This document shows, piece after piece, positions 1 to 64,000 of a stretch of DNA of 64,000 nt. Below the pieces are notes generated by a model. It saw only the letters and a program-made list of their open reading frames with translations, had not been told where the DNA came from and ran no database searches. Position numbers and translations under genes: made by a program. Origin of the DNA: Verrucomicrobiota bacterium (lineage in GTDB: Bacteria; Verrucomicrobiota; Verrucomicrobiia; Limisphaerales; UBA9464); NCBI GenBank assembly GCA_017309115.1, contig JAFLEF010000032.1, positions 1 through 64,000 of the forward strand, in the 5' to 3' direction. Every line of letters starts with the position of its first letter. The stretch's first letter is position 1.

Positions 1-126
1 AGCTCGAGCCGAGCGCTCCAGTCCCGCCACCTGCGGGTGACTCACCAACTGGAGAGCCGGATGCGGGAGATCCGCACGTCCGGTTCGGAGGGAGGGGTGG
101 GGTCAATCCCCCATCCCTACCTCTAT
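1..126 (+). mobile_element. Group II intron, 3' end (domains V and VI), partial
   Basis: Bases 54-86 fold as a group II intron domain V. The lower helix pairs 54-61 with 79-86 and contains the catalytic AGC triad (55-57) with its usual G-U pair. A two-base bulge (C77 G78) follows, and the upper helix 62-67/71-76 is capped by a GAGA-type loop. Bases 90-118 form a G-rich/C-rich hairpin that fits domain VI. A119 lies about 8 bases from the likely 3' end and would be the branch-point adenosine. The intron would end at or near base 126, with the AY end (AT) typical of this class. Domains I-IV and any reverse transcriptase lie outside the window. The exact boundary and the class are inferred. Confidence 0.75.
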
Positions 127-1568
127 CGCTTACCGTTTACCGCTTCCGCGGCTTGTCGCACCAGGTCGGGAAAGCGGCAGGCGCTGCAGAGCGGGCCGGC
201 AGGTTCGCAGAAGTCCCGCAGGATTTGCAGCAGCCCTTGCTGGGCGGCAGCGGTGCGGGGGATTCGCTGGTGGGAGCCAGCCAGGAGTCGGGTCCGGGCC
301 TGACGCAGGAGGGCGTTGTCTTGTCCCGCCGGCCAATGGAAGAAACGCTCGTCCACCCGGGCGAGCAGACCCCTGTCGTTGCCGCAGTCCGCCCGGGCTC
401 GGAGCCAGGGCAGGATCACGTTGACCGCCAGATCGGTACTGCGGGCGGGTCCAAGGAGCGGCAGATCCTCCGGACGACGGGCGGATCGGAGCGTCCAATG
501 ATGAGCCCAGAAATCGTCGGCCGGACCATCGGGTTGCAGGACGTCCAGCAGGGTGCTGGCTGGGCCGCAGCGGGAATCGGGTTCGTCGGTTAGCCAGGCG
601 AGCAAGCGAGCGGGCAGGGTTCCGGCGGCGCGCCAGCGGGCGGCCAAGGCCAGTCGACGCTGGGGATGATTGGCGGGACGGATTCCTCCCAGGCGCCAAA
701 CCGTTCCTGGGAGAATCTGGTCGGTCCATCGTTCCTGTTCCCGCCACCAGTGGTCCCAGAGCTGTTGTACTTGGGCAATGGCTCCCGGGTGGCGGGGTGG
801 ATTCACCGGAAGTAGCCCGGACAATCCCAGTAAACGAGCTTCCCAGCCGAGCGGGTCGGGATCCGTCACCTCGGACACCACTTCGGCCAAACGCCGGAGC
901 GGCCAGCCGTTGTGCTTGTAGCCCAGTGCGGTGAACAAGCCTTCCCACAGGGCTTGATCCCAGCCGACATGCCGAGCGCGAATGGCGAACTCCCGGGCTT
1001 TGCGATGGAGTCGGTCGGTGGCGGCTTGAATCAGAAACTCCGCCACGACGGAATCAGGAACATCCTGAAGCGGAGCACAGCACCGTCCCAATAGTCCCGG
1101 TGGAAGTCGGCTGACCGCCTCGAACTCCAGCCAGGGCACCAATTCGGCCAACGGCGCATCCAAGTAGGGCTGAAGCGCCAGAATCGGCCGCTCAGCCCCC
1201 GGTACGGTCGGCGCCCAGATGATATGGAGTATCACCTGGGCGTAGGCGGGATTACCGGCGTGATGGTGGCTGGTCCAACCGGTCAACTCCCGGTCCAGTT
1301 CGATATCCCCGGTGACCGGCGGATCGTCCTCCCACTGGAGGACGGCTTGGCGAAAGTCGGGTCCGGGCTCCCGGTTCCAATAGCCGGGGTGGAGCACCTT
1401 CAAAGTGCGGCCCTGAACGCTGCGCAGCAGATCCCTTCGAAGCCGTTGATGACGCCAGATCTGTTGCATCCAACGTTCCGGGGGCGGGTCTTCGCTTTCG
1501 TTAATGGGAAGAAATTCCCGGACGGAGGCGCGACCTCGAACGTAGAACTCAGCGGGAAGACCAGCCAT
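123..1568 (-). CDS. DUF2851 family protein
   Basis: This 481-residue protein matches the DUF2851 family, whose function is unknown. A typical conserved stretch lies near residues 55-105 (VLHPGYWNREPGPDFR, then GDIELDRELTGWTSHHH and a NPAY/VILHIIW block). The C-terminus has a small cysteine cluster (C-x5-C-x2-C), which suggests a metal site or structural fold. The start at 1568 was chosen because it begins directly before the conserved part; an in-frame ATG at 1604 would add 12 residues. The TAG stop (123-125) falls inside the last bases of the group II intron on the other strand, so the natural C-terminus may have been changed. It is divergent from the protease gene on its right. Confidence 0.8.
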   Translation of the reverse strand: MAGLPAEFYVRGRASVREFLPINESEDPPPERWMQQIWRHQRLRRDLLRSVQGRTLKVLHPGYWNREPGPDFRQAVLQWEDDPPVTGDIELDRELTGWTSHHHAGNPAYAQVILHIIWAPTVPGAERPILALQPYLDAPLAELVPWLEFEAVSRLPPGLLGRCCAPLQDVPDSVVAEFLIQAATDRLHRKAREFAIRARHVGWDQALWEGLFTALGYKHNGWPLRRLAEVVSEVTDPDPLGWEARLLGLSGLLPVNPPRHPGAIAQVQQLWDHWWREQERWTDQILPGTVWRLGGIRPANHPQRRLALAARWRAAGTLPARLLAWLTDEPDSRCGPASTLLDVLQPDGPADDFWAHHWTLRSARRPEDLPLLGPARSTDLAVNVILPWLRARADCGNDRGLLARVDERFFHWPAGQDNALLRQARTRLLAGSHQRIPRTAAAQQGLLQILRDFCEPAGPLCSACRFPDLVRQAAEAVNGKR

Positions 1569-1763
1569 GGAGGCTTCATTCTGCACAGACGGCGGAGGAG
1601 GCAAGGTTGGGAGGCACCCTAGATTTAGGGATCCGGACCTTGGGCTAAGGTCGCTCCTAGCCTCTTGCCGACGGCCACATTTTTGCGCAACTGCCCGGCC
1701 AGTTTTGGGTTGTATCCGCGTGAACGATCCGGGGGCGTTTGGCGTCTACGGCGTTTTGCAGGC

Positions 1764-3122
1764 ATGAATCGTCGATTTCTACAGTTGGTTTTGGGGGGCT
1801 TATTGTTGGTCCTGGTGGACGCGGGAACTGCCCGGGGACAATCCGAAACCCCGGAAATTCCCGTCGACCCCCGGCGGGACGCCACGGTGGTGGCCGTCGA
1901 GCGGGTCATGCCCAGCGTGGTCAATATCGCGACCCGGACCTGGGTCGAACGGGAACATCCCTACGAACGTCTCTGGCGCCAGTACTACGGATATCAGCGC
2001 CAACCGGAAGCCACCTACAGCCGGGGATCAGGCGTGGTGGTGAACGAAGACGGCTACGTGCTCACCAACACTCACGTGGTTTCGGATGCCGATGACATCT
2101 GGGTGAAATTCCCGGACGAAGAAGAACCCATTCCGGCGGAACGGGTGGTGCTCTCGAAGGGCAAGGACGTTGCGGTTCTTAAGCTTAAACCCAAGACTCC
2201 CAGGAAGTTTCGTCCGGTGGTCTTTGCCCGGGATGACGATCTGTTGCTGGGGGAGACGGTCATCGCTCTGGGGAATCCCTTCAATCTGGGCGCATCCATT
2301 TCCCGGGGCATTCTGAGTTCCAAAAGCCGTCGTCCGCCAGCGGAACTGGGGGAAGGGGCGTCGTTGGACATTGCCGACTGGTTGCAGACCGATGCCTCGA
2401 TCAATCCGGGCAATTCGGGGGGACCCTTGATCAATCTGCGGGGCGAACTGATTGGCCTAAATGTGGCGGTTTTGAGCCCTTCGTTCAGTCAGGGAATTGG
2501 ATTTGCCATCCCGGTGAAGCAGATCAACGCGGCTTTGGCTGAAACGCTGAGCGGGGTTTCGGTCGGGGGATTCTGGTTTGGCGCCCAGTTGAGCGGCATT
2601 CACGTGCCGCTGATCGTGCAGTCGGTGCAACCCAACAGTCCGGCGGCGCAAGGGGGATTGCGTCGGGGGGATGCCCTCCTGCAACTGGACGGCAAACCCA
2701 TGAACAGCCTGATCGAGTTCAATCGAGAACTGCTGGAAGCCAAGGATGACCGCGACGTGACCCTGAAGGTGGCCCGGAATGGAGAGGTGAAGAACTTGCG
2801 GCTGCGTTTGATGGACGAACGGGTGTTTTTCAACAACGACGTGCTTTGGAAGCGGCTTGGATTGCGGGTCCGGCCGGCCAATCCGGGGGGCTTTTTAGTG
2901 GATTCCGTGGAGCGCGGCGGGCCGGCGGCGAAGGCCGACGTACGGGTGGGAATGCTCATTTCGGCAGCGGACGGGGAACGGACCGATTCCCTGGTCCAAT
3001 TGGCCCGCAAAGCCTTCACGAAGTCCGTGGGCGAGATTCTGAAGCTGAATCTGGTCTGGGGCGAACGGCGGGGTCTGGTCGTTTACCGGTCGGAGGCCGA
3101 GGTGGAGCTCAAAGTTCGTTGA
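1764..3122 (+). CDS. HtrA/DegP-type periplasmic serine protease with two PDZ domains
   Basis: The 452-residue protein is an exported trypsin-like protease/chaperone of the DegP/DegQ group, which degrades misfolded envelope proteins. The start at 1764 places a signal peptide (MNRRFLQLVLGGLLLVLVDA) at the N-terminus; an upstream ATG at 1665 would bury it. The catalytic triad is visible: His near residue 104 (TNTHV), Asp near 135 (GKDVAVLK) and Ser near 218 (NPGNSGGPL). Two PDZ domains follow, at about 255-340 (with PNSPAAQGGLRRGD) and 355-450. The order trypsin-PDZ-PDZ and the length are normal for the family. It lies just upstream of the ABC operon but is separated from it by about 80 bases, so co-transcription is uncertain. 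Confidence 0.92.
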   Translation: MNRRFLQLVLGGLLLVLVDAGTARGQSETPEIPVDPRRDATVVAVERVMPSVVNIATRTWVEREHPYERLWRQYYGYQRQPEATYSRGSGVVVNEDGYVLTNTHVVSDADDIWVKFPDEEEPIPAERVVLSKGKDVAVLKLKPKTPRKFRPVVFARDDDLLLGETVIALGNPFNLGASISRGILSSKSRRPPAELGEGASLDIADWLQTDASINPGNSGGPLINLRGELIGLNVAVLSPSFSQGIGFAIPVKQINAALAETLSGVSVGGFWFGAQLSGIHVPLIVQSVQPNSPAAQGGLRRGDALLQLDGKPMNSLIEFNRELLEAKDDRDVTLKVARNGEVKNLRLRLMDERVFFNNDVLWKRLGLRVRPANPGGFLVDSVERGGPAAKADVRVGMLISAADGERTDSLVQLARKAFTKSVGEILKLNLVWGERRGLVVYRSEAEVELKVR

Positions 3123-3200
3123 AGAACCTTGGTGGACTTTCCCCTTTGGAGCGGAAGGGGTGCCACGTAGTGTCGCCGTCACCCAATGGACGCTGCGCCC

Positions 3201-4145
3201 ATGATTGAGGTGAGGGATCTCACCAAGCGCTACCCCGGTCGAACCGCGGTGAACGGCATTTCGTTCACCGTCGGTCGCGGGGAAATTGTGGGCTTTCTGG
3301 GACCCAATGGCGCGGGTAAGTCCACCACGATGCGAATCCTCGCCGCCTTCATGCCGGGGACGAGCGGTACGGCCCGGGTGGCGGGGTTTGATGTGTTTCA
3401 TCAGCCGGATGAGGTCCGCCAACGCATCGGCTACATGCCGGAAAACAACCCGATCCATCTGGACATGCGGGTGCGGGAATTCCTGAAGTTTCGGGCGCGG
3501 CTGAAGCGGTTGGGCTGGCGCCGCAGCCGGGAACGGGTGGACACCGTTCTCCAACAGTGTGGCTTGGTGGATGTCCAGAAGCGGATCATCGGGCAGTTGT
3601 CCAAGGGTTACCGTCAACGGGTCGGCTTGGCCGATGCCCTCGTACATGAACCCGATCTGATCATTCTCGATGAACCGACGATCGGTCTCGATCCGCACCA
3701 AATCCGGGCGGTGCGCGCGCTGATCAAGGATTTGGGTCGGAAGCACACCGTCCTGCTGTCCACCCACATTCTGAGCGAGGTGGAGATGACCTGCTCCCGG
3801 GTGCTGATTCTCAATCGGGGGGAAATTCTGGCGGCCGACACCACGGCTAATTTGGAGAAGCGCCTCAGTCTGGACGGTCAGGTCGTGGCCGAAATTGCCG
3901 CGCCCGCAGCGGCGTTGCAGGACGCGTTCCGGGATCTGCCGGAAGTGGAGCGGCTGGATATCAGCCCGGTGGAAGGCGAATACCACCGCGTGGCGCTGAC
4001 GCCGCAGGCGGGGGTCGATCTCCGGTCCCTGGTGTTTGACGTGGCGCAGGAACATCAGTGGCGCCTGCGCGAGCTGACTCGGAGCCGACACACCCTGGAG
4101 GACATCTTTGTGCACCTGACCCGCGGCAAGAAGGAGGAACCATGA
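3201..4145 (+). CDS. ABC transporter ATP-binding protein, GldA-like
   Basis: This is the ATPase of an ABC-2 type exporter. It has a Walker A motif (GPNGAGKST), the signature LSKGYRQRVGLA, Walker B (LIILDEPTIGLD) and a switch His (STHIL), all intact. The C-terminal 80 residues form the accessory domain seen in the GldA/NosF/CcmA group. I chose ATG 3201 because MIEVRDLTKRY is the canonical family start; ATG 3186 would add five residues. The stop overlaps the ATG of the permease gene (ATGA at 4142), which indicates translational coupling. Permease, GldG-like protein and DUF4340 protein follow in the same direction. In Bacteroidetes GldA works with GldF and GldG in gliding, but gliding cannot be inferred here. 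Confidence 0.9.
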   Translation: MIEVRDLTKRYPGRTAVNGISFTVGRGEIVGFLGPNGAGKSTTMRILAAFMPGTSGTARVAGFDVFHQPDEVRQRIGYMPENNPIHLDMRVREFLKFRARLKRLGWRRSRERVDTVLQQCGLVDVQKRIIGQLSKGYRQRVGLADALVHEPDLIILDEPTIGLDPHQIRAVRALIKDLGRKHTVLLSTHILSEVEMTCSRVLILNRGEILAADTTANLEKRLSLDGQVVAEIAAPAAALQDAFRDLPEVERLDISPVEGEYHRVALTPQAGVDLRSLVFDVAQEHQWRLRELTRSRHTLEDIFVHLTRGKKEEP

Positions 4146-4894
4146 GGGTGTTTATGGCGCTGGTTCGGCGCGAACTCGGGAGTGCCTTTCAATCGTTGGT
4201 GGGCTGGGTGGTGATGGCGGTGACCGCACTGTTGACCGGCATCTCGCTGGTGGATTTGGTCACCAAGCTGATGGATCGGCCGACGGATTCCCCGGTGACC
4301 GAACTGTTTTATCAGAGCGCGTATTTCTGGGTGATCCTCCTGGTGGTCTCGCCGGTGATCACCATGCGGACCTTCGCCGCTGAGAAGTCATCCGGAACGT
4401 ACGAAGCGCTGATGACGACTCCGGTCGGGGATTGGCAGGTCGTCTTGGCGAAGTTCACGGGTTCGCTGTTGTTCTTCGGACTGACCTGGCTGCCGTTGCT
4501 GGCGGTGCTGGTGGTGTTGCGTCGAGTCACCGGAGAGGCCGGCCTGTTGGATCCGGGCTCCACGGTGGGGGCGTTTCTGGGCGTGATGCTGATCGGCTGT
4601 GTGTACATGTCGCTGGGCTGTTTTGCCTCGGCGCTCACCCGGAGTCAGATCATTGCCGCCATGGTGGCCTTCTTGCTCGGCATTGGGCTGTGGGTCGTCA
4701 GCCTGCGTCCGCTCGCGGGCAATCCGGGCGAAGGAAAACTGGGTCGCGCCCTGGATCATTTGTCGTTGTTGCGGCACATGGACGACTTTGCCCGCGGGAT
4801 CATCGACTCGCGCCATCTGACCTTCTACCTCACCGTAACCTGGCTGTTCCTGTTTCTCACCCAACGGGTGGTGGAAAGCCGCCGTTGGAAATAG
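4142..4894 (+). CDS. ABC-2 type transporter permease, GldF-like
   Basis: The 250-residue product is an integral membrane permease with about six hydrophobic segments, starting near residues 20-40 (VGWVVMAVTALLTGISLV). It carries the motif ITMRTFAAEKSSGTYEALMTTPV, which is typical of ABC-2 permeases of the GldF/NosY type. The start at 4142 overlaps the stop of the ATPase gene by four bases. It would form the membrane channel for the ATPase encoded upstream. The substrate is unknown. The next gene begins about 20 bases downstream and encodes the GldG-like partner, so the four genes most likely form one complex. Confidence 0.88.
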   Translation: MRVFMALVRRELGSAFQSLVGWVVMAVTALLTGISLVDLVTKLMDRPTDSPVTELFYQSAYFWVILLVVSPVITMRTFAAEKSSGTYEALMTTPVGDWQVVLAKFTGSLLFFGLTWLPLLAVLVVLRRVTGEAGLLDPGSTVGAFLGVMLIGCVYMSLGCFASALTRSQIIAAMVAFLLGIGLWVVSLRPLAGNPGEGKLGRALDHLSLLRHMDDFARGIIDSRHLTFYLTVTWLFLFLTQRVVESRRWK

Positions 4895-4914
4895 TCTGCG
4901 CGCCCCGACCTTCC

Positions 4915-6438
4915 TTGAATCCCTCGCGAACCAGTTTTGAACCCGGCCGGCGTCTGCGCACGACGCTGAATGTGATCATCTCCGCTGCGGCGCTGCTGGT
5001 GATCGTCAGTCTGTTAAATTTCCTCGCAGTGACCCGGAAGGTCTGGCGCATCGACCTGTCGTCGGCCCGCTCGGAACCGCTTTCCACCCTCACCCAGCAG
5101 ATTCTCGCGGCGCAGACCAACCAGGTGAAAGTCACGGTCCTGTTCGATCCGGACAATGATCTCTATCCGCACGTGATGGCCATGCTCCGGGAGTACGCCG
5201 CCTTGTCGCCGTTCATTCAAATCCGCACCCTCGACTATCTGCGGGATCCCAGCTCGGGGATGATGGCGAGCAAGCAGTACCAGTTGGGAGCAGGCGCACG
5301 GGATCTGATCGTTTTCGAATCCGACGGTCGTCACCGGGTGGTCACGTCCGGGGAACTGTCGGTGTACAATCCAGACGACACCCGGTCGCTGATGTCGGGC
5401 GAGGAACGGGAGATCCGTCGGACGGGCTTCAGCGGTGAGTATCATTTCACGGCCGCCCTGGCGGCCTTGCAGGATGCCGCGCAAACCAAGGCGTATTACC
5501 TACTGGGCCATGGCGAACATCCGCCGGACAGCCAGGACAAAGCGGTGGGCTACTCTGCGTTCATGGAGTTGCTGAAGGGGCAGAAGAATCTGACCGTGGA
5601 GACGCTACGACTGGCGGCGGCGACCAACCAGATTCCGGCAGATGCCCAGTTGTTGATTTTGGCCGGGCCGACTTCGCCGCTGTTGCCCAACGAACTGGCC
5701 AAGATTGAGGCGTATCTTCAACGCGGCGGTCGGATGCTGGTGTTGCTGCATCCGTACGCGGTGGAGAAACCTTCGGGACTGGAGGATCTGCTGAAGCGTT
5801 GGGGCATCGTGGCGCCACCGGCCTACGCCGGGGACGAACAATTCTCGAGCTACACCAAGCTGGATGTGATCAGTAAGAACTTCGATCAGCATCCGCTGGT
5901 GACACCGCTGCGGCGGTCGGGCGGGGCGGTCTATTTTCCGTTGCCCCGGGTGGTCGCGGCGATTCCGCCAAATCAGATGCCGGCTGATGCGCCCAAGGCG
6001 GATGTCCTAGTGAAGACCAGTTCCGGCGGCTTCACGCGCTCCAATGTTCAGGGCGGCAACGCGGCGTTCGATCCGGCGGTGGACATCAAAGGAGACGAGA
6101 TCCCCCTGGCGGTGGCGGTGGAGAAGGGTGGGGTTTCCGGAGTGGCGGCGAGTCGGGGCACGACTCGGATCGTGGTGATCGGTGACTCGACCATGATGGG
6201 CAATGAGACCCTTGATAAACCCCAGGACCTCGCCGGCAATCGGGACTTTGCGAATCTCACGGTGGGCTGGCTGCTGGACCGCCCGCAGTCCCTGGCCATT
6301 GGACCGCGAAAGATCCGCGAGTATCGACTGACCCTGACCGCCCGGGAGCAGCAGGTGATGCGCTGGACCCTGCTGGTGGGATTACCGGGAACCATTCTGA
6401 TGATGGGACTGGTGGTTTGGTTTCGGCGGCGGTCGTGA
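4915..6438 (+). CDS. GldG-like ABC transporter auxiliary protein
   Basis: The protein of about 507 residues resembles GldG/ABC-type auxiliary transport proteins. An arginine-rich N-terminus is followed by a membrane helix (VIISAAALLVIVSLLNFLAV), a large extracytoplasmic domain, and a C-terminal membrane helix (WTLLVGLPGTILMMGLVVWF) ending in RRRS. The reading frame is open much further upstream over the permease gene, but that part is a shadow. No ATG is available near the homologous start. TTG at 4915 keeps the basic residues before the first helix and GTG at 4972 is the alternative, so the start is uncertain. It is encoded between the permease and the DUF4340 gene, a common arrangement for this transporter type. 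Confidence 0.8.
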   Translation: MNPSRTSFEPGRRLRTTLNVIISAAALLVIVSLLNFLAVTRKVWRIDLSSARSEPLSTLTQQILAAQTNQVKVTVLFDPDNDLYPHVMAMLREYAALSPFIQIRTLDYLRDPSSGMMASKQYQLGAGARDLIVFESDGRHRVVTSGELSVYNPDDTRSLMSGEEREIRRTGFSGEYHFTAALAALQDAAQTKAYYLLGHGEHPPDSQDKAVGYSAFMELLKGQKNLTVETLRLAAATNQIPADAQLLILAGPTSPLLPNELAKIEAYLQRGGRMLVLLHPYAVEKPSGLEDLLKRWGIVAPPAYAGDEQFSSYTKLDVISKNFDQHPLVTPLRRSGGAVYFPLPRVVAAIPPNQMPADAPKADVLVKTSSGGFTRSNVQGGNAAFDPAVDIKGDEIPLAVAVEKGGVSGVAASRGTTRIVVIGDSTMMGNETLDKPQDLAGNRDFANLTVGWLLDRPQSLAIGPRKIREYRLTLTAREQQVMRWTLLVGLPGTILMMGLVVWFRRRS

Positions 6439-6453
6439 AGGAACGGAGAACCC

Positions 6454-8217
6454 ATGAACACCCGCTCCACTTGGCTGTTGGTTCTGTTGGCGCTTGGCCT
6501 GAGCGCGTACACTTATTTTTCGGAACGGTCGGCGAGCGTAGCGGTGAGTGGACCGGACTATCGATCGTTTGATCCGGTTGCGATTCGCGCGGTGGAGTTG
6601 TTGCGGTCCAACGTGGTTATTCGCGTCGAGCGAACGACCAATGGTTGGAGCATGGCGTTGCCGGTGGCGTATGGCGCGCAGCGGACGGCGATCGAGGCCT
6701 TTCTCAAGGGTCTGGCGGATTTGAAACCCCGGCTGCTGCTTCCGGGTTCGCAGTTGGCGGGGTCGGGTGGCACCAACGAGCTGAAGGCCTTCGGACTCGA
6801 TGGCAGTGCCCTGACCGTGAAGTTGGAAACGGCGGAGGGAGCGCCGCTGATTTATCAGATTGGCGGAGCTACGCCGTTGGGGCCGCAGTTCTATTTGCGC
6901 CGGGTGGGAGCCGATGGCGTTTTCACCGCGGACGAAGCCTTCCTGGCCAACGTGCCGCCCAGTGCGGATTACTGGCGGGACCGCAGTCTCTTTGATTTGC
7001 GCGGACAAATGTATGACCGCGTGGAAGTGCGCGGATCGACGGCTTTCACCGCCGTGCGGGACACGACGAACTCGGGTTGGCGCTTGGTGAAGCCGCTGTC
7101 GGCCCGGGCGGACAGCGAGCGGATTGAAGCGTTGATCAATGCCCTGCAAACGGCGCCGGTAAGCGGGTTCGTGAGCGATTCCCCGCTCCTCAACCTGCAG
7201 CCGCTCGGACTGCAGCCGCCGCAATCGGAGTTCATTCTGGGCCAGGGAACCAATGACCTGGTGCGTCTTCAATTCGGCGGCATTCCCACGAATACCCCAG
7301 GGCATGTGTTGGTGCGGCGACTGGCCAACACGAATGTGGTGCTCACACCGATGAATTCTGGTCTCGCGCTCAAGATGCCCCTGGCCAATTTCCGCGACCG
7401 AACGTTGGTGCCTTCGCTGGAGGAAGCCACCGAAGTGCGGTTCCGGACCGGCGGAGAATCCTTTCGGGTTCAGCGCACGGGCACCAATTGGGCGGTGGTG
7501 GAGCCCCAGCGGTTCGGAGCCGATCGAATGCTGATGAATCTGGTCCTGCGTCAGATTGGTGCGTTGCCAATCGTGGAGTTCCCGACGGATGTTCCCGCCG
7601 ACCTGGCCCGCTATGGACTCGAGGTTCCGGCCCGGAGTGTGACGGTGCTCAACGGGACCAATGAACTGGTTCAGCTCGACTTCGGTTCCGTCATGGGGCT
7701 GGACAAGGTGTATGTGCGCCGGGCGGATGAACCGAGCGTGTACGCCACCATTCTGGCGGAACTGCGTCGGCTGCCAGAGGTGGCCAACCAGATTCGCGAT
7801 CTGCGGTTCAATTCTTCCAACGTGGTGGACGTCGCGGTGTTTCAGAAAGGCCGGACGCGAAATCTGACCCGGGCGGCTTCGGGTGAATGGACCGTATCGG
7901 CTGGAACTCCGGGTGGGTTGATCGATGAGGCGATTAACGAGACGCTGTATCGGCTGAGCCGGGTGGAATCGGCGCGTTACACGCCCCCCAACGCGGAGCA
8001 AATGAAGGCGTTGAAATTTGCCGAAGTGGACCACCGGGTGGAGTTGGGGTTCCGGGCCGGCGACGACTTCAAGAAGGTGGAATTTCAGTTCGGCGGGAAG
8101 AATCCGGCCAACAATCTGCTGGCGTTGGTTCGGATTGATGATGATCCGAAACCAGTGCTGATCGAATTTCCAGGAGTGTTGTACGAGGACGTGTTTCGGG
8201 ATTTCAGTGCACCGTGA
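6454..8217 (+). CDS. DUF4340 domain-containing membrane-anchored protein
   Basis: The 587-residue product has a short N-terminal membrane anchor (TWLLVLLALGLSAYTYF) followed by repeated beta-rich DUF4340-type modules. These carry recurring elements such as LLRSNVVIRVERTTNGW and FGLDGSALTVKLE/IGGATPLGPQFYLRR. The start is well placed, with a purine-rich stretch (GGAACGGAGAA) upstream. DUF4340 proteins are often encoded next to GldFG-like ABC transporters. Their role is unknown, but they probably act on the outer face of the membrane with the transporter. The stop overlaps the GTG of the next gene by four bases (GTGA at 8214). Confidence 0.85.
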   Translation: MNTRSTWLLVLLALGLSAYTYFSERSASVAVSGPDYRSFDPVAIRAVELLRSNVVIRVERTTNGWSMALPVAYGAQRTAIEAFLKGLADLKPRLLLPGSQLAGSGGTNELKAFGLDGSALTVKLETAEGAPLIYQIGGATPLGPQFYLRRVGADGVFTADEAFLANVPPSADYWRDRSLFDLRGQMYDRVEVRGSTAFTAVRDTTNSGWRLVKPLSARADSERIEALINALQTAPVSGFVSDSPLLNLQPLGLQPPQSEFILGQGTNDLVRLQFGGIPTNTPGHVLVRRLANTNVVLTPMNSGLALKMPLANFRDRTLVPSLEEATEVRFRTGGESFRVQRTGTNWAVVEPQRFGADRMLMNLVLRQIGALPIVEFPTDVPADLARYGLEVPARSVTVLNGTNELVQLDFGSVMGLDKVYVRRADEPSVYATILAELRRLPEVANQIRDLRFNSSNVVDVAVFQKGRTRNLTRAASGEWTVSAGTPGGLIDEAINETLYRLSRVESARYTPPNAEQMKALKFAEVDHRVELGFRAGDDFKKVEFQFGGKNPANNLLALVRIDDDPKPVLIEFPGVLYEDVFRDFSAP

Positions 8218-11200
8218 ACTCTGAACCGTCACCGGCAGGTACAGATCCCGGGGCGGAGGCGGAGGGCCAGCCCTGTCGCTGGCGGCGTTTCGGCGGCGGC
8301 TGCTGGCGGGGATTCCGTTGGTGCACTCGGGCGGGTTACGTGGTGCTGGCGTTGTTCGCTTACGCCTTGTTTCACCTGCATCAGATCGGACTGCCAGGAT
8401 TTCTGAAGGATCGGGTGGTGGCCCAGTTGGCGGCCCAGGGATTGAAACTCGATTACAGCCGGCTGCGGTTGGAGTTTGGACACGGCTTAGTCGCGGAGAA
8501 CGTCACGCTGCACTTCCGCAATGCGCCGGCCAGCCAGTTCGTCTTCTTTAAGCAGATCCAACTCAAGTTCGGTTGGAGCGCCCTGTGGTCGGATGACCAA
8601 ACGCTTATCCGGGCCCTGGGATTGGTCGGAGGCGAGGCGGGAGTGCCGGTGGAGGGGGGGGCGGGAGCCCCGGCGACACTGATGAAGTTCACTGACCTGT
8701 CGGGCGATCTGGAATTCTTGGGTCCGGACGATTGGCGGTTGGTCGGACTGACGGCCAAGCTCAACAACCTCGAATTCGAGGCGATGGGCACGGTGAAGAA
8801 TGTCGCCTGGTTGTACACGGGTTCCACGAGCGGTAGCGGCGGTAGTTTTGAGGTGAAGAGCCGGCCCCTGGCGCGGGTGATGGAGGGCCTGGAGCAAATG
8901 GAGTTTCGGGAGCCGCCGAGGGTGGAACTGAACTTCGCTGTCGATGGTCGATCGTTGGCCCAGTCCGTTGTGCAATTTCGGTTTGGAACCGCCGGCGCGC
9001 GCAGTCCGCAGGGCGACTTCGAGCAGGTTCGACTGAGTGTGAATTTGCAACCCGACCCGCGCGAAAAGCAATGGTTGCGGGGAGCCATCCGCTTGCAGGC
9101 GTCCGAGGTGAGGACCCGCTGGGGGGCTTTTGATTCACTGTTGTGGAAGGCGGACGTCCGCCTGCCACCCACCAATCAGCCGCCGACGTTTCTGGATTGG
9201 CGCCTGACCGCTCAATCATTGCGCAGCGAGGAACTGCAGTTGGGTTCGATTCGAGCCCACGGGACCACTCTGGCCACGAATGCCGTGGCGCCGATTCCCC
9301 CGGGCTTGGGCGTCCGTTCCGTGGCGCGCGCCGAACTCTCGCTGGTGGAAGGGTTCTTTACTCAGCTGGAGGTGACCGCCCGGGATTTTCGATCGCCCTG
9401 GGCCGTTGCCACCAATGCCACACTGGACGCCCGACTGTGGAGTCGGACCAACGAATGGGTGCCCGCGGCGGCGGACTGGGCCTTCACGTCGGGGGCCACG
9501 CGTGTTCCCCAGTTTCGCTTGGATGGACTCTCGCTTCAGGGCAGTGCGTTGCCGGTGGCGGCTGCCAACCAAATGGCGTTGACCCAATTTTGGACCAATC
9601 TCGCGCCGTGGCGATTTCAGCTCCAATCCCGGGCCACCAACGTGGTGATCTCTTCGGGACAAACGTTTGAGCGAGCTGGAGTGAGCGTGGATTGGAAGGG
9701 TGGCCGATTAGCGGTGAGCAATCTTCTCCTGCGGGTTCCGGAGGGCGGAGTCTCGCTGTCCGGGAATTTGGATGTGCCGAGCCGATCTGCGGTCGTAGCG
9801 GTGGAGGGGGAACTTTCGTTGCGGGCGATGGACGGCTTGCTGCCTCCAGCATGGTGGGGCCAGGTGACGAACCAGGGGGTTCGTCCGGAGAATCGGTTGA
9901 AGTTGGATTTGTCGGCTCGGGGCGACCTTCCCCCTTGGGACACCCCGTCCACCAACTGGGTGTCAGCGCTCCGCAGATCCATCGCGGTCGAAGGGGGCCT
10001 GCGCGCCACCAACCTTGCTTGGGATGAAGTGGTCATTGATGGAGTGGAAGCCCGATTTGGCGCGGCTTCCGATCGGGTGAGTTTGGATTCGTTCCGGGTT
10101 GAAGAACGCGGCGGGGAGTTGAATGCGCGGGGCGAACTGGATTTGGGGGAGGGACGGTTCCGTGCTCAACTGGACAGTTCCATTGATCTGTTGGCGTTCC
10201 GACCGTTGATCAAGGGGCCGGGTCTGGGACGACAACTGGACTTGATTACGCTGGGCATCCCGCCCGCCATCACTGCCGAGGCGTGGGGTAATTTCAAACA
10301 TCCGGACGAGGTGGGTTTCCGCGCGTCTGTGGCGATCACCAACGCGACGTATCGTCTGGAACCGGTCACGGAATTGCGCACCACACTCGGCTACACCAAT
10401 CAGGCGGTTACCTTCATGGGTACCGAACTGCGGATGGGCACGAACTCGGGGCGCGCGTCGTACATGCGGTATGATGCCAAGACCCAGTTGCTTGAGCTTA
10501 CCAACGCCGTGGCCCAATTGGATTTGGCTGCGTTGGGTCGGGCCATTGGTCCCAAGACGGCCCAGGTGCTCGCGCCATACTATTTTCCCCAGCCTCCATT
10601 GGTTCAAGCCACCGGGTTCATTCCCATCACGCCTGAGGCTCAGGCAAACGTGGTGTTTCAGGCCCGGGCGCCGCAGTTTGAGTGGTGGTACTTCCGCTTC
10701 ACCAATTTGCTGGCGACGGTGGCCTGGAAGGGGACCGATTTGATCATTACCAATGTGGCGTCGGGATTCTATGGAGGCGTGATGTCCGCCAACGTGAAGG
10801 TGAATGTGAAGGAACCCAAGAATACCACGTTCCAAGCGGAAACCACGTTTGCCGATGTGCAGGTGAATCTGTTGATGGAGGATCTGGTGACGCGGACGAA
10901 TCAGTTGGGTGGGATTCTGAGTGGTCAGGTGATCATAGATCAAGGTCAGGGGAAGAAGGGGCTTCCCTGGAAGGGCAGCGGCAACGCCCAGATTCGCGAT
11001 GGCGTGCTCTGGGGCTTGCCCTTGTTCGGGCTGTTGTCGCCGGTATTCGACGCGTTGGCGCCGGGCATGGGCAAGGCGCAGTTCAACGCCGGCAATGCCC
11101 TTTTCACGCTGACCAACAACACGGTGGAGTTCAGCAAGATTGAGTTGCTGTCGTCGGCCATGCGCATCGACATGCAGGGTGGGGTGACCTTTGACGGGGA

Positions 11201-11441
11201 TCTGGACATGGTTCTGGAAGCGCGTCCGCTGCGGGGGGTGCCGTTGCTGGGCGCCGTCCTGGATTTCGTGCTCGCGCCGTTCACGAAGCTGTTTGAGTAC
11301 GAGGTGAAGGGAACCCTGGGAGAGCCGGTCGCGGAGCTGAAGAATGTGCCGACGTTTCTGCTGGCTCCCCTGCGACCGTTCAAGACGCTGAAGAGCATCT
11401 TCAACGGCCCGGAGCTGAAGCCGCTGCCGGAGGGGAAGTGA
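8214..11441 (+). CDS. AsmA/TamB-like large membrane-anchored protein
   Basis: This 1075-residue protein has an N-terminal membrane helix (about 40-58, AGYVVLALFAYALFHLHQIG). A very long region of repeating beta-strand pattern follows, as in AsmA-like and TamB/YhdP proteins that bridge the bacterial envelope and take part in lipid transport. The C-terminal part (about 860-1050) contains the AsmA-like region with LLMEDLVTRTNQLGGILSGQV and the glycine-rich GSGNAQIRDGVLWGLPLFGLL. It starts with GTG overlapping the stop of the DUF4340 gene, so it is translationally coupled to the ABC operon. The specific function is unknown. Its presence as the last operon gene hints that the transporter handles envelope lipids or related molecules. 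Confidence 0.75.
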   Translation: MNSEPSPAGTDPGAEAEGQPCRWRRFGGGCWRGFRWCTRAGYVVLALFAYALFHLHQIGLPGFLKDRVVAQLAAQGLKLDYSRLRLEFGHGLVAENVTLHFRNAPASQFVFFKQIQLKFGWSALWSDDQTLIRALGLVGGEAGVPVEGGAGAPATLMKFTDLSGDLEFLGPDDWRLVGLTAKLNNLEFEAMGTVKNVAWLYTGSTSGSGGSFEVKSRPLARVMEGLEQMEFREPPRVELNFAVDGRSLAQSVVQFRFGTAGARSPQGDFEQVRLSVNLQPDPREKQWLRGAIRLQASEVRTRWGAFDSLLWKADVRLPPTNQPPTFLDWRLTAQSLRSEELQLGSIRAHGTTLATNAVAPIPPGLGVRSVARAELSLVEGFFTQLEVTARDFRSPWAVATNATLDARLWSRTNEWVPAAADWAFTSGATRVPQFRLDGLSLQGSALPVAAANQMALTQFWTNLAPWRFQLQSRATNVVISSGQTFERAGVSVDWKGGRLAVSNLLLRVPEGGVSLSGNLDVPSRSAVVAVEGELSLRAMDGLLPPAWWGQVTNQGVRPENRLKLDLSARGDLPPWDTPSTNWVSALRRSIAVEGGLRATNLAWDEVVIDGVEARFGAASDRVSLDSFRVEERGGELNARGELDLGEGRFRAQLDSSIDLLAFRPLIKGPGLGRQLDLITLGIPPAITAEAWGNFKHPDEVGFRASVAITNATYRLEPVTELRTTLGYTNQAVTFMGTELRMGTNSGRASYMRYDAKTQLLELTNAVAQLDLAALGRAIGPKTAQVLAPYYFPQPPLVQATGFIPITPEAQANVVFQARAPQFEWWYFRFTNLLATVAWKGTDLIITNVASGFYGGVMSANVKVNVKEPKNTTFQAETTFADVQVNLLMEDLVTRTNQLGGILSGQVIIDQGQGKKGLPWKGSGNAQIRDGVLWGLPLFGLLSPVFDALAPGMGKAQFNAGNALFTLTNNTVEFSKIELLSSAMRIDMQGGVTFDGDLDMVLEARPLRGVPLLGAVLDFVLAPFTKLFEYEVKGTLGEPVAELKNVPTFLLAPLRPFKTLKSIFNGPELKPLPEGK

Positions 11442-11451
11442 GGGGGCGATT

Positions 11452-11479
11452 AGCTGAGAGCTGAGAGCTGAGAGCTGAG
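11452..11479. repeat. Short tandem repeat, 7-bp unit AGCTGAG (4 copies)
   Basis: Four perfect head-to-tail copies of AGCTGAG lie ten bases after the stop of the AsmA-like gene. The same heptamer, or close variants, recurs at about 12521-12549, 12677-12690, 18449-18463 (reverse strand), 25627-25655 and 26929-26957 (reverse). Related versions (CTCAACT) occur at about 15180-15210. All copies lie outside genes. Confidence 0.8.
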
Positions 11480-11557
11480 AGGAAAAACCCGGTAGGGCGA
11501 CGATCTGCGGAGCCATTCGGGTGTGGAGTGGTGACGCGTGATTCGCCGAACGGCTTG

Positions 11558-11712
11558 GAAGGCGCGAAGCGTTTGGACTGCGCCAGCCCTCTGGCGCTTT
11601 GGGGCGCGTGAGTGGTGGCTGGGGGCTGTGGATGCACTGACACGTCAGCAGCCGTGACGAAAAGCGGTAGCTCGCGGCGCTCGCGACCGCACTCCAAGAC
11701 GCTTCGCGCGTA
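11558..11712. repeat. REP-like element, copy A, next to RAYT gene
   Basis: This copy contains the perfect hairpin GCGCCAG-CCCT-CTGGCGC (11580-11597), a CTGACACGTCAG near-palindrome, and a second G/C-rich hairpin (GCGGTAGCTCGC... GCGACCGC) around 11665-11690. The same arrangement recurs at 12414, 12574, 12716 and 25677. It ends directly beside the stop of the RAYT gene. Confidence 0.8.
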
Positions 11713-11719
11713 GCAACGG

Positions 11720-12301
11720 TTACTTCTCGGTCTGCCATTCGGCTGCGGGTTCGAACTCGTCGGGAACCTGGAGTTGGTCGGTCTTGAAGCTATAGATCGT
11801 TCTCACTTGAGCCGGGGACGCCGTACGTTCGAACCAAGCGGCGGAGCACCAGGGATACTGGTTGGCGACGGGCACCAGACCGTGTTTGACGGGATTCTGA
11901 TGCGTGTAGTTCAGCCGGGCGAAGTAGGAGTTCAGATAGGTCAGGTTTGTTTCGCGAAAATTGAACCAGACCTGCCGCTCAGGGACGCGATCAAGTCGGT
12001 TGATCCATCCGGCGGTGCGGGTGTGCAGCGTCTTCAACATCGGTTTGAGGCTTTGGGCGGTTGATTCCCCTGCGGGCGAATGGCCGATGAAGTGATAGTG
12101 ATTGGAGAACACCGCCCAGGCCTCGAGCTGCCAGCCATAATCGTGCGCGACCGTCAGCAGACCGTTATGGAGGACCCGGAGACGTTCTGCGCCGCGGAAA
12201 TGATGGGCCCTCTGGTAGGTGCTGGCGGTGACGAAGTAGGTGCCGCCCCGGGCGAGTTGGTGGGTTGGCGCGTGAGGCCAGGGCGTTCTGAGTTGCGACA
12301 T
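11720..12301 (-). CDS. REP-associated tyrosine transposase (RAYT, Y1_Tnp / IS200-like)
   Basis: The 193-residue protein is a HUH/Y1-type transposase. It has the metal-binding HxH pair in NHYHFIGH (about residue 85) and the YLNSYFARLNYTHQNPVKHGLV region, which contains the likely catalytic tyrosine and the PVKHGLV signature of RAYTs. RAYTs act on REP hairpins by single-strand DNA cleavage, and REP-like hairpins flank this gene on both sides. The start at ATG 12301 (MSQLRTPW) is preferred over the upstream TTG at 12337. The protein looks intact, so it may be the enzyme that spread the REP copies in this genome. Confidence 0.88.
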   Translation of the reverse strand: MSQLRTPWPHAPTHQLARGGTYFVTASTYQRAHHFRGAERLRVLHNGLLTVAHDYGWQLEAWAVFSNHYHFIGHSPAGESTAQSLKPMLKTLHTRTAGWINRLDRVPERQVWFNFRETNLTYLNSYFARLNYTHQNPVKHGLVPVANQYPWCSAAWFERTASPAQVRTIYSFKTDQLQVPDEFEPAAEWQTEK

Positions 12302-12413
12302 ACCCACCAAATAGCGGCTGCTCGAAGTGTTCCTCAATCGCTAGAAGTCAGTAGTGAGATGGAGCCCGGCGCCGGTGGGGACGTTGAGATTTGAGAGATG
12401 GGGAAGCGGCCAG

Positions 12414-12942
12414 GAAAGCGCGAAGCGTTTGGACTGCGCCAGCCCTCTGGCGCTTTGGGGCGGGTGAGTCGCGGCTGGGGGTCGTGGATGAACTGACGCG
12501 TCAGCAGCCTGGTCGGAAAGCTGAGAGCTGAGAGTCGAGAGCTGAGAGGTCGGAACGGGAAAGCGGGAAGGAAGGCGCGAAGCGTTTTGGACTGCGCCAG
12601 CCCTCTGGCGCTTTGGGGCGCGTGAGTCGCGGCTGAGGGTTGTGGATGGACTGACACGTCAGCAGTCTGGTCGGAAAGCTGAGAGCTGAGAGGTCGGAAC
12701 GGGAAAGCGGTGAGGAAAGCGCGAAGCGTTTTGGACTGCGCCAACCCTCTGGCGCTTTGGGGCGGGTGAGTGGTAGCTGGGGGTTGTGGTTGGACCTGAC
12801 ACGTCAGCAGCCGTGACGAAAAGCGGTAGCTCGCTGCGCTCGCGACCGCACTCCAAGACGCTTCGCGTGGGCCGCGCGGGCGAGGAAAAGATCCTCCAGT
12901 ATCTGCTGCGCGAACGGCTCGGTGGAACCTCGCCCTACCGGG
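12414..12942. repeat. Array of three REP-like elements with heptamer repeats (gene-free stretch)
   Basis: The stretch between the RAYT gene and the ankyrin gene holds no convincing gene. It contains three REP copies with hairpins at 12436-12453, 12594-12611 and 12738-12755; the last has one mismatch, GCGCCAA. Each is linked to CTGACRCGTCAG palindromes and AGCTGAG heptamers. The last copy also carries the second hairpin and a block at 12902-12942 ending in TCGCCCTACCGGG. An almost identical block of about 40 bases recurs at 25868-25907. Short antisense reading frames here are only translations of the repeats. Confidence 0.8.
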
Positions 12943-12981
12943 AGGAGGGGAAAACTCAGAGTTGAAAGATGGGGAAGCGGA

Positions 12982-15036
12982 CTACTTCTTCACCGGCCGG
13001 GCGGGGATGTAGATCGAATCGCCCGCGATGATTTTGGTGTCCAGATGTTTGGTGTTAGAGAAATCGACGACCCAGTTGGTGGATCCGTTGGGGTTTGGTC
13101 GAGTAATCGAAACTCGTGTAAGGTCGGCGGACTTCGGAATACTGAGGCCGATCAGAACGTCGCGGAGGGAACGCTGTTCATCCGAGCCCAGATCCAGTTT
13201 CGCGACCAACTCGCCCGTGATTCGTGTGGCTGGTCGAGCCATCGAGGTGGGCACACCCGCCGAAGGATTGCGATTTTGCTGCTGGGAGTTGGTTCCGCCG
13301 AGGGTCCGAATCAGAGCCCGCACCGTGGGGCTGCTTTCGGAGGATCCCGATACCAGTTCGTCTAGTGGGGTTCGAGATTCCAAGGATAAGGCGTTTACTT
13401 GAGCCCCGGCGTCGATTAATGCCAGCCCCACTTCGGAGTTCTGAGCGTAATGTAATGGAGTGTTGCCATAAGAATCGGCGGAGTTGGGATTAACGCCATA
13501 CTTGAGCAATAGTTTCACGATGTCCTTTTCTCCATAGGCTGCGGCGAGATGAAGTAGGGTCCTTCGCTTTCCAGCTCGCAAACCCTGAAGCTGCCATAGG
13601 TCTGCCACGACGGACATGTCAGCTCCGAAATCCACCAATTGTTTGAATGTCACGGTCTGATGCCCCAACAGGGCAGTGAACAGTGGCGTCATTGCTAGGG
13701 TATTGGTCGCTGTGATGTCGGCTCCCTTCTCCAAGAGAAGTTCGACGACGGCCGGCATGCCGTTGTAGGCCGCTAGGTGGAGAGGAGTGTTCCCTTCGGA
13801 GACCGTTTCCAGTGTTGAGGCCGGATTCTGCCCCGTGGTCCGGCTATCTATCTCGGCTCCGCTTTGGATCAGCTTTTCGGCAACGGCACGACGTCCGGCG
13901 CGGGCTGAGCAGTGCAGCGGGGTTCCGTCAACGGTGTTTCGGCTATTAGGGTTGGCCCCTCTCCGAAGAAGAAGAGTCACCAAATCAAGATTTCCCACCT
14001 GGGCCGCTCGATGCAGGGGGAAGCCAACCTCAATGGACACTCCCTGGTCTAGGAGGTACGAGACAACATTGGTCCAACCCTTGCCGCCAGCCCTCGTTAG
14101 AGGCGTAGATCCCCCGACAACTTTGCCCAATAAATCCGGACTCTCCGCTGCTAGCTTTTTGAGCCGCTCCAGTTCCTCCGCCTCCTCTGGACTCATCGCC
14201 GGGGTCTGCGGTGGCGTCTTCAACAAATCCACAATGTCCGGATTCTTGGGGTTCTGCTGAGCAGCCCGTTGGAGTTCCTTCAGCGAGGTGACCCGGCCTT
14301 CCAGACGCGCCACCAGGAGGGAGGCGGTCGCCTGTTCCTCGATGAGCGCGGCCTTAATGCCTTGGGCGACCTCTTGAATCTGCTCGTTGATCTTCCGCAA
14401 GATAACCTCCACGCGGACCACCTCCGGATGCTGGGGCCCGAGGTCCGGGCTGAGCCGGGAGCGTTGTTGCTCAGAGATGTTCAAATCCACCAGCAGGGTT
14501 TCCAAAAGCCGGTTGGGTCGGAATGCCAGGAGCTGTACCAGGTTGGAGCGACTACCCGTTTGGAAGTTGGCAATCGCCTTGTTGAGTTTGGCGAGGTTCA
14601 GGGCGGCGGTGTCGCGTTGGAATTCGGCTTCAGCCAGGAATTGACCCACAAGCGGCTCTTGAGCTGAGGCGGGTGAAGCCTGGGGAATTTCGCTCCGCGC
14701 CAAGGCCATCAGATTGGTCTGATCCGGGAACTCGGTCAGGAGGCGCAGGAACTGAACGCGCGCGGAGTCCGTGTTTCCCAGGCGACGCTGGACTTCGCCC
14801 AGACGATAGATCGCGGTGGCTTGGGCCTCCCGTTGTTGGTCACCGAGGCGCACAGCCTGTTGATACGCTTCGGCGGCGGCCCGCAGATCCCGCTGGGCTT
14901 CCTCCGCCACGAGGCCGCGTTGGAGGGCGGACTCCACGGTGTCCGCTGCGCGAACGGTCACCAGGAAACTGCTGGCGAGAAGAAGGATCAGCCCTGTGCG
15001 GAGGGTGAGGCTGGTTCTGAGTTCTGAAGGTTTCAT
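12982..15036 (-). CDS. Exported ankyrin-repeat protein with TPR-like N-terminus and SLBB-like C-terminus
   Basis: The 684-residue protein starts with a signal peptide (LTLRTGLILLLASSFLVTVRA). A TPR-like stretch follows (about 35-110, AAAEAYQQAVRLGDQQREAQATAIYRLGE), then a helical, possibly coiled-coil region to about 290. Six to eight ankyrin repeats follow (about 300-560, such as GNTPLHLAAYNGMPAVVELLLEKGAD and GNTPLHYA). The last 85 residues resemble a soluble-ligand-binding beta-grasp (SLBB) domain of polysaccharide exporters (LTRVSITR ... GDSIYIPARP). The combination is unusual. It is flanked by the REP array and separated from the two-component genes by about 150 bases. Function is unknown; the layout suggests an envelope scaffold. 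Confidence 0.8.
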   Translation of the reverse strand: MKPSELRTSLTLRTGLILLLASSFLVTVRAADTVESALQRGLVAEEAQRDLRAAAEAYQQAVRLGDQQREAQATAIYRLGEVQRRLGNTDSARVQFLRLLTEFPDQTNLMALARSEIPQASPASAQEPLVGQFLAEAEFQRDTAALNLAKLNKAIANFQTGSRSNLVQLLAFRPNRLLETLLVDLNISEQQRSRLSPDLGPQHPEVVRVEVILRKINEQIQEVAQGIKAALIEEQATASLLVARLEGRVTSLKELQRAAQQNPKNPDIVDLLKTPPQTPAMSPEEAEELERLKKLAAESPDLLGKVVGGSTPLTRAGGKGWTNVVSYLLDQGVSIEVGFPLHRAAQVGNLDLVTLLLRRGANPNSRNTVDGTPLHCSARAGRRAVAEKLIQSGAEIDSRTTGQNPASTLETVSEGNTPLHLAAYNGMPAVVELLLEKGADITATNTLAMTPLFTALLGHQTVTFKQLVDFGADMSVVADLWQLQGLRAGKRRTLLHLAAAYGEKDIVKLLLKYGVNPNSADSYGNTPLHYAQNSEVGLALIDAGAQVNALSLESRTPLDELVSGSSESSPTVRALIRTLGGTNSQQQNRNPSAGVPTSMARPATRITGELVAKLDLGSDEQRSLRDVLIGLSIPKSADLTRVSITRPNPNGSTNWVVDFSNTKHLDTKIIAGDSIYIPARPVKK

Positions 15037-15189
15037 AGTTCGCTCTGAAGTGTGGCGAGTGGAACGGGCGGACGTGTCAGAGAGTTGTTAAGTCGAATGG
15101 AGCCAAAACCGATAAACCGGATCCGCATTGCGTCCACAAGCCCATTGGCATTTCCGAAGTGCTGAATTCCATGATTTTTCTCTCAACTC

Positions 15190-15900
15190 TCAACCTTCAA
15201 CTCTCAACCGGCTTGTGGGCAGCTCCAGCTTGTAGCCGACGCCATGGACGGTGCGGATAAAGCGTGGTGCTTCGGGATCGGCTTCCAGCTTAGCGCGCAG
15301 TCCGGCCACGTGGGTGTCCACGGTGCGCGTGGTCGGAAAGGCGGCTACGCCCCAAACGCGGTCGAGGAACAGTTCGCGGCTCACGGGTTGACCGGCGTGC
15401 TCGGCGAGGAGTCGGAGCAGGGCAAATTCCTTCGCAGTCAGATGCAGTGGGCGTCCGTCTCGGTAGGCTTCCTGACGGGCGAAGTCCACAGTGGCCGAGC
15501 CCAAGGTGAGTTGTTCCGGAGCCGGCCGACCGGAACGCTCGGCGCGGCGTAGCAAGGCGCGAACACGGGCTAGCAGTTCGTCGCCGCTGAACGGTTTGAC
15601 CAGGTAGTCATCGGCGCCGGCGTCGAGTCCGCGAATACGGTCCTCCACCTGACCTTTGGCGGTGAGCATGAGGATCGGGGTGTTCTGACCCAGCCGGCGC
15701 AACTCGCTGGCCACCGAGAAACCGTCGAGCTGCGGCATCATGACGTCGAGCAGGATCAAGTCGGGTTGCTCCTCGCGGGCGCGTTCGAGGCCACTGGCAC
15801 CATCGGCGGCGCAGATCACGCGATAGCCAGCAGCGGTCAGACGATCCGCCAGCGCGGTGCGCATGGGGCGTTCGTCTTCGATGATGAGAATGCGGGACAT
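15190..15900 (-). CDS. OmpR/PhoB-type response regulator
   Basis: The 236-residue product has an N-terminal receiver domain. Its acidic pair is in LIIEDERPM, the phospho-acceptor Asp in LILLDVMMPQLDG (about residue 51), and the Lys in YLVKPFSG. A C-terminal winged-helix DNA-binding domain follows (LTAKEFALLRLLAEHAGQPVSR ... TVDTHVAGLRAKLE ... VHGVGYKLE). The ATG at 15900 is the natural start; a longer in-frame extension runs over the kinase gene and is a shadow. The start codon overlaps the stop of the kinase gene, so the pair is co-translated. Its target genes cannot be seen. Confidence 0.93.
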   Translation of the reverse strand: MSRILIIEDERPMRTALADRLTAAGYRVICAADGASGLERAREEQPDLILLDVMMPQLDGFSVASELRRLGQNTPILMLTAKGQVEDRIRGLDAGADDYLVKPFSGDELLARVRALLRRAERSGRPAPEQLTLGSATVDFARQEAYRDGRPLHLTAKEFALLRLLAEHAGQPVSRELFLDRVWGVAAFPTTRTVDTHVAGLRAKLEADPEAPRFIRTVHGVGYKLELPTSRLRVEG

Positions 15901-18032
15901 CAGCGTGCGGGGTTGGGTCCGGCGAGGGGAAGTTCGAGGGTGAAGGTGGCGCCCTGACCTACCTGACTGCGCACCCGCACCTGCCCGCCGTGGGCTTCGG
16001 CGAGATGTTTCACCAGGGCGAGGCCGAGTCCGACGCCGCGGGTTTCGCGCCGCAGTTCGGATCCGCGCCGATAGAACCGCTCGAAGATGCGCGCGTGATC
16101 TTCGGGAGGAATTCCCGGACCGGTATCGGCGACGGAGAGCAGCACCAGGGAATCCCGGGTCTCCAGCGTGACGGTGACGACGGACGAGGGCGGCGCGTGT
16201 TTGAGGGCGTTGTCGAGCAGGTTGGTGAGCGCCAGTTGAACCGCGAGGCCGTCCCAAGTGGGTTCGAGCGCCCGATCGCCGGTGAGGTCGGTCCAGCGCA
16301 GTTGAAGGCTCCGTTCCTGGGCGATGGGCTGAAGGCGATCCACGGTTTCGCGGACAAGTCGTCGCGCATCGGTGGGGGCAAACTCGAATTGGGCTCGGCC
16401 GCCTTCGATGCGGGCGAAGTTCAGAATGTTCTCGACCAGCGCGCCCAGTCGGCGGGTTTCTTCCACGAGGAATCCACCGTACTGCCGCCGCTGGGCCTCG
16501 TCGGTGACCTGACCTTGGGCGAGTCCTTCAGCGAGCAGACGGACGCTGGCGAGCGGCGACCGCAATTCGTGCGACACGGCGGAGACGAAGTTGGACTTCT
16601 CCTCATTGAGCGCGAGTTGGCGGCGGAGCGTGCGATGCGCCTGCCAAACGCCGAAGCCGGCCGAGATGACCGCGGCCAGAATGAGGACGGCGGTCCAGGA
16701 CTCTCGGCGTTGTTGATCGGCGAAGAGCAGGTCGGGTTGGGTCAGGACGAGGTGAAATTCCCAAGGCAGTTCGCCGTACTCGGAGGGCGACCAGATGGCC
16801 AACAGGGGCGCGTCGGCGGAGGAACCGGAGTCGAGGCGTCGGCCCTGGAGGTAAACTTGCAATCGGGCGTAATCGGGCAGTTCGTCGGCGCTGGAGATCA
16901 GGACTTGATCTGCGCAGAACCGGAGGGCGGGCTCGGGGATCAGTTGCGCGCGAACAGTGGATTTGCTGATGAATGGGTGCGTGGTACGAGCCACAAAAAG
17001 GGGAGGAGAGTCGATCCATTCCCAGGGTGGCTCCGTGGGGGATCGGGCCAGTAATCGGGGCACCACGGACCGCAGTTCCTGATCGGCCGTCCAGCGTTGC
17101 CGGAGCAGCAACAGATTGGTGCGCGCCGAGGCATTGGTGCCGGCCACGCGCTCGGCTTCTTCCAAAATGAGGGGTGTCAGCAACGACGGAAACGTGCCCA
17201 CGGCCTCGACCAACGGGAGCAGTAACCGATTGGACCAAGCGAGATCGGGCTGTTTGAGTGATTCCAACAAGACGAGACCGGCGACGGGAAGGCCGGCGGG
17301 GGAGAGGATCTGCGGATTGACGGCGAAGTTGAGCAGCGACTCGGCCGGACTGGGCTCACCTCGCGCGGAGAGTCGACGCAACTGAAAGAGGACGTTGGCA
17401 TCGAAGGGATAATTGGTGACGACTTCTCGGCAGTGGTTGAAGGCGGCGATGACTTCGTCGGCTGGGGCGGATTTGTCCTCCAGTTGTTGCGCGGCGTCCC
17501 AGCGTCGGCGGAGTTCGGGATCGAGCTCAATCCACCAGGCGGGCGGCTGCGGGGAAGCGGGGAACGGTCGGGGTTGGAGGAGAGTTCCGTTGGTCGTCCA
17601 TTCGGCGGCGGGGAGAATCCACTGAGTGAGCGGGAGGTTGTTGGTAGGAAGCAGGGCGGGCGGGCGGGCCGGGACGAAGGGATTGGAGATGGGGAGAACG
17701 GGACCGGCGGCGCCGATTTGACGGTGATACGCGTCCTCCCGGGCGCGTTCGTATCGTTGGAGGAGCTCGCGTAGACTCTCCACGGCGGAGCGGCCGACGG
17801 CGCGGACGGTGAGGTTAGCCTGTTGCTCGGCGCGGAGTCGGGCCTGTTGGCGGTCGGCTCGGAGCGCGGTGAAGGCGAGCAGCGCGAGGATCGCCACGGG
17901 TAGCAGGATCAAGGCGGCCTGTACCGCGAAGGCGCGGTTGGGCGAATCTCCTGCCAGGGATGACGACCGGAACACGACGCGGACGACGCTACCGGGGAGC
18001 CCGGGGGGAATGTCAGGAAATTGTAAGTTCAA
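15900..18032 (-). CDS. Membrane sensor histidine kinase
   Basis: This kinase of about 710 residues is the partner of the OmpR-type regulator immediately downstream. It has a membrane helix near 35-58 (VQAALILLPVAILALLAFTAL), a long extracytoplasmic sensor region of roughly 380 residues, and a second helix (TAVLILAAVISAGFGVW). The HisKA domain follows with the phospho-acceptor His in FVSAVSHELRSPLASVR, then the ATPase with N box (LALTNLLDNALKHAP), G1 (DTGPGIP) and G2 (GVGLGLALVK). All catalytic motifs are intact. The start is uncertain: TTG at 18032 or GTG at 17975 both precede the first helix. The sensor region is not recognised. Confidence 0.88.
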   Translation of the reverse strand: MNLQFPDIPPGLPGSVVRVVFRSSSLAGDSPNRAFAVQAALILLPVAILALLAFTALRADRQQARLRAEQQANLTVRAVGRSAVESLRELLQRYERAREDAYHRQIGAAGPVLPISNPFVPARPPALLPTNNLPLTQWILPAAEWTTNGTLLQPRPFPASPQPPAWWIELDPELRRRWDAAQQLEDKSAPADEVIAAFNHCREVVTNYPFDANVLFQLRRLSARGEPSPAESLLNFAVNPQILSPAGLPVAGLVLLESLKQPDLAWSNRLLLPLVEAVGTFPSLLTPLILEEAERVAGTNASARTNLLLLRQRWTADQELRSVVPRLLARSPTEPPWEWIDSPPLFVARTTHPFISKSTVRAQLIPEPALRFCADQVLISSADELPDYARLQVYLQGRRLDSGSSADAPLLAIWSPSEYGELPWEFHLVLTQPDLLFADQQRRESWTAVLILAAVISAGFGVWQAHRTLRRQLALNEEKSNFVSAVSHELRSPLASVRLLAEGLAQGQVTDEAQRRQYGGFLVEETRRLGALVENILNFARIEGGRAQFEFAPTDARRLVRETVDRLQPIAQERSLQLRWTDLTGDRALEPTWDGLAVQLALTNLLDNALKHAPPSSVVTVTLETRDSLVLLSVADTGPGIPPEDHARIFERFYRRGSELRRETRGVGLGLALVKHLAEAHGGQVRVRSQVGQGATFTLELPLAGPNPAR

Positions 18033-18058
18033 CCGCGAATCGGGACGGAGGGGGAGTG

Positions 18059-18212
18059 GTTATCCGCAGATTGAACACAGATTGGCGCAGATTTTTTGGG
18101 AGAGATTTGGTTTGAGATTCTGGGGGCAGGTGACGCGGGCGTTTGGTCGGCGCCTTCCTGATTCCCGGCTTCGAAAGGGATCTGAGATAATCTGCGCCAT
18201 TCTGCGGATAAC
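18059..18212. repeat. Long imperfect palindrome (outer arms GTTATCCGCAGA / TCTGCGGATAAC)
   Basis: The outer arms 18059-18070 and 18201-18212 are perfect reverse complements. Inside, 18081-18093 (ATTGGCGCAGATT) nearly complements 18189-18201 (AATCTGCGCCATT). The centre is not complementary. The element lies upstream of the kinase gene and holds no open gene. It looks like a dispersed non-coding repeat or a non-autonomous mobile element. Confidence 0.65.
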
Positions 18213-18255
18213 CTCGCCACTTCGGGAACCTGTCCGCCGACCAACGCAGCTGTCC

Positions 18256-18437
18256 TAGCCCGGATATTTCACACTCTTTCTGCTGCGGCTGGCTGCAAGC
18301 CCGTCTGGCGGCGTTGGCCTCGCATTCCTCGCCGGACAGTATGTCCCCATACAGCCCGGTTCGGAATCGCTTCGGCCGCCTTGCCAGACGGGCTTTCGCG
18401 GCGCCTCGCGACGAAAGCCTGTGAAATATCCGGGCTA
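18256..18437. repeat. Nested palindromic element with 17-bp perfect terminal inverted repeats
   Basis: TAGCCCGGATATTTCAC (18256-18272) is the exact reverse complement of 18421-18437. An inner pair, AGCCCGTCTGGC (18298-18309) and GCCAGACGGGCT (18383-18394), is also perfect. A small hairpin (GGCTTTCG / CGAAAGCC) lies at 18391-18419. There is no reading frame of note. The structure resembles a MITE or large REP-type element placed between the kinase and AcpH genes. Confidence 0.75.
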
Positions 18438-18516
18438 AATGAATTGCCTCTCAGCTCTCAGCTAACCCATGCCCGCCTTGAGTTGCTCTCAGCGGGTGCC
18501 TCTTCCACCGTGCGGC

Positions 18517-19155
18517 ATGAACTGGCTGGCCCATTTTGCCTTGTCCCCGCGGCGGGATCGCGTGCGTCTGGGCAATTGGCTGCCTGATCTGTTCGGCCCG
18601 GCGCACTTGCAGGTGCTGACCGATTCCGAAATTCAAGCCGGGGTGACGCTGCACCGGATCATTGACCACGCCACTGACCGCCATCCCCGGGTCCAGTCGA
18701 GTCTTCAGACTCTGCCGCCGGGACTGCGTCGGGGCGGGGGCATTGTTCTCGATGTGTACTGGGATCACTTCCTGTCCTGCCACTTCACCCAACTCACCGG
18801 GGAATCCCTGGAACCTTTCGTGAAGGAAGTACTCCAGGATCTGCGGCAGACTCAGCATCTGGCTCCGGCCGGCACGGCAGAGGTGCTCGCGGCCATGACC
18901 GCGGAATCCTGGCTGACGTCCTATGCCACTCCCGAAGGCGTGGAACTCACGTTGACCCGCATCCGGCGGCGGTTGTCGCCCCGGGCGCAGGAGGCGTTCT
19001 CTCCCAGTTTGGCCCGGGAGTTTTTGATCGAACATCACTCCGCGCTGGAGTCGGCGTTTCATGAGATCTGGCGGGCTGTGAGCTCCGCCGTGGAGTCCCG
19101 GTCACGGACCCTCGTCCCGAGTGCTCGGGATCCTGAACCCAGGATCGAAAATTGA
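18517..19155 (+). CDS. Acyl carrier protein phosphodiesterase family protein (AcpH-like)
   Basis: The 212-residue protein begins MNWLAHFALS, the usual start of ACP phosphodiesterases, which remove the 4'-phosphopantetheine arm from acyl carrier protein. Conserved segments are visible: LGNWLPDLFG, GVTLHRIIDHATDRHP and DVYWDHFLSCHF, whose His and Asp residues fit an HD-like metal site. ATG 18517 was chosen from this start; an ATG at 18469 would add 16 residues without family support. A palindromic repeat lies directly upstream. Its end overlaps the upstream extension of the next reading frame, but that gene starts later. Confidence 0.82.
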   Translation: MNWLAHFALSPRRDRVRLGNWLPDLFGPAHLQVLTDSEIQAGVTLHRIIDHATDRHPRVQSSLQTLPPGLRRGGGIVLDVYWDHFLSCHFTQLTGESLEPFVKEVLQDLRQTQHLAPAGTAEVLAAMTAESWLTSYATPEGVELTLTRIRRRLSPRAQEAFSPSLAREFLIEHHSALESAFHEIWRAVSSAVESRSRTLVPSARDPEPRIEN

Positions 19156-19189
19156 CGAAATGAGTATATGCGAATATTGCGGAGGGGAG

Positions 19190-19768
19190 ATGAGGACGCG
19201 TGGTGCGATGAACTGGTTGGCGTTGGTGGCGGGAGTCGTTTTGCTGGGTCAGGCGGCGGACGGACCGGCGCTGGATCCGGCGGATCAGGGCAAGCAACTG
19301 ACCCAACGGGCGGCGGGGGTTCTCAGTTCCAATCTGTTGGCGGCTCTGACCCGAGGCGGCCCGACCAACGCCATTCAGTTTTGTGCCACGCGGGCTTTGC
19401 CGCTGACGGTGGCGGCGGGGACGAATGGGATTCTTGTTCGGCGGGTGAGTCATCGTCCGCGCAATCCGGTGAACCGGGCCTCGAGCAATGATCTGGTGGT
19501 GATCCAGCAGTTTCAGGCGAAGCTGCGACCGGGGGCGGGTCTGGCGCCGGTGTTGACCACCAACTCCCAAGGGCAGGTCACGTTCTACGCGCCGATTGTG
19601 TTGAACACACCGTTGTGTTTGCAGTGTCACGGGACCCCGGAAAAAGAAGTGGCGGTGCAGACCGGGGAGGTGCTGCACCGCCTGTATCCGCAGGATGAAG
19701 CGTTGAACTTCAAACTGGGAGAATTGAGAGGTGCGTGGCGAGTGGACTTTACCGCGCCACGCCCGTGA
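19190..19768 (+). CDS. DUF3365 (Tll0287-like) exported haem-binding protein
   Basis: The protein of about 192 residues has a signal peptide (MNWLALVAGVVLLGQA) and one c-type haem motif, CLQCHG, near residue 145. The surrounding pattern (FYAPIVLNTPLCLQCHG) is that of the DUF3365/Tll0287-like domain, a haem-containing sensor-type fold. It is exported and would receive its haem covalently in the periplasm. The start is not certain. ATG 19190 has a GGAGG close upstream, and ATG 19208 would give a shorter signal sequence. No cytochrome maturation genes are nearby. Confidence 0.72.
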   Translation: MRTRGAMNWLALVAGVVLLGQAADGPALDPADQGKQLTQRAAGVLSSNLLAALTRGGPTNAIQFCATRALPLTVAAGTNGILVRRVSHRPRNPVNRASSNDLVVIQQFQAKLRPGAGLAPVLTTNSQGQVTFYAPIVLNTPLCLQCHGTPEKEVAVQTGEVLHRLYPQDEALNFKLGELRGAWRVDFTAPRP

Positions 19769-19781
19769 CTGGAGAGTTCGG

Positions 19782-22700
19782 CTATTCCGAGGAGCGCACC
19801 CGGATGAATCCCGCGTCGCCGCTGGAGGCGACCGAGACGAGTCGAGCTGAGCCGTCGCCGATCCAGCTTTCCACCAAGGTCCAGGCGGCGCCCAGATTGG
19901 CCTGACGTTCCGCGGTGTAGGTCACTCCGACCTGGGTGGTCAGGGTGAACTGCAACTGCTCGCCGCTGAAGACCGGCGTGGGGAGTTGCAGGGAACTGCC
20001 ACCGGTCACGATCAGTTCGGCCGTCGAGGAACGAACCGAACCGCCGCCCACTCCGGTCACCGTCACCGAGTACAAACCAGCGTCACTGGCCTGAACGTTC
20101 ATGAGTTGGAGCGTGGCGTTGGTTTGGCCGGTAATGCCGACGTTTCCTTTGAACCAGAGGTAGCGGATTTCCGGAAATCCCGAGGCGGCCACTTGGAAGG
20201 TGGCGGTACCGCCAGCGTTGACTGTGACTGACTGGGGTTGCTGGACCAAGACCGGCACCGGGATGAGGTTCACGAACGAAGTCGCGGCTTCACCGGCGGC
20301 ATTGGAGACCACTACCCGATAGCGACTGGTGACCGAGGGAGTCACGGTGAGCGTGGATTGATTCTCACCGTCCACGAGGGTGTCATCCTGAAACCATTCG
20401 TAGGTCAGCGGGCCGGCGCCGCTGGCCACGACTTTGAGCGTTTGAGGCGTGCCCACCGGAAAGAAGCCGCCCACCGGAACCTGATGGAGGAGCGGCTTCA
20501 CGGGAGCCGACGTCAATTCGAGGGTCGCCGCGGCCGAAGTGAGACTCTGACCGCCGCTCGAGACCACGACGTCATAGTCGGCGACATCGGCGGGTTTCGT
20601 CTGGAGGATGGTGAAGGTGGCGTTGGTCGCGCCGCTGATGGGTTGGCCGGCGCGGCGCCATTGATACGTGGGGGCGACCGGTCCGCTGGCCGCGACGGAG
20701 AAGGTGGCGGGAGCGGTTTCCGGGGTGACCACGGGCTGAGGTTGCGCCAGTAAGCGCAGCGTGGCGGAGGGGCCACCGAAGTTGGCATACACCCCGACGG
20801 TGCCGTCGGTGAATTCCACGCCGATCGACACATCGTCGCCCTGGGCATCGACATCGAAGAACCGTTTCGCCCGGCGGCAGTCCAGGACGGCGCTGGTGTC
20901 GATCACCGGTTCCAGCACGCCGTCCGTCCACCGTTGAATCGCGTTGTTGTTGCCGAAATAAACCTGCTTCGGCCCGGCCGCGACCAGGTAATCCCCAAAA
21001 CCTACCAGTCGCACGGTGCCGTCAGCTTCGAAGGCGACGATCCGATTCTGGAAGGAGGCGCCGTTGCGGACTCCGATGACGGCGAACACCGTGCCGCCGT
21101 CCACGTCCACGTCGCCGAAGCTCACCAGAGCGTTGGTTAGGCCCGGCAGCAGATCGGCGGTGTCCGCCAGCTTGACGATCTGACGCGAGGGCAGGTTCGC
21201 GTTGAGCACTTTGAAAACGCCCCCAACGCCGCTCAAGGACTCGATGGTGGAGAACACCGCCGTCGTTCCGTCGTAGTTCACGGAATCTTCGGTCGGACGG
21301 TACGCATAGCCGGTCATGATTCCCGGGAGGTCCGTGGTCTCATCGGCCAGTCGGATCAGGTCCGTGCCCAGCCGCAGGAACATTCCGGCGCGGTCGGGTG
21401 GGGTGCCGGTCTTGATCGTGGACGAGATCAGCACGCCGTTCCCGCGGCGGGCGTAGGATCCCGAGGGGCCGAAGGTGGCGCCGGGACGTCCCGGAACGGG
21501 CGTCGTGGAGCTGATCACTTCCTGCAGCACGCCCCCGCGGAGTTCATACATCGAACCACCGTGGAAGTTCACCGCGCCGTCGCCTTCGTCAGTCGGATAG
21601 AACACATCCTGAAACGGATCCCCGCCGTTGGGCCGGGGTGTGTTGGTGAACACCAGCGTGGTGAGTTGACCGTCGCGCCAGCGGAACAGACCGCGGTTGA
21701 TCACGTCACCCGCTTGATCGTCGTTGCCGCGCGCCACCACGTTCACGGTTTGATTCCAGAGCGTGAAAAGCGGTTCGTGCGGACTCTTCATCGGTCCGAA
21801 GGTCGTGTCGTAGTCCGGGACCGGATCGCGCGAGGCCAGGATTTTGACCCAGGAACGTCCCTTCCACGTGTGGTTCAATTCCGGCGCGCACACCGTGAGC
21901 AGGGCGGATTCGCTGACCACGGCACCGGCGGAATTGGACACGCGCACACTCCAGCGTCCGCTGTAGATTGTCGTCAGATTGCTGATCGTTACCGACGCTG
22001 TGGTGGGCAATCCGGAGGGGGCGCCATTGAACAACCATTGATAGGCCAGATCGGCTCCGGTGGCCGTCACGCTCAGAGACGCCGTGGTGCCTTCGAAGGC
22101 TTGGACCGCTTTGGGATGCTGGGTGATGACCGGAGGCGTGATGATTTGCACCGCGATGGGCGCGCTGGTGATGCTGCCGATGTTATTGGCGATCACGCAG
22201 GTGTAGTTGCCAACCGAATTGAGCGAGAGTCCCTGGAGGTTGTAGGTGCTTTGGGTCGCGGCGGGAATGGCGGTGCCGTTGCGGTACCACTGGATGGCCA
22301 GGTTGAAGCCGACCGGACCGACGAACAGGTTCTGGTTGGCGCCAGCGGGAAGCGATACGGCGGCCGACTGTCCGTTCAAACGCGGAGCGAAGTTGTTTGT
22401 GAGGCTCAGTTCGAACGGTCCGGTGGAAACCTGAACTCCCGCGCCGGGAGCCTGGCTGGAAGTGTATTCGCGCCGGTAGGTGCCATTGGTCGGCGAGGTG
22501 AAGGTCAGGAAGAATCGGTTCGAGTACGTGTGCGTGACCGTCGGAATCGTCTCCGAAGAGGTCAGGCTCAGTAGGGCTTGATCGGCGGGCAAACCGGAGC
22601 GGGTGAATTCGGCCTTTTTGGTGGGACCTCCTTCGAACGGACTGGACTCGTAGGTGTTCGTGAGGATTCGGTGAGAGTAGAAGGTGCCATTGGGCGCGGT

Positions 22701-23936
22701 GAACAGAGCGACGCGATTGGCCAAGTCGGCCAACGTCTCAGGAATCTTCGGAGTCGGCGGATCCACCGGGCCACCGCTGGATTTACCGATCAGCCGCATC
22801 ACGCGTTTGTGGGTGAAACTGACGGAACCGTTGGGTCGGCTGGCGCCGCCTTGGAACGTTCCGGCCATTAGGATGCGGCCCTTGGAATCGAAGGCCAGGT
22901 CCAGAGCGGTCCCGCTGTTGAAGTCCACCTTGAAGTCCTGATCCGCCGCGCCGGTGGAACCCAGTTTCCAGATATCGCTGCCGTCGCGGTAGTAGATGCC
23001 GCCTTGGGAATCGAGCTTCACGAAGGATCCGCTACCCGTCACTGGGGGTGCCGTGAAGTTCGCGTCTACGATGCCGTCGGGTTTCACCCGGAGCAGGCCC
23101 TTTTTGATTTTGCTGAAGTTGCCACTGACCAGCAGTCCGCCGTCGGCCTGCACCGCTAGATCGGACATTAGTCCGTCCTTGGTGATGTCCGTCACCCAAG
23201 CCGCCTCAGGGGTTCCGTCCGTCTGGAAGCGGACTCCGCGCTGATTGACGCCTCCCTTCATGGGATCGCCCATGAGTTGCAAGCGACCGTCGGGAAGTTC
23301 CTCGAAGAGCATGGCGCCGCTGCGAACATACCCGGCATCGGCGAATTTCTTCGAGTAGGCGCGGTCCGGGGTGCCGTCGGGCTTGAGCTTGAGAAACCCG
23401 TGCGTTTCGACCCCACCGTCGACGATGACTCCGATGGAGTTGTAGATCAGGCTGCCGTCCTTCAGCAGGGTGAGTCGTTTGCCGACGTTGAGCCAGCGGC
23501 TGTCGGACGGATAGGAGGTATCGATCGAGCCGTCAGCCTTGAGGCGGAACACTGCGGGCAGGGTCTGGCCGTTGACCTGACTCCAGTTGCCGCAGACGTA
23601 GAGGCGATCCTGGGAGTCCACCACGAGATCGTAGATTTCCGAAGAGGAACCCCAGTTGAGCCCAACGAAACTGGGGTCCAGAGTGCCGTCGACATTGAGA
23701 CGGACCAGGTTGGAGCGCGGTTGGCCATTCCAGGCGGTGAAACGGCCGGCGACGACGACCTTGTCATCGGATTGGGCGACAACTGCGTTCAGTTGTCCGG
23801 AGCTGATGTTGTCTCCGGCGTTAAAGGTCGGATCGGGTTCGTCGGGTTGGGCGGCGCGGGCCTGCGAAGATTGGCCAAGTCCCCAACACGCCAGCAGGAC
23901 GGCGGTGAGGAAGGATGGTGTGAGCCAAGATTTCAT
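19782..23936 (-). CDS. Giant exported protein with delta-60 repeats and Ig-like domains
   Basis: This 1384-residue surface or secreted protein has a signal peptide (FLTAVLLACWGLGQSSQARA). A run of delta-60 type repeats follows (about 30-375; DPTFNAGD..., ...KVVVAGRFTAWNGQPRSNLVRL..., DGTLDPSFVG). Next is a beta-rich middle, then Ig-like domains (about 530-700 and 1080-1310) with the pattern Y-x-W or L/V-x-W and a closing G-x-Y. A second propeller-like stretch lies between them at about 705-1075. The C-terminal part (EQLQFTLTTQVGVTYTAERQ) is common in Verrucomicrobia secreted proteins. Such proteins are thought to bind or decorate the cell surface. No catalytic motif is seen. Confidence 0.82.
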   Translation of the reverse strand: MKSWLTPSFLTAVLLACWGLGQSSQARAAQPDEPDPTFNAGDNISSGQLNAVVAQSDDKVVVAGRFTAWNGQPRSNLVRLNVDGTLDPSFVGLNWGSSSEIYDLVVDSQDRLYVCGNWSQVNGQTLPAVFRLKADGSIDTSYPSDSRWLNVGKRLTLLKDGSLIYNSIGVIVDGGVETHGFLKLKPDGTPDRAYSKKFADAGYVRSGAMLFEELPDGRLQLMGDPMKGGVNQRGVRFQTDGTPEAAWVTDITKDGLMSDLAVQADGGLLVSGNFSKIKKGLLRVKPDGIVDANFTAPPVTGSGSFVKLDSQGGIYYRDGSDIWKLGSTGAADQDFKVDFNSGTALDLAFDSKGRILMAGTFQGGASRPNGSVSFTHKRVMRLIGKSSGGPVDPPTPKIPETLADLANRVALFTAPNGTFYSHRILTNTYESSPFEGGPTKKAEFTRSGLPADQALLSLTSSETIPTVTHTYSNRFFLTFTSPTNGTYRREYTSSQAPGAGVQVSTGPFELSLTNNFAPRLNGQSAAVSLPAGANQNLFVGPVGFNLAIQWYRNGTAIPAATQSTYNLQGLSLNSVGNYTCVIANNIGSITSAPIAVQIITPPVITQHPKAVQAFEGTTASLSVTATGADLAYQWLFNGAPSGLPTTASVTISNLTTIYSGRWSVRVSNSAGAVVSESALLTVCAPELNHTWKGRSWVKILASRDPVPDYDTTFGPMKSPHEPLFTLWNQTVNVVARGNDDQAGDVINRGLFRWRDGQLTTLVFTNTPRPNGGDPFQDVFYPTDEGDGAVNFHGGSMYELRGGVLQEVISSTTPVPGRPGATFGPSGSYARRGNGVLISSTIKTGTPPDRAGMFLRLGTDLIRLADETTDLPGIMTGYAYRPTEDSVNYDGTTAVFSTIESLSGVGGVFKVLNANLPSRQIVKLADTADLLPGLTNALVSFGDVDVDGGTVFAVIGVRNGASFQNRIVAFEADGTVRLVGFGDYLVAAGPKQVYFGNNNAIQRWTDGVLEPVIDTSAVLDCRRAKRFFDVDAQGDDVSIGVEFTDGTVGVYANFGGPSATLRLLAQPQPVVTPETAPATFSVAASGPVAPTYQWRRAGQPISGATNATFTILQTKPADVADYDVVVSSGGQSLTSAAATLELTSAPVKPLLHQVPVGGFFPVGTPQTLKVVASGAGPLTYEWFQDDTLVDGENQSTLTVTPSVTSRYRVVVSNAAGEAATSFVNLIPVPVLVQQPQSVTVNAGGTATFQVAASGFPEIRYLWFKGNVGITGQTNATLQLMNVQASDAGLYSVTVTGVGGGSVRSSTAELIVTGGSSLQLPTPVFSGEQLQFTLTTQVGVTYTAERQANLGAAWTLVESWIGDGSARLVSVASSGDAGFIRVRSSE

Positions 23937-23998
23937 AGCGGACCAAGGCTAGTCCGCTTGGCCCGGCCCCAGAATACGTAGCCCTACGTAAGCCCCTG

Positions 23999-25567
23999 TC
24001 AGTTGGGTGGCAGATCCAGGCTCCAAAGCCGGGTTCCATCGCGATTATGGTGCGAAACCGTGGCGACGCGGGTGCGGCCGTCGATGTGAACCTGACCAAA
24101 GTATTGTTCGAGCGAATAGGGGCCAGAAGGTGCGCTTCCTGAAGGGCGGGCCGTCCAGCGGGCGACCGGGCCGAAGGTTCCATCGAGAGAATTGGGCCCG
24201 AAGGTGCCGGCGTGGAGTGGGCCGCTAACGAACTCCCAGAACGGATCGAAGTCGGTGAACTTGGCCTGGGCCGGATCGTAGTAGTGCGAGGCGGCGTAGT
24301 GCACATCGGCGGTCAGCCAGATCACGTTCCGGATTTTTTGAGCCTTCAGGAATGAAAGGAGATCGGCGACCTCTAGTTCCCGACCCGCCGGGATCCCACT
24401 GTCACCGTTCGCAAACGCTTCCCAGCGATCCTTGCCGTCGCCGACTAGGAGCGCGAGGGGCATGTCGGAACAGATCACTTTCCACGTCGCGCGACTGGCC
24501 AGAAGGGACTCCTTGAGCCAGTTGAGCTGCGAGTGTCCGAGGATGGCGGATTCGGCGGTGAGTTGAGGCTGGCGGTTGGCGGAGTTGGGACCGCGGTAGC
24601 TGCGCAGATCGATGAAGAAGAGATCGCACAATGGTCCCCGCGGCACGACCCGGTAGATCCGGCTATCGGCTCGGGGCGCGACGGGTTGGTAGTCGAAGAA
24701 CGCCTGGCGCGCGCGAGCGGACAGCACGTTGACATCCTTCTCACGATAGCGCGGGTCGCTCTCGAGGGTCTGACCGGGATACCAGTTATTGCGGACCTCG
24801 TGGTCGTCCCATTGGGCGAGGATGGGCGTAGTGGCGTTGAACGCGCGCACGTGTTCGTCGGCGAGGTTGTAGCGGAAGGAGGCGCGGAATTCGTCGAGGC
24901 TTTCGGCGACCTTGGTCTTTTCGTCCATCACCCAGTTCTGCCATTTGGAACCATCGGCCAGAGTGACCGATTCGAGAATGGGATTGTCGGCGTAGACCGT
25001 GTCCCCGCTGTGAATGAAAAAGTCGGGTCGGGCTTCCCTGAGCGCGGCGTAGGTTTTCATGCCGCGACGATCGGGTGAGGTGCCGTAACCTTGGCCGCAG
25101 GTGTCGCCGCTCCAGGCAAAGGTGATGGATCGGGAATCGGTGGGCGCGGTGACGAACTGGCCCACGACCGGTTCGCCGCGGCCACGCCCGTCGGGATTCT
25201 CGAAACGCGCCCGGTAGAAGATTCGTTCGCCGGGGGGCAGGTTGGTGAGTTCGAGTTTGGCCGTGTAGTCCGCGTCTGGTCCGCTGAGGGGGCCGCTGAC
25301 GACGCGGGGATTGGAGAATGATTCCGTGGTGCTCCATTCGACCCAGAGGCGGGCGGGACGATCAGCACGACTCCAAAGAACGGCGGAGTTTGTGGTGACA
25401 TCCCCGCTCATGACGCCGCCGGCGATGGAGGGGAGAGTGCCATTTCGGATTCCGGGTCCGGCGGGTGTGGTTGCTGTTTGCGCGCGAGCCGTGAGGACGG
25501 CGGCGCTGGCTTGGAGCAACTGAGCCGTGAAGCGGCGTCGGGAAACCGCGGGTCCAACGAATCGCAT
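23999..25567 (-). CDS. Tat-exported alkaline phosphatase D (PhoD)-type metallophosphoesterase
   Basis: The 522-residue enzyme starts with a twin-arginine type signal (SRRRFTAQLLQASAAVLTARA). A beta-sandwich N-domain follows (GVMSGDVTTNSAVLWSRADRPA), then the PhoD metallophosphatase core: AWSGDTCGQG, FFIHSGDTVYADNP, QWDDHEVRNNW, and WLTADVHYAASHYYDP near the C-terminus. Together these Asp, Asn and His residues form the metal site. It is expected to hydrolyse phosphate esters in the periplasm. ATG 25567 gives the Tat signal. The frame stays open to 25822 only because it reads through a REP repeat, and that extension is rejected. Confidence 0.9.
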   Translation of the reverse strand: MRFVGPAVSRRRFTAQLLQASAAVLTARAQTATTPAGPGIRNGTLPSIAGGVMSGDVTTNSAVLWSRADRPARLWVEWSTTESFSNPRVVSGPLSGPDADYTAKLELTNLPPGERIFYRARFENPDGRGRGEPVVGQFVTAPTDSRSITFAWSGDTCGQGYGTSPDRRGMKTYAALREARPDFFIHSGDTVYADNPILESVTLADGSKWQNWVMDEKTKVAESLDEFRASFRYNLADEHVRAFNATTPILAQWDDHEVRNNWYPGQTLESDPRYREKDVNVLSARARQAFFDYQPVAPRADSRIYRVVPRGPLCDLFFIDLRSYRGPNSANRQPQLTAESAILGHSQLNWLKESLLASRATWKVICSDMPLALLVGDGKDRWEAFANGDSGIPAGRELEVADLLSFLKAQKIRNVIWLTADVHYAASHYYDPAQAKFTDFDPFWEFVSGPLHAGTFGPNSLDGTFGPVARWTARPSGSAPSGPYSLEQYFGQVHIDGRTRVATVSHHNRDGTRLWSLDLPPN

Positions 25568-25619
25568 GCTGGAAACCAACCACAACCTGGACAGCTTGCC
25601 AGCCTTTGCTGAGGGACCG

Positions 25620-25907
25620 GTGGGAAAGCTGAGAGCTGAGAGCTGAGAGCTGAGAGGTCGGAACGGGAAAGCGGTGAGGAAGGCGCGAAGCGTTTTGGAC
25701 TGCGCCAGCCCTCTGGCGCTTTGGGGCGGGTGAGTCGCGGCTGAGGGTTGTGGATGGACTGACGCGTCAGCAGCCGTGACGAAAAGCGGTAGTAGCTCGC
25801 GGCGCTCGCGACCGCACTCCAAGACGCTTCGCGAGGGCGACGCGGGTGAGGAGACGAACTTCTTGTGTCTGCTGCGCGAACGGCTCGGTGGAACCTCGCC
25901 CTACCGG
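25620..25907. repeat. REP-like element, copy E, with heptamer repeats (gene-free stretch)
   Basis: The stretch between phoD and argB holds repeats only. AGCTGAG copies lie at about 25627-25655 and the REP hairpin at 25702-25719. A CTGACGCGTCAG perfect palindrome follows at about 25760. The second hairpin here has an extra TAG (GGTAGTAGCTCGC). The block at 25868-25907 is shared with 12902-12942. Confidence 0.8.
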
Positions 25908-25924
25908 GGGCGCGGAGAGGGAAG

Positions 25925-26800
25925 TCAGGCGACGACTTCGGTGCCGGTGCCGGCGTCGGTGAAGATTTCCAGCAACACCGAGTGGGGCAGGCGGCCGTCG
26001 ACGAACTGGACCTTTTCCACTCCGGCAGTCAGGGCAGTGACCGCACTGTCCACTTTGGGAATCATGCCGGCATCAATGACGCCCGCCTTTTTGAGATCGG
26101 CCACGTCGCTGCGGCGCAGATGCCGAATCAAGGTTTCGGGATCCTTGGGATTCTGCAGCAGTCCGGGCACATCGCTCATGAACACCAGGCGTCGGGCTTG
26201 CAAGGCCACGGCCGTCATGGCGGCGGCGACGTCGGCGTTGCAGTTGTAGATCCGGCCGTCCTCGCCGCGGGCCGTCGGGCTAATCACCGGAGTAAAGCCG
26301 TGGGAGATGCAATCGATGAGCGGGGCAGTGTTGACCCGGATTACTTCGCCGACGAATCCGAGATCAATTACCGAGCCGTCCGCCGCCCGCGGAGTCGCCT
26401 TGCGGCAGGTGAAGATGTCGGTGCCGGCAAAGCCCTGGGCGACGCCGCCGAGATGGTTGATCGTGGAAACGATCTCGGGATTGATCTCGCGGGACAGCAC
26501 CTGGTCTACGACCGCGACCGTCGCTTCGTCGGTGACCCGCTGGCCCTGGATGAAGTTGGCCTTCAATCCGGCCTTCTCCATCGCGCGGGTGATGGCTTTG
26601 CCGCCGCCATGGACCACCACCGGGTTGATCTCCACTGCCTCGAGAAAGACGATATCGCGAGCGACCCCCTGGCGGATGGTCGGATCGGGCGAGTCCATAA
26701 AGGAACCACCGTACTTCACCACGAAGGTGGCACCGCTGAATTTTTGAATGTAGGGGAGCGCCTCGAGCAAGGTCGCGGCCTTGGAAATCAGGTCCTGCAT
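25925..26800 (-). CDS. argB: Acetylglutamate kinase
   Basis: The 291-residue enzyme phosphorylates N-acetylglutamate, the second step of arginine biosynthesis, in the cytoplasm. It carries the N-terminal KYGGS motif with its ATP-binding Lys (VVKYGGSFM), VVVHGGGKAIT for substrate and phosphate binding, NADVAAA, and LVFMSDVPGLL. It ends with the IPKVDSAVTAL region typical of ArgB. ATG 26800 (MQDLISKAATLLEALPYIQKF) is the normal start; the frame is open a further 29 residues over repeat sequence. argJ lies about 170 bases away in the same direction and supplies the substrate, so the two likely form an arginine operon interrupted by heptamer repeats. Confidence 0.95.
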   Translation of the reverse strand: MQDLISKAATLLEALPYIQKFSGATFVVKYGGSFMDSPDPTIRQGVARDIVFLEAVEINPVVVHGGGKAITRAMEKAGLKANFIQGQRVTDEATVAVVDQVLSREINPEIVSTINHLGGVAQGFAGTDIFTCRKATPRAADGSVIDLGFVGEVIRVNTAPLIDCISHGFTPVISPTARGEDGRIYNCNADVAAAMTAVALQARRLVFMSDVPGLLQNPKDPETLIRHLRRSDVADLKKAGVIDAGMIPKVDSAVTALTAGVEKVQFVDGRLPHSVLLEIFTDAGTGTEVVA

Positions 26801-26861
26801 GAGTTCGCCGCAATTGGGCCGCGACGGAAGCGGCTGTCGAGTCTGGAGTCGGGGGCTACTA

Positions 26862-26961
26862 GTTGAAAGTTGGGAGTTGAGAGGCAAAGCGGGGGCGTCT
26901 GGCAGAGCGTCGCCCTACCGGCCTTTTCCTCTCAGCTCTCAGTTCCCAGTTCTCAGCTGGT
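26862..26961. repeat. Heptamer-type repeats between argJ and argB
   Basis: The intergenic gap contains AGTTGAAAGTTGGGAGTTGAGAGG (variant heptamers), the fragment GTCGCCCTACCGG shared with the REP blocks, and CTCTCAGCTCTCAGTTCCCAG (reverse-strand heptamers). No gene is present. Confidence 0.65.
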
Positions 26962-26974
26962 TTGCGAGACGAGT

Positions 26975-28309
26975 TCAGCCTCCGAGGGTGGTGGGATCGG
27001 TGACGTCGCCTTTGTTGTAGTCCACATACTTTTCGGTGAGATCGGCGGCGTACATCACCGCTTCGCCGACGCCGAGGTTGAGGCGGATGTGCAGGTCGTA
27101 CTCTGTCGGAGCTACGGCGGCGCACAGGTCGCGGAAGGTGGCGCGTGTGGGTTGTCCTCGTTTGAGACTCCAGAGGATTTTGCGCGCCCCGGGGGCGCTG
27201 TAGCCGATGTCCACCCGGTCCTCGACGACGGTGGCGGGGCTGTAGCCGAGGGCGTCGATAATGCGGCCCCAATTGGGATCCCCACCGTGCCAGCTCGTCT
27301 TGACCAGGGCACTGTTGGCCACGGCGCGGGCGGCAGCGTCGGCTTCGGCCACGGACTTGGCGCCGCTGACCCGGACAGTCACCACCCGGTGAACTCCCTC
27401 GCCGTCGCGAACGATCATTTTGGCGAGTTCCAGACACACGAATTGCAAGGCGGCGGCGAACACGGCGAAGTCCTTCGACTTGAACTTGGAGCATTCCTTG
27501 GCGGAATTGCCGGCGCGACCGTTGGCGAGGACGAGCACGGTGTCGTTGGTGCTCATGTCGCCGTCGACGGTGATTCGGTTGAAGCTGTGGGCGACGGCCT
27601 CCCGCAGGGCGCGCTGAAGTGCCTTGGCTTCCAGGGCGGCGTCGGTGGTGACAAAGGCCAGCATCGTGGCGTGCAATCCGGCGGGCAGAGCTGCGGGTCG
27701 GGCGCCGGTGGCACTCATGCCGGGCTGGATCATTCCGGCGCCCTTGCACATGCCGCCCAGGCGAACCGTTTTTCCGCCCAGCTTGAACTCGATGGCAATC
27801 TGCTTGGGTCGGCTGTCACTGGTCATGATGGCTTCGGCTGCATGCGCGGCGTGGGCTTCGGTTCGGCCCAGTTGGCTGGCGGCGTCGCGAATGCCCGCCC
27901 GGACTTGTTCCATGGGCATTTCCACGCCGATGCGGCCGGTGGATCCCACCAGGGCGTACCCGTCGGGAATCTGCAGGGCCTTCTCCGTCAGCCGCGTCAT
28001 TTCCCGGGCGTCTTTCAATCCCTGGCGTCCGGTGCAGGCATTGGCGTTGCCCGAATTGATGACCACTGCCTGAGTGATTCCCTTGGCAACCCGGGAGACG
28101 CATACCTTTACGGGCGCAGCGCAGATCTGATTGGTGGTGAACATTCCGGCAACGGAACACGGCGTGTCCGAGACGAGGAGGGCGAGGTCGCGTTTGGGTC
28201 CTTTGTTGGACCCTTTGCCGGTGCCGAGGCGCTTGATATCGCAGAAAACGCCGCCGGTTTGGAATCCGAGCGGGGCCACCACGGCGCCCGGGATGACTTT
28301 GAACTTCAT
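26975..28309 (-). CDS. argJ: Bifunctional glutamate N-acetyltransferase / ornithine acetyltransferase
   Basis: The 444-residue ArgJ transfers acetyl from N-acetylornithine to glutamate, closing the acetyl cycle of arginine synthesis. It is self-cleaving: the ATML motif with the nucleophilic Thr is present in GLHATMLAFVTTDA (about residue 197). Other family marks are NSGNANACTG, GSTGRIGVEMP, CKGAGMI, TVDGDMSTND and HGGDPNWGRI. ATG 28309 (MKFKVIPGAV) is chosen over an upstream in-frame ATG at 28390. Whether it can also use acetyl-CoA cannot be told from sequence. It lies upstream of argB on the same strand. Confidence 0.95.
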   Translation of the reverse strand: MKFKVIPGAVVAPLGFQTGGVFCDIKRLGTGKGSNKGPKRDLALLVSDTPCSVAGMFTTNQICAAPVKVCVSRVAKGITQAVVINSGNANACTGRQGLKDAREMTRLTEKALQIPDGYALVGSTGRIGVEMPMEQVRAGIRDAASQLGRTEAHAAHAAEAIMTSDSRPKQIAIEFKLGGKTVRLGGMCKGAGMIQPGMSATGARPAALPAGLHATMLAFVTTDAALEAKALQRALREAVAHSFNRITVDGDMSTNDTVLVLANGRAGNSAKECSKFKSKDFAVFAAALQFVCLELAKMIVRDGEGVHRVVTVRVSGAKSVAEADAAARAVANSALVKTSWHGGDPNWGRIIDALGYSPATVVEDRVDIGYSAPGARKILWSLKRGQPTRATFRDLCAAVAPTEYDLHIRLNLGVGEAVMYAADLTEKYVDYNKGDVTDPTTLGG

Positions 28310-28466
28310 GTGCACCGCCGTGTTGAACGGGAGAAGACGAAAGACTGCAATCAAAAGTCGGCGGCGGAGTCGACGCTCCTCCGGCTCCACGACGCTTCTC
28401 CCGGACCGGAAAACGCCGAGGGGTCGGTGAATCGTCGTCCGCCCGGACCCGGCCCGGGGTCAATAT

Positions 28467-29945
28467 TTAGGTCCGCTTGGGGAAGGTTGGTTCGGAGTCC
28501 CGTTTCCGGGCTAGAACCACGAGTCCCCCAGCGACCAGCAGGCCATTGAGGATCAGTAGTTCAAAGCCGAAGACGTAGCCGTTCAGCCATTGCTTCGAAT
28601 TCATCGCCAGCACCGCACAGAGGATCGGCGCGATCACGCAGACGACTGGCACCCGCGGTCCACCCACCCGCAGACGGGTGAACAAGCCCAAGGCAAAGAG
28701 TCCCAGCAACGGCCCGTAGGTGTAGCCCGCCATTTGTAACACCAGTTTGATAACGGCGCCCTGGTTCACAGCCTTGAAGATCAAAATGGTGGCCAGCAGG
28801 ACCACGGCGAATCCGAAGTGGGTCCATTGGCGTCGACGGGTTTGCTCTTCCGGCGTCAGGTCTGAGCGTCGTTCGAAACCCAGGAAATCAATGCAGAAGC
28901 TGGTAGTGAGCGTGGTGAGAACCGAATCCGCGCTATTGAATGTGGCTGCCGTTAAGCCCAGCACGAAGACCCCGGCCGCAAGTGGGCCCAGATGTTGCAG
29001 GGCCACGGTGGCAAACAACTGGTCAGTCTGCTCGGGCAGGGCCAAGTCACGCACTTCCATGTACCGATACAACATCACTCCCAAGGCCAGGAAGCAGGCG
29101 TTCACCAGGACCATGATCACTGTGAACGAATACAGATTCTTCTGGGCGGCCCCGAGGGATCGGCAGCTCAGGCTTTTCTGCATGTTGTTTTGGTCCAATC
29201 CGGTCATGACCACGGCAATGGCCGCCCCACTCAGAAACTGCTTCCAGAAGTTGTCTGCCGCCCGCCAGTCCCAAACGAAGACCTGTGACATTGGGCTGTT
29301 GAGCACTTCCTGGATCAGGGCGGAAGGACCGAGGTTCAGGTCGCGGGCGATGAAGGTGATGGACAGAACCACACCCAAAACGAGGAACAGGCTTTGAAAG
29401 GAATCGGTCCACACCAGCGTCTTGATGCCACCCCGCCACGTGTAGAGGAGAATCAGACCGATGATGCCGGTGACTGCGGCCGCGAAAGGCAGGCCCAGAG
29501 GTGTGAAGACGAAAGTCTGAAAGACGTTGGCCGCGAGGTAAAGTCGGGCGGCGGCACCCAAGGTTCGCGAGAGGAGGAAGAAGGCCGAGCCGGTCAGTTC
29601 AGCGGAACGTCCAAAGCGTTCGCCCAGATAACTGTAAATGCTGGTGAGGTTGAGTCGGTAATAGAGAGGCAGAAGAATCTGGGCGATCAGGATGTATCCC
29701 AGGACGTAGCCCAGGATGACTTGCAGATAGGAACACTTGTCTTTGGCCACCTGGCCGGGAACTGACAAGTAGGTGACGCCGGACAGCGAATCACCGATGA
29801 GTCCGAAGGCGACGATGTACCAAGGGGACTGCTTGTTTCCGAGAAAGTAGCCGGCTTCATCGGCTCGACGGCCGGTGACCCAGGCAATGGAGAGCAGGAG
29901 ACTGAAATAAACGCCGACGCAGGCGAGGATCAGCCAGGGACTCAT
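28467..29945 (-). CDS. Sodium:solute symporter family (SSS) protein
   Basis: The product of about 492 residues has roughly thirteen membrane helices. It carries the SSS family motif region GNKQSPWYIVAFGLIGDSLSGVTYLSVPG and a second conserved block, AATFNSADSVLTTLTTSFCIDF. Such proteins import solutes with sodium; the substrate cannot be told from the sequence. The start at ATG 29945 (MSPWLILACVGVYFSLLLSIAW) places the first helix at the N-terminus. The longer frame to 30014 overlaps the neighbouring UreF-like gene by 16 bases and is less likely. It is transcribed in the same direction as the UreF-like and unknown membrane genes upstream. Confidence 0.88.
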   Translation of the reverse strand: MSPWLILACVGVYFSLLLSIAWVTGRRADEAGYFLGNKQSPWYIVAFGLIGDSLSGVTYLSVPGQVAKDKCSYLQVILGYVLGYILIAQILLPLYYRLNLTSIYSYLGERFGRSAELTGSAFFLLSRTLGAAARLYLAANVFQTFVFTPLGLPFAAAVTGIIGLILLYTWRGGIKTLVWTDSFQSLFLVLGVVLSITFIARDLNLGPSALIQEVLNSPMSQVFVWDWRAADNFWKQFLSGAAIAVVMTGLDQNNMQKSLSCRSLGAAQKNLYSFTVIMVLVNACFLALGVMLYRYMEVRDLALPEQTDQLFATVALQHLGPLAAGVFVLGLTAATFNSADSVLTTLTTSFCIDFLGFERRSDLTPEEQTRRRQWTHFGFAVVLLATILIFKAVNQGAVIKLVLQMAGYTYGPLLGLFALGLFTRLRVGGPRVPVVCVIAPILCAVLAMNSKQWLNGYVFGFELLILNGLLVAGGLVVLARKRDSEPTFPKRT

Positions 29946-29998
29946 TCCGGGAGGGCGAGCAGACGAAAGAGGGGGGAAGAGAATCCGGGGGGCGCGCT

Positions 29999-30643
29999 TC
30001 AGACGGAAGCCCAATGCTCCGGGGACGGCAGTTGGGGAAGGTGGGAGGGCAGCAGCGAGACGGCGTTTTGAAGGGCGGTTTGGCAGGCTCGGGCCGGGAC
30101 TTTACCGGAGCGTTCCGCAGCGTGGGCGAGTCCGGTGAGAGATTTGGCAGCAAACTGCATCAGGCCCTGGCGCAGCGGAAGGTGATACACGGCGAGGACC
30201 ACGCCATAGACCACGGGATGCCAGCCGTGCGCTTGTCCGGCGTCGATGGCTTCCAGGTAGCGGGCGATGACGCGTTCGTGGCGCAGGCCCCGCAGCTTGT
30301 TCAATTGGCGTCTACCCACTCGAAAACTGGCTTCAGCAAACTGCTGGTGACGGGCCGTTTGACCCCAGGCTTGATCGAGGGCGAGTAGTTCCCGCGTCTT
30401 GCCTTCGCGGGCGAACTGCCAGGCCTGCAGGATCACCGGCCATTCATGTTGGGCGAGGGTCTCATGAGAGTACCGACCCAGTTGTGATTGCAGGGCCGTC
30501 AGAGAATCCGGGGGAGTACTCAGCCGGGCGGGCGCTAGGTTGAGTCCGGGAGCCGGCGCCAATTGACCCGCCAAATCCTGAACGTCGCCGAGCATCTCAG
30601 CGGTTTGTCCGGCCCCTTCCGGGACATCAGTGGAGTTCCACAT
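29999..30643 (-). CDS. UreF-like urease accessory family protein (orphan)
   Basis: The 214-residue, all-helical protein resembles UreF, which assists nickel insertion into urease with UreD/H and UreG. The best signal is HPVVYGVVLAVYHLPLRQGLMQFAAKSLTGLAHAAERSG near residues 140-180. The N-terminal helix pattern (LGRYSHETLAQHEWPVILQAW) also fits. ATG 30643 is used; the frame extends to a TTG at 30652. No urease structural genes or other accessory genes are visible in the window. The protein may serve a urease encoded elsewhere, or it may have a different role. Family assignment is moderate. Confidence 0.6.
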   Translation of the reverse strand: MWNSTDVPEGAGQTAEMLGDVQDLAGQLAPAPGLNLAPARLSTPPDSLTALQSQLGRYSHETLAQHEWPVILQAWQFAREGKTRELLALDQAWGQTARHQQFAEASFRVGRRQLNKLRGLRHERVIARYLEAIDAGQAHGWHPVVYGVVLAVYHLPLRQGLMQFAAKSLTGLAHAAERSGKVPARACQTALQNAVSLLPSHLPQLPSPEHWASV

Positions 30644-30712
30644 CGCGACCAAAACCGTAGCCTCAGACCGAGTTGAAGCGAGCCGATTCCCGCGGCCGCC
30701 GATTCTTCCGGA

Positions 30713-32125
30713 TCAGCTCAGGTTCCGTGGGCGACAGCGCCACACCGCGGCGGTCAGGGCCAGGGCGCAGGCGGTGTAGATCAGCGCATTGGGGGTGCGA
30801 GTCGTCCAGGTTTGCCAAGGCCACGGGAATTGGAAGAACGCGAAGTTGAGGGCGAAGTAGAGCCAAGTGTTGGCCAGCAGCACCGGACCCAGCCAAGAGC
30901 CGGCGCGGGCGGGACTGGCTCGTCGGTTGGCCAGCCAAACAGCCGCCCACGTGGTCGCTGTCAGGGGAATGATCACGTACAGGATCCAACCCACCGGGAG
31001 CGGCAGCGTGGCTTGTTCGTAGGCCAGATTGCGAAGCGTTTTCCCGGCGATGGGCAATAGGGTGATGGGACCCAGCATGAGCCAGGGCCACCAGCGTCCC
31101 GCCGCCACGCCGACCACCGGCAGAACGCCCAGACACAGTCCGAAGTCGTACACCTCATCGACCCAGCCGACGCTCAAAAACTCAACAGTCACCAGCAGAC
31201 CCAGGTGAACCGCCAGCAACGCCAACTCCCCAGGCACGGGCCAGGGCGTCTCGGGAGTTTCGTCAAACCGAAGGCGAGTCCGGTTGAGTCCCAAGCCCAA
31301 CCCCAAGAGGGCTCCCATAAGGGCGCCAAAGGCGGTTTCCATGAAGTTCCACCAATTGATCACGGGTTCGAGCCGGGCGCCGAATCCACTTTGGAACAAC
31401 CCTGGATTCCAGGCGTGAAAGGCTTGGAGACATTGCCCAGCCGGGAAACCGATGGCTCCGCCCAGCAGACCCCAGAAAGCCAGGCGCGGCGCGAGGGCAT
31501 CGCGTCGGACCCAATGCAGGTAGGCCACGAGTCCCACCCAGGCGAAGAGGAATCCGCCCCAGACTTCCCGCCGCGGTTTAAGGTCCGCTCCAGGTTCCCA
31601 GCGCCAGTCGTCGGAGAAATAAATCCACGGCAGGATTTTTCGGGTGGGATCGTAGGGTTCGTTGAGCACCCAGATGCCCAGGGCGCTCAAGGCCAGCAGC
31701 CCCAACATCAGGGTCAGTAGTTCGCCAGGTCGATAGCGGTTTCCGCCGAGTCCGAGTCCGAGAAATGCGCCGGCGAATCCGATCCACAGGCCGCCCTTGA
31801 TCGCCAAGCCCAACAGACCCCACGCGAGGGCTGCGTGATTGCCAACCAAGGTGGCATCCTGCGTTAGCCCCACGGTCTGTCCATAGGTCATGGATCCGCC
31901 GAATCCCATGGCGATCGTTCCCCAGGCGACCGCTCGGGCCACTGCGGAAGATGGGCCGTGCGGAGCCAGAAGAAAGGTCAGGACGAGGGAGACCAGCAAG
32001 CCGGCCAGCATCGCGCCGGTTTCGTGGCCGTACTGACCTCGAATGCCCCAACCCAGTCCACCCGCACAGGCGCCCAGCAGCATGGGTTTCCACAGGGGCG
32101 GAGAGGGCGGCGGGAAAGTGGACAT
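30713..32125 (-). CDS. Unrecognised polytopic membrane protein
   Basis: The 470-residue protein has about eleven to twelve hydrophobic segments. It opens with a conserved-looking glycine-rich segment (LLGACAGGLGWGIRGQYGHETGAMLAGLL). I do not recognise a family. A cytoplasmic or periplasmic loop with several Trp and Arg residues (IYFSDDWRWEPGADLKPRREVWGG) lies near residues 165-195, and a NWWNFMETAFGALMGALLGLGLG motif near 260-285. It lies between the UreF-like gene and the ligase gene on the same strand, about 70 and 45 bases away. A transporter role is possible but not supported by any motif I can name. Confidence 0.7.
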   Translation of the reverse strand: MSTFPPPSPPLWKPMLLGACAGGLGWGIRGQYGHETGAMLAGLLVSLVLTFLLAPHGPSSAVARAVAWGTIAMGFGGSMTYGQTVGLTQDATLVGNHAALAWGLLGLAIKGGLWIGFAGAFLGLGLGGNRYRPGELLTLMLGLLALSALGIWVLNEPYDPTRKILPWIYFSDDWRWEPGADLKPRREVWGGFLFAWVGLVAYLHWVRRDALAPRLAFWGLLGGAIGFPAGQCLQAFHAWNPGLFQSGFGARLEPVINWWNFMETAFGALMGALLGLGLGLNRTRLRFDETPETPWPVPGELALLAVHLGLLVTVEFLSVGWVDEVYDFGLCLGVLPVVGVAAGRWWPWLMLGPITLLPIAGKTLRNLAYEQATLPLPVGWILYVIIPLTATTWAAVWLANRRASPARAGSWLGPVLLANTWLYFALNFAFFQFPWPWQTWTTRTPNALIYTACALALTAAVWRCRPRNLS

Positions 32126-32170
32126 GAGCTGGTCCGAGTCTGCCCAGAACCCGGGGCCAAGGGAATCCCC

Positions 32171-34927
32171 TCAATCCCGGAGACCCGCCAGCCGTCGGGC
32201 CTGCGCCAAGGTGTCAATTTCCGCGGCCGTTTTGTCGTCGCGAATCCGGGCAATCCGGGGAAAGCGCAGGGCGAGCCCGCTGTTGTGTCGGGGGCTGGGT
32301 TGGATTGAATCGAAGGCGATTTCGAGCACGAGGTCGGGCACGACTTCGAATCGACGTCCCGTTTGGCGAACTACCCGGGCGAGGAAGTGTTCGGTCAGTC
32401 GGTCAATCTCCGCATTGGTCAATCCGCTGTAGGCTTTGCCAATGACCTTGAGTTCCTGGGTGCGTTCGTCGCGAACGGCAAAGGTGTAGTCGCTCAGGAC
32501 TCCGTGGCGTTTGCCATGACCGTATTCGGCGCCCACCACCACACAGTCCAGCGTCGCCAACGCACGTTTTAATTTCAGCCAGTTGAGCCCGCGCCGACCC
32601 GGGGAATAAGGGGAGGCCGGGTCCTTAATCATCAGCCCTTCGTTGCCGCGGGCGCGGGCGGCCAGGAAGGCTGCGTCAATGTCCTGGTCACTCGTTGCCG
32701 GGGTGAGGTGGGCGCGTCGAAACGAAGCGGGCAGATCCAACGCATCCAAGGCCTGACGTCGTTCGCGCAAGGGGCGCCGCATCCAGTCCTGGCCCTGGGA
32801 CCAGAGCAAGTCGAAGGCGAGGTAGCGCACCGGCACTTCGTCGCCGAGAAACAGATCGCCTTCCCGCCGACCCAAGCGACGCTGGAGTTCCGCAAAGGGC
32901 AGGACGCGTTCGCCGTCCATGGCGATGACTTCCCCGTCGAGAATCCATTCGCCGGGATGGCGGCGGGCGGCGGCGACGAGTTCGGGGAAGGTGTCGGTCA
33001 CGTCTTTGAGGTCGCGGCTGTAGAGCGTGACCCGGGAACCGCGCTGATGCAGTTGGCAGCGGATGCCGTCGTATTTGTCTTCCAGCCAAAGGTTCGGGAG
33101 TTCGCCGGGGGAGCTCCAAGCGGCGGCCCGCTCCAGAATCGAGGCGGCGTCGGGTTCGGGGGACGCGAGCATCACGCGAAAGGGCCGAAACGGCGTGAGG
33201 CCGGCCTCCGCCAGCCGATCCGCTCGGGCGAGCGCGGCGGTTTCGCCCAAATCGCCTAGAATCTGATGCGCGGAGCGAACGGACTCGGCGGTGCGGTGGA
33301 AGGCCTGGGCTACGGCCTCCTCGACCAGACCTTCCTTGAGGCCGATGCGCAGATCGCCGGTGAGAATCTTCACCAGGAACCGGGCCTCCTGGGGGCCGCA
33401 GCGGCGGAGGAATTCCCGCAGCAACGGTTCCTTCTCGGTGGGTCCCCGGGCGGCGGCGAGTTGGGTGAACAAAGTTTGGACGTCGTCGAGTGTGGGAGTC
33501 GGACCGGCCGGTTCGGGTTGGTGCACGGCGAACAGCGCCGCCACGGTTTCGCCGGTGTCGCTGAACCGCTGATAGGTGCTGCGAAAAGTGGCGAGCGTAA
33601 CGCCCAGTTGTTGCTGCACTGCCGACCGCAGTAGAGCGAAGCCGACCGACAAGGATTGGTTGGCGATTGAGGCGAAGGGCAACCCTGTGAACCAGGTCAC
33701 CACGGCGGCCAGGGATTTGGAATCTACGATGGCGAGGTAGTCGGCCAGAAGCCGGCACTTCTCCAGTTTGGAACTGATCTGTCCGACCGACTGGCAGGTT
33801 TCCGCGAAGCGGGAGAAGGAGTTGATGCCACCGTTGGCGGCGCGGGTTCCGGCGACGGAAGGCGGTGGTTGGGAGTTGTGGGGCGCCGAAGGGGCGGCGG
33901 GTGTTTCCGGTCGCCCTTCCAGAGAGGTGAGTTCCAGTTGTTCCACCGCCCCGAGAGCTCGGGCATCGAATCCCAAACGGCGCAGGTAAGCGGCGAATTC
34001 GGCAGCGAACCCGTGGAGGGTGTACACCCGCTTGGGCTTCACCTGTTGGACGAACGCAACCAGATCCGGGAAGTCGGCGTGATCACTCAGTGGGAAGGCG
34101 GCGTCGGCCTGGTAGCGGAAGTGGCAGCCGGGATTCAACGCCCAACCGGTCAGAACGGCCATCTGACATCGCCCCAGGCGTCGGCGGAGCGACGTGGTGG
34201 ACGTCCCCGGCGGGGCCAGCACGACTTTGCCGGCGGCCTGACCGGGATCGAATTCTTCGTAGGCCGGAAACTGGACGCCGAAGTCCTCATAGATGCGGGT
34301 CAGGCGCGCCACGCTGCTGTGGACCATGACGGGTAGGCCAGCAGCGGTTAGACCGCTCAGCATTTCCTGCGATTTGCCGAGGGAATATCCGAGCAGGACC
34401 GGGACCTCATCGTTGTCGATCGCCTCTCGGCAGAAGCGGATAATGCCGGCCAACACGTCGGCGGTGGGAGGGAAAACATACTCCGGCCGGCCGTAGGTGG
34501 TTTCCATCACCAGGACATCGGCGGGGCGTGGTTCGCAGCGTTCCGCGCTCAGGCCCGGTCTAAGTTTGAAGTCACCGGTGTAGAGCAAGGATCCGGAGGC
34601 ATCTTCCAGCAGGGCCATGGCGGAACCGAAGATGTGTCCGGCGGGCAACAGGGTTAGTCCCGACAGTCCCACGCCGAGTTCGGTTCCGGAGTAGCGGCGA
34701 CCGAATTCCAGAACGTGTTCCTCCCGGGTTCCGGAGACCCGGGCGCGCATCAGTCGTTGAGTAGCGGGGGTAAAGAGGACCCGGGCATGATGGCCGGTAT
34801 GATCGCTGTGGGCGTGGGAGACGAAGACCGTTTCGCCGGGACCGATGGGGTCATGGGCATCCAGCCACAGGTGGGCCTGCGGGAAGTGCAGGGCGCCGTG
34901 GTGAAAGCGAAACCCAAGTTCAAACAT
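32171..34927 (-). CDS. Fusion of MBL-fold DNA exonuclease and ATP-dependent DNA ligase
   Basis: The 918-residue protein joins two enzymes. Residues 1-340 are a metallo-beta-lactamase/beta-CASP nuclease with the metal motif HAHSDHTGH, GHIFGSAMAL, YTGDFKLR, METTYG and LSDHADF. They are of the type encoded with ligases in the Lhr-associated repair set. After a linker of about 40 residues (rich in Ala, Pro and Ser), residues ~385-918 form an ATP-dependent DNA ligase. It has an N-terminal helical domain, the catalytic Lys in LEDKYDGIR, motif DGEVI, GNEGLMIKD and WLKLKR. Both active sites look complete. In other bacteria these are usually separate neighbouring genes. ATG 34927 (MFELGFRFHHGALHF) is preferred over an upstream TTG. 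No DEXH helicase gene is adjacent. Confidence 0.88.
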   Translation of the reverse strand: MFELGFRFHHGALHFPQAHLWLDAHDPIGPGETVFVSHAHSDHTGHHARVLFTPATQRLMRARVSGTREEHVLEFGRRYSGTELGVGLSGLTLLPAGHIFGSAMALLEDASGSLLYTGDFKLRPGLSAERCEPRPADVLVMETTYGRPEYVFPPTADVLAGIIRFCREAIDNDEVPVLLGYSLGKSQEMLSGLTAAGLPVMVHSSVARLTRIYEDFGVQFPAYEEFDPGQAAGKVVLAPPGTSTTSLRRRLGRCQMAVLTGWALNPGCHFRYQADAAFPLSDHADFPDLVAFVQQVKPKRVYTLHGFAAEFAAYLRRLGFDARALGAVEQLELTSLEGRPETPAAPSAPHNSQPPPSVAGTRAANGGINSFSRFAETCQSVGQISSKLEKCRLLADYLAIVDSKSLAAVVTWFTGLPFASIANQSLSVGFALLRSAVQQQLGVTLATFRSTYQRFSDTGETVAALFAVHQPEPAGPTPTLDDVQTLFTQLAAARGPTEKEPLLREFLRRCGPQEARFLVKILTGDLRIGLKEGLVEEAVAQAFHRTAESVRSAHQILGDLGETAALARADRLAEAGLTPFRPFRVMLASPEPDAASILERAAAWSSPGELPNLWLEDKYDGIRCQLHQRGSRVTLYSRDLKDVTDTFPELVAAARRHPGEWILDGEVIAMDGERVLPFAELQRRLGRREGDLFLGDEVPVRYLAFDLLWSQGQDWMRRPLRERRQALDALDLPASFRRAHLTPATSDQDIDAAFLAARARGNEGLMIKDPASPYSPGRRGLNWLKLKRALATLDCVVVGAEYGHGKRHGVLSDYTFAVRDERTQELKVIGKAYSGLTNAEIDRLTEHFLARVVRQTGRRFEVVPDLVLEIAFDSIQPSPRHNSGLALRFPRIARIRDDKTAAEIDTLAQARRLAGLRD

Positions 34928-35072
34928 GCCGAAATGATATGGCGAGTTGACCAACGGGGGAATCCGGGGTCATTAATGGGCAGCTTCGACCCGGAAACCC
35001 ATTCGCAGCAAACCTTAACCGCAGCTCGCGGAGGGGTATCGGGCAGCCAACCAAACAACCCATACGCCCCTT

Positions 35073-35636
35073 ATGTACGGAATGGTCAATCGCGCCGTGG
35101 AAGACCTCGTGTGCACTAACTTTGGCGAGGAGAAGTGGGAGCAAATTCGACAGAAGGCCGGCGTGGAGGAGGAGTTTTTTGTCAGCAACGAAGGCTATCC
35201 GGATGCCCTGACCTATCGATTGGTGGGAGCGGCCAGCGAGGTGTTGGGTCTGACTCCGGAAGCGATCCTGATGGCCTTTGGTGAACATTGGATTCTCAAG
35301 ACGGCCCGGGAGGGCTATGGTGACCTTATGCAGGCTCATGGTCGAACCATGCCGGAGTTCCTGAGTAACCTGCCGAACTTCCACACCCGGGTGGCCTTGC
35401 TGTTTCCGAAGCTCCAGCCGCCCCGGTTCGAGGTGAGCGATTCCACACCGACGTCGCTGCACCTGCACTACCATACCCATCGGCTTGGCTTGGAGGCCTT
35501 TGTGGTCGGGCTTTTGCACGGGTTGGGCAAGATGTTCGAAACCCCGGTTACGGTGAAACAGATTGGCTTTCGGGGGGCTGATCTGGATCACGCGATTTTC
35601 CTCGTGGACTGGTCGGCGGGCCCGGCCGCCGCATGA
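35073..35636 (+). CDS. H-NOX (haem NO-binding) sensor protein
   Basis: The 187-residue protein is a stand-alone H-NOX domain, a cytoplasmic haem sensor for NO (or other gas). It begins MYGMVNRAVEDLV, as do many H-NOX proteins. The proximal haem ligand is His104 in LPNFHTRVALLFP. The haem-propionate motif Y-x-S-x-R appears as Y133-H-T-H-R137, with Thr in place of Ser. The gene is immediately followed by a HNOBA-domain hybrid kinase whose start lies 11 bases after this stop. Bacterial H-NOX proteins often bind and regulate such a partner kinase. Confidence 0.9.
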   Translation: MYGMVNRAVEDLVCTNFGEEKWEQIRQKAGVEEEFFVSNEGYPDALTYRLVGAASEVLGLTPEAILMAFGEHWILKTAREGYGDLMQAHGRTMPEFLSNLPNFHTRVALLFPKLQPPRFEVSDSTPTSLHLHYHTHRLGLEAFVVGLLHGLGKMFETPVTVKQIGFRGADLDHAIFLVDWSAGPAAA

Positions 35637-35646
35637 ATTTACTCAG

Positions 35647-38600
35647 ATGAATTCGGTGCCTCAGACGGCCCGGACAACGGGATTGACGCCGGCGCAGTTC
35701 GGCTTGGTCTTCCCGTTTCATCTGATCCTGGATGAGCAGGAAGTGGTGGTGGCGGTGGGGAAGTCATTGCTGAAGCTGGCCCCGCGGTTGGGAGAACGGC
35801 CGAAGTTTTCGGAGGTGCTGCGGGTCTCCCGACCCCAGATGACGTTTTCGGTGGCTGGACTGCGGGAGAAGGCCAACGCCCTGTTCCTGATCGAACTGCT
35901 CGGCACCGACATTCTGCTGCGCGGTCAATCCCTTCCCCTGGAGGACGGCCGGGTGTTGTTTCTGGTGTCCCCGTGGTTGGGCGAGGGAATGACTTTCAGC
36001 CGTCTGGGGCTCAACCTGGAGGACTTTGCGATTCATGACCCAGCGCTGGACCACTTGCAGGCAGTGCAGGCGCAGAAAATGGCGGTGGCGGATCTGCAGC
36101 GGTTGAACCTGCGCCTCAAGAAGCGCAGCACTGAGCTCAACGAAATCAACGAACGTCTAACCGCGCAAAATCAGGCGTTGCGTAAGGCCGACGAAGTGAT
36201 TCGCGCGCGGGAATTGGAGACCCGCACCCTGGCGTTGGTGGCGGCGCTGACGGATAATGCAGTGATTGTGGCCGACGCCCAGGGCCGCATTGAGTGGGTC
36301 AACGAAGGGTTCACCCGCACGACGGGGTACACCTTGGAGGAAGTGAAGGGACAGAAACCGGGGGCGATCCTTCAAGGCCCGGATACGGATCCCGCCACGA
36401 TCCGTTACATGCAGGAGCATCTGGCCCGGGGAGCCGGCTTCAAGGCGGAGATTCTAAACTACGGCAAGGGCGGACGGCGTTATTGGCTCTCCATTGAAGT
36501 TCAGCCCATTCACGACGAAAACGGTCGGTTGGTGAACTTCATGGCCGTGGAGACGGAGATCACCGAGCGGGTGCAGAGCGAACGCCGTCGGAATCTTCAA
36601 TACGAAGTGTCCCGGGCGTTGGCCGAAGCCAATTCCCTCGGCGCGGGGCTAACGCGGTCCCTGCGCGCCGTCGCGCTGTCCCTGGGTCAGGTCTTCGCCA
36701 CTTATTGGGAATGGGATGAACGGAACGAGCTGTTGCGACCTAGTTCGTTTTGGCACGAATCGACCACCGAATTCGGCGCGCTGAGAGCTCGGTTCGAGCA
36801 AACTACTCTTCGGCCCGGGGAGGGATTGGCCGGACAGAGTTATCGAGCCGAACAGCCGCGGTGGATTGATTCCGGAGCTGACTCCGCCGGACTTGCCGCC
36901 GAGGAGTTGCGGAAGTTGAACTTGACCAAGGCCTTGTTGTTCAACTGCCGGGTCGATGGAAAGGTGCTGGGGGTGATGGAATTCTGGGGTCGCAGCCAGG
37001 AAGTCCCCGAGGCGGAGTTGCTGCAGATGTTTTCGGTGCTCGGCAGTCAGATCGGCCAGTTTGTGGTGCGCAAGTTGGCCGAACTGGAGGTTCAGCGGCA
37101 GCGGGACTTCGCCCTGCAAGTGATGAACCTGATGGGTCAGGGACTCACGATCACCGATGAGTCGAGCTGTTTTGTGTTCGCCAATTCCGCCTATGGACGG
37201 TTGGTGGGATTGGCGCCGGAACAGCTGATTGGCCGGTCGCCGGTGGAGTTCACATTCCCGGAAGATCGGCCGGCTCTGGCGGAGGCCGCCCGGCGGCGGT
37301 TGGAGGGAGAGATCAGTAGTTATGAAACCCGCCTCAGGGGTGCTTCCGGACAGGTGGTACACGCGCTGGTCACCGGCGTCCCGCGATGGCGCGGCGATCG
37401 GGTGGTGGGAACGATTGCGACCATCACCGACCTCACCGAGCGCAAACACGTTGAGGACGAATTGCAGCGAGCCAAGGAGGTCGCCGAGTCCGCCAATCGG
37501 GCCAAGAGCGAGTTCCTGGCCGTCATGAGCCACGAGATTCGCACGCCGATGAATGCGATCATTGGCATGACGGGATTGCTGCGCGAAACGACGCTGGACG
37601 GTCGGCAACAGGAGTTCGTCGAGGCGGTCCGCAGCAGTGGGGAAGCGCTGTTGGAGATCATCAACGAGGTTCTGGACTTCTCGAAAATTGAGTCGGGCGG
37701 GCTCTCCCTGGAGCCGGAGGACTTTGATTTACGCAGCCTGGTCGACGGAGTGATCGAGCTGCTCGCCCCGCGCGCCTTTCAAAAGGGGCTGCAATTCGCC
37801 TCTGTGATTGAACCGGACATCCCGGCGGTATTGCGCGGGGATGACGGCCGATTGCGGCAGATCCTGGTCAATCTGCTGGGCAATGGAATCAAGTTCACGT
37901 CCCAGGGTGAAGTGGTGATGCAGGTCTCGATCGTTTCCCGGGAGGAAACTCATTTGCGGTTGCGCTTTGCCGTTACCGACACCGGGATTGGCATCGACCA
38001 GGAATCGCAGGCGAAGATTTTTTCGCCCTTCACCCAGGTCGACTCCACTTCGAAGCGAAAGTATGGCGGCACGGGACTGGGGTTGGCGATTTGTCGACGG
38101 TTGGTGGAGCTCATGGGGGGAACCATCGGCTTCCAAAGTGAACTGAAGCAGGGCTCGAACTTCTGGTTCGAAGTGGATTTCAGTATCGGCGAGGCCGAGC
38201 AGGACACGCCCATGCCGCTGGATCTTTCCGGTATGCGGGTCCTGATTGTGGATGCGCATGCCCCCAGCCGACGCTCGGTGGCGGCCATTTTAACCAACTG
38301 GAAGATCGCTTATCAGGAGGCCGCTAGTGGGGAAGAGTTGTTGCAGAAGCTGCGCCAGGCGGTCACGGCCGGAAAACCATTTCAATTGGTTCTCATCGAC
38401 AAGGTTGTCTGCGATGCGGCCAGTGATCTCGTGGCCCGCGAGGTGATGTCGGAAATTCGTGGGTCCCGGGCCCGAGTGGTGCTCGCCTTGTCAGCGGTCC
38501 AGGCGGTGCAGTCGCCCCTGCATCCGAAGTTTGATGCGGTGGTTTCCAAGCCGGTCAAACAGTCTCAGTTGTTCAATGTCTTGCTGACCATCGCCCAGCA

Positions 38601-39441
38601 AACGGTGGCCAACAGTCCCACGGCTGCGGAGCCTTCCTTGCCGACCGGGATGGAGCCGAAGCCGACCGAGCGACTGCGCATTCTGGTTGCCGAGGATCAT
38701 GACATCAATCGACGGCTCGCCATTTTCATGCTCGAGCGATTGGGGTACACCGCAGATTTTGTCAGTGACGGAAACGAGGCGGTGGAGTCCTGGCAACGGT
38801 TCCCATACGACGTCATTCTGATGGATTGTCAGATGCCGATGATGGATGGCTATGAGGCCACTCGGGAAATCCGCCGTCGGGAAGCGATCCTACCTCCCAA
38901 CACCCGACGTCATGTACGTATCGTGGCCATGACCGCAAACGCCATGCAGGGCGATCGGGAGAAGTGTCTCGAAGCGGGCATGGACGACTACGTTTCCAAG
39001 CCGGTTCGGATGGAGGCGTTGCAGGCCGCCCTGAAGCGGCATCTGGCGGCCGATCGTTCAGCTGGAGTTGAGAAGGCGGCGGTTCGGTCACTGTCCGAGT
39101 CACTGGCGGAATTGCAGCGCGAGTTTGGTCGGGAAGCGGCGGTGGAACTGCTCGGTTCGTTCCTGCGGGACACCCCCATGCGCCTGGCGGAATTGCATCA
39201 GCTGTCGTTTGGTCCGGACGATCGGGCCTTGGCCCGGAGTGCCCATTCCCTGGCGGGTAGCAGCGGCATTTTTGGTCTGAACGAAATGCGGGAACTGGCG
39301 CTGGAAGTCGAAGCCGTCGCCGGACGCAAGGCCCCCACCGCCAGCAATGCCGTGGTGATGCAGCTTGACCGTTGCTTCGAACGACAGCGACCCGAGTTGG
39401 AACGACTTTTTCACGAACTCCAGCAAGCCCCAACGAATTGA
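35647..39441 (+). CDS. Hybrid histidine kinase with HNOBA, PAS, GAF, HisKA, two receiver and HPt domains
   Basis: The 1264-residue cytoplasmic kinase begins with a HNOBA domain (about 10-140, LVFPFHLILDEQEVVVAVGKSLLKLAP), the partner module of H-NOX. A coiled coil (150-200), PAS (~205-320), GAF (~330-495) and a second PAS (~500-620) follow. HisKA has its His near 629 (VMSHEIRTPMNAIIG) and the ATPase has DTGIGI and GGTGLGLAI. Receiver 1 (~865-975) is partly degenerate: its acidic pair reads VDAHAPS. Receiver 2 (~1010-1135) is intact, with AEDHDIN, LMDCQMPMMDGY and SKPV. An HPt domain ends the protein, with His near 1200 (AHSLAGSSG). ATG 35647 is the start. The stop overlaps the TTG start of the first glycosyltransferase by four bases. 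Confidence 0.92.
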   Translation: MNSVPQTARTTGLTPAQFGLVFPFHLILDEQEVVVAVGKSLLKLAPRLGERPKFSEVLRVSRPQMTFSVAGLREKANALFLIELLGTDILLRGQSLPLEDGRVLFLVSPWLGEGMTFSRLGLNLEDFAIHDPALDHLQAVQAQKMAVADLQRLNLRLKKRSTELNEINERLTAQNQALRKADEVIRARELETRTLALVAALTDNAVIVADAQGRIEWVNEGFTRTTGYTLEEVKGQKPGAILQGPDTDPATIRYMQEHLARGAGFKAEILNYGKGGRRYWLSIEVQPIHDENGRLVNFMAVETEITERVQSERRRNLQYEVSRALAEANSLGAGLTRSLRAVALSLGQVFATYWEWDERNELLRPSSFWHESTTEFGALRARFEQTTLRPGEGLAGQSYRAEQPRWIDSGADSAGLAAEELRKLNLTKALLFNCRVDGKVLGVMEFWGRSQEVPEAELLQMFSVLGSQIGQFVVRKLAELEVQRQRDFALQVMNLMGQGLTITDESSCFVFANSAYGRLVGLAPEQLIGRSPVEFTFPEDRPALAEAARRRLEGEISSYETRLRGASGQVVHALVTGVPRWRGDRVVGTIATITDLTERKHVEDELQRAKEVAESANRAKSEFLAVMSHEIRTPMNAIIGMTGLLRETTLDGRQQEFVEAVRSSGEALLEIINEVLDFSKIESGGLSLEPEDFDLRSLVDGVIELLAPRAFQKGLQFASVIEPDIPAVLRGDDGRLRQILVNLLGNGIKFTSQGEVVMQVSIVSREETHLRLRFAVTDTGIGIDQESQAKIFSPFTQVDSTSKRKYGGTGLGLAICRRLVELMGGTIGFQSELKQGSNFWFEVDFSIGEAEQDTPMPLDLSGMRVLIVDAHAPSRRSVAAILTNWKIAYQEAASGEELLQKLRQAVTAGKPFQLVLIDKVVCDAASDLVAREVMSEIRGSRARVVLALSAVQAVQSPLHPKFDAVVSKPVKQSQLFNVLLTIAQQTVANSPTAAEPSLPTGMEPKPTERLRILVAEDHDINRRLAIFMLERLGYTADFVSDGNEAVESWQRFPYDVILMDCQMPMMDGYEATREIRRREAILPPNTRRHVRIVAMTANAMQGDREKCLEAGMDDYVSKPVRMEALQAALKRHLAADRSAGVEKAAVRSLSESLAELQREFGREAAVELLGSFLRDTPMRLAELHQLSFGPDDRALARSAHSLAGSSGIFGLNEMRELALEVEAVAGRKAPTASNAVVMQLDRCFERQRPELERLFHELQQAPTN

Positions 39442-40631
39442 AAATCCTCTACGTCCACGAACGGTTTGGCGCGCTGGCCGGCGCCGAGGCCAACGCCCAC
39501 ATCACCGCCACCGAACTGGGCCGGCGGGGTCATGAACTGGGTATTCTGCACGGACCTTCCACCGGCAAAAATGAAGCCGGTTGGCAAACCACGTTTCCGA
39601 ACCGGTTCCCGCTAACCGCTGGTTCCACGGCCGAGGCCACACGCGCGGCGTTGCGAACGTTCCAGCCGGCCGTGGTGTATGTGCACAAGATGTCGGACCT
39701 CGCGGTGATCAGCGCGCTGGTGGACTCCGGCGTGCCGCTCGTGCGAATGGTCCACGACCACGACATCTACTGCATGCGCAGCTACAAGTATGATTACTTC
39801 ACACGCGAGATCTGTACCCGGCCGGCCTCGCTGGCCTGCATCGTGCCGTGTCTCGCATCGGTAGTGCGCAATCCGGACGGCGGCTTTCCGCTCAAGTGGG
39901 TCAGTTACACCGCCAAGAAACGAGAGATCGCCCTCAATCGCCAGTTTCGCCGAATGGTGGTGGTGACGACCTACATGCGGGATGAACTGTTGAAGAATGG
40001 GTTCGACGCGAACCGCATTCGCATTCACGCGCCGGTGCCGCGCATGGGCGATCCCAATCTCCGCTCCAGTTTCAGTGACCGGAATCTGATCCTGTACGCC
40101 GGGCAGATCATTCGCGGCAAAGGAGTCGACGTCCTGTTGGAAGCGTTGGCGAAGGTGAAGTCGAAGTTTGAATGCATCATCCTGGGCGATGGCAATCACC
40201 GGCAATACTGCGAAGACCTCAACCGGCGTTTGGGACTGGCGGATCGGGTCCACTTCAAGGGCTTCATTCCGCAGGACGAACTCAAAGGCTACTACCGGGA
40301 ATGCAGCATGGTGGCGTTGAGTTCCGTGTGGCCGGAACCGATTGCCACCATTGGTCTCGAGGTGATGCGCTATGCCCTGCCGGTGGTCGCTTTCGACGCC
40401 GGAGGCATCAAGGACTGGTTATTGGACGGCCACAACGGGTACCTCGTACCCTGGATGGATCGGGACGCTTTTGCGGCCCGGACGGATGAGCTCCTGCAAA
40501 ACAAGGCGAAGGCCCGGGAGATGGGCGAGAATGGGCTCAAATTGGTTTCGGAACGGTATGACTTCGAGGGTTACATTGGCGACCTGGAGGTGCTGTTCGC
40601 CGAGGTCGCCCGGGAGAAGGTCGGGAAATGA
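39438..40631 (+). CDS. Family 4 glycosyltransferase
   Basis: This GT4 enzyme of about 397 residues has a GT-B fold. The N-domain opens KILYVHERFGALAGAEANAH. The C-domain binds the nucleotide sugar, with LYAGQIIRGKGVDVLLEALAK, LGDGNHRQYCEDLNRR, FKGFIPQDELKGYY, and the E-x7-E type block SSVWPEPIATIGLEVMRYALPVVAFDAGG. It starts with a TTG that overlaps the stop of the hybrid kinase (TTGA), linking signalling and polysaccharide genes in one transcript. The stop overlaps the start of the kinase-like gene that follows. Acceptor and donor sugars cannot be told. Confidence 0.87.
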   Translation: MKILYVHERFGALAGAEANAHITATELGRRGHELGILHGPSTGKNEAGWQTTFPNRFPLTAGSTAEATRAALRTFQPAVVYVHKMSDLAVISALVDSGVPLVRMVHDHDIYCMRSYKYDYFTREICTRPASLACIVPCLASVVRNPDGGFPLKWVSYTAKKREIALNRQFRRMVVVTTYMRDELLKNGFDANRIRIHAPVPRMGDPNLRSSFSDRNLILYAGQIIRGKGVDVLLEALAKVKSKFECIILGDGNHRQYCEDLNRRLGLADRVHFKGFIPQDELKGYYRECSMVALSSVWPEPIATIGLEVMRYALPVVAFDAGGIKDWLLDGHNGYLVPWMDRDAFAARTDELLQNKAKAREMGENGLKLVSERYDFEGYIGDLEVLFAEVAREKVGK

Positions 40632-41251
40632 AACCGCGGCTCGTCGCCATCGCCGGCGGCAGCGCCTCGGGCAAGACCTGGCTGGCCCAGCGGTTGGTGG
40701 AACAGTTGGGGTCCCTGGCGACCCGGGTGTCGTTGGACGACTTCTATCGCGACCGCACGCATCTGACCCTCGCGGAACGCAAGAAGATCAATTTTGACCA
40801 TCCCCGGGCGATTGATTGGGACCTGTTCGGATCGGTGCTGGAACAGATTCGCCAGGGCCGGACTTGTCCGGTTCCCCGGTATGATTTCGTGGCGTCCAAT
40901 CGGGAACCAGAGCCGCGTCTGTTCGAACCGGTGCCGCTGGTCCTGGTGGATGGATTGTGGCCGCTGGTTTCGGCGGGCTTGTCCGCCCGGTACGATCTCA
41001 AGGTGTTTGTGGATTGTCCGGCGGAGCAGCGTTTGGCGCGCCGATTGGCTCGGGACACCGTGGAACGGGCCTGGCCGGCGGAGGTGGTGACCCGGCAGTT
41101 TTGGGAGCAGGTGGAACCGATGCACCAGCGGTTCGTGGAACCTCAGCGCGCGGTGGCCGATGAAATTTTGGACTCTCCGATCGCGGTGACAAATCTGCAA
41201 CGGCTTGCAGATCGACTCAAAAAGCTTTCCAGTGAGGGCGCCCAAACATGA
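40628..41251 (+). CDS. Uridine kinase-like P-loop kinase
   Basis: The 207-residue protein belongs to the uridine kinase/phosphoribulokinase group. It has an intact P-loop (AIAGGSASGKTWLAQRL) and the motifs VSLDDFYRD, NFDHPRAIDWD, and the lid-region RRLARDTVERAW with basic residues. Uridine kinases phosphorylate uridine or cytidine in pyrimidine salvage. Here the gene sits inside a polysaccharide locus, overlapping genes on both sides by four bases (ATGA). A role in making UMP for UDP-sugars is possible. Phosphorylation of another small substrate cannot be excluded. Confidence 0.82.
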   Translation: MKPRLVAIAGGSASGKTWLAQRLVEQLGSLATRVSLDDFYRDRTHLTLAERKKINFDHPRAIDWDLFGSVLEQIRQGRTCPVPRYDFVASNREPEPRLFEPVPLVLVDGLWPLVSAGLSARYDLKVFVDCPAEQRLARRLARDTVERAWPAEVVTRQFWEQVEPMHQRFVEPQRAVADEILDSPIAVTNLQRLADRLKKLSSEGAQT

Positions 41252-42000
41252 CCGACGAACAGATCAAGTCGCGGTTGATGGAACGATTGCTCCAAGCCCA
41301 GACGCCCTGGGGACGCACTCGCCTGCTGTGTTACGTCAAATGGAAGCGACTCTCTTGGACGGTCGTTGTTAACGGCACCCTTTTTCTCAAGCGCGCCCTC
41401 GACATCGGGGTCAGCCTAGTTGCCCTCATCCTCCTTGCCCCGGTCTTTGCGGTCATCGCCCTCTTGGTGAAGCTGGATGGCGGCCCGGTTTTCTTTAAGC
41501 AGACCCGGATCGGTCTGCGGGGTCGGGAGTTTAAGATGCTGAAGTACCGATCGATGGTCGTGGATGCCGAGGCCAAGCTGAAGGAGCTTCTGGCCAAGAA
41601 CGAGAAGGCTTCCGGGGTCACGTTCAAGATGAAGGATGATCCGCGCATCACTCGGGTGGGCCGGATCCTGCGGAAGACGTCGCTGGATGAACTCCCGCAG
41701 TTTTTGAATGTTCTGCGGGGGGAAATGTCGCTGGTGGGCCCGCGCCCGCCGGTGCCCCGGGAGGTCGCGTTGTATACCCAGGCCGACCGCCGACGCCTGA
41801 TGGTCAAGCCGGGCATTACCTGTCTCTGGCAGGTGGGCGAACGGGAGGGCCGGTTCTGGGAAATCGGCGACCGCAACTCCATCGATTTTCCCGAACAGGT
41901 GGACCTGGATGTCCGGTACATCGAGAGCCAGAGTTTCTGGGGCGATCTCTGGATTCTGCTGAAGACGGTTCCGGCCATCCTGTTTGGTCGTGGTGCGTAA
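41248..42000 (+). CDS. Undecaprenyl-phosphate sugar phosphotransferase (priming sugar transferase)
   Basis: The 250-residue protein is the short form of the bacterial sugar transferase (WcaJ/RfbP/PglC-type). It has one N-terminal membrane helix (ALDIGVSLVALILLAPVFAVIALLV) followed by the catalytic domain with KQTRIGLRGREFKMLKYRSM, RVGRILRKTSLDELPQFLNVLRGEMSLVGPRPP and KPGITCLWQV. It transfers a sugar-1-phosphate to the lipid carrier and starts each repeat unit. The start overlaps the preceding stop (ATGA). It is followed after four bases by an unusual gene with a degenerate transferase-like C-terminus. Confidence 0.93.
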   Translation: MTDEQIKSRLMERLLQAQTPWGRTRLLCYVKWKRLSWTVVVNGTLFLKRALDIGVSLVALILLAPVFAVIALLVKLDGGPVFFKQTRIGLRGREFKMLKYRSMVVDAEAKLKELLAKNEKASGVTFKMKDDPRITRVGRILRKTSLDELPQFLNVLRGEMSLVGPRPPVPREVALYTQADRRRLMVKPGITCLWQVGEREGRFWEIGDRNSIDFPEQVDLDVRYIESQSFWGDLWILLKTVPAILFGRGA

Positions 42001-42004
42001 TGTC

Positions 42005-43267
42005 ATGAAGGCACTCCTTATCTGCCCGGCTGACCGTACTGAAGTGGCGGTACTGGCGTTGAAGCGCCCGTTGGCTCTGATCCCCATTTTGGGCCGGAGT
42101 TTGCTGGATCTGATGCTCGCGGATCTGGCCCATGCTGGCGTGAAGGAACTTTGGATTCTGGCGGCGGATCGGCCGGACGAAATCAGGTCGGCGGTGGGCC
42201 GGGGGGAAGCCTGGGGGTTGAAGGTGGAGGTTTTGCCGGAGACCCGGGAACTGACTCCGGAAGCTGCGCGAGCAAAATATCGCCCAGCTGGTGCGGCGGG
42301 TTGGCGGGAAGAGCCGAATGACGTGGTGGTGCTGGATCATTTGCCGGGGCGTCCCCCGGGTTCCCTGTTTACCAATTACGCGTCCTGGATCTGCGAGGTG
42401 CTGGGGCAGTTGCCGGAGGGAGCGCGTTTTCGGTTGGGGGTGCGTCAGATTTCGCCGGGCGTGTTTGTTGGATTACGCACCCGGGTGGCACCGACGGCCA
42501 AGTTGGTGGCACCCTGCTGGGTGGGCGAGAATGCCTGGATTGCGGCGGGAGCGGTGGTGGGACCGGAAGGAATTGTGGAGAGTGGTGCCTATGTGGATGA
42601 AGGGGCGGAAGTCGCCCAAAGTGTGGTGGGGCCGGAAACGTACATTGGCGTTCTGACCGAACTGCGTAACTCCGTGGCCTGGGGAAGGGGCTTGTTAAAC
42701 TGGGAGTCGGGATCCTTCACGGAGGTGGTGGACGACATTCTGTTGTCCGATCTGAGCAACCGGAAATCAATTCGTGCCGAGGGTTCGTGGATGGGCCGGG
42801 TTCTGGCCGGAATGGTTCTGTTGCTCACTTTCCCCATTTTGGCGGTGGCGTGGCTTCGGCGGCCGAAGGGCCAGCCATTGTTTCTCCGACGCGAAGCGGT
42901 ACGGACTCCATGGGAGGGCCTCGATGGCACGTTTTCCCGCACGGTGGTTTACCATGAACTTAGCGGGGTTCCGGGCTTGCTGCGGCGTTGGCCGGAGCTG
43001 TGGAAGGTGCTGACCGGGGAGTTCAATTGGGTGGGCAACCGGCCGCTGACCGCCCAGCAGGCGGCGCGGTTGTCGGGTGAGTTCGAGCGGTTGTGGCTGG
43101 CGGTTCCGTCGGGGGTGGTATCGCTCGCTGATGTCGAGGGCTGTCCGGTCCCATTCGGGGACGAGGCCCGGGCGCATTCCAGCTTTTACGCGGTCCATCC
43201 GTCGCGTCACGGCGATATTCGTATGCTGGGTCGGATGTTTGCGCGTGCGTTTTTGAACGTCTCATAG
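42005..43267 (+). CDS. NDP-sugar-synthase-like protein with hexapeptide and degenerate sugar-transferase regions
   Basis: The protein has about 420 residues. Residues 1-110 resemble a nucleotidyltransferase Rossmann domain (RPLALIPILGRSLLDLMLADLAHAGVKELWIL). They lack the catalytic GxGTR and PK motifs, so activity is doubtful. Residues 145-225 are hexapeptide repeats (VAPTAKLVAPCWVGENAWIAAGAVVGP). After a membrane helix (VLAGMVLLLTFPILAVAWL) the C-terminus resembles the second half of a sugar transferase: WPELWKVLTGEFNWVGNRPL parallels the PQFLNVLRGEMSLVGPRPP of the preceding gene, but the catalytic segments are missing. The start at ATG 42005 follows the previous stop by four bases. It may be a partner or regulator of the priming transferase. 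Confidence 0.7.
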   Translation: MKALLICPADRTEVAVLALKRPLALIPILGRSLLDLMLADLAHAGVKELWILAADRPDEIRSAVGRGEAWGLKVEVLPETRELTPEAARAKYRPAGAAGWREEPNDVVVLDHLPGRPPGSLFTNYASWICEVLGQLPEGARFRLGVRQISPGVFVGLRTRVAPTAKLVAPCWVGENAWIAAGAVVGPEGIVESGAYVDEGAEVAQSVVGPETYIGVLTELRNSVAWGRGLLNWESGSFTEVVDDILLSDLSNRKSIRAEGSWMGRVLAGMVLLLTFPILAVAWLRRPKGQPLFLRREAVRTPWEGLDGTFSRTVVYHELSGVPGLLRRWPELWKVLTGEFNWVGNRPLTAQQAARLSGEFERLWLAVPSGVVSLADVEGCPVPFGDEARAHSSFYAVHPSRHGDIRMLGRMFARAFLNVS

Positions 43268-43304
43268 GAAACTTTCCCCAGCCCAACAACTCGCAAACCC
43301 AAAC

Positions 43305-43607
43305 ATGAACATAACCTCTGAAGGCAGCACCCTGCAGGTGGCCGGCCTGGCTGAGTTGAATGCGGCCAATGCCAGCGCCTTCCGCGATCAAGTCCGGGCC
43401 GCGATCCAACCGCAGCACGTCAACGTGCTGTTGGATTTCTCCCAAACTCGTTTCGTGGACAGCTCCGGCCTCGGCGCCCTGATTTCCATCCACAAATCCC
43501 TCTGCGGCCGGGGCGGGGTGGTCCGCATTCTTAACCCGACCCCACCGGTCCAACAGATTCTCGAGCTGACCCGCATGCACCGCATCTTTGAGGTCACTCG
43601 TTCCTAA
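43305..43607 (+). CDS. STAS-domain anti-sigma-factor antagonist-type protein (first of two)
   Basis: The 100-residue protein is a single STAS domain (SpoIIAA/RsbV type). The phosphorylatable serine lies in FVDSSGLGALI, with D52 S53. Such proteins bind an RsbW-type kinase when unphosphorylated and release when phosphorylated. A second STAS gene follows after six bases, and an RsbW-GAF-RsbU protein after that, so this is part of a partner-switching module. It lies inside the polysaccharide locus, and its target is probably not a sigma factor, because no sigma factor gene is present. Confidence 0.9.
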   Translation: MNITSEGSTLQVAGLAELNAANASAFRDQVRAAIQPQHVNVLLDFSQTRFVDSSGLGALISIHKSLCGRGGVVRILNPTPPVQQILELTRMHRIFEVTRS

Positions 43608-43613
43608 ATCCAC

Positions 43614-43919
43614 ATGAGGACCATTTCACAGGGGGAGACCTTATTGTTTACCGGGTTCGACAATCTCAGCGGGGTCAATGCGGGATTGTTCCGGGAATTC
43701 CTGCGGGCCACGTTGCGGCCTGAGCATCGCTTCGTGGAGGTGGATCTCCAGCGAGCCACCTTCATGGACAGCGACGGTCTGGGGGCCGTGGTTTCGGCTC
43801 ACAAAGCCGTGGCCGGACGAAATGGCGGGGTTCGCTTGAAGGGAGCGCCACCCATGGTGCGGGAACTGTTTCGAATCACCCGGCTCGACACCCTGGTCGA
43901 GTTCGTACCCCAGGCTTGA
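43614..43919 (+). CDS. STAS-domain anti-sigma-factor antagonist-type protein (second of two)
   Basis: The 101-residue product is again a single STAS domain. The usual serine is kept (S53 in FMDSDGLGAVV), but the next position, normally Ser or Thr, is Asp. This could change how the kinase recognises the site. It follows the first STAS gene directly and its stop TGA overlaps a TTG at 43916; the next gene probably starts at ATG 43922. Two STAS paralogues with one kinase/phosphatase suggest separate targets or competition. Which one is the main substrate cannot be told. Confidence 0.88.
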   Translation: MRTISQGETLLFTGFDNLSGVNAGLFREFLRATLRPEHRFVEVDLQRATFMDSDGLGAVVSAHKAVAGRNGGVRLKGAPPMVRELFRITRLDTLVEFVPQA

Positions 43920-43921
43920 TC

Positions 43922-45715
43922 ATGGCGCCCAGCATCAGTTCCTCGCCTGGGCGGGTACTGACGCTCAGTTTTCCGTGCGATCTGGCGGCGGTCCGGGAGG
44001 CCGCCCGCCAGTTCCGCACGTTTCTGAACGATCAGGGGGTCTCCGCCGAGGAGTTGGATGCCTGGGAACTGATCGTCTCCGAGGCAGGCAATAACGCGGT
44101 GGAATACACCCGCCCGGAATCTGTCGGACTGCCGATCGAAGCCACCGTCTGGGTGACCCACCTCAACGTCGAACTCCAGGTTCGCGACCATACCCCGGGA
44201 TTTGATTTGCCGGAGGACACTCCGTTACCCGACTTCGAGGCGGAAGGCGGGCGCGGGCTGTTCCTGATGCGGTCGCTGTCCGATCAACTGCGCTACCTCC
44301 GAAGCCCGGGGGACAACTGCCTGATTGTGCGCAAGGGCCGGTCGGGAATTTCCCCCGCCCGGGAATCAGCGGGGGATTCCCTCCAGATGGCGATCATGGA
44401 GTCGACGTTGCACACCCTCACCGAGGAGTTGGCTGCGTCCTATGAAAGTTTGTCGGCAATCTTTCGATTCACTGCCGAGTTGAACCGCGGCGGAGCGGGC
44501 ACTGAGTTTGTCGACCGCTGGTTGCGGGAATTGATGATGGTGGCGTCGGCGGATTGGTTTGTGCTCCGTCTTTCCAACGACACCACGACTCAACTGCGGG
44601 TGGAGGGTATTTCCCGGGCGGACCTGCGGTTCGAGCCGCTGGATCTGCGGGAAGGCCAGCGCTTGGAATCGTCGGTGGAATTGCAGGCGGTGATGGGACG
44701 TCAGGACATGTGGTTCGACGCCGCGTCTCCGACGGCTGCGGGTGATCCCTTGACCCAATTCGGGGTCGCGCTGGCTGGCTTTGCACATCCGATTTATGTG
44801 AATGAGGAACTGGTCGGTGTCCTGGCAATTGGCCGGTACGCGAGCCACCAGTCGTTCACCGCCGGACAAGTCAACATCATCCACACCTTCGCCGACTTCC
44901 TGGGCATCCAGATTCGCAACGCCCGGATTCAGGAGGGGTATCTGCGTTCGCGGTTGGTCACACGCGAGCTCGAGATCGCCGCGAGCATTCAGCGCTCGCT
45001 GCTGCCTGAACGGCTGCCGGAGCCTCCGGGATTTCGTCTGGCCGGCTATTCGGAAAGCGCCAACAAAGTGGGCGGGGATTTCTTTGACGTCATTCAAATT
45101 GAGAATCAGCAGCATCGCGGGTTGCTGCTGGTGATTGCCGATGTGATGGGCAAGGGCGTGCCGGCCGCGATGTTTGCGGCGATCTTCCGGAGTCACTTGC
45201 ACGCCCTGATCAGTCTGTCGGGTCTGCCGGGTAAGTTGATGTCCTGGCTGAACCGGGCGTTGCATCCGGATCTGGCCCGGGTGGACATGTTCGTCACCGC
45301 GCAGATCGTTTTCCTGGACTGGATGGACAATGAGATCCGGATTGCGTCGGCCGGGCATTGTCCGCTGCTGATTGCCGCGAAGGAATTGGGAATCATGGAG
45401 GTGACGGCGGATGGTATGCCGTTGGGCATCGATTTGCAGATGGAGTTTGAAGAGAAGTGTCTGCCCATGCCGGAGACACTGCGGCTGGCGATGCTGACGG
45501 ACGGATTGATTGAAGCGCGTTCTCCGGAAGGAGAGTTGATGGGGATCGACCGGGTGAAGTCCTGGATGGCGGATTCGATCCGGCGCAATGACACGGCCCA
45601 GACTTCCTGCGAATCGCTGGTGGAACTGGCTCGAACGTTTCAGGCGGATGCTCCTGCTGCCGACGATCTCACCCTTCTGGTGATCACCCGGCAGCCCGAA
45701 GTTGAACTCAGTTGA
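43922..45715 (+). CDS. RsbW-type kinase / GAF / RsbU-type PP2C phosphatase fusion
   Basis: The protein of about 597 residues joins opposing activities. Residues 10-140 are an anti-sigma-type serine kinase of the GHKL family (ELIVSEAGNNAVEYT, DHTPGFDLPED, GGRGLFLMRSLSD). A GAF domain follows (~180-330). The C-terminus is a SpoIIE/RsbU PP2C phosphatase (~345-590) with NKVGGDFFDV, IADVMGKGVPAAMFAA, FVTAQIVFLD and DGLIEAR, and the final DDLTLLV. All metal-binding Asp residues are present. It would phosphorylate or dephosphorylate the two STAS proteins next to it. It resembles SypE of Vibrio fischeri, which regulates a polysaccharide locus, although SypE also has a receiver domain in the same chain. 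A TTG six bases earlier overlaps the previous stop. Confidence 0.9.
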   Translation: MAPSISSSPGRVLTLSFPCDLAAVREAARQFRTFLNDQGVSAEELDAWELIVSEAGNNAVEYTRPESVGLPIEATVWVTHLNVELQVRDHTPGFDLPEDTPLPDFEAEGGRGLFLMRSLSDQLRYLRSPGDNCLIVRKGRSGISPARESAGDSLQMAIMESTLHTLTEELAASYESLSAIFRFTAELNRGGAGTEFVDRWLRELMMVASADWFVLRLSNDTTTQLRVEGISRADLRFEPLDLREGQRLESSVELQAVMGRQDMWFDAASPTAAGDPLTQFGVALAGFAHPIYVNEELVGVLAIGRYASHQSFTAGQVNIIHTFADFLGIQIRNARIQEGYLRSRLVTRELEIAASIQRSLLPERLPEPPGFRLAGYSESANKVGGDFFDVIQIENQQHRGLLLVIADVMGKGVPAAMFAAIFRSHLHALISLSGLPGKLMSWLNRALHPDLARVDMFVTAQIVFLDWMDNEIRIASAGHCPLLIAAKELGIMEVTADGMPLGIDLQMEFEEKCLPMPETLRLAMLTDGLIEARSPEGELMGIDRVKSWMADSIRRNDTAQTSCESLVELARTFQADAPAADDLTLLVITRQPEVELS

Positions 45716-45732
45716 ACCCAACCCCACTGATC

Positions 45733-46107
45733 ATGCCGAAGAAAATTCTCATTGCGGACGACGAACCCCACATGTTGCGGGTGACGGAGTTGAGCTTGAA
45801 GAAGGGCGGGTATGATTTGGTCATGGCCCGCAACGGGCGGGAAGCCATCGAGATCGCCCGACGCGATTTGCCCAATTTGATTGTGATGGATGTCTTGATG
45901 CCGGAAGTGGACGGACTAACGGCCTTGAAGGTCCTCAAGGAGGATCCGCTGACGTCTGGGATTCCGGTGATCATGTTCAGTGCCCGCGGGCAATTGGTGA
46001 CCCGCAAGGATGGCCAGGCATCCGGAGCTGCTTTGTTCATCACCAAACCTTTCAGTCCCACCCAACTGCTGAACGAAGCCCGCCGTCTGCTCGGCGACGG
46101 GAGTTGA
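45733..46107 (+). CDS. Single-domain response regulator (receiver)
   Basis: The 124-residue product is a lone receiver domain with all key residues: the acidic pair in LIADDEPHM, the phospho-Asp in LIVMDVLMPEVDG (about residue 52), Thr/Ser in IMFSARG and the Lys in FITKPFSP. It has no output domain. It most likely relays phosphate from a hybrid kinase (possibly the HNOBA kinase upstream) to the partner-switching module. ATG 45733 (MPKKILIADDE) is the standard start; a TTG seven codons earlier overlaps the end of the previous gene. The frame is in the same transcription unit as the STAS and phosphatase genes. Confidence 0.92.
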   Translation: MPKKILIADDEPHMLRVTELSLKKGGYDLVMARNGREAIEIARRDLPNLIVMDVLMPEVDGLTALKVLKEDPLTSGIPVIMFSARGQLVTRKDGQASGAALFITKPFSPTQLLNEARRLLGDGS

Positions 46108-46134
46108 CCTCCTGACCTCCTCCGCAAACGCCCC

Positions 46135-46218
46135 ATGAACCTCGCCACCAACCAACCCCAAACCCCCAAACCCAAACTTGTTTCCGCCCAGACTGCCAAC
46201 CGTTTCACCCGTTTCTGA
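46135..46218 (+). CDS. Possible small ORF of 27 residues, C-rich stretch
   Basis: Between the receiver and the phosphodiesterase genes lies a C-rich stretch with CCAAACCC repeats. It holds an ATG-started frame (MNLATNQPQTPK...) of 27 codons ending in TGA at 46216. No ribosome binding site is seen, and composition alone may explain it. It could be a leader peptide or non-coding. Confidence 0.2.
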   Translation: MNLATNQPQTPKPKLVSAQTANRFTRF

Positions 46219-46227
46219 ATCCCGGCC

Positions 46228-47400
46228 ATGAAACCGCTGCTGCCGCTTTTCATCATGGTGGACGCGTGCGGCTGGGAGATCATCCGCAACGATCCGTTCG
46301 GAAAGGACTTCGCGCCGAATCGCAAACGGCTCGAGAGTGTCTTTGGGTACAGTTCCACCTGTGTGCCGTCGATCCTGTCGGGACGCTGGCCGGTGGAACA
46401 TCGCAACTGGTGTTACTTCGTTTACGACCCGGCCAATTCGCCGTTTCGCTCGCTGAAGATTCTGCGCTGGTTGCCGACGGCCATCACCAGTCGCCGGATC
46501 TTTCGCCGATGGCTGACGAAGTTCGTCAAGGTGCAGCTCAAGTTCCGCGGCTACTTCGATCTCTACAACATTCCCTTCCGGCACATTTCGCTCTTCGACT
46601 TCACCGAGAAGAAGAGCCCGCTCAAGCCGAAGGGCATGAACCGGGGAACCAACATCTTCGACTTTCTTGAAGAGAAGAAGATCCCGTACTTCGTCAGCGA
46701 TCCGGCCCGAACCGAAGAACAGAACCGGGACGAATTGATTCAGCGCGTGGGCCGCGAGGAGATTGATTTCGCCTTCATGTACTGGGCTGGCCTCGACGGA
46801 CTGCTGCACATGGTGGGGAACCAATCGCCGGAAGTGCCGGCGCGACTGCGAATCTACGAGCAGTGGATCGGTCAATTGCTGGCGGCGGCGAAAGGACACT
46901 ACGAGGAGGTTCGCCTGTATGTCTTCAGCGATCACGGCATGGCGAACTGCGATGAACTCCTCGACCTCAAGTCGAAGATCGAGGCCTTGCCGCTGAAAAT
47001 GGGTGAGGACTACGCAGTGGTGTACGATTCGACGATGGCCCGCTTCTGGTTCCTCCGTCCTGGAGCGCGCGAACCCATTACCCAGGTGCTCCAGCAGGTG
47101 CCTCAGGGTCGGATCCTTCCCGACGACGAACTGGAACGAATGCGGGCCAAGTTCGAGGACCGCTACTTCGGAGAACTGATTTTTCTCGTGAAGGAGGGCG
47201 TCCTGATTGTGCCCAGTCACATGGGGGAACGTCCCATTCGGGCGATGCACGGGTATCATCCGACTGATCCCCACAGCTATGCGAGCCTGCTCACGAATCA
47301 GGCGGCGATCCCGGAGGATGTCACGGCCATTCCCCACATTTATCGGCTGATGGAGCGGGACGCCGCCCTGGCCCGGCAGAGGAACCAAGGGAAGTCATGA
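46228..47400 (+). CDS. Alkaline-phosphatase-superfamily phosphodiesterase/phosphotransferase
   Basis: The 390-residue protein fits the type I phosphodiesterase/nucleotide pyrophosphatase branch of the alkaline phosphatase superfamily. Features are an early metal-binding Asp (FIMVDACGWE), the likely nucleophile Thr in GYSSTCVPSILSGRWP, an Asp/His pair in YVFSDHGMANCDE, and a late His in GYHPTDPHS. It has no signal peptide, so it acts in the cytoplasm or is membrane associated. Inside a polysaccharide locus it could act on lipid-linked or nucleotide-linked sugar phosphates; this is inference. Its stop overlaps the ATG of the next glycosyltransferase. Confidence 0.75.
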   Translation: MKPLLPLFIMVDACGWEIIRNDPFGKDFAPNRKRLESVFGYSSTCVPSILSGRWPVEHRNWCYFVYDPANSPFRSLKILRWLPTAITSRRIFRRWLTKFVKVQLKFRGYFDLYNIPFRHISLFDFTEKKSPLKPKGMNRGTNIFDFLEEKKIPYFVSDPARTEEQNRDELIQRVGREEIDFAFMYWAGLDGLLHMVGNQSPEVPARLRIYEQWIGQLLAAAKGHYEEVRLYVFSDHGMANCDELLDLKSKIEALPLKMGEDYAVVYDSTMARFWFLRPGAREPITQVLQQVPQGRILPDDELERMRAKFEDRYFGELIFLVKEGVLIVPSHMGERPIRAMHGYHPTDPHSYASLLTNQAAIPEDVTAIPHIYRLMERDAALARQRNQGKS

Positions 47401-48680
47401 GCGCATCCCTAGCCCGAGGCATTGTTCATGTTCCCCGTCGTTTTGTGGCGGAGGAGTGGGGTGGCACCGAGACGGTGATCCTGGAGATCTCGCGCCAGCA
47501 GCAGCGGGCCGGACAACGTCCAGTGATCATGACCTCAATGGCCCTGGCTCGGCAGCGGGAAGAGTCGATCGCCGGGGTTCCCGTTCGACGTTATCCCTAC
47601 TGTTATCCATTCCTGGGCCTGACCGACGCCGATCGGGCGGCCATGGACAAGAAGGGGGGCAATCTGCTGTCACTCTCCTTCTTTTGGGCGCTGTTGCGGG
47701 AGCCGGATGTTCGCCTGTTTCACGCGCATGCGTTGAAACGATTGGGTGGGGAAGTCCGGACGGCGGCGCGTCTGCGCAAGAAGCCGTTTGTGGTGACGCT
47801 GCATGGCGGGGTGTTCGACGTGCCGGAGGCGGAGTTGGAAGCGATGCGCCAGCCGATTGGCAACAAGGTGGAGTGGGGCAAGCCATTTGGGGCCTTGTTC
47901 GGATCGCGTCGGGTGTTGGAGGACGCTGATCAGGTGATTTGTGTGGGTCAGTCGGAACGCGACCGGGCGCAGAAGGAACTGACCCATGATCGCGTGGCGT
48001 ATCTTCCGAATGGCGTCGATTGCGCTCGGTTTGCCGAAGGTTCCGGAGCTTCCTTCCGGGCGAAGCACGGAATTCCAGCCGAGGCCTTCCTGGTGCTCAA
48101 TCTCAGCCGGATTGATGCGCAGAAGAATCAGATGCTGTTGCTGGAGGCCTTCGCCCAGTTCCAACGGAATCAGCCGGGGGCCTTTTTGGTGTTAGTCGGA
48201 CCCGAGACGCAACCCTCGTACGCCGCCAAGTTGCGGGAGTTCATCGCGGCGCAGCAGCTGGGGAACTGCGTTCGACTGCTGCCCGGATTGCGCAATGACA
48301 ATCCCGACCTCATTCACGCGTTTCACGCCTGTGACGTCTTTGTGTTGCCGTCCATGCACGAGCCGTTTGGAATTGTGGTGCTCGAAGCTTGGAGTTCCGG
48401 TCGGGCGGTGATTGCGAGTCGGGTGGGTGGATTGCAGGCGTTGGTTCGGGACGGCGAGACGGGGCTGTTCGTGGATCCGAATGCGGCCACTGCGGCGGCC
48501 GATCTGGCGGGTCGATTGCAGCGGTTGGCTATCGACCCGGGATTCCGAAAGCAGCTGGCCGAGGCAGGACGCGTCGAGGCCAGGTCGCGCTACGATTGGA
48601 AGGAGATCAACCGGCAGCTCGAGGAGCTTTATCAGAAGGCGGAACACCACGCGGCCCGGAGTCGCTCAGCCACTTCCTAA
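47397..48680 (+). CDS. Family 4 glycosyltransferase
   Basis: The 427-residue enzyme has an N-domain starting IVHVPRRFVAEEWGGTETVILE with the glycine-rich motif expected for GT4. The C-domain contains NLSRIDAQKNQMLLLEAF, LLPGLRNDNPDLIHAFHACDVF, and the E-x7-E block (MHEPFGIVVLEAWSSGRAVIAS). It starts with ATG overlapping the preceding TGA. The flippase gene begins only one base after its stop. Donor and acceptor are unknown; it would add one sugar to the growing lipid-linked repeat unit. Confidence 0.88.
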   Translation: MSASLARGIVHVPRRFVAEEWGGTETVILEISRQQQRAGQRPVIMTSMALARQREESIAGVPVRRYPYCYPFLGLTDADRAAMDKKGGNLLSLSFFWALLREPDVRLFHAHALKRLGGEVRTAARLRKKPFVVTLHGGVFDVPEAELEAMRQPIGNKVEWGKPFGALFGSRRVLEDADQVICVGQSERDRAQKELTHDRVAYLPNGVDCARFAEGSGASFRAKHGIPAEAFLVLNLSRIDAQKNQMLLLEAFAQFQRNQPGAFLVLVGPETQPSYAAKLREFIAAQQLGNCVRLLPGLRNDNPDLIHAFHACDVFVLPSMHEPFGIVVLEAWSSGRAVIASRVGGLQALVRDGETGLFVDPNAATAAADLAGRLQRLAIDPGFRKQLAEAGRVEARSRYDWKEINRQLEELYQKAEHHAARSRSATS

Positions 48681-48681
48681 A

Positions 48682-50247
48682 ATGACACGCGACCAGGTCA
48701 AAAAGAACGTCGTTCGCAGCACGGTTTCGGGATACGTCCGCATCCTGGCCCGGATGGTTCTGGGTCTGGTGACGTTTCGGCTCCTGTATCAGGGGCTGAG
48801 CGCGGAACAGTTCGGGTTCTGGTCCCTGCTGTGGGCGATTTTTGGCTACGGCATCCTGTTGGATTTCGGTTTCGGATACGCGGCGCAAAAGAAGGTCGCC
48901 GAGCTATCCGTGAAGCAACAGTGGGACGAACTCAGTCGGGTCCTGAGTTCGATTGTGGGATTCTACTTTTTGGCAGCGGCGGTGGCAGTGTTGTTGGGAA
49001 TCGTATTTTCCGGGACGCTCATCGATCTCTTCAAGGTCAGCCCGGAGAATCGGGAGTCGTTCCGGTACATCATGATGGTCTTCCTCGCGGGAATCGGACT
49101 GGCGTTTCCCTTGGGCGTCTTTCCGGAGATCCTGCAAGGCCAGCAACGGCTGGTGCTGGCCAACAACCTCGCGTTGGTGACCAACGTGACGAACTTCTTC
49201 TGTGTGGGAATGGTGGTCTGGTTCAAATGGAGCTTTCTGACGCTTGTGGTCCTGGCCCTGACGTGTGTGGTGGTGCCGTATTTTGCGGCGGCCTGGCTCG
49301 CACTAAAGCACATGCCCGGTGTGCGCTTGAGCCCGTCGCTGTTCTCCAAGCAGGCCCTGCTGCACACCGGCAAGTTCAGTGTCTACGCCTACCTGAACAT
49401 GCTGGGGAATGTCCTGCGGAACAAAGCCGATCAGCCGGTCATCAGTTCCATTCTCGGGGTGGCCGCCATCACTCCCTATCAAGCCGGCGGTAAAATCGGC
49501 GAGATGTTTGGTCAGTTGACCAAACAAATCGCCGACGTCCTCTCCCCAACTGCGGCCCATCTCCATGCCAAGGGTGACCATGCTGGATTGCGCGAGATGC
49601 TGGTGGGCGGCATGCGCTTCAGCATTCTGGCGGCGACCCCGCTGTATCTCCTGTGCGTGTTCTATATGGAGGGGCTGATCCGCCTGCTGACGGGCGAGAA
49701 GAGTCCGACCAACGAAATGTTCTGGGTCGGTCAGCTCCTGCTGCTGTGGTACTACTCGCTGGTTCTCACGCACTGGGTATTCAAGCGGATGTTCCTGATG
49801 GCGGGTCAGGAGAAGCGGATGATGAAGCAGGGCGTGGCGGAAGCGCTGGTCAATCTGGCCCTGAGCATTGGTTTGACGATCTGGATGCGCAGCATTGTGG
49901 GTGTGGCCTTGGGTTCCCTGATTCCGACGGTGCTGTTTGGTTGGGGGGTGCTGTGGGGTTGGGCGGCGAAGGAAGCCCAGCTCTCCCGGATGGCCTTATT
50001 TCGTCAGGTGGTGGTGCCGGCTTGGAAAGGCTGTTTGCCGATGATCCTGCTGGCGTTGGGATTTCACTTTCAACCCTGGTGGCCCAGTGGGGGCAACGCC
50101 TTTCTGGTGTTGGCGGAGGGCTCAATTGTGGGGCTCGTGGGCTTGGTGGGGATCTGGCGTTGGGGGCTCACGCCGCCCGATCGCGAGAAGGTCACCCAAA
50201 AATTTGGTGGGCGATTCCGGCGTTCGGTGGCACCGGCCAAGGCATGA
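48682..50247 (+). CDS. Wzx-type polysaccharide flippase
   Basis: The 521-residue protein has about 12-14 membrane helices. It starts like a polysaccharide flippase (VRSTVSGYVRILARMVLGLVTFRLLYQGLSAEQFGFWSLLWAIFGYG) and belongs to the MOP/MATE-like family. It would move lipid-linked repeat units across the inner membrane for polymerisation by Wzy. The reading frame is open from 48412 but that upstream part overlaps the glycosyltransferase and is a shadow; ATG 48682 begins with MTRDQVKKN. About 100 bases without a gene follow before the next glycosyltransferase. Confidence 0.87.
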   Translation: MTRDQVKKNVVRSTVSGYVRILARMVLGLVTFRLLYQGLSAEQFGFWSLLWAIFGYGILLDFGFGYAAQKKVAELSVKQQWDELSRVLSSIVGFYFLAAAVAVLLGIVFSGTLIDLFKVSPENRESFRYIMMVFLAGIGLAFPLGVFPEILQGQQRLVLANNLALVTNVTNFFCVGMVVWFKWSFLTLVVLALTCVVVPYFAAAWLALKHMPGVRLSPSLFSKQALLHTGKFSVYAYLNMLGNVLRNKADQPVISSILGVAAITPYQAGGKIGEMFGQLTKQIADVLSPTAAHLHAKGDHAGLREMLVGGMRFSILAATPLYLLCVFYMEGLIRLLTGEKSPTNEMFWVGQLLLLWYYSLVLTHWVFKRMFLMAGQEKRMMKQGVAEALVNLALSIGLTIWMRSIVGVALGSLIPTVLFGWGVLWGWAAKEAQLSRMALFRQVVVPAWKGCLPMILLALGFHFQPWWPSGGNAFLVLAEGSIVGLVGLVGIWRWGLTPPDREKVTQKFGGRFRRSVAPAKA

Positions 50248-50329
50248 TCTACTTCGCTTTCCAGTTTGTTCGTCCGCATTGGTCTGCCCCTGCTCTCGGG
50301 AGGATCGCTTGGTGCTGGCGAACTGGAGC

Positions 50330-50338
50330 AGGAGGTGA
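50330..50338 (+). promoter_or_regulatory. Strong Shine-Dalgarno site (AGGAGGTGA)
   Basis: AGGAGGTGA at 50330-50338 lies nine bases before the ATG at 50348. Most genes in this locus have weak or no such site, so this gene may be translated independently of coupling. The 100-base gap upstream (50248-50347) shows no gene. Confidence 0.7.
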
Positions 50339-50347
50339 CTTCGCTTC

Positions 50348-51538
50348 ATGAGTCGACCTCGGATTCTCTACATTGATGTCCCGTTTGAATTGGAATCGGG
50401 CGGGGACAAGAATCGCAGTCGCTTCCTCTGGAGTGTGCTGAGCGAGTCCTTCGACGTGGAGTGTCTCCTGGTGGCGGGCCCTTCGCCGGCAGGTTCCCGA
50501 CCTCGCTTCGCCTCAATTGTTCCCGTTCGGGAACTCCGTCCGCAGCCCGCCCCCTGGTACCAGTCGGATTCGATCTTTCGGTTTGCCCAGGCGGAACGGG
50601 ATGAGTTTCGACAACTGCTGACCAAGCGCGGCTACGCGGCCGTGTTCCTGCGGTTTCATTCCTCGTGGGAGTTGGCGGAGTTGGCGTTGGGTCAGACGAA
50701 CGGTCCGGCGGTGATCGTGGATCTCGACATGCTTTCTTCCCGGTTGGTGGGGCTGCGCTGGCAGCAGGAACCCTCGCTTCGCAATCGCTGGTTTCTTTTT
50801 GAACGGATCAAGCTCGACCGCTTCGAGCGTCGCTTGCTGGTGCGACCAGCACTGGTGCTGTTCAGCAATCCCGTGGAGTTGGCGGATCAGCGCAAACGGG
50901 TGGAAAACCTCCAGGCCACGCTCGCGGTTCTGCCCAATGTCATGCCGGAACTGGCTCCGCCAACTGACGTCAAGGTTGAGCCGGTGATCCTGTTTTTCGG
51001 TAGCCTCAATTCGGCCGCCAATACGGACGCCTTTCGGTTCCTGGTTACCGATCTGCTGCCGTATCTGGAAGCCGATCTGCAACGGCATGGGGTAAAAATT
51101 CATGTGGTCGGCAAGAATCCTCCGGCTTGGATGGAAAAACTCCTGAAGGATGCCGGCAGCGATCGGGTGGTGTTGGTGGGCGGGGTCGCGTCCATGGAGC
51201 GGGCGATTGCCGAAAGCCGCTTCGTGTTCCTACCGCTACGGGTGGCCTCCGGAACGCGGACCCGGATACTGGAAGCCGCCGCCGTGGGTCGGGCGGTAGT
51301 CACCACGGCGCTTGGCGCTGAGGGTATCGAGGTGGGGGATGATGCGTTGATCGCGGATGAGCCGGAACAATTGGCGGCCGCGGTGCGGACGCTCCTGGAG
51401 AATCCCTCCCGGGCTGAGCAGTTGGGACAACGGCTGCGGGAACGGTGTCAGGCCCGCTATTCGGCGCAGCGGGTGGCGCGGGATTTGGTGCAGGAAGTCT
51501 CGCGATTCCTGCCGGCGGGAAAGGGAGGCTCAACATGA
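50348..51538 (+). CDS. Family 4-type glycosyltransferase
   Basis: The 396-residue protein has the GT-B arrangement. The N-terminus (PRILYIDVPFELESGGDKNRSRFL) matches the acceptor-domain start. The C-domain (VILFFGSLNSAANTDAFRFLVTDLLP, then LVGGVASMERAIAESRFVFLPLRVASGTRTRILEAAAVGRAVVTT) resembles GT4 enzymes with a slightly different E-x7-E region, namely RILEAAAVG. It begins after a good Shine-Dalgarno site and its stop overlaps the next start (ATGA at 51535). The sugar it transfers is unknown. Confidence 0.85.
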   Translation: MSRPRILYIDVPFELESGGDKNRSRFLWSVLSESFDVECLLVAGPSPAGSRPRFASIVPVRELRPQPAPWYQSDSIFRFAQAERDEFRQLLTKRGYAAVFLRFHSSWELAELALGQTNGPAVIVDLDMLSSRLVGLRWQQEPSLRNRWFLFERIKLDRFERRLLVRPALVLFSNPVELADQRKRVENLQATLAVLPNVMPELAPPTDVKVEPVILFFGSLNSAANTDAFRFLVTDLLPYLEADLQRHGVKIHVVGKNPPAWMEKLLKDAGSDRVVLVGGVASMERAIAESRFVFLPLRVASGTRTRILEAAAVGRAVVTTALGAEGIEVGDDALIADEPEQLAAAVRTLLENPSRAEQLGQRLRERCQARYSAQRVARDLVQEVSRFLPAGKGGST

Positions 51539-52413
51539 GTGATCCCCTCGTCAGCATCATCATGCGCTCGTTCAACGAGGCCTGGGCCCTGCGCGGAACT
51601 CTGCCGGCGTTGCAGGCCCAGGAATATCGGAACTGGGAGCTGATTGTGATCGATTCGGGGTCCACCGATGGTTCGCAGGACCTCATTCGCGCGACCCAAC
51701 CGGCGCACTTCGTGCAGATCACTCCGGCGGAGTACAATCCCAGCCGGGTGATGAACCACGGGATGCGCCTGGCCGGATCGGAGTTCGGAATCTTTCTCAA
51801 TGCCGATGCCACGCCGCAGGGGACCGGATGGCTGCGACCTCTGGTCACCGCGCTGCAGAATCCGCGAACGGCGGCCTGCTTTGGTCGCCAGATTCCCCGG
51901 CCGGACTGCCAAGCGGTGTTCGCCTGCGACTACGAGCGATGTTTTGGGCCCGAACGGGAATCGGCGTCGTGGGACCATTTTTTCAGCATGGTGAGCAGTG
52001 GACTGCGCAAGGATGTCTGGTCCCGCCGCGGGTTTCGCGAGGATCTCCAGTACGCCGAGGACGACGAGTACACCCGGTGGTGTCGGGCGGAGAAGTATGA
52101 CGTGGTGTACGTTCCGGAGTCGGTGGCCATGCATTCCCACAACTACACCGCGCAACAGGCTTTCAAGCGGGCGGCGGGGGATGCCCGGGCGATGGCGGCG
52201 ACGTGGCCGGGTTCGCGGAACGATCTGAATTTTGCCCGGACGGTGCTGTTGGGCTGGGCGCAAGATTTCCGCAAGGACGTCCGGTTTTGTCTTCGGTCGG
52301 GCCGGTGGCAGGAACTGCCGCACGCTGCGCAGATTCGCTGGCAGCAGCGGCGCGGCCGGCTCGCAGGATTTCAACAAGGCTGGCGGGACTATCGGGAAGG
52401 GAAGGCACGATGA
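51535..52413 (+). CDS. Family 2 glycosyltransferase
   Basis: The 292-residue protein is a GT-A enzyme. It starts PLVSIIMRSFNEAWALRGTLPALQAQ and has the nucleotide-binding region ELIVIDSGSTDGSQDLI and the metal-binding motif FLNADATPQGTGW, in which the usual DxD is NAD-A. An acidic motif (AEDDEYTRWCRAEKYDVVYVPES) resembles the ED base region, followed by a His-rich segment. It overlaps the previous gene (ATGA) and the next (ATGA at 52410). ATG 51535 was chosen over an upstream frame in the previous gene. The substrate is unknown. Confidence 0.88.
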   Translation: MSDPLVSIIMRSFNEAWALRGTLPALQAQEYRNWELIVIDSGSTDGSQDLIRATQPAHFVQITPAEYNPSRVMNHGMRLAGSEFGIFLNADATPQGTGWLRPLVTALQNPRTAACFGRQIPRPDCQAVFACDYERCFGPERESASWDHFFSMVSSGLRKDVWSRRGFREDLQYAEDDEYTRWCRAEKYDVVYVPESVAMHSHNYTAQQAFKRAAGDARAMAATWPGSRNDLNFARTVLLGWAQDFRKDVRFCLRSGRWQELPHAAQIRWQQRRGRLAGFQQGWRDYREGKAR

Positions 52414-53570
52414 ACGAACCGGTGGGAACACGATTCACGTTGGATGGCAGTCCGGAGTTGGAGGCGCATCTGTCGCGGGTGTGTGCCCGGGTGCGCGCCG
52501 GAGTCCAGGAAATCATTCCGGCGGGGGAACTCGAGGGCATCCTGCTGGGCGGAGGTTATGGCCGGGGCGAAGGCGGAGTTCTGCGCGGTCGGGCCGGGGA
52601 CGAACCGTACAACGACCTGGAGTTTTATGTACTCGCCAAGGGGAACGCGATTCTCGCGGAACGCCGCTACGCGCCGGAACTGCATGAGCTCGGACATCGC
52701 CTAACGCCCACCGCCGGGCTCGAGGTGGAGTTCAAGGTCCTGACGTTGGCGAAGCTGCGGCAGAGCGCCCCATCGATGTTCTACTACGACCTCGTGACCG
52801 GTCATCGCTGGTTGCAGGGCGACGATTCGTTGCTGGTGGGCTGCGGGGTTCATCGCGATGCGAGTCAGATTCCGTTGCATGAAGCCACGCGGTTACTGAT
52901 GAACCGGAGCTCGGGTTTGCTCTTTTCGAAAGAACGTCTGCTGCGGCCGGAGTTCGGTCTGGAGGAGTCCGACTTTGTGGGTCGCAATCTGGCGAAGGCG
53001 CGACTGGCGCTGGGAGACGTGGTCCTGGCCGCCCAGGGTTTGTATCACTGGAGCTGCCGGGAACGACACTCCCGGTTGGAGAAGTTGACCCCGGGGATGG
53101 CCTGGCCGTGGTTGAAAGCCCTGCAGGACCACCACTCGCTGGGACTCGACTTCAAGTTGTATCCGGAGCGTTCCCAGGCGACCCGCGAGACGCTCCAGCC
53201 GCAGCATCAGGAGTTGGTCCAGTTGGCCGGGCAGGTTTGGCTGTGGTTGGAGAACCGCCGGCTTCAGTCGCACTTTGCCAGCTTGCGGGACTACGCGTTG
53301 ACCACCGATTCGCTTTGTCCGGAGACCTCGCCACTGCGCAACCGGTTGGTCCGCATCAAGGCCTTTGGGGCGTCCGCCCTGCTTGAAGCGGGGGCCGATC
53401 GATATCCCAGGGAAGCTCTGTTCCGTAGTCTTTGCCTCCTGTTGTTCGCCGACGTTCCACCCCTGGCTGCGGACGATTTGAAGCGGGTGCAGACCTGGCT
53501 GCGGACAGGAACCCAGGAATTCGCCTCCCTGGTGGGTGCCTATCGCCAGATTTGGGAACGTTTCAACTGA
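52410..53570 (+). CDS. Protein with nucleotidyltransferase-like N-terminus, unknown function
   Basis: The 386-residue protein has an N-terminal segment (GILLGGGYGRGEGG ... YNDLEFYVLAKG, about residues 45-80). This fits the minimal nucleotidyltransferase fold: a glycine-rich helix-start and a following D-x-E metal pair. The remaining region is helical and unrecognised. Minimal nucleotidyltransferases transfer nucleotide groups to small molecules or proteins; the substrate here cannot be told. It overlaps the preceding glycosyltransferase by four bases and is followed two bases after its stop by an acetyltransferase gene, so it belongs to the polysaccharide operon. Confidence 0.65.
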   Translation: MNEPVGTRFTLDGSPELEAHLSRVCARVRAGVQEIIPAGELEGILLGGGYGRGEGGVLRGRAGDEPYNDLEFYVLAKGNAILAERRYAPELHELGHRLTPTAGLEVEFKVLTLAKLRQSAPSMFYYDLVTGHRWLQGDDSLLVGCGVHRDASQIPLHEATRLLMNRSSGLLFSKERLLRPEFGLEESDFVGRNLAKARLALGDVVLAAQGLYHWSCRERHSRLEKLTPGMAWPWLKALQDHHSLGLDFKLYPERSQATRETLQPQHQELVQLAGQVWLWLENRRLQSHFASLRDYALTTDSLCPETSPLRNRLVRIKAFGASALLEAGADRYPREALFRSLCLLLFADVPPLAADDLKRVQTWLRTGTQEFASLVGAYRQIWERFN

Positions 53571-53572
53571 CC

Positions 53573-54106
53573 ATGTTCGACACGTTGCGCATAGATGTTC
53601 GAAGAAACCTGCAGGATTACGCTCCGCGGTCGTTCCTGCATCGACTGGCGCTGTGTCTCACGCTCAACAGCGTTCACGCTGTGGCGTTGATCCGTTTTCA
53701 GTTTTGGTGCGCGCGTCATCGGCTGCCAACGGTGTTTGCCGCCAAGATCCTGTTTTGGTTTTTCGGCATTGAAGTCAGCAAGCAAGCGCGCATTGGTCCG
53801 GGGCTTCGATTGCCACATCCGATGGGATTGATCATTGCGCCCAATGTCTCCATCGGAACCGACTGCGATCTGTATGCCGACGTCCGGCTCGTGCTGGCGG
53901 GTGGCGTGAAGCAGGGCCCGCAGATTGGCAACCACGTCTTCCTGGGGGACGGTGCCAAGGTGGTGGGCCACGTGACAGTGGGCGATCACGCGGTGATTGG
54001 CGTTTCGAGTGTGGTCACCCGAGACATTCCGCCCAACGCCACCGCGGTCGGGATTCCCGCCAAGGTCATCAACACCGACAACAACCGGGCCGCAGATCTT
54101 CGTTAG
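53573..54106 (+). CDS. Serine acetyltransferase-like left-handed beta-helix acetyltransferase
   Basis: The 177-residue protein resembles CysE/serine acetyltransferase and sugar O-acetyltransferases. It has a helical N-terminus (FLHRLALCLTLNSVHAVALIRFQFW) and a hexapeptide-repeat C-terminus (IGPGLRLPHPMGLIIAPNVSIG, IGNHVFLGDGAKVVGHVTVGDHAVIGVSSVVTRDIPPNATAVGIPAKV). The catalytic His of the family sits in the LPHPMG segment. Given its place between polysaccharide genes, acetylation of a sugar is more likely than cysteine synthesis. ATG 53573 lies two bases after the preceding stop. Confidence 0.85.
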   Translation: MFDTLRIDVRRNLQDYAPRSFLHRLALCLTLNSVHAVALIRFQFWCARHRLPTVFAAKILFWFFGIEVSKQARIGPGLRLPHPMGLIIAPNVSIGTDCDLYADVRLVLAGGVKQGPQIGNHVFLGDGAKVVGHVTVGDHAVIGVSSVVTRDIPPNATAVGIPAKVINTDNNRAADLR

Positions 54107-54126
54107 CAACGTTCTCCTCTCCATTC

Positions 54127-55371
54127 ATGAAAACCATCATCTCCGGAGTTACCAGTTTTCGAAACCACGGTGTCGAAGCTCTCGTCACCACCATCATCGA
54201 GCAGTTGCGGACCCGGCTGCCCTCTCCCGAGTTTCTCGTGCTCGATCGAAACCCGGAATATGACGCCAGCCGAATCTCGGCGAAGGATGTCCGGTTTGCT
54301 CAGGATCTCACGCCCAAGCCGCAGGTGAGTACCCGTCTGCGCGCCATGGTGCTGAAACTATCGAGTCAGGTGAAGGCGCTGGCTCGGGACTATCAGGCCG
54401 CCCTCGACGAATTTGAATCGGCCGATCTGCTGATCACCACCGGGGGCGATGTTTTTGCCTCGGAGTATGGTCATCGCTCGCTGTTGACCCACCTGGCGCC
54501 ACTCAAGGTGGCTCGGGAGTTTGGAAAGCCCTTTTTCTTTGCCGCCCATTCCATCGGCCCTTTCAAGAACTCCGCCGATCGTGAGGCGTTCCTCGAAGTG
54601 GCCCGCAGTGCGGCGGGAATCTCCGTTCGCGAGGGACGATCCTACGATTACGTGACCAAGGAACTGGGACTGCCCACCAGCCTGGTGACGCATACGGCCG
54701 ATCCGGCGTTCCTGCTGACCAGACCCGATCCCTCCCAGCAGACTCCAGTTCGTCGGTATTTCGGCTTTGGTCCGGACCGGCCGGTCATCGCACTGACGCC
54801 GAGCCAGGCCATCTGCAACTGGATGAACTCCGACTATGATCAGCATTTTCGGGTGTGGTGTGCGGTGATCGAAATGTTGTTGAAGGAGTTGGATGCCGGA
54901 CTGGTTTTGGTGCCGCATGTTCAGGAGACCTCGCCTAAGAACGACGATCGTGTACTGGCGACCGAATTGCTGCGGCATTTCCGGTTTGATTCGCGGTTGC
55001 AACTGGCTGGAGCCGACTACACCGCTGGCGAGTACAAGGGCATCATCAGCCAGTGCGACATGGTGGTGTCGGAGCGGATGCACTCCTGCATTGCGGGCCT
55101 TTCCAGCGGGGTTTGCACCGTGGCCATCGGCTACTCGGTGAAGGCGGAGGGAATCCTTTGTGATCTGTTTGATCCGGCGCAGGTGAATGGCGGGCTGTTG
55201 CTGCCGATCAAGGATTTCCTGGAGGTGGAAGTGGCCTGTCTTAAGGTGCGTCAGGCATGGCAGATGCGGGATGCCGTGCGCAGTCGGCTGAAGTCAGCTC
55301 TTCCCGAAGTGCAACGACGGGCGGGACTGACCTTTGATCTGATCGCCCAAAAAATGGGAGTCGGTCGGTGA
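54127..55371 (+). CDS. Polysaccharide pyruvyl transferase family protein
   Basis: The 414-residue protein belongs to the pyruvyl transferase family, which adds pyruvate ketals to sugars in polysaccharides. It opens TIISGVTSFRNHGVEALVTTIIEQL. It has a DLLITTGGDVFASEYG block, the FFFAAHSIGPFKN motif and the C-terminal VSERMHSCIAGLSSGVCTVAIGYSVKAEGI, the His-containing hallmark of the family. Its length and order fit. The two genes after it are on the other strand, so this ends the first half of the polysaccharide transcription unit. Confidence 0.88.
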   Translation: MKTIISGVTSFRNHGVEALVTTIIEQLRTRLPSPEFLVLDRNPEYDASRISAKDVRFAQDLTPKPQVSTRLRAMVLKLSSQVKALARDYQAALDEFESADLLITTGGDVFASEYGHRSLLTHLAPLKVAREFGKPFFFAAHSIGPFKNSADREAFLEVARSAAGISVREGRSYDYVTKELGLPTSLVTHTADPAFLLTRPDPSQQTPVRRYFGFGPDRPVIALTPSQAICNWMNSDYDQHFRVWCAVIEMLLKELDAGLVLVPHVQETSPKNDDRVLATELLRHFRFDSRLQLAGADYTAGEYKGIISQCDMVVSERMHSCIAGLSSGVCTVAIGYSVKAEGILCDLFDPAQVNGGLLLPIKDFLEVEVACLKVRQAWQMRDAVRSRLKSALPEVQRRAGLTFDLIAQKMGVGR

Positions 55372-55375
55372 GTGA

Positions 55376-55798
55376 TTATTCGTCGATCTTGGGCGCTCCC
55401 CAGAACCACCGTCGCCAGATCGAAATCTGAGCATGATACTCGACCACCCCATCCTCGAAGATCCGGAGGGAAACGCGAAATCCTCCGGTGGGTTCGATGT
55501 AGCCGCCCTTCCAGACGTGGGGCGGTTCGGTGGCGAGTTCCAACTCCAGTTCGCTTCCCCCGCCCTTGGGTTGGAGGGTCCACAGCAATGACTCACCTTC
55601 CGGGAGATTGCGACGGGTGGTGGACTGACCGCTGGCGGCCAGTCGTAATCCGGCAATGGAGTCGAGCGTTTCGTTGTAGACCACCACAGTGGAGGCGTTG
55701 GATTCCCGGGCCGCCCAGACCACTGCGGCGGTCAGCGCAACCACTGACAGCACAGGCAGCCAGATTCGTTTACGATTCCACAGGTGGGACGGGCTCAT
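55376..55798 (-). CDS. Small membrane-anchored hypothetical protein
   Basis: The 140-residue protein has one N-terminal membrane helix (IWLPVLSVVALTAAVVWAA) and a beta-rich extracytoplasmic part (STVVVYNETLDSIAGLRLAASGQSTTRRNLPEGESLL). I recognise no family. ATG 55798 is the start; the much longer frame to 56164 runs antisense over the polymerase gene and is a shadow. It lies five bases downstream of the polymerase gene on the same strand, so the two are probably co-transcribed and this protein may act with the polymerase. Confidence 0.65.
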   Translation of the reverse strand: MSPSHLWNRKRIWLPVLSVVALTAAVVWAARESNASTVVVYNETLDSIAGLRLAASGQSTTRRNLPEGESLLWTLQPKGGGSELELELATEPPHVWKGGYIEPTGGFRVSLRIFEDGVVEYHAQISIWRRWFWGAPKIDE

Positions 55799-55803
55799 GT
55801 GGG

Positions 55804-57180
55804 TCAGACCTTGGTTGGGGTGCGGGCTGCGCGGGCTTCGCGGCGCATGATTTCCAGTCGGGCGGTGATGGCGAAGAGAACCATCCAGAGGGTCAGATTC
55901 CGTGGTTGAACCAACACCCGTTCGAGCGTGCTTTGGACGTAGTTCAACGCGCAACCCGTGGCGATGCCGAGCGCGAGGCAACGGCGAAAGGAATGGGGAA
56001 AGAAGAGGAGCGCCCGGAAATTGCGCCAGAGGCCCACCAGGATCATGACCAGGTACGAGATCAGCCCGGGATATCCGGTTTCGCCCAGCAGCAGATAGTA
56101 ATGACTCTCGACCACGGCGTTGGGCTTGGACTCGTCCACCTTCATGCCCCGGCCGCGGATCCATTCATAGTAAACGTCGGCGTAGGGATACGGCGGATTC
56201 ACGACCAAGGCGTAGTTGTTCCAGCCGATGCCCAGGGCGCGGTCGGCCGCCATTTCTTTGCAGGCCGCGTTCATGACTTCACGCAACTCGCTGCTGGCGG
56301 TATTCCCCGAGTCGTTGAAGCGGGCAATGATGGTGTCGATGGTCAGCAACAGACCCAGGGCTCCGATGACGGCCATCGCCGCGGTCATGCCGAGTCGGCG
56401 GGCGGTGGGTTTTTCGAGCACGCTCAGACCCAGAATGCCGATGGCGCCGGCTCCGAACATGGCGAGGCCGGCGCGGGAGAGGGTGGACTGCACGATAATC
56501 GCCGAGGCGAGAAAACCCCAGAGCACGAAATTGGCGCCCTTGAAGGGTGGGCCGAGGGCGGAGGCCAGCATCACCATGCCGATCAGAATGGAGTACATGG
56601 CCAGCGGGTTTTGGTGCTCAAAGGTGCCGCGGACCTGGTACATGCCTTCGAGATACTTGAGTTTCAGCACCACCAGGAACTGCCACGTCATGGTGAAGGC
56701 CATCACCCGCAGGAAGAATTGGAGATCCTCGTCGGTGCGCAGGTAGTTGAAGGCGGCGATCATAATGACCGACGCGAAGATCATCTTGTGGGCCGCCATC
56801 CACGACAGGTTCGGTTGGGGCGCGTTAATGATCGAAAGCAGGGAGACGCCGCAGTAGAGCAGGTACCAACCGAGTCCGGGAGGCAGCCAACGAAAGCCCT
56901 TGGGCTGTCCGGTCCAACGCGCGAAAATCAGAGCGATCGCCAGCGCGTGGTTGAAGTAAAAATGGTATCCCTTGGTGTGCCCTCGATACGTCTCGATCGA
57001 GCCCAGGGTCAGTCCCCAGTTTCCCGGCCCCAGAAGACCGTTGATGGTCATGAAACACATCAAGCCGAACACCCAGCGCTGGCCGTTGGGATTGTTCTTC
57101 AGGGCGATTCCCCCGATGGGAGCGGCCACGAAGAACAGCGGCAGAATGATCGCCAGCTTGATGAAATCGGCGGAACTCAA
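55804..57180 (-). CDS. Wzy/O-antigen ligase-like polymerase
   Basis: The 458-residue membrane protein has about ten to twelve hydrophobic segments. The O-antigen ligase/polymerase region is near its centre (STLSRAGLAMFGAGAIGILGL), and a large extracytoplasmic loop follows (about 300-360, ALGIGWNNYALVVNPPYPYADVYYEWIRGRGM, then VVESHYYLLLGETG). It would polymerise the repeat units moved by the flippase. It is on the strand opposite to its neighbours. The only in-frame start downstream of the preceding stop codon is TTG 57180. The antisense 648-residue frame over it is a high-GC shadow. Confidence 0.85.
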   Translation of the reverse strand: MSSADFIKLAIILPLFFVAAPIGGIALKNNPNGQRWVFGLMCFMTINGLLGPGNWGLTLGSIETYRGHTKGYHFYFNHALAIALIFARWTGQPKGFRWLPPGLGWYLLYCGVSLLSIINAPQPNLSWMAAHKMIFASVIMIAAFNYLRTDEDLQFFLRVMAFTMTWQFLVVLKLKYLEGMYQVRGTFEHQNPLAMYSILIGMVMLASALGPPFKGANFVLWGFLASAIIVQSTLSRAGLAMFGAGAIGILGLSVLEKPTARRLGMTAAMAVIGALGLLLTIDTIIARFNDSGNTASSELREVMNAACKEMAADRALGIGWNNYALVVNPPYPYADVYYEWIRGRGMKVDESKPNAVVESHYYLLLGETGYPGLISYLVMILVGLWRNFRALLFFPHSFRRCLALGIATGCALNYVQSTLERVLVQPRNLTLWMVLFAITARLEIMRREARAARTPTKV

Positions 57181-57304
57181 CGCTGGAAAAACCTAGGGAG
57201 GATCGCGTCGGGTCGGAAGGTAAAACGCTGGAAACCCCAACTCCCGTCAGCCGTGGTGGTGCGGCCGGGCGGAGGGATTCCGCGGTGCCGAAGGATTCCA
57301 CTTT

Positions 57305-58804
57305 ATGAACGGTACTGAACGTAACCAATCGCCGGTGGGCGCCCGGAAGGCACCGGTGGCCATTCTGGGCGTGCCCTTCGACAACGTGACGATGGCGGAA
57401 ACGATTGAGCTGATCGCCGAAATGGTGGCCTCGCGTCAGCCTCACTATCTCGCGACTGCCAACGTTGATTTCGTGGTGCAGGCGAGTGCCGACATCGAGT
57501 TGCGCCGGATTCTATTCGATTCCCATCTGGTGCTGTGTGACGGCATGCCCTTGGTTTGGGCTTCGAAGCAATTGGGCAATCCCCTCCCGGAACGGGTGAC
57601 CGGTTCGGATCTGGTGCCGCGGCTCCTTGCGGAATCCGAGCGTCGGGGCTGGCGCGTGTATTTTCTGGGAGGGACCGAAGAAAGTGTCGCCCAAGCCGCT
57701 GCCAAGACGTTGGAAAAACATCCCCGGTTGAATCTGGTGGGCGCGTATTCTCCCCCGTTTCGGCCCCTGCTTGAAATGGACCACAGCGACATTCTTCGCC
57801 GCGTCACCAATGCTGCGCCGGACATCCTGCTGGTGGCCTTCGGATGTCCCAAACAGGAAAAGTGGATCAACATGCACTATCGGCACCTGGGCGTCCCGGT
57901 GAGTGTTGGGGTCGGCGCGACCATCGATTTCCTCGCCGGGACCTTCAAGCGCGCACCAGTGTGGATGCAGCGCACCGGAACAGAATGGATCTTCCGAATG
58001 CTGCAGGAACCGCGGCGCTTGGTGAAACGCTACACCAAGGATCTATTCATTTTCGGCCGGGCCATTCTCCGGCAGGCGCGGGAACTGGGGTCGCGGCCAC
58101 CGCCGCCAGCCATCAGCGAGGCGGAACGGATTCCCCGGGTGGAGGCCGCGCCGCCCGCGGCCCGCGGGGTTCAGGTCCGAGTGGTCCCGGAGCGTCTGGA
58201 CGCGGCGTCAGCCGCGCAGGTTCGGGAAGATTGGCTGGCGGCTCTGGATGCCGGTCCCTTGATTCTGGAGTTTGTGGGCTGTCGGTTTGTGGACAGCACG
58301 GGCGTCGGGTTGTTGGTGCGGTTGCGGAAGCGGGCGCGCGAGGTGTCGCGACCCTTTCTGCTCGCGGGCGCCCCGGATCCCGTAGTGCGGGCGCTCGAGT
58401 TGATGAAGCTGGACTCCTTCTTTGATCGGGTGGCGGACGTGGCCGCGGGCCAACAACAGATTCTGGGGCGCCCCCCGAACACGCCGCCGGCTTCGGTGCT
58501 TTCGAGTCAACCGGCCGATGCCGAAGTGTTGCACTGGCACGGTGAGGTAACCTCGGCGACGATCAGCATTTTGGCGGAATCCACCGAGCCCCGTCTGAGC
58601 AACGTCGAGAGCGGACGGACGGTAACGATTGATCTTTCCGGCGTGCCATTTGCGGACAGTTCGGGCGTGGGATTCATGGTCCGGTTGCGCAAGCGGTCCT
58701 GGCAACGCGGGGTGAAGGTGGTGTTCATCTCGCCCGGACCAGCGGTGGCCAACGTGCTTCGACTCACCAAACTCGACGAATACCTCCTGGGCAAAAAACT
58801 GTGA
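57305..58804 (+). CDS. WecG/TagA/CpsF glycosyltransferase with two C-terminal STAS domains
   Basis: The 499-residue protein has a complete GT26 domain at residues ~18-265: VAILGVPFDNVTMAETIELI, HYLATANVDFVVQA, LCDGMPLVWASKQLG, YFLGGTEESVAQAA, LLVAFGCPKQEKWI and VGVGATIDFLAGTFKRAP. These enzymes add a sugar to lipid-linked mono-saccharide acceptors. A Pro-rich linker (~270-290) is followed by two STAS domains. The first (~295-385) has FVDSTGVGLLVRLRKR with S331, and the second (~410-495) has FADSSGVGFMVRLRKR with S452. Both serines fit RsbW-type phosphorylation. A partner-switching module lies about 10-14 kb upstream in the same locus. The next gene overlaps by four bases (GTGA). Confidence 0.93.
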   Translation: MNGTERNQSPVGARKAPVAILGVPFDNVTMAETIELIAEMVASRQPHYLATANVDFVVQASADIELRRILFDSHLVLCDGMPLVWASKQLGNPLPERVTGSDLVPRLLAESERRGWRVYFLGGTEESVAQAAAKTLEKHPRLNLVGAYSPPFRPLLEMDHSDILRRVTNAAPDILLVAFGCPKQEKWINMHYRHLGVPVSVGVGATIDFLAGTFKRAPVWMQRTGTEWIFRMLQEPRRLVKRYTKDLFIFGRAILRQARELGSRPPPPAISEAERIPRVEAAPPAARGVQVRVVPERLDAASAAQVREDWLAALDAGPLILEFVGCRFVDSTGVGLLVRLRKRAREVSRPFLLAGAPDPVVRALELMKLDSFFDRVADVAAGQQQILGRPPNTPPASVLSSQPADAEVLHWHGEVTSATISILAESTEPRLSNVESGRTVTIDLSGVPFADSSGVGFMVRLRKRSWQRGVKVVFISPGPAVANVLRLTKLDEYLLGKKL

Positions 58805-59946
58805 AAATCGGCTTCAGTACCACGATGATTCAGCGCGGCAAGACGGGCGTCGCCCAATATGTCTTTGCCTTGTTGAAGGCGATGATTCCCCTGTCCGCGG
58901 GGCACGAGTTTCACCTGTTCGTGCTGGAGGAGGATCGGTCGTTGTTCGACTTCGCCGGCGACGCAATGAAGATCGTGGCAGTCCCGGAAACGGAACGCCC
59001 GGCGGTGCGCAATGTGCTTTGGCATCAGAGGACCCTGCCCGGGCTGATTCGGGAGCGGGGGTTGGACGTGATGCATGTGCCCAGCTACCGGCGGTTGATC
59101 TGGCCGCGTCCGTGTGCCCGGGTGGCGACGATTCACGATCTCGCGCCCTTCCATGTGCGCGGCAAGTACGACTGGAAGCGGATGATTTATGGTCGGGTGA
59201 TTGTGAAGCGCCTGGCCCGCCGGCAGGAGGCGATCATGGCGGTGAGTGAAAACACTGCTCGCGATCTGGAGCAGTTCTTTGGGTTGGGCCGTGATCGGGT
59301 CACGGTGGTTTGGAACGGGATTGACCATGCCCGCTTCCAGCCGGGCGAGGCGGCCACTGCGAAGACGGGCGTGGCGCAGCGCTGGGGACTCGATCGGCCG
59401 TTTTTTCTGTACGTGTCCCGGTTGGAACATCCCGGGAAAAATCATGTTCGGCTGATTGAGGCGTTTGATCAGTTCAAGGCGGCCACCGGATCCAACTGGC
59501 TGCTGGCCCTGGGTGGGAGCGACTGGCATGGCGCGGAGGCCATTCATGCGGCGGCCAAGTCCGCCCGGTATTCGGCCGACATTCGGTTCCTCGGATTTGT
59601 GGATGATCCGTCGCTCCCGGAACTTTATCGGGCGAGTGACGCGTTTGTGTATCCGTCGCTCTTCGAAGGCTTCGGATTTCCGCCGATTGAAGCGATGGCG
59701 TGCGGATGTCCGGTCATCAGTTCCGCCCGTGGTTCCCTGCGGGAAGTGGTGGCGGATGCGGCCGAAATCGTGGAACCGGAGTCGGTGACCGACATCGCGG
59801 GTGCCCTGACCCGGCTCGCGACGGAAGCACCTCGCCGCAACCGATTGGTTGCCACCGGCTTCAAGAACGCGCAACGATTCCGTTGGGACCGCTGTGCGGC
59901 CGAAACGCTCGAGATCTACGAGCGGGCGCGCCGAGCCCGGACCTAA
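58801..59946 (+). CDS. Family 4 glycosyltransferase
   Basis: The 381-residue enzyme shows the full GT4 layout. It has KIGFSTTMIQRGKTGVAQYVFALLKAM at the start, the acceptor-region SYRRLIWPRPCARVATIHDLAPF, FFLYVSRLEHPGKNHVRLIEAFDQF, IRFLGFVDDPSLPELYRASDAFVYPSLFEGFGFPPIEAMACGCPVI, and the E-x7-E pair in it. It starts with GTG overlapping the stop of the STAS-fused glycosyltransferase, which implies tight coupling between them. Its sugar is unknown. Confidence 0.9.
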   Translation: MKIGFSTTMIQRGKTGVAQYVFALLKAMIPLSAGHEFHLFVLEEDRSLFDFAGDAMKIVAVPETERPAVRNVLWHQRTLPGLIRERGLDVMHVPSYRRLIWPRPCARVATIHDLAPFHVRGKYDWKRMIYGRVIVKRLARRQEAIMAVSENTARDLEQFFGLGRDRVTVVWNGIDHARFQPGEAATAKTGVAQRWGLDRPFFLYVSRLEHPGKNHVRLIEAFDQFKAATGSNWLLALGGSDWHGAEAIHAAAKSARYSADIRFLGFVDDPSLPELYRASDAFVYPSLFEGFGFPPIEAMACGCPVISSARGSLREVVADAAEIVEPESVTDIAGALTRLATEAPRRNRLVATGFKNAQRFRWDRCAAETLEIYERARRART

Positions 59947-59969
59947 ACCCAAATGAAGGTGACAGCGCC

Positions 59970-62900
59970 ATGAGTTCACCTGAGACAACCACCACTCCGA
60001 CGCCCCCCGCGGCTCCTGCTGGAGGTGGGCTGGGTGCGCTCATCCCTTTTGATCCACTGCGGTTGGCGTTGGCCGTGTGGAAGGGCAAGTGGTGGGTGGT
60101 GGCGGCAGCGCTGCTGTTGGGTGTGCCGGCGGTGGCCCTGGGTTACTGGCGGTTAGCCACGAGTTACACCGTCAGCGTGCAGCTGATTCGGCGCGATCTG
60201 CCCAACAGTTTTCGGGTGAGCGATCTCGGGGAAGCGTTCAAGCCCCGGCAGCTGTCGGTGGCGAGCATTGTCTCGATCATGCGCTCGCCGAGCCTGCTGA
60301 CCCGGGTGGGCGGGGAAGTCAAACCCCGCATCGGAGCCGGGACGTTGCTGCGTTCCCTGACCATCACGCCGGAAAAGAACACCGACCTCATCACCGTCAC
60401 CCTGCGGGCCGATCGGAGCGCCCCAGCCACGGTCGAGTTAATCAACCGTTATGCCAGCGGGGTTGTGGAGTTGACCAGCAGTCTGCAGCAGCAGGAGGCG
60501 GCGGAACTGGATCGGTTCCTTCGGGAGCAGCTGGGTCGGGCTGATTCCGAGTATGGCGCGATCACCGCCGAGATTTTGCAGTTCACGAAGGAAACCGGCT
60601 TTTACAGCGCTGAGAAGGAGGTTGAGGCGTATCTGCGAGAACTGGGCGAAGCGGAATCGCGGCTCCAGACTGCGGCCCTGGAGAGTGAGACGGTACGGTT
60701 TCAAATTGAAGGATTGGAACGAGAGTTGGCGCGACAGAATCCGTTGCTGTTGGAACTCAGCACCGCCAAGGACCAGTTGAAGACCCTGTTGGTCCGCTAC
60801 ACCGATGCCAATCCGCTGGTGATGGAACAGAAGGCGCGAGTTCAGGCCTTGGAGTTGGAAGTCGCGAATTCGACGAATTCCGTGCAGGAGTTTCAGCCCG
60901 GCGCCAACACCGTCGCCAACGCGATGTTCACCGACCTGGTATCATTGCGGGCGCAGCGGTTGGCGCTGGCGCAACAGGAGAAGCCACTGAAGGACCGATT
61001 GGCGGCCGTTCAGGTGAAACTGGCGGCGATGCCCCAGAAAGACATGCAGTTCGCGCGTCTGCGGGCGAAGCAACAGGCCTTGGAGACCACGCGATCCCTC
61101 CTGGCCGCCCGGCAACGCGAGGCTCAGTTGTTCTCCGAAAGTTCTCCCGGGTATTACCGGCTGTTCGCCCCGGCGACTCCCGACGATGTGGAGGTCAGCA
61201 GCAAGAAGCAGAAGTTGATCATTCTCGGGTTGGCCGCGTTGTTGGCCGGAGCGGGATTGGCCACGCTCGGGTTGTGTGTGCGGGAGGCCCTGGACACCCG
61301 GGTGATTTCGCCAGCGGACATGCGCCGGGTGGCGGGGGCGCCGATGTTGGGATGGCTCGGCGACCTTGGCCTGATGAAGCCGGATCAATTGGCGCTTTGG
61401 CGTTTTCGCACCTGGTCGGCCCTGTTTCGCACCGCCGGCCGGGCAGACAACCGCACTTTGGTCGCCGGGATTGTTTCCTTGGGATCCGGGGAAGGTCGTT
61501 CCACCTGGATCCGGTTGTTGGAGGAAGCCGCCGCCGAGCGGGACTTCCGAACCCTCATTCTCAGCAACGGTGTTTCGGCGGAAGAAGCCGTCCGGGCGGT
61601 GTCGCTTCCGAATGCGTTGCAAGATCCCACCGCAATTACCCAACGACTCGAACGGGAGCACACCGCCCGGGTGATCCTCACGATCCCGAACGAGTGGCAA
61701 TGGGACAGCGAGCAGCGCGGGCAATGGATTCTGGCCTTGCGCGAATGGCAGAGATTGCCCCGGTTGGCTTTATTCCTGGAACTGCCGCCAGCGCGTCGCT
61801 TGGACACACTGTTGTTGGCGGAAACGCTGCCTCAGTTGCTGTGGCTCAGCCGTTCAGGCGCCTCCGAACAGGACGAGGTCAAGGAAGTCATCCGAACCCT
61901 GAAGTCGGGCGATGGGCGGGTCAGCGGAGTTCTCGCCAATTGGGTTCCCGTCATTTTCGACAAACTCCCCGACCTGGGCCGATTCGGTCTTCTGCTCCTG
62001 TTGGGCTGGGGATTGTCGTGGGGGCTGCCCGTACAAGCCCAGGACCCAGCCCCAACCAATTCCTTTTTGTCAGCCACCGCTCGGGGGCCGCAGTTGGCGG
62101 GCTGGCAGCAGCGATTGACCCTGGGCGCCGGGGATCAGGTCAATCTCATGGTCTACGGGCACAAGGATCTGACGCGGACGGAAGTGGCGATCGGTCCGGA
62201 TGGTCGGATCAGTTATCTCCAAGCTCAGGGAATCCAGGCTTCCGGGCTGACCATTGATGAATTGCGGGAAAAGCTGACGGAGGAGCTTTCGAAGTATTAC
62301 CGCAACGCCCGGGTGGTGATCACGCCGGCCTCCTTTCGGAGCAAAAAATACTTCCTGCTGGGCACGGTCATGGATCGGGGTGCGTATCCCTTGGATCGCC
62401 CCATGACCATTATTGAGGCGATTGCCCGGGCTCGCGGTATTTCGACGGGATTGTTAGAGCAGAACACGGTGGAGATTGCCGATCTTCCCCGGGCGTTCTT
62501 GGTGCGGAATCAAAAGCGGGTTCCGGTGGATTTCGTAAGGCTGTTTCAGCAGGGAGATCTATCTCAGAATATTCAGTTGGAACCGGACGACTACATTTAC
62601 TTCCCGTCTTCGGTGCTGAACGAAGTGTATATTCTCGGCTCAGTCTCCAGCCCAGGCACCGTTGGGGTCACGGAGAGTTCGACAGTGGTGGGAGTACTCA
62701 CGGTTCGGGGCGGATTCACCGATAAGGCGTATCGACAACGGGTGCTGGTGGTCCGTGGCTCGTTGAGTCAGCCGGAGACGTTTGTCGTCAACGTGGCCGA
62801 GATTCTTCGCGGCAATACCCTCGACTTCCGGCTCAAGCCAAAGGACATCGTTTACGTCACCGACCGGCCTTGGGCTCGGGCGGAAGAGTTGCTGGATATG

Positions 62901-62996
62901 GCCATCTCGGCCTTCGTGACCACGGCGATGGCGACGTGGGCGGGTCAGAATATTGGTCCATTCATCACCGAGCCCATCATCCCGTCTACCCGATGA
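59970..62996 (+). CDS. Fusion of Wzz/Wzc-like co-polymerase (degenerate kinase) and Wza-like export protein
   Basis: The 1008-residue protein starts with a Wzz domain (membrane helix ~38-58, KGKWWVVAAALLLGVPAVALGYW), a long coiled coil (~155-400) and a second helix (~410-430, LIILGLAALLAGAGLATLGLCV). A kinase-like domain follows (~440-660), but the P-loop reads GSGEGRST with Arg instead of Lys, and the Walker A' and B aspartates are missing. At ~670-690 is a signal-peptide-like segment (FGLLLLLGWGLSWGLPVQAQ). The rest (~695-1005) is a Wza-like polysaccharide export protein with SLBB modules (LGAGDQVNLMVYGHKDLTRTEVAIGPDGRISY; LLGTVMDRGAYPLDRPMTIIEAIARARG). The ATG at 59970 has AAGGTGA seven bases upstream. 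Confidence 0.88.
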   Translation: MSSPETTTTPTPPAAPAGGGLGALIPFDPLRLALAVWKGKWWVVAAALLLGVPAVALGYWRLATSYTVSVQLIRRDLPNSFRVSDLGEAFKPRQLSVASIVSIMRSPSLLTRVGGEVKPRIGAGTLLRSLTITPEKNTDLITVTLRADRSAPATVELINRYASGVVELTSSLQQQEAAELDRFLREQLGRADSEYGAITAEILQFTKETGFYSAEKEVEAYLRELGEAESRLQTAALESETVRFQIEGLERELARQNPLLLELSTAKDQLKTLLVRYTDANPLVMEQKARVQALELEVANSTNSVQEFQPGANTVANAMFTDLVSLRAQRLALAQQEKPLKDRLAAVQVKLAAMPQKDMQFARLRAKQQALETTRSLLAARQREAQLFSESSPGYYRLFAPATPDDVEVSSKKQKLIILGLAALLAGAGLATLGLCVREALDTRVISPADMRRVAGAPMLGWLGDLGLMKPDQLALWRFRTWSALFRTAGRADNRTLVAGIVSLGSGEGRSTWIRLLEEAAAERDFRTLILSNGVSAEEAVRAVSLPNALQDPTAITQRLEREHTARVILTIPNEWQWDSEQRGQWILALREWQRLPRLALFLELPPARRLDTLLLAETLPQLLWLSRSGASEQDEVKEVIRTLKSGDGRVSGVLANWVPVIFDKLPDLGRFGLLLLLGWGLSWGLPVQAQDPAPTNSFLSATARGPQLAGWQQRLTLGAGDQVNLMVYGHKDLTRTEVAIGPDGRISYLQAQGIQASGLTIDELREKLTEELSKYYRNARVVITPASFRSKKYFLLGTVMDRGAYPLDRPMTIIEAIARARGISTGLLEQNTVEIADLPRAFLVRNQKRVPVDFVRLFQQGDLSQNIQLEPDDYIYFPSSVLNEVYILGSVSSPGTVGVTESSTVVGVLTVRGGFTDKAYRQRVLVVRGSLSQPETFVVNVAEILRGNTLDFRLKPKDIVYVTDRPWARAEELLDMAISAFVTTAMATWAGQNIGPFITEPIIPSTR

Positions 62997-64000
62997 AGTC
63001 CTGGGGATTCATTCTTGGCGCGTTGCTGCTTGGCCTCGGCTGGTTAGCGTCCGGATGCGCCAGCCTGGGGCCTCGATTTGATCCGTACTCGACCAACACC
63101 GTCGCCACAGCCACCAACCTGTTAGTGGGCTCGGTGGTTACGAATCAGCTGAGCCAGGATTTCCTCAAGGTACCCGATGCGCCCTTTCGTTTGGGGCCCG
63201 GAGATCGGCTGGACATTGAAGTATTGGGGGATGAAGCCGGACCAGTGGCGACCTTCATCGGTCCCGATGGGAAGCTCTACTTCGGTTTGCTCGCCGGCCA
63301 AAAAGTCTGGGGCTTGACGCTTGCTGAAACCAAGAAGTTGCTCGAGACCAACCTCGCGACGTACCTCCGGGAGCCTCAGGTAGCGCTCACCCTTCGAGCC
63401 GTGGAGAGTCAACGGGTGTGGGTCATGGGTCGCGTGAACACACCGGGCATTTATTCGTTGGACGGACCCATGACGGTGTTGGAGGCGATCACCAAGGCGG
63501 GTGGTCTATTCACCTCGCGCTTTTCCGGAACCACTGAGGAACTCGCCGACCTCCATCACAGCTTCATCGTGCGCCGGGGCCAGTATCTGCCGGTCAACTT
63601 CCACCAGTTGATCCGGGAGGGCGACACGAGTCAAAACATCTACCTCGAACCGGATGACTTCATCTATCTGCCGTCGTCTCTTTCGACTGAAGTCTTTGTG
63701 TTGGGAGCGGTCATGCAGCCCCGGGCCGTGGCCTTCAAGGATCAGGTGACCCTGGTGTCAGCCATTGCCAACGCCCGCGGTCTGGCGCCTGACGCCCGGG
63801 CCGGACAAATTGCCGTGATTCGAGGTTCGCTCACCACGCCGTCCATCGCGCTGGTCAACTTTCAAGACATCGTGACCGGACGTGCTCCGGACATTCGACT
63901 CCAACCGCGGGATATCGTGTATGTGCCCGTCTCGCCGTACTCCACGTTGGAGAAATATTTGCAGTTGGCCGTGAACACGTTTGTTCGGACCGTGGCGGCC
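62993..64000 (+). CDS. Wza-like outer-membrane polysaccharide export lipoprotein, partial at right edge
   Basis: The first 336 codons of a polysaccharide export protein are visible; the gene runs off the window. The start overlaps the previous stop (ATGA). The signal sequence ends in a lipobox (WLASGC, Cys ~22), so it is a lipoprotein. The export domain begins FRLGPGDRLDIEVLGDEAGPVATFIGPDGKLYF. Two SLBB modules follow (WVMGRVNTPGIYSLDGPMTVLEAITKAGG and VFVLGAVMQPRAVAFKDQVTLVSAIANARG). It resembles the C-terminal part of the preceding fusion protein in sequence and order, so it probably arose from a related exporter and may form the outer-membrane channel. Confidence 0.9.
   Translation, partial: MKSWGFILGALLLGLGWLASGCASLGPRFDPYSTNTVATATNLLVGSVVTNQLSQDFLKVPDAPFRLGPGDRLDIEVLGDEAGPVATFIGPDGKLYFGLLAGQKVWGLTLAETKKLLETNLATYLREPQVALTLRAVESQRVWVMGRVNTPGIYSLDGPMTVLEAITKAGGLFTSRFSGTTEELADLHHSFIVRRGQYLPVNFHQLIREGDTSQNIYLEPDDFIYLPSSLSTEVFVLGAVMQPRAVAFKDQVTLVSAIANARGLAPDARAGQIAVIRGSLTTPSIALVNFQDIVTGRAPDIRLQPRDIVYVPVSPYSTLEKYLQLAVNTFVRTVAA

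What the first reader, a model, noticed from the sequence alone, without database searches (positions are those of the whole stretch)
57305..58804. Glycosyltransferase (WecG/TagA type) fused to two STAS domains
A complete GT26 domain is followed in the same reading frame by two STAS domains, each with the phosphorylatable serine motif (DSTG with S331, DSSG with S452). Known: STAS domains of the SpoIIAA/RsbV type are switched by serine kinases and PP2C phosphatases. The same locus carries a kinase/phosphatase of exactly that type, two free STAS proteins and a receiver. Inference: the phosphorylation state of the fused STAS domains tunes the glycosyltransferase or its recruitment to a complex, giving direct post-translational control of polysaccharide synthesis. 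I do not know of a described example of this arrangement, but I could not search.
Basis: partly seen in the sequence, partly recalled or inferred. Interest (0 to 1): 0.85.

Follow-up and report, generated by a model that had tools for sequence, protein, structure and literature searches.

The report
Phospho-switch fused onto polysaccharide-building enzyme
In many Verrucomicrobiota, an enzyme predicted to help build the cell's outer polysaccharide carries two built-in STAS switch domains, and 27 of 29 sampled close relatives that carry it also encode a kinase/phosphatase that would likely set those switches and so turn sugar-coat synthesis up or down directly.

Summary
57305-58804 (+) encodes 499 aa: a complete WecG/TagA (GT26) domain followed by two STAS domains with serines 331 and 452 at the phosphosite position. 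It is no oddity: all 120 listed homologues share the architecture, within a conserved polysaccharide locus. The fusion travels with a STAS kinase/phosphatase: 27 of 29 genomes of its main clade match it (25 full-length); class-wide, 21 of 28 fusion genomes against 19 of 258 others (p 3e-15). None of 35 GT26 regions without STAS fusion has that kinase or any STAS gene nearby. The serines are kept in 59 of 61 and 48 of 50 divergent relatives. In one clade of seven copies the GT active site is lost while both STAS serines stay, so the STAS pair has a use of its own. Best reading: partner-switching control acting directly on a glycosyltransferase, the kind of output step called unknown for Vibrio SypA. 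Phosphorylation and its effect on the enzyme are untested, and some relatives keep the fusion without serines or kinase. A review mentions one other glycosyltransferase-STAS protein (Anabaena all4160), so joining the two is not wholly unknown; my searches found no paper on this GT26 form. New variant of a known kind.

The parts
57305..58804 (+). GT26 (WecG/TagA) glycosyltransferase fused to two STAS domains; GT core about residues 17-210, C-terminal appendage about 212-262, STAS1 about 288-390 (S331), STAS2 about 398-497 (S452)
43305..43607 (+). free STAS protein A (100 aa, DSSG)
43614..43919 (+). free STAS protein B (101 aa, DSDG); overlaps the next listed ORF by 4 bases
43916..45715 (+). HATPase_c_2 (RsbW/SpoIIAB-type kinase) - GAF - SpoIIE (PP2C phosphatase); best HATPase_c_2 match in the genome (89.8 bits, next 37.7)
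45712..46107 (+). single-domain receiver; listed ORF overlaps the kinase/phosphatase gene by 4 bases
35563..39441 (+). hybrid histidine kinase (PAS, GAF, HisKA, HATPase, receiver, Hpt); proposed input to the receiver (inferred); homologues lie near the module or a fusion copy in several relatives
41248..42000 (+). initiating sugar-phosphate transferase (Bac_transf) of the locus
58801..59946 (+). GT4 glycosyltransferase whose listed ORF overlaps the fusion's end by 4 bases; a homologue follows the fusion in most polysaccharide-locus copies
55804..57180 (-). O-antigen ligase/Wzy-like protein, divergent from the fusion (Pfam 28.9 bits, just under its cut-off 31.7)
59700..62996 (+). open frame holding Wzz-like and polysaccharide-export (Poly_export, SLBB) regions

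Best explanation
One gene joins a complete WecG/TagA-family domain, predicted to be an active membrane-bound glycosyltransferase, to two STAS domains that are likely phosphorylated and dephosphorylated on Ser331 and Ser452 by the kinase/phosphatase encoded in the same polysaccharide locus, which would switch the enzyme off and on. Shown here: the fusion, its catalytic residues, the conserved serines, the conserved polysaccharide locus and the genomic link to the kinase/phosphatase. Inferred: the HATPase domain phosphorylates the STAS serines, the SpoIIE domain removes the phosphate, and the receiver, fed by the hybrid histidine kinase, tips the balance. Inferred: unphosphorylated STAS is the 'on' state, as reported for SypA and suggested for HmpV. 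Inferred: the output is the C-terminal appendage just before STAS1. In TagA that appendage contributes Arg221, is proposed to dock on the membrane and to turn the inactive soluble dimer into the active monomer (PMC6493773, passages), so phosphorylation or partner binding at the STAS pair would gate that docking.
For: Domains, predicted fold and matches. TagA residues Thr37, Asn39, Asp65, Arg83, Gln167, Glu168, Arg214, Arg221 map to T51, N53, D79, R97, Q184, E185, R231, R238; all eight are identical in 50 of 61 distinct rows. Serines: 120/120 and 119/120 near homologues; 59/61 and 48/50 in a wider set. Kinase link: full-length kinase/phosphatase in 21/28 fusion genomes vs 19/258 others, p 2.7e-15; 18/23 vs 15/115 genera, p 1e-9 (with the weak fusion G010 added, 21/29 vs 19/257, p 9e-15); matches in 27/29 genomes of the main clade, 25 full-length; within 20 kb in 13/31 fusion regions (12, G160) vs 0/35 GT26 regions without STAS fusion. 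STAS-STAS-kinase/phosphatase-receiver-fusion run together on one strand in G011_C30, G020_C16 and G003_C8. STAS pair and both serines retained where the GT site is lost. In this genome 4 of 6 STAS matches and the only strong RsbW-type kinase match lie in this locus.
Against: No biochemical evidence of any kind. Free STAS genes lie within 4 kb of the kinase in 22 of 25 kinase regions, so the fused domains may not be its substrates. G076 lacks Ser at both sites (DAAG, DGDG) although a kinase/phosphatase is about 2.4 kb away; G196 lacks the first Ser, and G010 has one weak STAS match whose site reads NNRE; neither has a full-length kinase. 18 of 31 fusion regions show no kinase within 20 kb (several cut by contig ends). 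G307 and G309 of the main clade showed no match at E 1e-25, and none of the 7 distant relatives a full-length one, though L037 has separate kinase and phosphatase genes near its fusion. 19 genomes without a fusion have the kinase/phosphatase. A conserved Ser/Thr at this site does not prove phosphorylation (MlaB, recalled).
Confidence: 0.6

Rival explanations
1. The fused STAS pair is a sink or scaffold: the membrane-bound GT26 domain mainly places two extra STAS domains near the polysaccharide machinery, where they titrate or localise the kinase and so set the phosphorylation of the free STAS proteins, which carry the real output.
For: Free STAS genes lie within 4 kb of the kinase in 22 of 25 kinase regions. 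In seven relatives the GT site and most of the appendage are lost while the STAS domains stay at least as conserved as in intact sisters (72/74% among degenerate copies vs 58/65% among intact sisters). Nineteen of 258 genomes without a fusion have the kinase/phosphatase.
Against: Eight TagA-mapped residues are identical in 50 of 61 rows, so catalysis is normally kept together with the STAS pair; a pure scaffold would not need it.
Confidence: 0.2
2. The STAS pair is a constitutive docking module (MlaB-like) that holds the GT in a biosynthetic complex; the conserved Ser is structural and phosphorylation plays no part.
For: STAS domains can act as adaptors with a conserved Thr/Ser at this site (MlaB, recalled); weak MlaB model match, 39 bits against a cut-off of 90. 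G076 lacks both serines.
Against: Does not explain why fusion genomes so often carry an RsbW/SpoIIE-type kinase/phosphatase or why some copies lie directly behind the kinase operon.
Confidence: 0.15
3. The link is indirect: fusion and kinase/phosphatase are both old residents of the same polysaccharide locus and co-occur by shared descent, with no interaction.
For: Both lie in a conserved locus order, so synteny alone makes them co-occur.
Against: Fusion copies lie with the kinase operon away from the rest of the locus in G011_C30 and G020_C16, with a second fusion elsewhere in the genome; and copies in L019, L020 and L036 sit behind kinase or receiver genes with none of the other probed polysaccharide genes within the fetched flanks.
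Confidence: 0.05

Closest known systems
Vibrio fischeri SypA/SypE (syp polysaccharide locus)
   Same: A STAS protein and a dual kinase/phosphatase in a polysaccharide locus; control below transcription, with the STAS protein as output (PMC10120452, PMC12369376, PMC4517449, passages).
   Different: SypA is a free 105-aa STAS protein whose target is called unknown in the 2023 passages read; SypE is described as one multi-domain response regulator. Here STAS domains are fused to a glycosyltransferase, the receiver is a separate gene and a GAF domain lies inside the kinase/phosphatase.
Nostoc HmpU-HmpV-HmpW
   Same: Partner-switching set with the STAS protein HmpV as output, needed for motile filaments (PMC6495340, PMC8256260, passages).
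   Different: Free STAS protein; downstream effector undefined in the passages read.
Anabaena all4160
   Same: Described as a glycosyltransferase with an N-terminal STAS domain (one sentence in PMC8256260); named among genes on which heterocyst envelope polysaccharide depends (PMC4390870, passages).
   Different: STAS is N-terminal; the type of glycosyltransferase is not stated in what I read; the original paper (Wang 2007) was not held.
Pseudomonas SiaABCD
   Same: A small partner protein, SiaC, activates an enzyme, SiaD, within a phosphorylation pathway (listing and abstract starts of PMC8457831 and PMC7647112).
   Different: Separate proteins; the enzyme is a diguanylate cyclase and the listed pathway uses threonine.
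TagA/WecG (GT26) glycosyltransferases
   Same: Fold, catalytic residues and C-terminal appendage (PMC6493773 passages).
   Different: The solved TagA chains matched here (191-244 residues) have no STAS domains.

Membership tests
WecG/TagA/CpsF glycosyltransferases (GT26) | Pfam PF03808 and TIGR00696 above curated cut-offs | tested here: met
   213 bits vs 27.4; 140.8 vs 69
WecG/TagA/CpsF glycosyltransferases (GT26) | Active-site residues and appendage arginine described for TagA | tested here: met
   Eight mapped residues present in the window protein; Arg224 of TagA maps to a Lys (K241) by the alignment
WecG/TagA/CpsF glycosyltransferases (GT26) | Sugar transfer to a polyprenol-linked acceptor | not testable with these tools
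   Equivalog models not reached: EpsA 193.6 vs 500, TarA 143 vs 350, WecG 101 vs 323; substrate unknown
SpoIIAA/RsbV-type STAS proteins | Anti-sigma antagonist superfamily model above cut-off | tested here: met
   TIGR00377 72.8 vs 53.45
SpoIIAA/RsbV-type STAS proteins | SpoIIAA equivalog | tested here: not met
   TIGR02886 40.8 vs 114.75; not claimed as SpoIIAA
SpoIIAA/RsbV-type STAS proteins | Serine at the phosphosite position | tested here: met
   S331 and S452; which serine is the phosphosite is recalled
SpoIIAA/RsbV-type STAS proteins | Phosphorylated by a cognate RsbW-type kinase | not testable with these tools
   Only genomic linkage shown
SypA/SypE system | Stand-alone STAS output with kinase, receiver and phosphatase in one protein (domain order of SypE partly recalled) | tested here: not met
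   Receiver is a separate gene, GAF in the middle, STAS also fused to a GT
MlaB | NCBIfam mlaB_1 above cut-off | tested here: not met
   39.3 vs 90

The most novel reading that the evidence does not exclude
A serine-phosphorylation partner switch acts straight on a sugar-transferring enzyme: kinase and phosphatase set two STAS domains that clamp or release the transferase's membrane-docking appendage, making polysaccharide synthesis a fast post-translational switch. The design was then re-used, with a dead transferase in one clade and an altered one in another, as a regulatory pseudo-enzyme that in some genomes sits right behind its kinase. By analogy it would point to a glycosyltransferase step as the missing target of SypA-like proteins.
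Probability: 0.35. Interest if true: 0.87.

Novelty: new variant of a known kind. Interest (0 to 1): 0.72.

Why it matters
Some free STAS proteins (SypA, HmpV) are reported as outputs of partner switches with no identified target. Here STAS domains are fused to a glycosyltransferase in an ordinary polysaccharide locus, in 23 genera of the class sample and with traces on contigs labelled as other phyla. Such a fusion hints at what free STAS proteins may bind and makes the question testable with two purified proteins and two serine changes. It would also show an anti-sigma-type switch controlling a biosynthetic enzyme directly rather than transcription.

Tried and rejected
Rejected: frame artefact or chance fusion (120 of 120 listed homologues have it). 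Rejected: broken STAS cores. Rejected: co-occurrence merely because GT26 genes lie near kinases (0 of 35 control regions; one of them, G167_C27, has a lone SpoIIE-domain frame). Considered and weakened: degenerate copies as decoys that pair with an intact enzyme; only 1 of 7 genomes with a degenerate copy (G289) also shows an intact fusion. Considered: a sigma factor as target; no sigma-factor domain was seen among the 22 window proteins scanned, but the genome was not searched for partner sigma factors.

Limits: one search uses the 120 listed of 3440 hits, all close; lists are cut at the weak end, so weak fusions or kinases may be missed. On rechecking I found one weak fusion that I had not counted (G010: GT26, a STAS match under both Pfam cut-offs, GT4); adding it changes 21/28 to 21/29. 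G124 has GT4-GT26 without STAS. Two of the 28 (G209, G232) have undetected or weak STAS, G168 is cut by its contig, G003_C4 lacks the GT part. Five genomes (G167, G011, G020, G172, G216) also stand behind L012, L017, L021, L032, L019, so the samples overlap. L035, among the 29 genomes, is cut inside the GT, so its fusion is not seen. 20 of 35 control regions had about 10 kb flanks, and several regions on both sides are cut by contig ends; some controls are GT26 fused to other glycosyltransferase domains (L209), so 'control' means without STAS. The copies G011_C30, G020_C16, G003_C8 keep the Asp65 equivalent (two of them also Arg83) and may not be dead. Rows dropped: L012, L017, L019, L021, L032 (same places as G rows), L035 (fragment) and the unfused G245 row. 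Gene overlaps rest on the first possible start codons that the ORF lister reports. That the first Ser after Asp is the phosphosite is recalled. Statements that nothing is in print rest only.

Full report
OBSERVATION. The open frame 57305-58804 on the + strand (ATG, 499 aa) is real. Pfam places Glyco_tran_WecG at residues 74-243 with 213 bits and finds two STAS stretches. A structure model from 50 homologues is confident throughout except the N-terminus and the linker around residue 270-290 (mean pLDDT 90.2, pTM 0.88), and Foldseek matches TagA crystal structures for the first part and SpoIIAA/RsbV-type chains for the STAS part. The residues that PMC6493773 (passages read) names for TagA, namely Thr37, Asn39, Asp65, Arg83, Gln167, Glu168, Arg214 and Arg221, map by the alignment to T51, N53, D79, R97, Q184, E185, R231 and R238 and are all present; Arg224 maps to a lysine. 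The transferase thus looks complete, including the C-terminal appendage that TagA needs for activity.

SURROUNDINGS. The window holds a polysaccharide locus: a hybrid histidine kinase (35563-39441) and a GT4 gene, uridine-kinase-like, Bac_transf and hexapeptide genes, then STAS, STAS, HATPase_c_2-GAF-SpoIIE, receiver (43305-46107), then phosphodiesterase-like, GT4, flippase-like, GT4, GT2, hexapeptide, pyruvyl-transferase, Wzy-like, the fusion, GT4, and Wzz and export regions. By the listed start codons, gene ends overlap by 4 bases at 43916, 45712 and 58801, which suggests coupled translation. In the whole genome (7.5 Mb, 95% complete) there are 6 STAS matches, 4 of them here; the two others are a glutaminase-STAS-cNMP protein and a 198-aa STAS protein. 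The best RsbW-type kinase match is the one here (89.8 bits, next 37.7). The only other SpoIIE match is a 514-aa protein that by eye has receiver and PAS-like parts; it was not scanned with Pfam.

HOW COMMON. A protein search returned 3440 hits; all 120 listed carry the same GT-STAS-STAS Pfam set, and organisms, where named, are Verrucomicrobiota. Ser331 is kept in 120 of 120 and Ser452 in 119 of 120, with one Thr. A genome-contig search gave 61 loci. L001-L037 hold fusion relatives, some cut by contig ends (L035 inside the GT), including contigs labelled Kiritimatiellaeota (L030), Desulfonatronospira (L031), Fibrobacteres (L034) and Oscillochloris (L037); L038-L061 match the GT part only. In a wider set of 61 distinct rows the first site is Ser in 59 and Ala in 2; the second is Ser in 48, Thr in 1, Gly in 1 and absent in 11. 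Some relatives have one STAS domain only.

LINK TO THE KINASE/PHOSPHATASE. In 286 genomes of the class I read 28 as carrying a fusion; 21 of these have a full-length HATPase-SpoIIE protein (G033 and G191 have partial matches; G264, G117, G196, G209 and G232 have none), against 19 of 258 others (Fisher p 2.7e-15; by genus 18 of 23 vs 15 of 115, p 1e-9). Rechecking added G010, a weak fusion without the kinase: 21 of 29 vs 19 of 257, p 9e-15. Both lists are cut at their weak ends. Of the 36 genomes behind L001-L037 (L011 shares a genome with L023), 29 belong to the main clade and 27 of these match the kinase/phosphatase (25 full-length; G311 and G316 partial); G307 and G309 do not. The seven distant genomes have no full-length match, but L037 has separate STAS, SpoIIE and HATPase genes near its fusion. 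At locus level, 12 of 31 fusion regions show the full-length gene within about 20 kb, and a 13th, G160, has it 13.7 kb away. The control is 35 GT26 regions without STAS fusion, 15 of them from the very genomes that have a fusion: none has the HATPase-SpoIIE gene or any STAS gene, one has a lone SpoIIE-domain frame (p 1e-5, or 0.004 against the 15 alone). In G011_C30, G020_C16 and G003_C8 the order STAS-STAS-kinase/phosphatase-receiver-fusion is continuous on one strand. In 22 of 25 kinase regions a free STAS gene lies within 4 kb. Where the locus is whole, the order of polysaccharide genes is conserved.

PSEUDO-ENZYME COPIES. Seven relatives (L019 = G216_C70, L020, L022, L023, L024, L025, L036) have lost the Asn39, Asp65 and Arg83 equivalents and most of the appendage, yet read DSTG at both STAS sites. 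All seven genomes carry the kinase/phosphatase. In L020 and L036 it lies just upstream together with a receiver, in L019 and L025 a receiver lies directly upstream, and in L023 a hybrid-kinase homologue does; in the genomes of L019 and L022-L025 the kinase gene is on another contig. A second, separate set (G011_C30, G020_C16, G003_C8), directly behind the kinase operon, is changed at the Thr37 and Asn39 equivalents (G011_C30 also at Arg83 and Arg214); G011 and G020 have another fusion elsewhere. The tree places the two sets apart (100/100 and 99/91; starred branches force at least two changes) and puts the 36 unfused GT26 rows on one side with moderate support 75/82. Among five intact sisters the GT core is far more conserved than the STAS domains (86% vs 58/65%); among the seven degenerate copies that excess is gone (75% vs 72/74%). 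The L036 copy still folds in prediction (mean pLDDT 83.5, pTM 0.70, 18 sequences). So the STAS pair is kept for its own sake. Only 1 of the 7 genomes with a degenerate copy also has an intact fusion, which argues against a simple decoy pairing.

MECHANISM. Known: STAS proteins are switched by RsbW-type kinases and phosphatases; SypA acts unphosphorylated and downstream of SypE, below transcription, on a target called unknown (PMC10120452 passages); TagA is described as an inactive soluble dimer that becomes an active monomer when its appendage docks on the membrane. Inferred: here the switch is fused directly behind that appendage, so phosphorylation or partner binding at S331/S452 would control docking. 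The upstream signal would run from the hybrid kinase through the receiver to the kinase/phosphatase; this is inferred from neighbourhood only.

RESULTS AGAINST. G076 has the kinase/phosphatase close by but neither serine; G196 lacks the first serine and showed no kinase match; G010 has a weak STAS without the serine and no full-length kinase. G124 has the GT26 domain fused to a GT4 domain and no STAS at all, so the step can run without the switch. The kinase has free STAS partners of its own. 18 of 31 fusion regions show no kinase within 20 kb. Nothing here shows phosphorylation or binding.

NOVELTY. Searches for GT-STAS fusions and for Verrucomicrobiota with this theme listed no description that I recognised; one review sentence names Anabaena all4160 as a glycosyltransferase with an N-terminal STAS domain. 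In the listed rows that carry a legible name, sources call the homologues WecB/TagA/CpsF family glycosyltransferase or an N-acetylmannosaminyltransferase. The library lacks most subscription papers, so absence is provisional.

Noticed in passing
L066 913-2760 (own genome, contig C80): Glutaminase fused to STAS and a cyclic-nucleotide-binding domain, 615 aa; its STAS site seems to read DIDR, without the usual serine.
   Followed up: partly
L037 6483-12143: A contig labelled Oscillochloris (Chloroflexota) with the fusion near separate STAS, SpoIIE and HATPase genes and a Bac_transf gene: possible transfer of the module between phyla.
   Followed up: partly
L016: A 4.8-kb contig labelled Akkermansia muciniphila carries a 66%-identical fusion; its genome is 6.4 Mb, so the label or bin looks doubtful.
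   Followed up: no
L101 67-2271 (G010) and L099 1486-3453 (G124): GT26 joined with GT4 in one frame: GT26-weak STAS-GT4 in G010, GT4-GT26 without STAS in G124; both may mark loss of the switch.
   Followed up: partly
G003_C4 (L147-L148), joined 19967-20752: A STAS-STAS open frame without its GT part, in a genome that has another fusion copy; may be a broken copy or an assembly fault. Described only.
   Followed up: no
G051, G033, G179, G160 fusion regions: A one-STAS version of the fusion with a free STAS gene close by, and kinase/phosphatase matches about 14-31 kb away on the same contig (G033's match covers the C-terminal half only).
   Followed up: partly
window 49653-50351 and 52203-53570: Two open frames inside the polysaccharide locus without any Pfam match at E 0.1; they may not be genes.
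   Followed up: no
G056 (L243-L244), G234 (L241-L242), G049 (L247-L248), G148 (L249-L250): The STAS-kinase/phosphatase-receiver module also occurs without the fusion, in G056 and G234 next to Bac_transf homologues; its target there is unknown.
   Followed up: partly
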